Assembly: GCA_024222685.1 (NCBI GenBank)
Contig: JAAEOZ010000621.1
Coordinates: forward strand, 1-32,339
Source: Gammaproteobacteria bacterium
GTDB taxonomy: Bacteria > Pseudomonadota > Gammaproteobacteria > GCA-001735895
Direction: 5' to 3'
Length of the DNA: 32,339 nt
This document shows, piece after piece, positions 1-32,339 of the stretch. The translations under genes and the position numbers were made by a program. Positions within the stretch are counted from its first letter, which is position 1. Every line of letters begins with the position of its first letter. The notes beneath the pieces are model-generated. The model made no database searches. It was not told the DNA's origin and was given only the letters and a program-made list of their open reading frames with translations.

Positions 1-332
1 CGCCAGGCCTCAACCCATACACATCGCATTTCCGGCTTAATTTCACAGTTTCCATCCAGCCTCACACCACCGCAGGGTCCGTTACGGATCGATTTTGGGC
101 AATTCATCGGGCAGGACATACCCGTATTGCTTAATGTACATTCACCACACATCTGACAATCAAATACCAGGCTCTTGGCGGTCTTTTCTAAAATTCGAAA
201 TGGTTTTTCCACACGTTGCGTACCAATCGCCCGCCACAACGGGTAAAGCCTGATAAAAAATGGCTCAAAAAAATAGTAAAACGCCTCGAGTTTTCTCGAA
301 TGCGTTACCGACCAATGGCGGATTCTGGGCAC
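1..332 (-). CDS. MetV-like methylenetetrahydrofolate reductase C-terminal (cysteine-rich) protein, partial
   Basis: The reading frame begins at a GTG at 332 and runs off the left edge after 110 codons. The GTG is preceded by AGGAGA at 343-338 with a 5-base spacer, which fixes the start. It lies 12 bases after the stop of the 70-residue gene, so it belongs to the same minus-strand operon. The visible protein has a dense cysteine cluster (Cys59, 62, 65, 74, 78, 87, 96, 104) with the segment CPMNCPKSIRNGPCGGVR. This is the signature of the MTHFR C-terminal family (PF12225, MetV-type), which in methyl-transfer pathways partners a MetF-type reductase and may carry an Fe-S or zinc site. Inference: it helps pass or oxidise methyl groups on tetrahydrofolate delivered by the corrinoid protein upstream. 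The remainder of the protein, and any fused MetF domain, lies outside the window. Confidence 0.8.
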   Translation of the reverse strand, partial: MPRIRHWSVTHSRKLEAFYYFFEPFFIRLYPLWRAIGTQRVEKPFRILEKTAKSLVFDCQMCGECTLSNTGMSCPMNCPKSIRNGPCGGVRLDGNCEIKPEMRCVWVEAW

Positions 333-344
333 TTCTGTCTCCTG

Positions 345-557
345 TCAGAAATTCAGTGCACGAGTTTCATCTTTGCCACTCGCACGGGTTAACTGTTCCA
401 GTACAACATCAGGATACTGTTCCTCAAGCTGTCTGACTAATAACTGAGCCTGTTCTTTCACATCACCGACAATCGCAAAACGTATATTACGCCGGCCTTC
501 CTTAAAAACAACCTGGCCGGGAATATCTCGCCAGTAAACAATCTTTAACTGCGCCAT
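345..557 (-). CDS. 70-residue PF13769-type ('virulence factor' domain) small protein
   Basis: A short basic and hydrophobic protein opening with the segment KIVYWRDIPGQVVFKEGRR. The YWRDIPxQV core is the hallmark of PF13769, named 'Virulence_fact' for historical reasons; its biochemical role is not established. Its ATG (557-555) lies inside the end of the DUF1638 gene (13-base overlap), so translation is probably coupled. It sits between DUF1638 and the MetV-like protein in a corrinoid methyl-transfer operon, which suggests an accessory role there rather than in virulence. No signal peptide or membrane segment is seen. The family call rests on the N-terminal motif remembered from the family and is fairly secure; function is unknown. 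Confidence 0.75.
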   Translation of the reverse strand: MAQLKIVYWRDIPGQVVFKEGRRNIRFAIVGDVKEQAQLLVRQLEEQYPDVVLEQLTRASGKDETRALNF

Positions 558-1159
558 AATGCTTTCTGCATAGCCGCATCAAGGGATGGCACCATTTCAC
601 CGGTTCCGGTGAAAACGCGTTCGAAACGCAAACCCAGCCTCTTCGCTGCGGATTTGGCCATTTCGGTAATTTCTTCTGAATCAGTTTGCGCCAGATAAAT
701 CAGTCGCGTGTAGTTACCGAAATACATCGGCAACAGATCTGCATGACGGTCCAGACCCAGCATCCTGTAAACCAGTCGATCAAAATGGCGGGCGAGAAAG
801 TCTGTTAGATAAAATGTTCCGGGCTCATCGTCCTGAAATTTTTCATAAGTCTCCATACCAGCGAGAAAATCATAACAGTGCGCCCCGGGAATTCGGCTTA
901 CGCCGCGTTCTTCGAGGACTCGATCCAGCTCACCGCTAGTGCCACAATCGCCATAGGCAACAAAGATGTGCTCGTACAGGTGACGTGCTTTGTCGATTTC
1001 CTCGGCTACAGCCTTAGGTATTTTTTCGGGGGTAGCGTGTAAATCAGCGGTAATGGCCTGCAAATCCATCTGCGACCACTGACTCAGTTTCTTTATATCG
1101 TTGACTTCACGCGCGACAGCGGCGCAGGTAATCACCAGAATCGAGGCTGCCTTTTCCAT
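545..1159 (-). CDS. DUF1638 domain protein
   Basis: A 204-residue protein with no membrane segment. It opens with a hydrophobic strand ending in a cysteine (ILVITCAAVAREV) and continues with IFVAYGDCGTSGELDRVL, IPGAHCYDFLAG and GTFYLTDFLARHFDRLV, all typical of DUF1638 (PF07796). The conserved cysteines (Cys11, the GDCG cysteine, the HCYDF cysteine) look like a metal- or cofactor-binding set. DUF1638 genes recur beside corrinoid proteins and methyltransferases, as here, but no reaction has been assigned to them. The gene follows the corrinoid gene after 33 bases and overlaps the next gene by 13 bases. No strong Shine-Dalgarno is seen; the ATG at 1159 gives the expected family N terminus. Confidence 0.85.
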   Translation of the reverse strand: MEKAASILVITCAAVAREVNDIKKLSQWSQMDLQAITADLHATPEKIPKAVAEEIDKARHLYEHIFVAYGDCGTSGELDRVLEERGVSRIPGAHCYDFLAGMETYEKFQDDEPGTFYLTDFLARHFDRLVYRMLGLDRHADLLPMYFGNYTRLIYLAQTDSEEITEMAKSAAKRLGLRFERVFTGTGEMVPSLDAAMQKALWRS

Positions 1160-1192
1160 GTCGCACTTGAATACCTGTTACCGCCTGCAAAC

Positions 1193-1903
1193 TTAGCGGG
1201 CTCGAATTTCCGCAACCAGCTGTTTGGCGGTATCAGCCGCTACTGCCGCATCGCGACAATAAGCATCGGCACCGATCGCCTCACCGAATTCCTGATTAAG
1301 AGGCGCGCCACCGACCAGAATGATATAGTCATCACGAATGCCTTTTTCTTTCATAGTGTCTATCACTACTTTCATATATGGCATGGTTGTCGTTAACAAC
1401 GCAGACATGCCGAGAATTTCAGGCTTATGTTCTTCGAGGGCTTCGAGGTAGGCTTCTACCGGCGTATTGATACCGAGATCAATGACTTCAAATCCTGCGC
1501 CTTCCATCATCATGCATACCAGGTTTTTGCCGATATCGTGGATATCACCTTTTACCGTGCCAACCACCATTTTCCCGGCGGCAGGCTCGTCAGAATCGGA
1601 CAACAATGGCTTAAGAAGAGCCATACCAGCTTTCATCGAGTTGGCAGACATCAGCACTTCCGGCACAAACAGGATGCCATCGCGGAAATCGATACCGACT
1701 ATAGTCATGCCGGCAACTAGTGCTTCATTGAGTACTTTATTGGCACTCCAGCCGCGTTCCAGCAGAATTTCAGTACCTTCGACAACTTCCTCCTTCAGGC
1801 CGTTGTAAAGATCGTCGTGCATCTGCTCAACCAGCTCATCATCGGGCAGGGTCGAAAGATCCAGATCGTCTTCATCATCGTAATCGTCATCTACATCGGT
1901 CAT
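1193..1903 (-). CDS. Corrinoid (cobalamin-binding) methyl-carrier protein
   Basis: A 236-residue member of the MtbC/MttC/MtgC-type corrinoid proteins. After a very acidic N-terminal tail (residues 4-15 are nearly all Asp/Glu) comes the four-helix B12-binding cap (about 22-100), then the Rossmann-like B12 domain. The domain carries the DxHxxG signature DIHDIG (Asp120, His122, Gly125; His122 is the lower axial cobalt ligand), the SxL motif (Ser167, Leu169) and GGAP (198-201). The family accepts a methyl group from a dedicated methyltransferase and passes it to tetrahydrofolate or CoM. With MetV-like and DUF1638 neighbours, a tetrahydrofolate-linked demethylation pathway is inferred. The ATG at 1903 has a GAGG-type Shine-Dalgarno about 9 bases upstream. 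It is the first gene of the minus-strand cluster in this window; the partner methyltransferase is not in view. Confidence 0.9.
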   Translation of the reverse strand: MTDVDDDYDDEDDLDLSTLPDDELVEQMHDDLYNGLKEEVVEGTEILLERGWSANKVLNEALVAGMTIVGIDFRDGILFVPEVLMSANSMKAGMALLKPLLSDSDEPAAGKMVVGTVKGDIHDIGKNLVCMMMEGAGFEVIDLGINTPVEAYLEALEEHKPEILGMSALLTTTMPYMKVVIDTMKEKGIRDDYIILVGGAPLNQEFGEAIGADAYCRDAAVAADTAKQLVAEIRAR

Positions 1904-2215
1904 TTAATAAATCCTCACTAGAAAGGCATAGCACGGGCCAACATGCCGCGGGACTGCCAGAATAAAATTTAGCGGGTTCTGAATCTGACTTTGCAGCGAC
2001 TTCACATTACCGAAACGCGACAAAATTCACGAATGCCTCAAACCATTGAAAACTTTGTTGAAACAAGCAGTTAGAATCCATCATCAGGCACCACCGAGGC
2101 AAGTGTAATCCGATTAATCCTGTGTCGGCAAGGGGTAAATATCACCACTACCATAATCGCCGATAGCTACGGCGCAGATCAAAACCATATTGCAAGTGGA
2201 TCAACTACCGAAATT
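1904..2215. other. 312-base gap upstream of the corrinoid operon
   Basis: No supported gene on either strand. It must hold the promoter of the leftward corrinoid operon. I looked for a cobalamin riboswitch (B12 box, GCCACTG-type) on the minus strand and did not find a convincing one. There is a short palindrome GATTAATC near 2113-2120 and no clear Rho-independent terminator for the membrane-anchored gene that ends at 2216. Confidence 0.5.
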
Positions 2216-3364
2216 CTAATAAATCAGTGACTGCATTGTCTGTGCCTGGACGGCATTGTCTTCAGCGCCAAATCCGCTAAATAGACTATCTGCCTGGCTG
2301 AGGTATTGTCTGGCTCGATCCATTGCAAAATTTGAGTTGTACAGTATCGCCAGCACATCGGCGCCGCGTTCAAAAACAGCTGTTTCACTAGTCTTCCCCA
2401 GTAAACGACTGGCCTTGATACGCAACTGCCAGGCACGCCTGTGTTCACCCTCGCTACGGTAATGGTGGTAAAGCATTTTCAGATCCTGTGCCTGAGAAAC
2501 ATGCACCAGATCCTGCTCATACTGGCGAAACAGTGATTCGACATCTCTACCCAGAAAATCGAGTTCCGATGGATCATATCCACTGGATTTCAAATTTCCA
2601 ATGATGGTTCTGGCGCGATTCAACTGACCACTGGTTGCATAAAGCCTGGCCGCTTCAGCATTGGCCAGCTGTGCCTGATAGTCGTTGTGAAATTTCTGAT
2701 GAAACTGTGCCATCGTTTCAAGCGCACCAGCAGCTGCACCATACCGACGTATTTCAGTATTGGCAGCGATAACGACGTTTAAGTTTTCCTCGGCCTTTCG
2801 ATATTCCCCCAGAAAAATCTGGCTGCGCGCAAGCCAGAGTCTATCGTATGATTCAGCAGCATAACGCGCCAGTGCTCGCGCCTTGATATTTAACCTGCCG
2901 AGTTGCTGATAAGTCTTCGCCATGGTCAATTTATCATTCTGCCGACGCGCTATCTCCAATGCTTCCTGCAACAGCAGCTCGGCGGAATTAAGCTCCTGGT
3001 TGTCAATGGCTGCACTACCGAGTAGTAATAAAACATTGCCAAGTTGCCTGTCATCACCAGCTTCGACTGCATCGGCAGCAATTTCGAGTAAACGTGTATT
3101 AGCCTGTTTGAATTGATTACTGGATAACAGCGTCTCTATCTGCTGTTCCAGTTCCAGATTATTTAAATTGAGCAAATCGATATCGAGGGCCGATTCCTGC
3201 ACCCGGCTTAATTGTACCTCGGTGGACAGGGAGGATTGTGTCAAAGTAGATGGCTGAGGCTTGATTTCAGGCTCGGAATTCGACCACATCCAATGTGCGC
3301 ACACCAATAAAATCAGTATCGGTATGATGGTGGGTGAGTCCGTAAAATACTGTTTCAAATTCAC
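2216..3364 (-). CDS. Membrane-anchored helical-repeat (TPR-like) protein
   Basis: About 382 residues. Near the N terminus is a single hydrophobic segment (TIIPILILLVCAHWMW) following a short polar stretch, consistent with one inner-membrane anchor and a periplasmic body. The rest is almost entirely helical, with TPR-like repeats: a pair around SAELLLQEALEIARRQNDK and LTMAKTYQQLGRLNIKARA, and another around YRKAEENLNVVIA. Start choice: a TTG at 3385 opens the longest frame, but AGGAAG lies just inside it, 9 bases before a GTG at 3364, so the GTG is the better start. The gene stands alone and diverges from the esterase gene. No specific function can be assigned; scaffold or envelope-complex roles are typical of such proteins. 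Confidence 0.7.
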   Translation of the reverse strand: MNLKQYFTDSPTIIPILILLVCAHWMWSNSEPEIKPQPSTLTQSSLSTEVQLSRVQESALDIDLLNLNNLELEQQIETLLSSNQFKQANTRLLEIAADAVEAGDDRQLGNVLLLLGSAAIDNQELNSAELLLQEALEIARRQNDKLTMAKTYQQLGRLNIKARALARYAAESYDRLWLARSQIFLGEYRKAEENLNVVIAANTEIRRYGAAAGALETMAQFHQKFHNDYQAQLANAEAARLYATSGQLNRARTIIGNLKSSGYDPSELDFLGRDVESLFRQYEQDLVHVSQAQDLKMLYHHYRSEGEHRRAWQLRIKASRLLGKTSETAVFERGADVLAILYNSNFAMDRARQYLSQADSLFSGFGAEDNAVQAQTMQSLIY

Positions 3365-3401
3365 GTCTATGCTCTTCCTGCTCAATTGTAGTGTACGCTT
3401 C

Positions 3402-3429
3402 TTGCCAGAATTTTCAAAATCACGACAAT
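3402..3429 (+). promoter_or_regulatory. Candidate sigma70-type promoter for the esterase/oxidoreductase pair
   Basis: TTGCCA (3402-3407) and GACAAT (3424-3429) are separated by 16 bases, giving 5/6 and 4/6 matches to the -35 and -10 consensus. They sit 48 bases before the esterase ATG in the divergent gap. This is by-eye pattern matching only, and such matches arise by chance. Confidence 0.3.
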
Positions 3430-3476
3430 AGCGTAATAATAATTAATCGAAACCAGACCTCCAGCTATGAATCAGC

Positions 3477-4412
3477 ATGATTAACTATAATGTCGACCCA
3501 GAGATACAGATCTTTATCGATGAGTATCTAAAGATATCGAATAATCTTTCTACTGATACCAGTATCGCCCAACAACGTCAGTCATACGAGAAAATCTGCC
3601 AGCATTTCTGTTACCCTCACCCTGAAGGAATAACCTCCGATGATGCTCTGGTCGATGGTAGACACGGCAAAATTAGTATCCGTCGATATTATTTTCAACA
3701 ACCAGCACCCAATCAACCACAGATTATATTTCTGCATGGTGGTGGTTTCATTCTGGGTAGCCTGGATTCACACGACGATATCTGTGCAGAACTTTGCGCG
3801 GCTACCGGATTCAATACGATCTCCATAGACTACCGACTTTCGCCAGAGTTTTATCATCCAGTACATCTTGATGATGTCACCGATGCATATCTCCAGGTTA
3901 CTAATAAACGCTCCATCATGGTTGGTGTATCTGCGGGTGCAACTTTATCGGCTGCGTTATGTCATCGATTAAAAAATTCGTCTCAGCTTCCGCTCGCCCA
4001 GGTCCTGATTTATCCCGGATTAGGCGGTGATCTATTCAATCTCGAGTCATACCAGGTCAATGCTCAGGCACCATTATTAACTACCGATGACATTCATTTC
4101 TATCGAAAATCCAGATGCCTGAAGGATCCATTACCCCTCGATGACGCGGAATTCTATCCTCTCGCCGCCAGAGATTTTGGCGGTCTTCCTGCAACGGTTG
4201 CGTTTTCTGCTGATATTGATCCACTACGTGACGACGCTTCTTTCTATGTCGAGCAAATCAATAAAGCCGGAGGTAATGCAAAGGTTTATAACGAAGCCGG
4301 ATTAATTCATGACTACTTGCGCGCACGCCATACGAGCCAAAAGGCTGCGGACAGTTTTCGCAGGATCGGCGAAGCAATTAGCGAGTCTGGATCTGGAATC
4401 AGGCAGCATTAA
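3477..4412 (+). CDS. HSL-family alpha/beta hydrolase (carboxylesterase/lipase)
   Basis: A 311-residue esterase of the hormone-sensitive-lipase (bacterial family IV) type. It has the oxyanion-hole motif HGGG (residues 87-90, in IIFLHGGGFILGS), the nucleophile elbow GVSAG with Ser152, the acid in DPLRD (Asp248) and the catalytic His279 in IHDYLRA. All triad residues are present and in the usual order, and the length is typical. There is no signal peptide, so it should be cytoplasmic. It would hydrolyse a short-chain ester; the substrate is unknown. The following oxidoreductase starts 50 bases downstream in the same direction, so the two are probably co-transcribed and may act on one methylated or esterified compound (inference). 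An upstream ATG at 3467 is out of frame and hits a stop after five codons. Confidence 0.88.
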   Translation: MINYNVDPEIQIFIDEYLKISNNLSTDTSIAQQRQSYEKICQHFCYPHPEGITSDDALVDGRHGKISIRRYYFQQPAPNQPQIIFLHGGGFILGSLDSHDDICAELCAATGFNTISIDYRLSPEFYHPVHLDDVTDAYLQVTNKRSIMVGVSAGATLSAALCHRLKNSSQLPLAQVLIYPGLGGDLFNLESYQVNAQAPLLTTDDIHFYRKSRCLKDPLPLDDAEFYPLAARDFGGLPATVAFSADIDPLRDDASFYVEQINKAGGNAKVYNEAGLIHDYLRARHTSQKAADSFRRIGEAISESGSGIRQH

Positions 4413-4462
4413 TATTCCCGGCATGACTCAACTCTAAACCCAGGTACTGAGGAGACCTTAAT

Positions 4463-6532
4463 ATGAGCAGAGACCCAAGGTACGACATCTTATTTGAACC
4501 TGTAAAAATAGGCCCGGTGACGGCCAAAAACCGTTTTTATCAGGTGCCTCATTGCAATGGCGGTGGTTATCGGGATCCATCCGCAGTCGCCGAAATGCGT
4601 CGCGTCAAATCCGAAGGCGGCTGGGGAGTAATATTTACCGAGCAGACCGAATTACACCATAGTTCAGAGATCTCACCGTTCATCGAATTACATTTATGGG
4701 ACGATGATGACATGCCTATGCTCGCCAAAATGAGCGACGCCATGCACGAATTCGATGCACTTGCCGGTATCGAACTGGCTTACTCCGGCGTCAACGGGCC
4801 AAACTTATATAGCAAGGAAGTACCACTTGCACCCACTGCGATGCCAATACGTACTTTTACCAATGATCCGGTTTCTGCAAGGGCTATGACGCGAAAGGAT
4901 ATCCGCGATCTACGCCGCTGGCATCGCAATGCATTTAAGAGGGCAAAATCCGCAGGCTACGATCTGGTGTGTTTATACGGTGCACATGGATTTGGCATTA
5001 TTCAACATTTTCTATCGACAGCAACTAATCAGCGCTGCGATGAGTATGGTGGTTCGCTCGAGAATCGTTGCCGTCTCATGCGCGAACTCATCGAAGAAGG
5101 CAAAGATGCCATCGGCGATAGTTGTGGTATTACGCTACGTCTGTCTCTCGATGAAACAATCGGTGATCTGGGTTTTTCCAATAGCGAAGTGCGAGATTTG
5201 ATCGAAATGCATAGCGAGCTACCCGACCTCTGGGACCTCGCTCACGGCAGTTGGGAAGACTGTTCGGGACCCTCGCGCTTTACCGAAGAAGCGGCACAGC
5301 AGAAGTTAGTCACCGGAATAAAATCGCTCACGTCAAAGCCGGTAGTCGGTGTAGGACGCTTTACCTCACCCGATGTCATGGTGAAACAGGTTAACTCGGG
5401 CGTGCTCGATTTTATCGGCTGCGCAAGACCCTCGATCGCAGATCCCTTTTTACCAAAGAAAATCAACGAAGGCCGTATTGAAGATATCCGAGAATGTATC
5501 GGCTGTAACATCTGTATCAGCGGCGATATGACTATGTCACTATCCCGCTGCACACAAAACCCGACCTTCATGGAGGAGTGGCGCAAAGGCTGGCACCCGG
5601 AAAAAATACAGGCCAGAGGCGACAGCGAGTCGGTGCTCATCGTCGGCGCCGGCCCGGCTGGACTCGAAGCCGCCCGCGCGCTGGGGCTGCGTGGATATCA
5701 GGTTGTCCTCGCCGAAGCCACCACAGAACTCGGTGGCCGGGTCAGCAGAGAAAGACAGTTGCCGGGGCTCTCCGCCTGGGGACGAGTCGCCGACTATCGT
5801 GCATATCAGATCAGCCAGATGACAAATGTCGAAGTTTATCTGGACAACCAGCTGAGTGCTGACGATATTCTCGACTTCGGTTTTCAGCACGTCGCGCTGG
5901 CAACCGGTTCGCACTGGCGAAATGATGGTGTGGCGCGAATCCATCTAACAGCGTTTAACAATGATGCATCAATACCGGTCTTTACTCCTGACGACATCAT
6001 GACCGGTAAGGCCATCGAAGGCGAAGTGATCGTCTTTGATGACGATCACTATTACATGGGTGGTGTCATTGCCGAGAAACTGGTCGAACAGGGCGCTAAA
6101 GTCACGTTGATTACGCCTGCGGCTTATGTCTCAGAGTGGACTAACAACACACTGGAGCAGGCGACTATTCATCGTCGACTGGTTGAGCTTGGCGTTGAAG
6201 TCGTACTTAATCGATCGGTATCGCAAATAAGCCAGCAGAGAGTCGAAACCAGCTGCGTATTTTCTGGGCAAACAAACTCTCAACCAGCCGATGCTGTAAT
6301 TATGGTTACCTCCCGGACAGGTGACGATAGTTTATGGCTGGAACTCGAGGCCAGACAAAATGAATGGGCCAAAAGCGGTATCCAGAGCATAAAGCTTATT
6401 GGCGATGCCGAGGCACCCGCACCAATCGCCTGGGCAACGTATGCCGGGCACCGTTATGCTCGAGAGCTGGATATGCCCGATATTGGCGATGAGCTACCTT
6501 TTCGTCGCGAAGTGACTGGATTAAAGGATTGA
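4463..6532 (+). CDS. Trimethylamine/dimethylamine dehydrogenase-like FMN/4Fe-4S oxidoreductase
   Basis: A 689-residue protein with a strong Shine-Dalgarno (GAGGAGA at 4450). Residues 1-370 form an Old Yellow Enzyme-type TIM barrel. Cys31 in FYQVPHC matches the Cys30 that forms the 6-S-cysteinyl FMN link in trimethylamine dehydrogenase. Tyr172 and His175 in YGAH match its Tyr169/His172. The 4Fe-4S ligands are Cys345, 348, 351 and 363. Residues 391-425 carry the GAGPAG nucleotide-binding motif of the C-terminal ADP-binding region. The family oxidatively demethylates methylated amines and passes electrons to ETF. Odd points, from recalled residue roles: the substrate-bowl Tyr60 is Gln61 here, as I recall for dimethylamine dehydrogenase, and Trp355 is Asp355. 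Trimethylamine is thus unlikely to be the substrate; a secondary amine or another N-methyl compound is likelier. The last 48 bases recur near 13000. Confidence 0.87.
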   Translation: MSRDPRYDILFEPVKIGPVTAKNRFYQVPHCNGGGYRDPSAVAEMRRVKSEGGWGVIFTEQTELHHSSEISPFIELHLWDDDDMPMLAKMSDAMHEFDALAGIELAYSGVNGPNLYSKEVPLAPTAMPIRTFTNDPVSARAMTRKDIRDLRRWHRNAFKRAKSAGYDLVCLYGAHGFGIIQHFLSTATNQRCDEYGGSLENRCRLMRELIEEGKDAIGDSCGITLRLSLDETIGDLGFSNSEVRDLIEMHSELPDLWDLAHGSWEDCSGPSRFTEEAAQQKLVTGIKSLTSKPVVGVGRFTSPDVMVKQVNSGVLDFIGCARPSIADPFLPKKINEGRIEDIRECIGCNICISGDMTMSLSRCTQNPTFMEEWRKGWHPEKIQARGDSESVLIVGAGPAGLEAARALGLRGYQVVLAEATTELGGRVSRERQLPGLSAWGRVADYRAYQISQMTNVEVYLDNQLSADDILDFGFQHVALATGSHWRNDGVARIHLTAFNNDASIPVFTPDDIMTGKAIEGEVIVFDDDHYYMGGVIAEKLVEQGAKVTLITPAAYVSEWTNNTLEQATIHRRLVELGVEVVLNRSVSQISQQRVETSCVFSGQTNSQPADAVIMVTSRTGDDSLWLELEARQNEWAKSGIQSIKLIGDAEAPAPIAWATYAGHRYARELDMPDIGDELPFRREVTGLKD
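6485..6532 (+). repeat. 3' end of the oxidoreductase gene, copy 1 of a 48-base direct repeat
   Basis: These last 16 codons (GDELPFRREVTGLKD plus stop) recur at 12971-13018, in the same orientation, with 43 of 48 bases identical. The five differences are all A/G transitions, and three of them are silent, including TGA versus TAA. The two copies bracket the two signalling genes. Confidence 0.9.
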
Positions 6533-6604
6533 TGGTGTAACCACTAGATTAACCCCAATGGCGTCCTATACTAATACTATTCAAATAACCTATAACCCTT
6601 TATT

Positions 6605-9600
6605 TTGAATCAGGAATATATAAATCCTCGCGACGCTTCAAAGTCTAAACAGGAACTTCTGGATGAGGTTCACCTGTTGCGTAAAAGGCTATCAGAGATG
6701 GAAAGCAGCCTCAGCGCAAGAAAGCAACGCGAGCAAACCCTGTCGAGCACGATAAAGCTTGGATACTGGGAATGGGACGAGATAAAGCAATACCCCAGGT
6801 ATCTCTCCGAGGAATTTGCAACTATATTTGGACTGAGTCAGGAGCAACTATACGAAATATACCAGTGTGAAGAAGATTTATATCGTTTTATACATCCTGA
6901 TGATCTTGAACGATATAAACAGCAAGTATTGATATCAGCAAAGGATAAAAGTACAGACAAACAGGCTCGTGTGCATAACTATCGCATTGTCAGACCTGGT
7001 GGAGAAGTACGCTTCGTGCGGGAAATAAATATCGGAATTGTGGAGCGTGATGGTGTGCTGCTTCGATCCTATGGCGCTATTCAGGATACCACGGAGTATC
7101 ATCGGTCCCTGATTGAATCCCGAAAAAGTGAAGAACGATACGGTTCCCTGTTTTCGAAATTACCCATTGGCGTTCAGGAGCAGGACTGGTCCTCGATTAA
7201 AAAGTCGGTCGATAAACTGCAATCCGAAGGGGTCGAGGATTTAAAAGGATATCTTAAAAATAACCCCGCCATATTAAAGAACTTGGTGGATACAATCCAG
7301 ATCACCAGCGTCAATGATGCTATGTTGAAAATATACGGGGCCGAAACCAGAGAAGAGCTTGTCCATGACGAAGAAGATGTTGCGGATTGGTGGGATGAAA
7401 GATGGGCAGAGCTTTATGCCTCTGAAATTACCGCTCTCGCTGGCCCCAGCAGAATAAATTATGCAGAGCTCACAGAAACTCGTGTAGACCAGTCTAACTT
7501 TGAAACCCGCCTGATTACCAGTATTGTCAAAGGCGACGAAGACACCTGGCAAAGAGTTCTTACTATCATCGAGGATGTTACCGAACGCAAACAAAATGAA
7601 GTAGCATTAATCAGGGCCAAGGACTCGGCAGAACAGGCGAGCAGGGCGAAAAGTGAGTTTCTGGCGACGATGAGCCACGAAATCCGTACGCCTATTAATG
7701 GCGTGCTTGGAATGACCGAGTTATTAATGGGCGCCGATCTCGATATGCATTCCCGGCGTCTTGCAACCACCGCGCATCGGTCGGCCGAATCGTTACTCGA
7801 CATCATTAACGATATTCTTGATTTCTCAAAGATTGAAGCCGAAAAGATGGAGCTTAGCGAAGCAGGTTTTGACCTCAGGCAAGTACTTGAAGATGTACTC
7901 GAAATGATTGCTGGTCAGGCCCATCGAAAAGGCCTGAAGTGTATTGCAAATTTACCCCCCGACCTTCCGCGACTGGTCAGAGGTGATGCGGTACGGTTGC
8001 GCCAGATAATGGTGAATATACTGGGAAATGCGACCAAATTTACCGAGCATGGAGAAATCCGGCTATTGGCTAAAGTGGAAGCCCGAAGCGTTGACAAATA
8101 CCATATGGTCTTTGAGATTTCGGACACGGGGCCGGGTATCCCACTCGAACAACAGGAAAATATATTCAATGCTTTTAGCCAGGTCGACAGCACAACCACC
8201 CGCCGTTTTGGTGGCACCGGGTTAGGGCTGGCGATTACCTTGCGACTTTTAGACTTAATGGGCGGCCAGATAGAGCTTGAAAGCGCACCGGGCAGAGGCA
8301 CTCTGTTTCGATTAAAAATCCCACTGGCTGTTGGCAATAACGAGAACAGTCAGCCAAAATCGCCCGAAGCCCTGGTCAATTTACGCATATTGATAGTCGA
8401 CGATCATGCGATTAATCGCGATATTCTAAGTAATCAGGTGATTGCCTGGGGCATGCGCTACGACAATGTTGAATCCGGCATTAGAGCGATAGAACTGGTT
8501 CGTAAGGCGCAGACCGAGAATGACCCATACCGGATAGTCCTGCTTGACTGGCATATGCCGGACATGGACGGGCTCGAACTGGCCAGAACATTGAGCACTG
8601 ACCCAACTATCCATACCCCCCAACTGATCATGCTCAGTTCGACCGGATTTGACCCGAATTCTGAGACGGCGAAAAAAGCATCCATTACATGCTATTTGCA
8701 AAAACCGGTCAGACAGAAATTACTACTGGATTGCCTGTGCGGAGTGATAGGCGAAGAGCAGTCGAGCGGAACAACAGAAGCCGGGCAAGCACACCGGTTT
8801 GACTGCAAAATACTGCTCGCCGAAGACAATCTGGTAAACCAGGAAGTAGCGCTAGGCATGCTCAGGGCGCTGAGTTGTCAGGTGGATCTGGCTGAAAATG
8901 GTGAAGAAGCGGTGATAGCCGCAAAGGCAAAACGCTATGACCTGATACTAATGGACTGCCATATGCCGGAAATGAATGGTTTTACCGCGAGTCAACAGAT
9001 CCGTGACGATGAAAAACAGCAGGGTATTTCCCGAATTCCGATCGTGGCCTTAACCGCCGATATCAAAAAAGGTATTGAAGTTGAATGCGGCGAGGCGGGT
9101 ATGGATGGTTACCTGAGTAAGCCGTTTAGCCAGGCTAAACTATCGGCGTTATTAAGCCAGTGGCTAACGCCTACAGCAGAGGCAAGCAGCTCAACGGCGG
9201 AACAATCACCGCATGACGTGCTTGAAAAGCGGCTGGATACCGACGTTCTGGCCCAATTAAGACAACTGTCGAGTACCACTGGACGTGACATTCTCGGTAA
9301 ATCGGTCCGATTTTTTCTACAGCAAACACCTGAAGATATCATCAGGCTTCACCAGTCAGTGGCTCAAAACGATTATGAGTCGGTGAGAACCATCGCCCAC
9401 AGCCTGAAGTCATCAAGTGCCAATCTCGGAGCAATGACGCTCTCACAGCTATTCCAGCGGCTAGAAGACAGGGCTCATGATGAATGTGCGGAAGTCATAT
9501 CCGAACTATTGCCGGCGATTGATGCGCTGCTCCCCAAAGTGCTGGACGAGCTACGGCAAGAGATAGACATCGATAAGGAAAGCATCGCTAATCTGCCCGA

Positions 9601-11734
9601 AGAAAAACAGTTGCCACAGGCGACATCGGCACCATCCATATTACTGATCGATGACGATGCCGGATTCAGGCTGACCACATCGGAGGCGCTCAAAGCTACC
9701 GGGTTTAGCGTAAGAGAAGCTTCAGATGGTGAACTGGCATTGTCTGAACTGGATCAGTCGATCCCCGATCTGATATTACTGGATGCCATCATGCCCGGTA
9801 TAGATGGCTTTGAAGTCTGTGAGCAAATTCGAAAAAGAAGCGATACCCGGAATATCCCGGTCATAATATTAACTGGGCTGGGAGATATGGAATCGGTTAA
9901 TCGAGCATTCCAGTCCGGAGCTACCGATTTTATAGTAAAGCCGATCAATTACGCAGTGCTGAGTTCCCGCATTCGATTCCAGCTCCGCGTCGCTGATAAT
10001 CTCATGGAATTGGATATTAGCCGGGGATGGTTAGCGAACGCACAACGCATTAGCGGTATTGGTTACTGGCAATGGGATTCGAGTACTGACAAGATCGAAA
10101 TATCTGAGCAACTTGCAGAAATGCTCGCGATAGGAGACATATCGAGTATTAACAGTCTGACAGATTACATAAACCTGATTCACCCACAGGACCAGGAATT
10201 TATCCGTAGTAATATCCTCACCGCGTGTCAGAGTGGTGAAGCCAGTTCCGAGGATTATCGATTGCTCACTTTACACTCCGAGACGCTGGTGGTTCATCAG
10301 GAGTTAGCACGACCGGAGAATTCTGGAGATATCGTTTTAGGTACCGTACAGAATATTACGCAGCAGCGTGAATCGGAAAAAATGATACGCCAGCTTGCCT
10401 ACTCGGATGCGTTGACGGGTCTGGCGAACCGGGCTTATTTCTATAAGCATCTTGAAGATGTCATCAAAGCATCTCATCGTCGAAATGAACGCTTTGCAAT
10501 ACTCTTTCTAGACCTGGATGAATTCAAGGAAATCAATGACAGCCTGGGTCACGATGCGGGCGATATATTGCTTAAGCAGATTGCACAACACCTGAAAAAG
10601 GCCGTCAGAGAAGTTGATTTCGTGGCACGCCTGGGTGGAGATGAATTCTGTATCGTGAGTTGTGACATCTCTGATCAATACGATGCGGCCTATATTGCCA
10701 ATCGTTGCCTGGAGGAGATTAATGTGCCTGTTGATTTGGGAAAGCAGGTTGTCCGCCCCAGATGCAGCATCGGTATTGCCTACTTCCCGGACGATGGTGA
10801 CGATTCCCGATCATTAATGAAAGCCGCCGATAGCGCCATGTACGCCGCGAAGGAATCCGGCAAACACCGTTATGTATTTTACCAGCCTGATTTTACCAGG
10901 CAGGCAGAGGAACGACTGCAAATCGAACAGGATTTACGCTTGAGCATCGATAAGAAAGAACTGGTGCTTCATTATCAACCCCAGGTCGATCTCAGAACTG
11001 GCCGTATGATGGGTATTGAGGCCCTGGTGCGCTGGAATCACCCAACACGAGGTATGATATTACCGCAGGAGTTTATCGATATTGCCGAGCGAATCGGTTT
11101 CATAAAACCTTTGGGGCACTGGGTGCTGGAAACAGCATGCCAGCAGGCTATAGCCTGGAATAAAGCAGGACTGCCTCACTTCAAACTGGCCGTTAATATT
11201 TGTTCCAGCCATTTCCAGGATTCAGGCTTTATCAAGATGGTTGAGAAAATATTGGCCGATAGTGGATTCCCTGGTTCATCGCTTGAGTTCGAAGTCACCG
11301 AGAGTGTTACTCATCCTGTCAGGAAGAATGTATCGACATTTGATCACCTGCAGAAAATGGGAATCAAACTTGCAATCGATAATTTTGGTACAGGGTATTC
11401 TTCTCTGGCATCTCTCATGCAACTGCCCATTGATAGTCTCAAAATTGATCGGCTTTTTATTGCCGATATGCTACAGGATCCAAAATCATCGATGTTACTC
11501 GGCACAATCGTCGGTGTTGCCCATGCGCTTGGTCATATTGTGGTAGCGGATGGTCTGGAACAGGAAGACCAGGTGAAAGTATTAAATGCCATTGGTTGCG
11601 ATGTCATTCAGGGTGATTTTTTTAGTAAGCCGGTACCTGCAGACGAGATATTAAACCTGGCACTTACCGACTTTCTATCGGCTAATATTCCTGTTAAAAC
11701 AACATCTTCCCAACTCAAACTGAAAACATTATGA
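6605..11734 (+). CDS. Giant hybrid sensor kinase / diguanylate cyclase-phosphodiesterase (PAS-PAS-HK-REC-REC-HPt-REC-PAS-GGDEF-EAL)
   Basis: A 1709-residue soluble protein with no membrane segment. In order: N-terminal coiled coil (15-45), PAS (about 45-160), a second PAS-like region (170-330), HisKA with His358 in SHEIRTP, HATPase with N box and GTGLGLAI, receiver 1 (Asp648), receiver 2 (Asp784), HPt (His932 in AHSLKSSS), receiver 3 (Asp1060), PAS (about 1140-1255), GGDEF (1344-1348) with DLDEFK and an intact RxxD I-site five residues upstream, and EAL (1472-1474). This is a complete intramolecular phosphorelay ending in c-di-GMP turnover. The cyclase looks active. The EAL domain keeps EAL, the VNI Asn, the TES Glu and Lys, but has DNFG instead of DDFG and VADGLE instead of VAEGVE. 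The start is uncertain: TTG at 6605 has no clear Shine-Dalgarno, while the ATG at 6698 has AAGG but would cut the coiled coil. Confidence 0.9.
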   Translation: MNQEYINPRDASKSKQELLDEVHLLRKRLSEMESSLSARKQREQTLSSTIKLGYWEWDEIKQYPRYLSEEFATIFGLSQEQLYEIYQCEEDLYRFIHPDDLERYKQQVLISAKDKSTDKQARVHNYRIVRPGGEVRFVREINIGIVERDGVLLRSYGAIQDTTEYHRSLIESRKSEERYGSLFSKLPIGVQEQDWSSIKKSVDKLQSEGVEDLKGYLKNNPAILKNLVDTIQITSVNDAMLKIYGAETREELVHDEEDVADWWDERWAELYASEITALAGPSRINYAELTETRVDQSNFETRLITSIVKGDEDTWQRVLTIIEDVTERKQNEVALIRAKDSAEQASRAKSEFLATMSHEIRTPINGVLGMTELLMGADLDMHSRRLATTAHRSAESLLDIINDILDFSKIEAEKMELSEAGFDLRQVLEDVLEMIAGQAHRKGLKCIANLPPDLPRLVRGDAVRLRQIMVNILGNATKFTEHGEIRLLAKVEARSVDKYHMVFEISDTGPGIPLEQQENIFNAFSQVDSTTTRRFGGTGLGLAITLRLLDLMGGQIELESAPGRGTLFRLKIPLAVGNNENSQPKSPEALVNLRILIVDDHAINRDILSNQVIAWGMRYDNVESGIRAIELVRKAQTENDPYRIVLLDWHMPDMDGLELARTLSTDPTIHTPQLIMLSSTGFDPNSETAKKASITCYLQKPVRQKLLLDCLCGVIGEEQSSGTTEAGQAHRFDCKILLAEDNLVNQEVALGMLRALSCQVDLAENGEEAVIAAKAKRYDLILMDCHMPEMNGFTASQQIRDDEKQQGISRIPIVALTADIKKGIEVECGEAGMDGYLSKPFSQAKLSALLSQWLTPTAEASSSTAEQSPHDVLEKRLDTDVLAQLRQLSSTTGRDILGKSVRFFLQQTPEDIIRLHQSVAQNDYESVRTIAHSLKSSSANLGAMTLSQLFQRLEDRAHDECAEVISELLPAIDALLPKVLDELRQEIDIDKESIANLPEEKQLPQATSAPSILLIDDDAGFRLTTSEALKATGFSVREASDGELALSELDQSIPDLILLDAIMPGIDGFEVCEQIRKRSDTRNIPVIILTGLGDMESVNRAFQSGATDFIVKPINYAVLSSRIRFQLRVADNLMELDISRGWLANAQRISGIGYWQWDSSTDKIEISEQLAEMLAIGDISSINSLTDYINLIHPQDQEFIRSNILTACQSGEASSEDYRLLTLHSETLVVHQELARPENSGDIVLGTVQNITQQRESEKMIRQLAYSDALTGLANRAYFYKHLEDVIKASHRRNERFAILFLDLDEFKEINDSLGHDAGDILLKQIAQHLKKAVREVDFVARLGGDEFCIVSCDISDQYDAAYIANRCLEEINVPVDLGKQVVRPRCSIGIAYFPDDGDDSRSLMKAADSAMYAAKESGKHRYVFYQPDFTRQAEERLQIEQDLRLSIDKKELVLHYQPQVDLRTGRMMGIEALVRWNHPTRGMILPQEFIDIAERIGFIKPLGHWVLETACQQAIAWNKAGLPHFKLAVNICSSHFQDSGFIKMVEKILADSGFPGSSLEFEVTESVTHPVRKNVSTFDHLQKMGIKLAIDNFGTGYSSLASLMQLPIDSLKIDRLFIADMLQDPKSSMLLGTIVGVAHALGHIVVADGLEQEDQVKVLNAIGCDVIQGDFFSKPVPADEILNLALTDFLSANIPVKTTSSQLKLKTL

Positions 11735-12594
11735 CGGAATTAAAGCGTAATGGTATGACCGGACTCGAACAGTTAAACACCCTTAAGCTGCCTAGCTTAC
11801 CGGCCGGGACACCGTATTTAATAAAATCGCTATCTAATGAAAATATTGATTTTGCTGAACTCGCTTCGATTGTCGAAAAATTTCCCAGTATTGCAGGTAA
11901 GCTAATATCGCTTGCAAATTCAGTCTGGTCTGCCCCGGCATCGGCCATCACGTCGTTAGAGGATGCCTGTGCACGCCTGGGATTTGACGTCGTCAGAAGC
12001 ACCAGTATCGCACTCGCGATAGCTACCCCATTTAATCCGACAAAATGCCCGGCCTTTGATCCTGAATATTTCTGGTACAGCGCATTAATGACCGCAGATG
12101 CTGCATGCCGTCTCGTACCCGTTTTATCATCCAGCGGTAATCTAAAACCATCGTCAGCGCGCGCCGCAGGTTTGCTACATAATCTGGGGTTACTTTGGCT
12201 GGTCGACAGCTTCCCAGACGAAGTCCATCAAGCACTGACAATGGTTAAGAAAGATCAGTTCACAACTTTGCAGCAGGCACTTTTGCAGATACTCGGATTT
12301 GATCAGATGCAGGCCGGAGGTCATCTCGCTAGTCGTTGGGAATTATCGGAACCATTGGTTTTGGTGATGACTCATTACTCAAAAACCAGTTATCAGGGGC
12401 CACAACGCGAAATAATTACCACCGTGGGCCTGGCTGTCAAGCTGGTTTCAAATACGCTAAAAGAAGTATCCTGTACTGAGCAGGAAACTCGTCAGTGGAA
12501 TTCTGAAATCTCCAGGGATGATTTAAGCGAGGTTTCTGAGCAGCTAAATAAACAGATCGTCAATATCCGAGCCATTGCAAAAGAGTTATTTTGA
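11731..12594 (+). CDS. HDOD domain signalling protein
   Basis: A 287-residue protein whose ATG overlaps the stop of the giant kinase (ATGA at 11731-11734), so the two are translationally coupled. It matches the HDOD fold: LKLPSLPAGTPYLIKSL near the N terminus, a core IVEKFPSIAGKLISLANS, then TSLEDACARLGFDVVRS and AGLLHNLGLLWL. HDOD domains descend from HD phosphohydrolases but lack most of the metal-binding set. Here LLHNLG replaces the HD pair, so no hydrolase activity is expected. Such proteins often act downstream of c-di-GMP or two-component proteins. Inference: it is the output partner of the coupled kinase. No output domain besides HDOD is seen. Confidence 0.85.
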   Translation: MTELKRNGMTGLEQLNTLKLPSLPAGTPYLIKSLSNENIDFAELASIVEKFPSIAGKLISLANSVWSAPASAITSLEDACARLGFDVVRSTSIALAIATPFNPTKCPAFDPEYFWYSALMTADAACRLVPVLSSSGNLKPSSARAAGLLHNLGLLWLVDSFPDEVHQALTMVKKDQFTTLQQALLQILGFDQMQAGGHLASRWELSEPLVLVMTHYSKTSYQGPQREIITTVGLAVKLVSNTLKEVSCTEQETRQWNSEISRDDLSEVSEQLNKQIVNIRAIAKELF

Positions 12595-12637
12595 CCACTA
12601 TTGATTTTATTATTTTCTCAAAAGCAATCACCAGTTA

Positions 12638-12668
12638 TCCCGCCTGGATTCCCGCACTATCGGCGGGA
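12638..12668 (+). terminator. REP-like hairpin / possible terminator after the HDOD gene
   Basis: A 7-bp perfect stem TCCCGCC (12638-12644) / GGCGGGA (12662-12668) with a 17-base loop containing TGGATTCCCGC, followed by TATTTTCC. It lies 43 bases after the HDOD stop codon. The T-run is short and interrupted, so termination would be weak. The TGGATTCCCGC core resembles dispersed palindromes common in proteobacteria, so it may be a REP-type element instead. Confidence 0.5.
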
Positions 12669-12772
12669 TATTTTCCAGTATGACCACACAACCGCCACTA
12701 CGGTTGAAAATACAATCAAAACTATTCCGAGTCTGACCATTTCCTTCGAGAGACATATTTCAGTTTTCAAGC

Positions 12773-12979
12773 TTATTCTTCAATCTTTTTGATCCGCCAC
12801 TTTTGGCGCTCGCTATCCCAGTTAACATCTTTCCAGTAGTTTGAATAATACCGTGCAGCATTTAATCCTTTAGGTACCTGAAAGTCGACATAGTCATGAT
12901 GGAGTTTGAGGTATTCCTTTTGATATTTCTTACTACTTTGTAACCAATAGTTATTTTCAACATCGCTAATGGCGATGGG
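12773..12979 (-). pseudogene. 3' remnant of an unrecognised minus-strand gene
   Basis: A 68-codon open frame on the minus strand ends at TAA (12775-12773) with a convincing protein-like C terminus rich in Tyr, Lys and Trp (ENNYWLQSSKKYQKEY, then NWDSERQKWRIKKIEE). It has no start codon. Reading upstream it meets a stop (TAG, 12982-12980) just beyond the point where the oxidoreductase-derived sequence begins (about 12971). It therefore looks like the tail of a gene cut at that junction. I do not recognise the family. Confidence 0.5.
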
Positions 12980-13018
12980 CTACCTTTTCGTCGCGAAGTG
13001 GCTGGATTGAAAGATTAA
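12971..13018 (+). pseudogene. Truncated 3' end of a trimethylamine-dehydrogenase-like gene (copy 2 of the repeat)
   Basis: This encodes GDGLPFRREVAGLKD and a stop, matching the C terminus of the oxidoreductase at 4463-6532 in 43 of 48 bases and 13 of 15 residues. The homology ends abruptly at its 5' side, where it meets the minus-strand gene remnant. The pattern of silent changes suggests it once evolved as a coding sequence, so it is best read as the scar of a lost paralogue rather than a fresh duplication. Confidence 0.8.
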
Positions 13019-13262
13019 TTTTCTGTATAGACTTTCTGGCTTAAAATTAACACTAATACCTTCGTTGCTCTTTAAGTCCTGATAAAAGACAGGCTCACTA
13101 CAGCTCTACCTTTGAACAACCGATAATTTTTATTTACCTAAGTTGTTTTCTATCTTGACAAATTCGTTCCGACATACAACACTCGTAGGTCTATATCGGG
13201 ACATGAATTATAGATTCCGAATTTGTTTTTATAGTTATAACGCAGATATAGGCATAATAATA

Positions 13263-13838
13263 ATGATAGATGCAGCGATAAATCATATCGCAAGTAATGT
13301 TAATAAACACTTGATGCGTACCTTCGACCATAGCGAAGATATAGTTGTGGTATCGAATATCCTTGAGCAGGATGGCTCAGTCTCAGCTAATGTAGCCAAC
13401 AAAATCATCCTCTCGCTGGTTAATGTTGAAAAGGATAGTGTCGCCTATAAACAACCGGTAGCAGTTGCTGCGGCTGGTTTACGTGCTGTCAATTCCAGCC
13501 ACCCCATGCACTTTAATCTATATCTGATGGTTGCCAGTTATTTTGGTGGCAACAACTATCAGGAAGGGCTCAAACATATTTCCAGCACCATTAGCTACTT
13601 TCAGGGCCAACCCGTTTTCGATCACCATAATTCACCCGGACTAGATCGCAGTATCGATAAGCTGATTCTTGAGATCGAAAATCTGAGCCTGGGTGACTTA
13701 AGCAGCCTTTGGAGTATATTAAGCGGCAAGTACCTGCCTTCAGTACTCTACAAGGTACGCATGGTGAGCTACGACTCGAATGTGGTAAGTGGGCAATCAC
13801 CCGTCATATCGCGAACTCAGACAAAACTAACGTCCTAG
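13263..13838 (+). CDS. eCIS tail terminator/cap protein (DUF4255, Afp16/Pvc16-like)
   Basis: First gene of the contractile injection system. From the ATG at 13263 the product is 191 residues and opens MIDAAINHIASNVNKHLM, the standard start of the DUF4255 (Pvc16 N-terminal) family. Further family features are ANKIILSLVNVEKD, HFNLYLMVASYFGGNNYQEG, ISYFQGQPVFDHHNSPG and LYKVRMVSYD. In Afp and PVC particles this protein closes the upper end of tube and sheath and is needed for correct length. The frame is open further upstream (to 13143), but that extension has no family similarity and overlaps the expected promoter region, so the later ATG was chosen; its Shine-Dalgarno is weak. It ends 16 bases before the next gene. 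Unlike in Afp/PVC loci, where this gene comes late, it leads the operon here. Confidence 0.85.
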   Translation: MIDAAINHIASNVNKHLMRTFDHSEDIVVVSNILEQDGSVSANVANKIILSLVNVEKDSVAYKQPVAVAAAGLRAVNSSHPMHFNLYLMVASYFGGNNYQEGLKHISSTISYFQGQPVFDHHNSPGLDRSIDKLILEIENLSLGDLSSLWSILSGKYLPSVLYKVRMVSYDSNVVSGQSPVISRTQTKLTS

Positions 13839-13854
13839 CGACTGGAGCTAAGGG

Positions 13855-14781
13855 TTGAGCAATTATCAAACACTACTGAGAATTGCTGTAAAACACCGTT
13901 ATCATCGGGCACAGACATGCCACTGCCTGCACTTTTATCCCAGCGAAAAAACCCGGAAGGTGTTTGATAACACAGGGATTCTATGCAGACCGAGCAATGA
14001 CGGTATTCTGCTGGCATACGATCAAAGTCGGGTCGAGGCATTGCGACTTTACGCAGAAGACAAAACCGAACCACTTTACTTTGAATTCAAGGTATTTAGC
14101 AGCGACCCGCATTTCAAAAGCTATACCGAACCCTATGGACTCGACAACGAAGCCATCCTGTACTTTAACAATAGCGCTACTTCAAAGCCAGACTCAATGC
14201 ATCTGAGCCAGTTAGATTTGGCCTCCGGTCAAGACCTGAAAACACTAGATGATTTTAAAGTACTCAACGATACAGAAGACAAAGCCGAACCGGAAACCGT
14301 TTCCTTAAGAACGATCCTGTCACCACAGGACTTTCTCATGCCACCAGTTTTTGTCCTGCATATTTTTACCAATGGCGGCCAGGGATCATTTCTCGAACAA
14401 TGGCTGGTTGGCACACCAACTCAATATGTCATCCATTTCGATAGTCGCGAACGCTACTGGAAATATTATCTGCTTGGCAATATGGCCGACGAAAATCATG
14501 CCAGCGAAGACTACTACGTAGTCGATCCAGATAATGTAATTCAGTTTGAAACACTGGGCGAGGAGTTTTTGCCTGGCAGGAAACGCGTCTTTACTTTTAA
14601 GTCAAAGCAGAAAATTCCTTTAACTGAAGATTATTCCTTTCAATTTCAATTGAAGAAAAAAGACCGCGGCATGGATGCCCTCATAATTGACGGCTTACCC
14701 GTCGCCGATGTGAAACAAGTGGGAAAAGATAGCCCAACAGGAGCAGACAATATCGTATCTGAAATTTATATTAATAGTTAA
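13855..14781 (+). CDS. Conserved-looking eCIS-associated protein of unknown function
   Basis: A 308-residue protein between the terminator and the sheath. The TTG start has GGAG with a 7-base spacer, 16 bases after the previous stop, so it is part of the operon. No signal peptide, membrane segment or known catalytic motif is visible. The sequence is rich in alternating hydrophobic/polar strands (for example YFEFKVFSSD, YVIHFDSRERYWKYYLL, RKRVFTFKSKQKIPL), suggesting an all-beta structural protein. The N-terminal LLRIAVKHRYH and the mid-protein FVLHIFTNGG look like conserved blocks. Position beside the DUF4255 gene suggests a second cap component or a cap-proximal adaptor; that is inference only. 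It has no counterpart that I recognise in the Afp or PVC sets. Confidence 0.7.
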   Translation: MSNYQTLLRIAVKHRYHRAQTCHCLHFYPSEKTRKVFDNTGILCRPSNDGILLAYDQSRVEALRLYAEDKTEPLYFEFKVFSSDPHFKSYTEPYGLDNEAILYFNNSATSKPDSMHLSQLDLASGQDLKTLDDFKVLNDTEDKAEPETVSLRTILSPQDFLMPPVFVLHIFTNGGQGSFLEQWLVGTPTQYVIHFDSRERYWKYYLLGNMADENHASEDYYVVDPDNVIQFETLGEEFLPGRKRVFTFKSKQKIPLTEDYSFQFQLKKKDRGMDALIIDGLPVADVKQVGKDSPTGADNIVSEIYINS

Positions 14782-14814
14782 CAATCCAGCAATTAACAAT
14801 CAAAGGGGAACATT

Positions 14815-16437
14815 ATGGCAATGAAAACACCCGGCGTTTATATCGTAGAAAAAAATGCTTTTCCGAACTCAGTAGTTGAAGTCGCGACTGCAGTACCCGC
14901 ATTTGTCGGTTACACCGCAAAAGCAGACAATAAAGGCAAATCCCTTGCTAATAAACCACAGAAAATCACCTCGATGGCGGAGTATCGTAATTTATTCGGT
15001 GGTCCACCAAAACCCAGGTTTTCGATAGTCGAACCACAAGCAGATGAAGAAGCTGACTTTTCATTGAGTGACGGCAAAAGTTTCGTACTGAGAAAAGAGA
15101 CCGGCAAGTTCCTGCTTTATTACAGCATGATGCTGTTTTTTCAAAATGGCGGAGGCCCCTGCTATATCGTTTCGGTCGGCCAATACGGTGCGCTCAACGC
15201 TGCCGACAAGGTAACCCCCAGAAAAGTTGACAAAGCAGATGCTAAGGACGTAGATGATAAGGCTGCGGCCCCTGCAGCCAGCGGTGTCGAAGCTTCAAAA
15301 TTACAGGCTGGTATTAAGCTGTTAATCAAGGAGCAGGAACCTACCATGGTGATAATACCTGAAGCCGTACTGTTAGAACCTGGCGAGTGTATTTCTACTC
15401 AACAGGCAATGGTCAATCACTGTGGCATCGAAATGAAGAGCCGCATGGCCATTCTGGATGTCTGGGGCGGCGATAAAGATGAAAACACCAATAACTGCAT
15501 CTCAAATTTTCGCAATAGCCTCGCTATCGATACACCAGATTTTGCCAGTGCTTATTACCCCTGGTTGAATACCACCATTATTGAAGACAGTGATTTAAAC
15601 TTCGACAACTTTGCCGACAAAACGAAGCTAAGGGACTTACTCGAGACAGATATCAAAGGCCGTAAGGCTCAGGATGAACGCTCAAAGGCTATCAAGGAAC
15701 AACAACTGGCTCAAATTGGAGAAATTGCCAAAACCTGGGAGGCCAACATTGACCCCGACGATGCCAAAGCAGTAGCTGATAAAGACCAGAAAGCAAAAAG
15801 CCTGGTCACCATGTCGCCTCTTTACGTCAACCTCCTCGCCGCAGTAAAAAAGAAAATCAACTTACTCCCCCCTGCTGCTGCAATGGCCGGTGTTTATACT
15901 CGGGTTGATAATTTGCGCGGTGTCTGGAAAGCACCTGCTAACGTCAGCCTCATCGCAGTGGTCTCTCCAACTGTCGAAATAAGCCACTATGATCAGGAGG
16001 ATCTAAACGTCCACGTCAAGGGAAAGTCGATTAACGCCATACGCAGTTTCATCGGTGAGGGTACATTGGTGTGGGGTGCTAGAACTCTCGATGGCAATAG
16101 CCTTGACTGGCGCTACGTGAACGTGCGCCGCACCATGATTATGCTCGAAGAATCCATTCGTCTGGCAGCCAAGGCTTACGTTTTCGAACCTAATGTAGCC
16201 AATACCTGGGTGACGATAAAAAGCATGATTCGCAATTTCCTCACGGGCATCTGGAAACGTGGTGGCCTTGCAGGCGCTGTACCTGATGACGCTTTCAATG
16301 TGTATGTCGGTCTCGGAGAAACCATGACTGCAGAAGATATTCTTGAAGGCATTCTGCGTGTGACTGTACTGGTAGCAATCAGTCGACCAGCCGAATTTAT
16401 CGAGATTACCTTCCAGCAAAAAATGCAGGAGTCATAA
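14815..16437 (+). CDS. eCIS contractile sheath protein (Afp2-4/Pvc2-4-like)
   Basis: A 540-residue sheath subunit with a strong Shine-Dalgarno (AAAGGGGAA) before ATG 14815. The N terminus has the canonical TPGVYIVEKN and the VPAFVGYTAKA segment. The C-terminal half carries GVYTRVDNLRGVWKAPAN, GTLVWGARTLDGNSLDWRYVNVRR and VAISRPAEFIEITFQQ, the conserved sheath core shared with phage and type VI sheaths. It polymerises around the inner tube and contracts on firing. Only one sheath gene is present, whereas Afp and PVC carry three. Two long hydrophilic, Lys/Asp/Ala-rich insertions (about residues 125-165 and 280-335) are not part of the conserved core and probably lie on the particle surface. Confidence 0.95.
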   Translation: MAMKTPGVYIVEKNAFPNSVVEVATAVPAFVGYTAKADNKGKSLANKPQKITSMAEYRNLFGGPPKPRFSIVEPQADEEADFSLSDGKSFVLRKETGKFLLYYSMMLFFQNGGGPCYIVSVGQYGALNAADKVTPRKVDKADAKDVDDKAAAPAASGVEASKLQAGIKLLIKEQEPTMVIIPEAVLLEPGECISTQQAMVNHCGIEMKSRMAILDVWGGDKDENTNNCISNFRNSLAIDTPDFASAYYPWLNTTIIEDSDLNFDNFADKTKLRDLLETDIKGRKAQDERSKAIKEQQLAQIGEIAKTWEANIDPDDAKAVADKDQKAKSLVTMSPLYVNLLAAVKKKINLLPPAAAMAGVYTRVDNLRGVWKAPANVSLIAVVSPTVEISHYDQEDLNVHVKGKSINAIRSFIGEGTLVWGARTLDGNSLDWRYVNVRRTMIMLEESIRLAAKAYVFEPNVANTWVTIKSMIRNFLTGIWKRGGLAGAVPDDAFNVYVGLGETMTAEDILEGILRVTVLVAISRPAEFIEITFQQKMQES

Positions 16438-16493
16438 AACATTTGCAAGGGTACTAATATCACTTTTTTCCAAAATTATACAGGTATATAAAC

Positions 16494-16952
16494 ATGGCCG
16501 ATGATGGATCTGCACAATCAACAACCGTATGGCCCATTTCAAAATTTTTCTTTGAAGTTAAATGGGATAAAGAAGTAATGTCTTTTCAAGAAGTTTCCGG
16601 TCTAGATACAGAATCACAACCCATTGAATATCGTCATGGGGACAGTCCGGAATTTTCAGTAATCAAAATGCCGGGCATCAAGAAGTTTAGTAATGTCACA
16701 ATGAAAAAGGGTATTTTCAAATCGGACAACAAGTTCTGGGACTGGTACAGCCAAATCAAGATGAACACCATTAAGCGTGTCCCGGTGACAATCAGCCTGC
16801 TGGATGAAAAAGGCGCGCCAACAATGGTATGGATACTGGCCAACGCCTGGCCGTCCAAAATAACCGGAACTGATTTGAAATCAGATGGTAACGAAGTTGC
16901 CATCGAGACGATCGAAATCGTTCACGAAGGCGTTACTATAGACAACGATTAG
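16494..16952 (+). CDS. eCIS inner tube protein 1 (Afp1/Pvc1-like, T4 gp19 family)
   Basis: A 152-residue tube subunit of the phage T4 gp19-like family (PF06841). It shows KFFFEVKW, the FQEVSGLDTESQPIEYRHGDS strand pair, KFSNVTMKKGIF and the terminal GNEVAIETIEIVHEGV, all standard for eCIS tubes. It stacks as hexameric rings inside the sheath. It lies 56 bases after the sheath, with AGG about 10 bases before the ATG. A hairpin in the 98-base gap after it may help set its high expression relative to the baseplate genes. Length and sequence are typical and no anomalies were seen. Confidence 0.94.
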   Translation: MADDGSAQSTTVWPISKFFFEVKWDKEVMSFQEVSGLDTESQPIEYRHGDSPEFSVIKMPGIKKFSNVTMKKGIFKSDNKFWDWYSQIKMNTIKRVPVTISLLDEKGAPTMVWILANAWPSKITGTDLKSDGNEVAIETIEIVHEGVTIDND

Positions 16953-16980
16953 GCTCACTATAATTTATTTTTTAATAGCG

Positions 16981-17007
16981 ACCGACCCGGCACATGGAGG
17001 TGTCGGT
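16981..17007 (+). promoter_or_regulatory. Hairpin between the two tube genes
   Basis: ACCGAC-CC (16981-16988) can pair with GG-T-GTCGGT (16999-17007), giving an eight-pair stem with one mismatch around a 10-base loop. No T-run follows on either strand, so it is not a standard Rho-independent terminator. It may act as an mRNA 3'-end stabiliser, a processing site or an attenuator that lets sheath and tube 1 be made in excess of the downstream baseplate proteins (inference). Confidence 0.45.
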
Positions 17008-17050
17008 ATATCAGGGCAACTAAAAACAAACCTATCTCTGGGGAGGGTTT

Positions 17051-17506
17051 ATGCTGGGTGATAACTACCCACTGCCATCTTTTTATTTCAAGGTTGTATT
17101 TGCCGCAACAGCGAGCATGACAGACACTTCGTTTCAGGAAGTGTCTGGTATAAAAGCAACAATCGAAACCGAGTCGTATACCGAACTGGGCGAAAATGGT
17201 TTTACCTTCCAGTTACCGAAGCCAGCCACCTACACCAACCTGATTTTAAAACGTGGTATCGCCAGCACGACGTCACCACTGGTGCTCTGGTGTCGATCAA
17301 TTTTTGAGAGTGATTTTGGGACTCCCCTAATACCGATGGAAATACTGGTTTACCTGATGGACGACAAGCAAACACCTCAACGAGCCTGGGGATTTTCAAA
17401 TGCCTTCCCGGTGAGCTGGGATGTCGACAGCTTCAACTCCAGTAAAAATGAAGTGGCAATTGAAACTGTAGAACTACGTTACAACTATCTGACCAGAATA
17501 CTGTAG
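17051..17506 (+). CDS. eCIS inner tube protein 2 (Afp5/Pvc5-like, T4 gp19 family)
   Basis: A 151-residue tube-family protein with an excellent Shine-Dalgarno (GGGGAGGG, 4-5 bases before ATG). It shares the tube fold: PSFYFKVVFAA, TSFQEVSGIKATIETESYTE, YTNLILKRGI, WGFSNAFPVSWDVDSFNSS and the terminal NEVAIETVELRYNYL. It is clearly distinct from tube 1. In Afp/PVC the corresponding protein forms the lowest tube layer next to the baseplate, so this one is expected to be the baseplate-proximal ring rather than the bulk tube. It is followed after 4 bases by the small DUF5908 gene. Confidence 0.93.
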   Translation: MLGDNYPLPSFYFKVVFAATASMTDTSFQEVSGIKATIETESYTELGENGFTFQLPKPATYTNLILKRGIASTTSPLVLWCRSIFESDFGTPLIPMEILVYLMDDKQTPQRAWGFSNAFPVSWDVDSFNSSKNEVAIETVELRYNYLTRIL

Positions 17507-17510
17507 TGCG

Positions 17511-17681
17511 ATGACGATTGAAATTAAACAAATGATTATCAAGTCCACCCTGATTGGAAATGATAATGAACATTCAGATTCAATGGGCGATCCTGTCGAT
17601 CTTGAGTCATTCAGAGAAAGCCTCATGGAAGAATGCAAAGCATTATTAGAAGCAAATCTAAGCGAACAGAAGGAACGATAA
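17511..17681 (+). CDS. Small DUF5908 protein (Afp6/Pvc6-like)
   Basis: A 56-residue protein beginning MTIEIKQMIIKSTLIG and ending in a charged helix (LMEECKALLEANLSEQKER). Short proteins that open with an IEIK-hydrophobic strand and end in a helix at this spot in eCIS operons belong to DUF5908, the Afp6/Pvc6 position. The role is unknown; an assembly or tube-baseplate adaptor is possible. It begins 4 bases after tube 2, and its TAA is immediately followed by the ATG of the next gene, so it is firmly within the operon. The conserved position and coding character support it despite its size. Confidence 0.8.
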   Translation: MTIEIKQMIIKSTLIGNDNEHSDSMGDPVDLESFRESLMEECKALLEANLSEQKER

Positions 17682-18374
17682 ATGACAACATCGAGCACAG
17701 GTGAAAAAGACAAATTATCCATTTCGGTTTGCGATGTCGATAACAATGGCAAAATCACTGTCAACGAAGGCAAGACATTTAAATTCATGCTCAACCCTTC
17801 CGAGTATGACCACTCATTTGAAATCCAGTATAGCCAGAGGGAGGCAATGGGTCAGTCGGGGTCCGATGTTAAATTCGCCGGCGTTAAGCCAGAGAAATTA
17901 AAATTCAACACGCTGATTGATGTCACTGGTGCTATCAGCGGGCCAGATTTAGTCACCAAAGACGTCAAGACTCAAATTAAAGAATTAAAAGAAATCGTCT
18001 ACCAGTACGCTGGCAACGATCACGAACCCAATCATATCCGAGTCTTATGGGGCAGCCAGATCTTTTATGGCCGACTGGACACCATGAAAGTTGAGAACAC
18101 CCTGTTCAAACCCAGTGGCGAACCCCTCAGAGCCAAACTACAGCTCAGCTTTCTGGGTTTCATGAGCAAGGAGGAAGAAGCGCTACGCGCCAACCGATCC
18201 TCACCCGATATGACGCATCTGATCGAAGTCAAAGCTGGCGACACCCTGCCCATGCTGTGTTATCGCGTTTACAAAGACTGCGCCTATTACCCGGATATTG
18301 CCAGAATTAACAAACTGACAGATTTTCGCGATATTAAACCCGGCAGTAAACTGCACTTCCCCCCCCTGAGATAA
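17682..18374 (+). CDS. eCIS tube-baseplate protein with C-terminal LysM (Afp7/Pvc7-like)
   Basis: A 230-residue protein. Residues 10-165 match the CIS tube/baseplate hub family (FKFMLNPSEYDHSFEIQYSQR, LKFNTLIDVTG, NHIRVLWGSQIFYGRLDTMKV, GEPLRAKLQLSFLGF). Residues 178-229 form a LysM module (HLIEVKAGDTLPMLCYRVY to IKPGSKLHFPPL). In Afp/PVC this protein joins the first tube ring to the spike hub. LysM in this position is usually a structural element, though peptidoglycan contact is possible. The gene starts directly after the previous stop and ends 2 bases before the VgrG-like gene. Confidence 0.9.
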   Translation: MTTSSTGEKDKLSISVCDVDNNGKITVNEGKTFKFMLNPSEYDHSFEIQYSQREAMGQSGSDVKFAGVKPEKLKFNTLIDVTGAISGPDLVTKDVKTQIKELKEIVYQYAGNDHEPNHIRVLWGSQIFYGRLDTMKVENTLFKPSGEPLRAKLQLSFLGFMSKEEEALRANRSSPDMTHLIEVKAGDTLPMLCYRVYKDCAYYPDIARINKLTDFRDIKPGSKLHFPPLR

Positions 18375-18376
18375 GC

Positions 18377-20167
18377 ATGACTGATTCCCCTCAACTCGAC
18401 AGTAGCGGCGTTATTAAATTAAGCGTATTCAGCAATAGCGCACCGATCGACGACACAATCAGCATTGAATCCATTGTGATAACCCAGAGCATTAATAAAA
18501 TTCCACATGCAAAAATCACCATACTGGACGGTGACATGCCCAATAAAGATTTCCCTGTGAGTAACGATAAGACTTTTATCCCAGGCAACGAGATTGAAAT
18601 TAAAGCAGGATACGATCAGTCCGAGGATAGTATTTTTAAGGGTATTGTAATTCGACACGGCCTCAGGATTAGCGGACAGAACAATTCAAAGCTGGTGATT
18701 GAATGTCGAGACAAGGCCGTCGCAATGACCATCGGTCGACATAATGCCAACTATATCGACTCTAAGGATAGCGACATCATCACCAGTATTATTTCAAAAT
18801 ATGGCCAACTGAATAAAGAAGTCGAGGCCACTACCACGACACATAAAGAACTGGTTCAGTACTACTGCAGTGACTGGGATTTCCTCTTATCCCGGGCCGA
18901 AGTAAATGGACTGCTCATCTGTATTGAAGACGCCAAACTAACCGTAAAGTCACCACAAACCAGCGCTACTGCCGAGCTGGCACTTAGCTATGGTGACGAC
19001 ATCCTCGAATTTCAGGCCGATATCGATGCCCGGTCACAGTTTTCAGCCGTCAACGCGGTAAGCTGGGATCCTGACGTCCTGGCCATAGTAGAAGAACAGG
19101 CAGGCCCCGCCAGTCTCAACCGGCAAGGTAACTTAAGCAGCAAAGATCTGGCAACGGTAGTTGACCTGAAATCGCTACGATTGCAATCGGCCAGCCAACT
19201 GGATCAATCGGCCCTGAAAGACTGGGCGAATGGACAACAGATAAAAGCCGGTCTTGCCAGAATCCGCGGCAATGTTAAGTTTCAGGGCAACGCAAAAGCC
19301 AGGGCTGGCAGCTTGATCGATCTTGCCGGAGTCGGTGAGCGTTTTAACGGCAGCATCTTTGTGGGTTCCGTCAAACACCAGATTTCACAGGGTAACTGGA
19401 CAACCGAAGTTGATTTCGGTCTACCACCCGAGTGGTTCGCTGAAAAGCGCGATCTGGTCGCACCACCTGCGTCAGGACTAATACCAGGCGTAGAAGGCCT
19501 GCAAATCGGTGTTGTAATGAAACTCGATGAAGATCCGAAAGAACAGAACCGCATTCAGGTATCTGTGCCGATATTACAGGCAGAAACCGAAGGCGTCTGG
19601 GCCCGCCTGGCCAATTTCTATGCCTCTAATACATTTGGAAATTTCTTTATCCCAGAAATTGGGGACGAAGTGATACTGGGTTATTTAAACAATGATCCAT
19701 CCAGCCCGGTGATATTAGGCAGTCTTTACGGCAACAAACAGGTCCCGCCCTACGAATTCACGGCGAACAATTTCACCAAAGCCATTGTTACCAAAAGCCA
19801 GCTTAAAATTGAATTTGATGATGATAAAAAAATCATCACCATCACCACACCGGGGGAAAATCAGTTTATTTTCAGTGACGAAGACAGGTCCATCCAGATG
19901 CAGGATCAAAATAACAATAAGGTGACACTCAATTCCGACGGCATTTCACTCAGTAGCCCAAAGGACATCAAAATTTCAGCCCAGGGCCAAATCAGCCTCG
20001 ATGCAATGGACAAAATCGACCTGAGTGCCAAAGCCGACATTTCAGCTGCAGGCTTGAACGTCAATCTGGATGCGCAGGTCGGTATCACCGCCAAAGGCAG
20101 CGCCAGTGCAGAACTGTCCGCATCGGGCCAAACCACCATTAAAGGTGCCATGGTCATGATTAATTAA
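18377..20167 (+). CDS. eCIS spike/hub protein (VgrG-like, Afp8/Pvc8)
   Basis: A 596-residue protein. Residues 1-345 resemble the gp27/GpD-like hub (IKLSVFSNSAPIDDTISIESI at the start; TKELVQYYC-type turn in HKELVQYYCSDWDFLLSRAE). Residues about 375-455 form the gp5 OB fold (QIGVVMKLDEDPKEQNRIQV, GNFFIPEIGDEVILGYLNND, PVILGSLYG). Residues 500-596 are beta-helix repeats ending GQTTIKGAMVMIN. It trimerises into the puncturing spike beneath the tube. There is no C-terminal effector extension, so it is a structural rather than an evolved VgrG. The tip is provided by the PAAR protein encoded 24 bases downstream. Confidence 0.94.
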   Translation: MTDSPQLDSSGVIKLSVFSNSAPIDDTISIESIVITQSINKIPHAKITILDGDMPNKDFPVSNDKTFIPGNEIEIKAGYDQSEDSIFKGIVIRHGLRISGQNNSKLVIECRDKAVAMTIGRHNANYIDSKDSDIITSIISKYGQLNKEVEATTTTHKELVQYYCSDWDFLLSRAEVNGLLICIEDAKLTVKSPQTSATAELALSYGDDILEFQADIDARSQFSAVNAVSWDPDVLAIVEEQAGPASLNRQGNLSSKDLATVVDLKSLRLQSASQLDQSALKDWANGQQIKAGLARIRGNVKFQGNAKARAGSLIDLAGVGERFNGSIFVGSVKHQISQGNWTTEVDFGLPPEWFAEKRDLVAPPASGLIPGVEGLQIGVVMKLDEDPKEQNRIQVSVPILQAETEGVWARLANFYASNTFGNFFIPEIGDEVILGYLNNDPSSPVILGSLYGNKQVPPYEFTANNFTKAIVTKSQLKIEFDDDKKIITITTPGENQFIFSDEDRSIQMQDQNNNKVTLNSDGISLSSPKDIKISAQGQISLDAMDKIDLSAKADISAAGLNVNLDAQVGITAKGSASAELSASGQTTIKGAMVMIN

Positions 20168-20191
20168 GTCGGAATAACAGAGGAAAACTCT

Positions 20192-20491
20192 ATGCCACCA
20201 GCAGCAAGACTAACAGACATGCATACCTGCCCAATGTCGACACCCGCAGTACCGCCAGTACCACATGTCGGCGGACCAGTTATAGGACCGGGAGTCCCAA
20301 CCGTACTAATTGAAAAAATACCGGCTGCGGCAGTTGGTGATAGCTGCTCCTGTGTGGGGCCACCCGATACGATCGCGAAAGGTTCAGCTACGGTGATGGT
20401 AGGCGGCAAACCGGCGGCGAGAATGGGAGATACAACGGCTCACGGTGGCAGCATCATACTAGGAGCGACGACAGTGATGATTGGCGGTTAG
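20192..20491 (+). CDS. PAAR spike-tip protein (Afp10/Pvc10-like)
   Basis: A 99-residue protein with a GAGGA Shine-Dalgarno 8 bases before ATG. It has the PAAR signature several times over: PPAARLTDMHTCP at the start, AAVGDSCSCVG, KGSATVMVGGKPAARMGDTTAHGG and a terminal GATTVMIGG. The histidines and cysteines (His12, Cys14, the CSC pair, and the His of TAHGG) are placed to bind the single metal ion of the cone tip. It caps the VgrG-like spike. There is no fused toxin, so cargo is expected inside the tube or elsewhere. It comes before the gp25 gene, the reverse of the Afp9-Afp10 order. Confidence 0.93.
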   Translation: MPPAARLTDMHTCPMSTPAVPPVPHVGGPVIGPGVPTVLIEKIPAAAVGDSCSCVGPPDTIAKGSATVMVGGKPAARMGDTTAHGGSIILGATTVMIGG

Positions 20492-20500
20492 GCGTTGCCG

Positions 20501-20926
20501 ATGACTGATAGCAATCAAATGTTTCTCGGCAAAGGCTGGAGTTTCCCACCGGAATTTCGCAAGCAGCACGACAAACTGACCGTGAAAATGGTCAATGAAG
20601 GCGAGGATATCGGTGAAAGCCTCAGAATTTTGCTTTCCACCCGCCCCGGTGAACGGGTCATGCAACCCTCTTATGGCTGCGGATTACACAACATGATATT
20701 TGAATCGATTAGCGAAAGTACCGTTACAGCGCTCAAAGACATCATAGACAGGGCAGTGCTGCATTTTGAACCACGAATCAGGTTGGAAAATATCGAGATC
20801 CATACCGATCAATTACTGGAAGGTCAGTTATTGATCCAGTTGTATTACACCATTCGAAAAACCAATACGCGCAGCAATATCGTTTACCCATTTTACTATC
20901 AGGAAGGCAATCAGGTTCGTGTCTAA
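20501..20926 (+). CDS. Baseplate gp25-like protein (Afp9/Pvc9)
   Basis: A 141-residue protein of the T4 gp25/GpW family (PF04965): LGKGWSFPPEF near the start, then the conserved segment GEDIGESLRILLSTRPGERVMQPSYGCGLHNMIFE containing the Glu-Pro-Arg core that nucleates sheath assembly, and HFEPRIRLENIEI. It links sheath to baseplate wedge. Start choice: a TTG at 20495 lies in frame only 2 bases after AGG, while the ATG at 20501 is 8 bases after the same AGG, so the ATG is preferred. It begins 9 bases after the PAAR gene. Confidence 0.93.
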   Translation: MTDSNQMFLGKGWSFPPEFRKQHDKLTVKMVNEGEDIGESLRILLSTRPGERVMQPSYGCGLHNMIFESISESTVTALKDIIDRAVLHFEPRIRLENIEIHTDQLLEGQLLIQLYYTIRKTNTRSNIVYPFYYQEGNQVRV

Positions 20927-20953
20927 TAGCGACTATAAACGAATTTCATATCA

Positions 20954-23900
20954 ATGATGAACTGGGAAGGTTTACACATAACAGACGGAATCGGTCAGCA
21001 GGATAGACCGAGAAAAACCCTGGCCGCAGATTACTTCAATGTCGATGAACTAACATTCGAGGAGATGCTGGCAATGGGCGTGCAATTTGCAAAGCACATT
21101 CACTATTACAATCTCGCGAATGAAACCGACGGCAACTGGGGCGAATTACTACAGACCGACGAAGCCGTGATTATGGCGACGATTCTATGCATCGATTTAC
21201 AGCAGATCGAATCCGACTTTCTGAGCATTTCCTATACGGAGCCCGATAAAACTATCGATTTCATGCTTAGCCTGGCAATGAAAATTGACCACTGGTATAC
21301 CGCACTGGTGACCTGTCAGGAACCATCCGCCGATCTACTCGCGCGTAAACTGACAACCATCATTCATCAAAAGCTGTCTGTAGAATTACAGAATTTGTAC
21401 GAAATTTCCAACAGCCTTGAAACCAGCGAGGCACTCATTAGTAAGGATAGTTTTTCCGCTATCTGGCGTCTGGAAGAAGATAATACCAGAGAGACATCAC
21501 AAAACGCCGCTAACGTAAAACAGAGTTTGCAGCAATCATTTTATCGCTGTTCCCATGCCATTTCGTTTCTCAAGACCGATGCGGAAATCGCTTTACGGCA
21601 AAGCATGAAAAGCCGAAACCACAATCCATCGACCGGCCTGTTCATGGTTTTCCTTGAATTATTTAAAAAAGTTCAGGCACAGACCAATACCTTTACTCTT
21701 CGTCATCTACAGTTTTACTACGACACAGTGCTCAATATTGGTAGCAGAAAAACGCAACCAGAAAATTATCATTTACTATTACAAACCCTGCCCGGTTGCA
21801 AAACTGCCCAGGTCGAAAAGGGTAGCGTATTGAGTGCCGGTAAAGATGCTGAATTCAACGATATTATCTTCACCACAGATAACCATCTGCATGTGAGTGA
21901 TACACGGATCGATACAATCGCAACCTTATGCCTGCAACAGGATCATTTAATTTCACCGGAAACCGAAATTGGCGCGGTCACGCGTATCAAGTCTGATATT
22001 AGAACCAACATCGATTCTTCTGAAAGCGACACTCAGGCATGGCCGTTATTTGGTGTCGATGAAACCGGCAGCGATAACATTCGCCCAACCGACACGAGGA
22101 TGGGATTTACCATCGCCTCTCCGATACTTCACCTCGAACAGGGTGTACGAAAAATTGATATTCAATTTGAAGTGAATTTTGATTCGACTAACAGCATAAA
22201 TCCATCAAAAAAAAGTTTCGAACAACGTTTTGGTTCTCTGTTTACTCGCTATCTACTCACCTTCAAAGGCGATCTAACAGAACAGGACAAAGACAATATT
22301 CTGACCGAGGCCGAGGCATCGCTGTCAACCCGTCGGCTCGACGAAATTCGCGAACTTTTGCAACAGGACTGGCAGGGCCTGTTTTATAAACTGTTTAAAA
22401 ATATTTTTAGCCTGAAATTAACTACCAAAAACGGCTGGCTAAATGTCGAAAGCTACATCGTTTCACCTTTATCTGAAGATCTCAATGCCGCAAAACCCGG
22501 ATTCGAAATATCATTATCACTAGGGCCAGAAGTCGATGCAATAGCCCCCTACGACCCGGCAATACATGGCGGTGAATTCGAAACTGGTTTCCCCCTGTTC
22601 GAATGTTTGATCAATCCGCAATCCAGTTTCTACCCCTATTCACTATTTCAGGGGTTAATCGTTCAGGCGATTGATATCGATGTTGACGTAAGAGGAGTCA
22701 AAAACATACTGACCTATAACCAACATGGTCAACTTGACCCCTCCAAACCATTTCAACCCTTTGGCCCGGTACCCGGCAACGGCGCCTATTTCATCATCGG
22801 TAATTACGAGATTGCCCAAAAACGCTTAACAGCGCTTGATTTCAATTTGACCTGGGGAGAATTGCCCAGCAATCTCGGCGGCTTCGAAACCTATTACCAG
22901 GGTTACCACACGGCATTCGATAACGACACATTCGAAGCTACTGTTTCAATACTGGCCGATGGTCGGTGGCTGCCAGAGGCATCTTCCCCAACCTCGAAAT
23001 GCCATCTATTTGAAACAGAAAACTCAGGCGGGCATATTGCCTCAGATAAAAAAATTCCCGTCGAAAAACTCGGTTATGCCAGACCGATTGATCAAAACAT
23101 AGAGGCCGCAGATTTCAGATATGATTTAGCAACCCGTGCTGGCTTTTTCAAAATAGCGCCCTGCGCACCAGAATCAATCTTCGGGCACGGTGAGTACGGG
23201 CAATTGCTAAGCCATACACTCACACTCAATGCCCGCCTAAAAAAGCCCAAAGCCGTGCCTAACCCCCCCTATACACCAGTGCTGAATAGTATTTCACTTT
23301 GTTATAAAGCAAGCACCCGAATAGTTCCGACTAGCGAATCGGAAACAGCTGGCCGAGGAGCAGAATCACTCACTCACATTCATCCCTTTGGTATCGAAAC
23401 TATCTACCTGGGGAATAGAGATACAAGCTGTTATTTAATCCCGCAGTACGAACACCATGGCACTTTATTTGTTGGCTTATCCGGTAGCAATATCGCTGGC
23501 GCACTCAGCCTGTTTTTTAATCTGTCACAACAGGCTGTCAAATCAGAACGCTTTGAACAGGCGGCATTCGACTGGTTTTTCCTGGCATCTAATGACTGGC
23601 AACCGATTCATAAAAACAATATTCTCTCTGACACCACCCATGGTTTTCTAACCTCCGGCATTGTCACCCTGAATATCCCAACGGACATTAGTCGTCACAA
23701 CACGGTAATGCCAAAAGATCTTTTCTGGTTGAGAGTATCGACCAATCAGACAGATGGCTATTTTCCTCACTGCCACTCGGTTGAACTCCATGCCATCAAA
23801 GTGACTGGCTTTAAAACAGCCACCGAGGTTCCGAACTGGACACCTGTCCAGCGTTTGACCGGTATTGGTTCAATCAAACAGGGAAATAAAGGTTTCGACG

Positions 23901-24679
23901 GGCTAGGCACAGAAAACATAACCGAACGCAAAACCAGAATCAGTGAACGGCTAAGACACAAAAACAGAGCTTTATTACCCAAGGATTACGAACAGTTAAT
24001 TCTGCAAAAATACCCCGACATTCTCAAAGTAAAATGTTTTAGTCATATGTCCAGTATCGACAACGACATAAAACCCGGCCAGGTATTGATCGTTGTCATA
24101 CCCGATACTCAGACAAAAGACTGTTCCTGTCGATTAGTTCACGCATACCAACTCAATGACATAAAAGACTACGTCAAAAGTCTGTGCTCACCATTCGTCA
24201 ACATAGAAATCAGAAATCCGTTATACGAACAAATACAGGTACGCTGCACCGTGAAATTCACAGATGCCATCAGTGGCGGCATCCAGATTCAACACTTGAA
24301 CCAGCATATTTCAGATTATATTTGTCCCTGGAAACCCAGTGGATACCAGGCGAAATTTGGTTGGAGCATACGCCAGCAGGATATCGAATCCTTCATTCGC
24401 TCGCTGGCTTATGTTGATTTTATAACTAACTTTTCAATGTTACACATCACTCAGGATCGATTTGGCAAATACAGCCTGTTTGATACCGTGGCAGCGGATA
24501 ACGCTCAGGCCATTCATCCCCGATATCCCTGGAGTCTGGCAATGCCAACTGATGCACATTTCATTGAAACCATAGCCCGGGAAAAAGCCATTAAGGCCGA
24601 AATAACCGGCATTGACGAACTGGCAATTGGCGGCACTTTCATTATTAGCGGACACAGTCGAAATGGCAAAGAAGAATAA
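20954..24679 (+). CDS. Giant baseplate wedge protein (baseplate-J-like, Afp11/Pvc11)
   Basis: A 1241-residue cytoplasmic protein, the largest of the operon. Most of it has no simple motif, but the C-terminal third carries the segment KNRALLPKDYEQLILQKYPDILKVKC (near residue 1010) characteristic of T4 gp6/phage GpJ-type wedge proteins, and a terminal domain ending ELAIGGTFIISGHSRNGKEE. In Afp/PVC, Afp11 and Afp12 form the baseplate wedges that trigger sheath contraction. Two ATGs in tandem (20954, 20957) are possible starts; no Shine-Dalgarno is evident, which is unusual in this operon. Its 3' end overlaps the next gene by 17 bases. Confidence 0.85.
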   Translation: MMNWEGLHITDGIGQQDRPRKTLAADYFNVDELTFEEMLAMGVQFAKHIHYYNLANETDGNWGELLQTDEAVIMATILCIDLQQIESDFLSISYTEPDKTIDFMLSLAMKIDHWYTALVTCQEPSADLLARKLTTIIHQKLSVELQNLYEISNSLETSEALISKDSFSAIWRLEEDNTRETSQNAANVKQSLQQSFYRCSHAISFLKTDAEIALRQSMKSRNHNPSTGLFMVFLELFKKVQAQTNTFTLRHLQFYYDTVLNIGSRKTQPENYHLLLQTLPGCKTAQVEKGSVLSAGKDAEFNDIIFTTDNHLHVSDTRIDTIATLCLQQDHLISPETEIGAVTRIKSDIRTNIDSSESDTQAWPLFGVDETGSDNIRPTDTRMGFTIASPILHLEQGVRKIDIQFEVNFDSTNSINPSKKSFEQRFGSLFTRYLLTFKGDLTEQDKDNILTEAEASLSTRRLDEIRELLQQDWQGLFYKLFKNIFSLKLTTKNGWLNVESYIVSPLSEDLNAAKPGFEISLSLGPEVDAIAPYDPAIHGGEFETGFPLFECLINPQSSFYPYSLFQGLIVQAIDIDVDVRGVKNILTYNQHGQLDPSKPFQPFGPVPGNGAYFIIGNYEIAQKRLTALDFNLTWGELPSNLGGFETYYQGYHTAFDNDTFEATVSILADGRWLPEASSPTSKCHLFETENSGGHIASDKKIPVEKLGYARPIDQNIEAADFRYDLATRAGFFKIAPCAPESIFGHGEYGQLLSHTLTLNARLKKPKAVPNPPYTPVLNSISLCYKASTRIVPTSESETAGRGAESLTHIHPFGIETIYLGNRDTSCYLIPQYEHHGTLFVGLSGSNIAGALSLFFNLSQQAVKSERFEQAAFDWFFLASNDWQPIHKNNILSDTTHGFLTSGIVTLNIPTDISRHNTVMPKDLFWLRVSTNQTDGYFPHCHSVELHAIKVTGFKTATEVPNWTPVQRLTGIGSIKQGNKGFDGLGTENITERKTRISERLRHKNRALLPKDYEQLILQKYPDILKVKCFSHMSSIDNDIKPGQVLIVVIPDTQTKDCSCRLVHAYQLNDIKDYVKSLCSPFVNIEIRNPLYEQIQVRCTVKFTDAISGGIQIQHLNQHISDYICPWKPSGYQAKFGWSIRQQDIESFIRSLAYVDFITNFSMLHITQDRFGKYSLFDTVAADNAQAIHPRYPWSLAMPTDAHFIETIAREKAIKAEITGIDELAIGGTFIISGHSRNGKEE

Positions 24680-25457
24680 GAGCACCTTAAAGAGTTACTT
24701 TGCAAGCGGTGCCTTACCAACAGAAGATCACTTTAAAGACCTGATTGATTCAACCCTGAATCCAATCGATGAGGGTTTTGATAAGACACCCGAGAACGGT
24801 TTTGAAATATCATTAACTGGCGATCATCAACGATTGATCAGTTTTTTCGAAACGGGCGCAATCAAAGATGCCGTCTGGACCATTGAATATGATCGAGACA
24901 GGCATCAACTATTAATTCGCAACCCACAAAAAGATGCCAGCCTGCCGGCTGCGCTAACCTTCAATCAAGACAACCAGATCGGTATAAACCAGTCTAACCC
25001 CAGTTTCACACTCGATGTCGGCGGTACCATCGCTGCCCAGGGGCGTATTGGCAGCAACCCGGATAGTCAAAAAACTATTCCTGCAGACGGCGACTGGCAC
25101 AATATTGCTGGCCCATTGCGCGGATGTCACGCCATCGAAGTCATGGCCGGTGTGGGTAGTCAGAAAACGGGGCGATACGCATTAATACAGGCGCTGGCAA
25201 TGAATACCTTTAATCCACGCGGATGGTTATTCAATTTCCTTAGCCTCAAGAATAAAATTAAATATCATCAGGCCTACTACCTGGCAAGAGGAAACCGCAT
25301 CAAGCTGCAATGGCATGCTGAAAAAGACGGCTACTATTTGCAAATGCGCACAGTCTGCAATTATCGAGATGACAGCAGAATTCGTTATTACCTGACGAAT
25401 CTCTGGTTCGACGAAGAAATGAAGGAATCCATGCCCAAACAGGAAGCAAAACATTGA
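24663..25457 (+). CDS. Short tail-fibre-like / baseplate-attached protein of unknown specificity
   Basis: A 264-residue protein. The N terminus (STLKSYFASGALPTEDHFKDLIDSTLN) is like attachment segments of phage and eCIS fibre proteins. A middle stretch, NQIGINQSNPSFTLDVGGTIAAQGRIG (about residues 115-145), is the repeat style of tail fibres that precede a trimeric tip. The C-terminal half (GDWHNIAGPLRGCHAIEVMAGVG onwards) is Tyr/Trp-rich and may be a compact binding domain. I infer a receptor-binding or baseplate-decorating protein, much shorter than Afp13. The ATG at 24663 was chosen (MAKKNKSTLK); an in-frame ATG at 24612 would extend deep into the previous gene. Its stop overlaps the TTG start of the next gene. 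Confidence 0.65.
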   Translation: MAKKNKSTLKSYFASGALPTEDHFKDLIDSTLNPIDEGFDKTPENGFEISLTGDHQRLISFFETGAIKDAVWTIEYDRDRHQLLIRNPQKDASLPAALTFNQDNQIGINQSNPSFTLDVGGTIAAQGRIGSNPDSQKTIPADGDWHNIAGPLRGCHAIEVMAGVGSQKTGRYALIQALAMNTFNPRGWLFNFLSLKNKIKYHQAYYLARGNRIKLQWHAEKDGYYLQMRTVCNYRDDSRIRYYLTNLWFDEEMKESMPKQEAKH

Positions 25458-27931
25458 TCGATTCTGTTTCTATCGATCGGCGTAAACCAGAAGACAGCGG
25501 GATCAGCTTCGGCAGGCTGAGAACGGATGCAATCAAACTGATCGAACAATTTTCTGGGCAGCAATGGACTGATTACAATTTACATGATCCCGGCATCACC
25601 ATACTCGAACAATTGCTCTATGCCATCACTGATCTGGCTTATCGCACCGAATTTGACTACGAAGATTATCTGGCAGAACTCGATGGGCGGATTAATCTTG
25701 AAAAACTGGGATTGCATCAACCCGCCGAAATCCTTTCCTGTCGAGCGACAACCCTGCTCGACTTTCGAAAAATGATACTCAATGCGGTCCCTGAAGTCGA
25801 CAATATCTGGTTACAGGCAATGGCTTCACAAGACAGCAAGCAACCATATCAGGGACTTTATCAAATGTCAGTCAAACTCTCCCAGGAGCTGGTTGGGGAT
25901 GCCCTGGCGAAAGTGATTGAAAAAATAAAGCACACTTTTTATCAATCCAGGAATCTCTGTGAAGACCTTGGACACTTCGACATCGTCGAAAACATCGACT
26001 ATGAACTTTGTGCAGAAATCGAAATCGATAGCGGATACAACCCCGCCCACATCCTCGCCAGAATATATTTTGGTTGCGCGCAACGGATTTCCAGCAGCGT
26101 ATTAATTTCAGGTTACGATCAATTCGTCGACCCAAAACCTTCTTTCGATCAGTTATTTGATGGCCCTTATACCGAGAATGGATTTTTTATCGATAGAAAC
26201 CTGCCGCCCCGGCAATCCGAGTTTGTCGTATCCGAATTATTTTCGATAATTAACGCGATTGACGCAGTCGATCACATACAGGCATTGTCGCTCAGCCGAC
26301 ATGGCGAAACATTCCCCGACACAATTGTTTCAAAACAGGCTGGCGAAGCATTTGATCTCAAAGTCCCCAATTCGGCCAGTGCGATCAAAGTAATACTAAA
26401 AACCAATGGACGTGTACTACCCGTGGCATTTAGTGACTTCATGGCGAGATATGATGAAATCAACTTCAGATACAACCGATCCAGATCAACACCGCAGGAT
26501 CTAACACTGCTCTACCCAACACTCGAGGGTGAATTCAGGAACCTGAATCAATATTTTAGTATTCAGAACCAGTTTCCGGCTAACTACGGTATCAATCAAA
26601 TGGGTGTGCCTGCATCGGCTGCCACAGAGACCAAAGCAAAAGCCCGGCAACTCAAAGCGTATCTGTTAATATTCGAACAGTTTTTAACTAACAACCTGGC
26701 CAGCCTGAGCAATATTCGAGAACTATTTTCGCCGGACTCGAAACAACTATCGAGCTACGCATCACAATCGCTAAGCAACCGGCAGATCAACGATCTGGAT
26801 GCCATTTATCCCGAAAACCCAGACCAGATCATTAAACAGATTGTGGCAAAGTTTGATCGTTATCATGATCGAAAAAGCCGACTGCTGGATACCCTGCTGG
26901 GCATGTACGGAGAAAGTTTCAACCAGAATTCACTCCGGCATTTCAGCGATTACTACAGTAAAAATGAAGTCGAAACCGTCATCATTGAAAACAAAACTGC
27001 CTTTCTCGAATCGATTGTCAAACTGAGTCGAGATCGTGGTAGCGCCATCCACTACCAGTCTTCAAATCCCCAACCCTGCGGCCTTGCTCTGCGCGTTGCC
27101 ATGTTGCTCGGTATGGCCCATCAGGATGGCTACCTATGCACAGCTATGCGTGAACAGTGCCTGGAATTATGTGGTGATCAAACCTATCAACAACGCTTCT
27201 CGGATAGTGCTGCATTCGCGCTGATCGACAGCAAAGGGGGCGTATTTGATTTTTCCCAGCCATCACTCGAAACACCCAGTGATCTACTCCCCATCACCGA
27301 AGTACAAAGCAAGGTCGCCGATCTCGCACCACTTAAGGTAAACCTGTTACCTGAAACACTATTCAAAAATGGTATTTATATTAATCGATATCGAATCGCC
27401 AGGGACCAATCAACTGATCAATACCACTTGACCTTTATGATCGATGACGATCACCACTGGTTACTCAACAGCTACCCGGACAAAGCAGCCGCAGCTCGCA
27501 CAGCGAATGATTTGCGGCAGTACTTGATTTTACTCAACAAACGCAGCGAAGGCCTTCATGTTGTAGAGCATTTGCTACTTCGGCCAAAAGATTCTGCATT
27601 CGTTTTAACAACCGACGACGAAACTGATTTCGATTTTTATTCCTTCAAGATCAGTATCGTGCTACCGCTTTGGAGTAAACGTTGCGACAACAACGAATTC
27701 CGCCTCCTGGCCGAAGAAACAATCCGCTTGAATACCCCAGCACACATATTACCCAAAATCATCTGGTTCGATTTACCACAAATGCAGGCATTTGAATGGT
27801 TATACCAGCAGTGGCTGGAGCAGATTACAGAGACGGATATCGATGCGCGGCTAGTTGACCAGGCGGCGCTGGCACTCGCCCGGTTTCTTAACGATCAGCA
27901 TAAGGCAAACCTGCCCGAGACTGTCGAGTGA
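25454..27931 (+). CDS. Second baseplate wedge protein (Afp12/Pvc12-like)
   Basis: An 825-residue protein. Near the N terminus (residues 37-60) it carries WTDYNLHDPGITILEQLLYAITDLAYR, the signature shared by eCIS and phage wedge proteins. The rest is a long soluble mixed alpha/beta chain without membrane segments. With the product of the 20954-24679 gene it would build the wedge hexamer around the spike. It starts at TTG 25454, supported by AGGAAG seven bases upstream, and overlaps the preceding stop (TTGA), so it is translationally coupled. Its own stop overlaps the GTG of the tape-measure gene. The two non-ATG starts in a row suggest tuned, low translation. Confidence 0.85.
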   Translation: MIDSVSIDRRKPEDSGISFGRLRTDAIKLIEQFSGQQWTDYNLHDPGITILEQLLYAITDLAYRTEFDYEDYLAELDGRINLEKLGLHQPAEILSCRATTLLDFRKMILNAVPEVDNIWLQAMASQDSKQPYQGLYQMSVKLSQELVGDALAKVIEKIKHTFYQSRNLCEDLGHFDIVENIDYELCAEIEIDSGYNPAHILARIYFGCAQRISSSVLISGYDQFVDPKPSFDQLFDGPYTENGFFIDRNLPPRQSEFVVSELFSIINAIDAVDHIQALSLSRHGETFPDTIVSKQAGEAFDLKVPNSASAIKVILKTNGRVLPVAFSDFMARYDEINFRYNRSRSTPQDLTLLYPTLEGEFRNLNQYFSIQNQFPANYGINQMGVPASAATETKAKARQLKAYLLIFEQFLTNNLASLSNIRELFSPDSKQLSSYASQSLSNRQINDLDAIYPENPDQIIKQIVAKFDRYHDRKSRLLDTLLGMYGESFNQNSLRHFSDYYSKNEVETVIIENKTAFLESIVKLSRDRGSAIHYQSSNPQPCGLALRVAMLLGMAHQDGYLCTAMREQCLELCGDQTYQQRFSDSAAFALIDSKGGVFDFSQPSLETPSDLLPITEVQSKVADLAPLKVNLLPETLFKNGIYINRYRIARDQSTDQYHLTFMIDDDHHWLLNSYPDKAAAARTANDLRQYLILLNKRSEGLHVVEHLLLRPKDSAFVLTTDDETDFDFYSFKISIVLPLWSKRCDNNEFRLLAEETIRLNTPAHILPKIIWFDLPQMQAFEWLYQQWLEQITETDIDARLVDQAALALARFLNDQHKANLPETVE

Positions 27932-30579
27932 ATAGCCAACATCACATCGATAGCGCCATTTTTAATACGACTTATTCACGTCATGCTGTCACCAAAAGTC
28001 AACAAAAGGATCTGAATTTATTTATCAAGGACAGTCTTCCCAGAGTAATTGACGAGGTTTTCAACGATCCGACATTGAGTGCCGTTCTGGATCACAACCA
28101 TTTCAAACTGGATAAACTCGAAATCGACCTAGGTGCTATATCGTTTCGGGAATATCGCCAGAAAATGCCCGGGATGTTACGAGAGAAACTGACCAACGAA
28201 CTGGGTAAGCTACGAGCTGAAGTATCCAGCGACGCTCCCCTATCATCTACCGGGGCCAACGATCTGACCCGGCTGTTTTTCTTTCTCGAACATGGCTACC
28301 TGCCCGGTCCTGCCTCGCGACCCAGTACTGCCGAACTGCAATCAATATTTGCCAAAGCGGTCGAATCACCTTTGATGCTTGATTTCATCGACCGAAACAA
28401 AACTAACCAGCAGATAACGGAAAGACTGGAAAAGCAATTTGGCGTGACCGCTTTACCCGTTATCCCCGCCATGCCAGGCCGGGGTTATCAGGCTGACCTC
28501 ATTAACGACCTGCATTTCGATCTCGTGTCAGCTCTTTCTACCGCCGACATCAAGTTGATTCGCAAATCCTGGAATACGTTATTTAAAATTGATCAACAAC
28601 GATTGAAAATAATCCTGAATTTCTACGGCCAGCAGCAGGATATCCAGAACACCATTGTATCCAGTTTCACGACACCGATGTTCAACCAGTTAATCCAGTT
28701 ACTGGTGCCCACTGATTATGAATTTACGCAGGCATTAATCGCTAACGCCAGTGAGCTATTGTCGAGATCATTAAAAGTTAAAGCTCAATCATTAAATTAT
28801 TTGCTGGCTGATAATAGTCCCGATGTAGACAGGCAGTTATATTTTGCCGGGCTTTTAACCGAATGGATCAAATTAAGTGGAGCCGATGAGACGGAATGGT
28901 TAAACCGTTTGCATGAAACCCTGAAACAGACAGCGAGCCAGAAAAACTTTGCCGAAAAATTCCAGACAATAGTCAACCACCTTAGCCGTGAAGAACCCGT
29001 ACCAGACCGGTCAGATATCGAAACAGAGTTGAAGCCCTATCATCATTTCGAGAACCTTAAACAGGCTTTGAGTAATATCCGAGCAATCAGTACGCCTGGT
29101 TTAATAGATGACATTCAGATACTGACTAACGATTACCCCTGGCTATTGATACGCCTCTATCGAGAATTAAAAACCGACACGCATATCCAGTTCAACACTT
29201 TGCCCAGCGGGGTATTGACGGCCTTGATCGAAAGCTTTCTCAATTTAAACCCGTTATCAACAAGCACTCCCCTTTATCGAGCAATTCAGGAAAATGCAGC
29301 AAAATCTACCAATAAACCGCTGTTCCTGGCCCGGGTTTTAGATGATCTAATTCAGGGAGAGATAATCAACTTTGTGACGATACAAGCCGAGATTAAATCG
29401 AATCACAAGCCCCCGCTTAACGCGCATGCAGAACAGTCAGAATCCTGGCCACTCCCGATAATCGACAACCGAAAACAGGCTTCGGATACCATTTCCAATA
29501 GCTTTAAATTAAATCGACCGATAACCTCGTCACAACAACAGTCACTCATCCAGGCGATTTCCTATCTGGCTCAAAGAGACTCGCAGGCATTGCAAGACCT
29601 GCTACGAGCAAGTTTGCTTAACCATGGTATAAAACAAATAACGGGCCACTTTCCCGAGTCGGTACTACGAACAGTTTTATCCGCTATTAACCTGTCGGAT
29701 GCGCCAGCAATATTACAGTCCATCGAGTTACTGAACACCGCAGCCCTGTCTCTAAAAAAAAGTAAAACAGTGAACCAACTGCAAAAACTCAAATGGTATT
29801 TCATCTTTCAACAGGCTACCGAATCCGCATACCAGACCAATCGCCACCAATTAGCACTTCGCTACATTAACGCGTTAATCGAGCTAACAGGTGAAAGTGA
29901 TAAACGAGCATATCTAGCACTGATAACGCAAAGCTTACTGAAAAACAGCCTGCCTTCGACACGTTCTCAATCCAGCTGGTTAATTAGCCTGCTCGTTGAC
30001 ACGATTGAGGCGATTCCTGAATTTCCCCGAAGAACATCTTCGAAAGCCGTGATCGAAGACAAAGAACCGCATAGTCAGGAAAACATTTATATCGAAAACG
30101 CCGGGATTGTTTTAGTGGCACCCTACTTTCCAGTGTTATTCAAACGTCTGGAATACACCAATGATCACGGCTTCAAAAGCAGGGAGCTTGCTGAGCGCGC
30201 ACTACACTGTATTCAATACCTGGTCGATAACAGTACCTCAAGCCCTGAATATCAACTGGTACTGAATAAATTTCTTTGCGGGATCAAAACCGGGATACCG
30301 ATAGAGAAAAGTATCAAGCTAACGACGCAGGAAATCGACCAGCTCGAAGGACTTTTACTCGAAGTTACCCATCGCTGGAAACCCCTGAACAATACTTCCA
30401 TCGATGGCCTGCGAGAATCTTTCCTGCAACGCAATGGCCGTTTGCAGCGTAAAGATGACGCCTGGTATTTGAACGTTGAAAATAAACCCTGGGATATGTT
30501 GCTCGACAGCATTCCCTGGTCATATTCAATAATCAAGTTTCGCTGGATGAAACAGGTCATTTATGTCGAGTGGCGCTAA
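27928..30579 (+). CDS. eCIS tape measure protein (Afp14/Pvc14-like)
   Basis: An 883-residue helical protein. The N-terminal region, IDSAIFNTTYSRHAVTKSQQ to HNHFKLDKLEIDLGAISFREY, is the standard opening of the contractile-injection-system tape measure family, in which a helical segment is followed by a 'lxIdkLelDLG' strand. The C-terminal region ends with a compact domain (VLVAPYFPVLFKRLEY near 730; then PWSYSIIKFRWMKQVIYVEW) that matches the conserved tail of the family. The protein sits in the tube lumen and sets its length. GTG start overlapping the previous stop (GTGA). Its last 17 bases overlap the ATPase gene. Confidence 0.9.
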   Translation: MNSQHHIDSAIFNTTYSRHAVTKSQQKDLNLFIKDSLPRVIDEVFNDPTLSAVLDHNHFKLDKLEIDLGAISFREYRQKMPGMLREKLTNELGKLRAEVSSDAPLSSTGANDLTRLFFFLEHGYLPGPASRPSTAELQSIFAKAVESPLMLDFIDRNKTNQQITERLEKQFGVTALPVIPAMPGRGYQADLINDLHFDLVSALSTADIKLIRKSWNTLFKIDQQRLKIILNFYGQQQDIQNTIVSSFTTPMFNQLIQLLVPTDYEFTQALIANASELLSRSLKVKAQSLNYLLADNSPDVDRQLYFAGLLTEWIKLSGADETEWLNRLHETLKQTASQKNFAEKFQTIVNHLSREEPVPDRSDIETELKPYHHFENLKQALSNIRAISTPGLIDDIQILTNDYPWLLIRLYRELKTDTHIQFNTLPSGVLTALIESFLNLNPLSTSTPLYRAIQENAAKSTNKPLFLARVLDDLIQGEIINFVTIQAEIKSNHKPPLNAHAEQSESWPLPIIDNRKQASDTISNSFKLNRPITSSQQQSLIQAISYLAQRDSQALQDLLRASLLNHGIKQITGHFPESVLRTVLSAINLSDAPAILQSIELLNTAALSLKKSKTVNQLQKLKWYFIFQQATESAYQTNRHQLALRYINALIELTGESDKRAYLALITQSLLKNSLPSTRSQSSWLISLLVDTIEAIPEFPRRTSSKAVIEDKEPHSQENIYIENAGIVLVAPYFPVLFKRLEYTNDHGFKSRELAERALHCIQYLVDNSTSSPEYQLVLNKFLCGIKTGIPIEKSIKLTTQEIDQLEGLLLEVTHRWKPLNNTSIDGLRESFLQRNGRLQRKDDAWYLNVENKPWDMLLDSIPWSYSIIKFRWMKQVIYVEWR

Positions 30580-31927
30580 CATGAATCAGAATCAACTCAA
30601 TGCGACTACCCTGGAACAGGAAATCAACTGGTTCAAACAGGTACTTGAGGCTCGCATCGACAGCTATTTCAAACAGGAAGACGCCAACGATGATGTCAGC
30701 GAGATAACCCCACCCGATTTAAATAACAATGCGTCTGAATATGCCGGACTAGTCCAACACTATGCGATGGGCTTTGACGAACGAATCGTCCTGATTCTCG
30801 CCCTGTTGCCCCATATCAGACCGCAGGTGCTGGATCTGTTATTCGTGCGTAATCAGAATCTGGACCGAGGTTTTGCCGAGTTCGGAGGCTGGCACGGAAA
30901 ATCCCATGGTGGTTTCCTGCCTACCGGTGAAACTGCTGCATTCATACTCGCCGGGCAAAACCTGGCCAGACGATTCGAAGTCACTCGGTTATTTGAAAGT
31001 GATCATTATTTTTCCACCGCAGCATTACTGCGCATCGAACGTCAACACAATGAAGAGCCTTTCTTGAGCGGTGCGCTAAGGTTGGTCAACGACACGTTGT
31101 CACGATGTACATCCGGTCGATCAACCAAACCCGACTATAGCATTTCATTTCCGGCCAAGTTAATCACCACAAAACTCAGCTGGCCGGATCTGGTACTTGC
31201 CCCTCAGGTATTGTCAGAGATCGATATCATCAAAACCTGGATGAAGCATTCGCATACCATTATGAGTGACTGGGGTCTGGAGAAGTCCGTTAAACCAGGA
31301 TATCGCAGCCTGTTTTATGGCCCACCCGGAACTGGAAAAACGCTGACAGCTACTTTAATTGGAGCCGAACTTGGTGTCGATGTCTATCGTATCGATCTCT
31401 CCATGGTGATATCCAAATACATCGGCGAAACCGAAAAAAACCTCGCCAATGTTTTCGATCAGGCACAATCCAGAAACTGGATACTGTTTTTTGACGAAGC
31501 CGATGCACTGTTTGGCAAACGCACCCAGACTACCAGCTCAAATGATCGTCATGCCAATCAGGAAATCTCCTATCTATTACAACGCGTCGAAGATTATCCC
31601 GGCACGGTTATTCTGGCCAGCAACCTGAAGGCCAATATCGACGATGCCTTTTCGCGCCGATTTCAATCCCAGGTGTACTTCCCCCTGCCCGACATACCGC
31701 TTCGCAAACGGCTATGGCAAAACATATTAACTGGCAGGAATATTGTTGCCGACAATGTCGATCTGGAACAGCTCGCCAGTCACTACGAACTATCGGGTGG
31801 CGCTATTACCAATGTGGTTCGCTACGGGGCAATCGCAGCCCTGCAAACCAATCGTAATAATATTAACCACGATGATCTGGTCAAAGGCGTGACCAGAGAA
31901 CTCAGAAAAGAGGGGAAAACCATTTAG
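30563..31927 (+). CDS. AAA+ ATPase (Afp15/Pvc15-like)
   Basis: A 454-residue protein with one AAA+ domain. Walker A is GPPGTGKT (residues 253-260), Walker B is ILFFDEADALFGKR (Asp311, Glu312), sensor 1 is in VILASNLKANID, and the arginine finger region is DDAFSRRFQ. The first 190 residues are a family-specific helical region. The ATPase is required for assembly or cargo loading in Afp/PVC and is a hallmark that separates eCIS from phage tails and type VI systems, which use ClpV for sheath recycling. Two starts are possible: ATG 30563, overlapping the tape measure and with AGG seven bases upstream, or ATG 30581 just after its stop. The former was taken. Confidence 0.93.
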   Translation: MSSGANMNQNQLNATTLEQEINWFKQVLEARIDSYFKQEDANDDVSEITPPDLNNNASEYAGLVQHYAMGFDERIVLILALLPHIRPQVLDLLFVRNQNLDRGFAEFGGWHGKSHGGFLPTGETAAFILAGQNLARRFEVTRLFESDHYFSTAALLRIERQHNEEPFLSGALRLVNDTLSRCTSGRSTKPDYSISFPAKLITTKLSWPDLVLAPQVLSEIDIIKTWMKHSHTIMSDWGLEKSVKPGYRSLFYGPPGTGKTLTATLIGAELGVDVYRIDLSMVISKYIGETEKNLANVFDQAQSRNWILFFDEADALFGKRTQTTSSNDRHANQEISYLLQRVEDYPGTVILASNLKANIDDAFSRRFQSQVYFPLPDIPLRKRLWQNILTGRNIVADNVDLEQLASHYELSGGAITNVVRYGAIAALQTNRNNINHDDLVKGVTRELRKEGKTI

Positions 31928-31929
31928 CT

Positions 31930-32339
31930 ATGGATACTTTTCAATCGATAATAACCACCTGTGTAAGACACTTTGTTAAAGTTGGGGTCATTTGCCTCAT
32001 TGCTACGTCCAGCGCAACTGGCAATGATAGTGGATCTATTTGTTCGATAGAAACAATCAGTGCAAGTTTTAAACAAATACTACCGCCGCCGCCACCACGA
32101 AATGCCACAGCAGTTGATACAGCAGTTGATACAGTAAAAATTCCACCCGAAATTGATATCAAAGATATTCAACAAAACCTGATTTTCAGTAAGTTCATAA
32201 CCGGATCTGACGAGAAAAAATTTGTGGATGGAAAACTTGGCCATAATACCAAACTGGCACTACAATACTTATGTCTGTATTTCCGAGTCGAAGAACCAGT
32301 TGAAACGCTCGCCCCTCGCCTGCTCGAACTCCTGGAAAA
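31930..32339 (+). CDS. Exported protein with peptidoglycan-binding-like region, partial
   Basis: An open frame starts 2 bases after the ATPase stop (ATG 31930) and continues past the window edge (136 codons seen). A hydrophobic N-terminal segment, VKVGVICLIATSSATG (about residues 17-32), fits a signal peptide or single membrane anchor. Next comes a Pro-rich linker with five consecutive prolines and the tandem AVDTAVDT. The segment FVDGKLGHNTKLALQYLCLYF near residue 100 resembles the PG_binding_1 motif (DGxxGxxTxxAL). It may anchor or release the particle at the cell wall, or be a lytic exit factor; this is inference. The short ATPase-to-ATG spacing places it in the eCIS operon. There is no obvious Shine-Dalgarno. 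Confidence 0.65.
   Translation, partial: MDTFQSIITTCVRHFVKVGVICLIATSSATGNDSGSICSIETISASFKQILPPPPPRNATAVDTAVDTVKIPPEIDIKDIQQNLIFSKFITGSDEKKFVDGKLGHNTKLALQYLCLYFRVEEPVETLAPRLLELLE
32107..32134 (+). repeat. 12-base tandem repeat in the exported protein gene
   Basis: ACAGCAGTTGAT occurs twice back to back (32107-32118, 32119-32130) and is followed by ACAG, encoding AVDTAVDT in the linker. It adjoins a CCG/CCA proline run. Both could slip during replication and change linker length. Confidence 0.7.

Follow-up and report, generated by a model that had tools for sequence, protein, structure and literature searches.

A second 3' end of a dgcA-like gene beside an eCIS locus: a candidate remnant of a duplicated gene

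The window, that is the whole stretch of DNA analysed here (32,339 nucleotides), carries two copies of the 3' end of a dgcA-like oxidoreductase gene. One is part of the intact gene and the other lies some 6.5 kb downstream, directly before an eCIS. We think it rather likely that dgcA was once duplicated, that the duplicate lost its body by deletion, and that the downstream copy is what is left of it, an inert remnant of the last 16 codons. It has the look of an unremarkable duplication-and-loss scar, and comparable ones are seen around dgcA in sister species too. No sign of selection on it was found and we propose no function for it.

The repeat and its edges

The source of the repeat is a forward-strand gene (positions 4463–6532) for a 689 amino acid FMN/NAD oxidoreductase of the OYE-like two-domain type, with Pfam Oxidored_FMN and pyridine nucleotide redox domains; by comparison with dimethylglycine demethylases we call it dgcA-like. 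Copy 1 of the repeat (6478–6533, forward strand) is the 3' end of this gene, and the right edge of the repeat falls one base after the stop codon. Copy 2 (12964–13019, forward strand) is an orphan which reads GDGLPFRREVAGLKD-stop and has neither a gene body nor a start codon. The two align without gaps at 49 of 56 bases (88% identity), the longest identical run being 22 bases (6493–6514). For a narrower core, 6485–6532 against 12971–13018, the sequence-only reading had reported 43 matches in 48 bases, with all differences transitions and three of them silent. Our recount gave the same figures for this 48-base core, the change of TGA to TAA being counted among the three silent ones; the extension to 56 bases adds two differences, both transversions.

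Chance is ruled out as the source of the repeat, the genome-wide E-value of the match being 1.4e-13. The runner-up site in the window reaches 29/56, and no 56-mer taken from elsewhere in the gene does better than 33/56. A third copy is absent from the assembled genome, and the exact pattern of the core found no match in viral contigs. The silent changes had also been read as a mark of descent from a coding paralogue. Among the possible transitions in the core codons 37.5% are silent, and three or more silent changes in five are expected 28% of the time without coding constraint (P = 0.28), so that a coding past is not shown by them.

Beyond the edges of the repeat there is no significant homology on either side, and the two 3' flanks compared as a whole gave P 0.37. 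The short match ACTAATAC, said to follow both stop codons, is indeed present on both 3' sides, 37 and 33 bases past the stops. By shuffling its P is about 0.05, roughly a one-in-twenty coincidence, and we do not rely on it as part of the repeat. When the flanks of the copies were set against the dgcA 3' flank of relatives, no likeness was found beyond a few weak scores; an apparent extension of the repeat past the stop codon to the genome G015 failed (P 0.49).

Copy 2 has several properties of a gene remnant. It is significantly homologous to a gene that is intact elsewhere in the genome, it is truncated and lacks an intact coding sequence, and foreign sequence stands before it. Neither 12595–12963 nor any other place in the genome yielded a further piece of a second dgcA. 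Abutting copy 2 on the reverse strand is an open run of 68 codons (12773–12979), perhaps the 3' end of another broken gene. Its codon usage falls among the values of the window's genes and close to the 99th percentile for random sequence free of stops, but an open run of such length has a P of 0.52. Searches of the order, of 369 genomes from the class, of viral contigs and of plasmids gave no homologue. NCBIfam returned no family, Pfam returned a weak match (0.05) below its cut-off, and a phage search gave a chance-level match only (E 0.8). A match to HP1029 over 40 residues was weak (E 0.0012 for the whole, 0.03 for the domain) and was not trusted.

The assembly comprises 812 contigs, with contamination of about 5%; the window makes up a single complete contig, whose ends cannot be followed. 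Misassembly driven by the repeat is unlikely since the longest identical run is so short. The contig could still be chimeric, but the presence of a scrap of this lineage's own dgcA immediately beside the eCIS argues against it. In principle, recombination between the 22 identical bases might yet delete the kinase/HDOD pair.

Lineage of the scrap and history of dgcA

At eight positions copies 1 and 2 agree on a base found in no more than 3 of 17 orthologues. Neither copy matches any orthologue at more than 42/56, against 49/56 between the two. On this evidence the scrap branched from the dgcA of this lineage, or of a very near one, and a distant eCIS donor is not its source. At position 6515 the three nearest relatives agree with copy 2 and not with copy 1; therefore changes fell on both copies.

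Thirteen or more genomes of the genus have a dgcA orthologue, at 75–87% protein identity, and in the tree the gene of this genome groups with those of G011, G012 and G015 (100/99). In most relatives it is preceded by Rid and LysR genes and followed by a cupin gene, within a wider conserved neighbourhood. Here dgcA is found outside that ancestral neighbourhood, the rest of which lies on three contigs (C558, C569 and C127) that carry no dgcA. Its current site follows a corrinoid-protein/TPR/alpha-beta-hydrolase locus that is native in this genus. What usually comes after the hydrolase gene in relatives is a Rieske-type oxygenase gene, so named from its sequence, and a LysR-type regulator gene.

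Short scraps of dgcA or of its operon partners were found in at least five sister species. In G007 (L208:1093–1344) an intact cupin gene is immediately preceded by what is left of dgcA, a frameshifted 3' end of about 58 codons, the body having been deleted in the ancestral place; no intact dgcA orthologue was found in this genome, which is only 62% complete. In G024 an inverted internal piece of 37 codons lies 1.1 kb downstream of the intact gene. G029 has a dgcA piece of 27 codons, and G004 has dgcA in several pieces together with a piece of Rid. In G021 (L049:11497–16684) dgcA and its cupin partner are separated by transporter-like genes. This insert is edged on the left by a 22-base piece of the cupin start and on the right by a 50-codon Rid 3' remnant, which appear to be traces of an older tandem duplication. 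Because of these remnants in five species, breakage and loss around the dgcA operon appear to be common in the genus, and the scrap described here adds to that pattern.

We propose that dgcA was duplicated and moved from its ancestral operon after the split from the nearest relatives compared. One copy would then survive behind the hydrolase gene, and the other would have lost its body by a deletion joining its 3' end to unrelated DNA (the 12773–12979 stretch). The kinase/HDOD pair and the eCIS could have come to flank the scrap before, during or after this deletion. Duplication followed by deletion was one of two readings offered from the sequence alone, and it is the better supported of the two because short remnants of dgcA and its partners turn up in several sister species, G007 among them. 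The homology, the truncation on one side, the bases peculiar to this lineage, the relocation of dgcA and the other scraps of its operon are observed, whereas we infer the former existence of a full second dgcA, as well as the order of events; a genome intermediate between full duplicate and scrap was not found among those compared. Counting against the remnant reading are the missing remainder of a second dgcA and the fact that the repeat halts almost at the stop codon on both sides, where a random breakpoint need not fall.

The kinase/HDOD pair, the eCIS and alternative origins

The segment between the copies holds only a gene for a hybrid sensor kinase with response-regulator, GGDEF and EAL regions (6605–11734, forward strand), that for its HDOD-domain partner (11731–12594, forward strand) and the one unmatched open run. 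A terminator-like stem-loop follows the pair (12650–12668, forward strand), one such structure being found against 0.6 expected by chance. The copies bracket this pair and end just before the eCIS leader, as had been noted, the gap from copy 2 to the leader's ATG being 243 bases. Kinase and HDOD gene occur together widely in the genus, on other contigs or far from dgcA. The HDOD protein is 58–67% identical to those of distant genus members, versus 48–49% to those of the nearest relatives. In the tree it groups with distant species, apart from G011 and G012 (100/100). This grouping conflicts with that of dgcA, and therefore the couple (6605–12594) has probably been transferred, or is a different or hidden paralogue, perhaps of ancient origin.

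The main rival to a remnant is a site-specific insertion, the second reading offered earlier, in which an element with the kinase/HDOD pair entered the dgcA 3' end. The element's own copy of the last ~50 bases of dgcA would have restored the gene, the other copy being left at the far side, and the integrase would since have been lost. The geometry fits, as the gene is intact and the direct repeats, stop codon included, stand on both sides of the pair, and so does the foreign look of the pair, given the conflict between its HDOD tree and that of dgcA and its presence in relatives on other contigs, away from dgcA. However, the genes between the repeats match no integrase or recombinase model, and neither an empty site nor a free element was found among the genomes compared. 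In particular, no genome lacking 6533–12970 and retaining a single repeat copy was encountered, and no genus member joins dgcA to an eCIS or to the flank that follows copy 2. The pair, moreover, is a stable couple across the genus with no mobile genes seen beside it. The other dgcA scraps of the genus are not confined to gene ends and include internal or inverted pieces, and targeting of a gene end cannot make these. On balance we regard insertion as unlikely.

The eCIS spans 13263–31927, beginning with its leader gene (Pvc16_N; 13263–13838, forward strand). The leader is foreign to the genus, with no match in the other 30 genomes (1 of 31 has the gene), and across 73 eCIS loci the relatives of the sheath are distant (64% identity or less). 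The kinase/HDOD pair and the eCIS thus both appear out of place for this lineage. The tree conflict of the former and the want of close kin for the leader and sheath of the latter suggest that three blocks, each with its own history, adjoin one another here, and the scrap lies where two of them join. As a side observation, L098, L103, L144 and other Nitrosomonas-type eCIS loci have a GGDEF/EAL-type coding sequence just upstream of the sheath match (about 8.4–9.8 kb), with ~42% identity to the C-terminal half of the kinase.

Another conceivable origin is arrival of the scrap with the eCIS, from a donor which had dgcA upstream of its own eCIS and passed on DNA starting inside the final codons of dgcA. 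The foreign leader and the position of copy 2 directly before the eCIS are in keeping with this. None of the 73 eCIS loci has a dgcA relative nearby, and no genus member examined has dgcA adjoining an eCIS or the kinase. A second full oxidoreductase gene beside an eCIS, which the sequence-only reading had suggested looking for, was accordingly found in none of them. Copy 2, at 88% identity to copy 1 against 64% or less for the sheath proteins, also resembles copy 1 down to its lineage-specific bases, and a very close relative would be needed as donor, so that we hold arrival with the eCIS to be improbable.

Slightly less credible still is a short filler, ~50 bases copied from the gene end in the course of break repair, in which case there would never have been a complete second gene. 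The scrap is indeed no longer than ~50 bases, with none of the gene body left, and short isolated pieces occur also in G024 and G029. Against this, G007 demonstrates that the whole gene is able to shrink to its 3' end in place, and random filler would not be expected to have its edge exactly at a stop codon. We give very little credence to the broadest proposal, namely that the dgcA 3' end serves the genus as an integration site for an element without a recognisable integrase, which would bring regulatory genes, and perhaps the eCIS, beside a gene of betaine catabolism.

Comparison with known systems

Our literature search returned general material only. The scrap matters little beyond this locus. 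A transposon target-site duplication would give short, identical repeats flanking inverted terminal repeats and a transposase gene; here the repeat is about 50 bases long and 10% diverged, and no transposase was found between the copies. A parallel is offered by the attL/attR repeats of genomic islands which are put into the 3' end of a protein-coding gene, such as icd or guaA, by a tyrosine recombinase. Shared with these are the direct repeats of a 3' end including the stop codon, the intact gene and a segment between that looks phylogenetically misplaced; the differences are that no integrase was found, that relatives have no empty site and that no excised form is known.

Copy 2 is most like the bacterial gene remnants known as pseudogene fragments, being truncated, devoid of a start codon, homologous to an intact nearby gene and joined to unrelated sequence, although it is shorter than usual for these and ends at the stop codon itself. 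The dgcA remnant of G007 provides an example. There too the same gene is reduced to its 3' end with the body lost, but that remnant is longer (about 58 codons) and is still in its ancestral place before the cupin gene.
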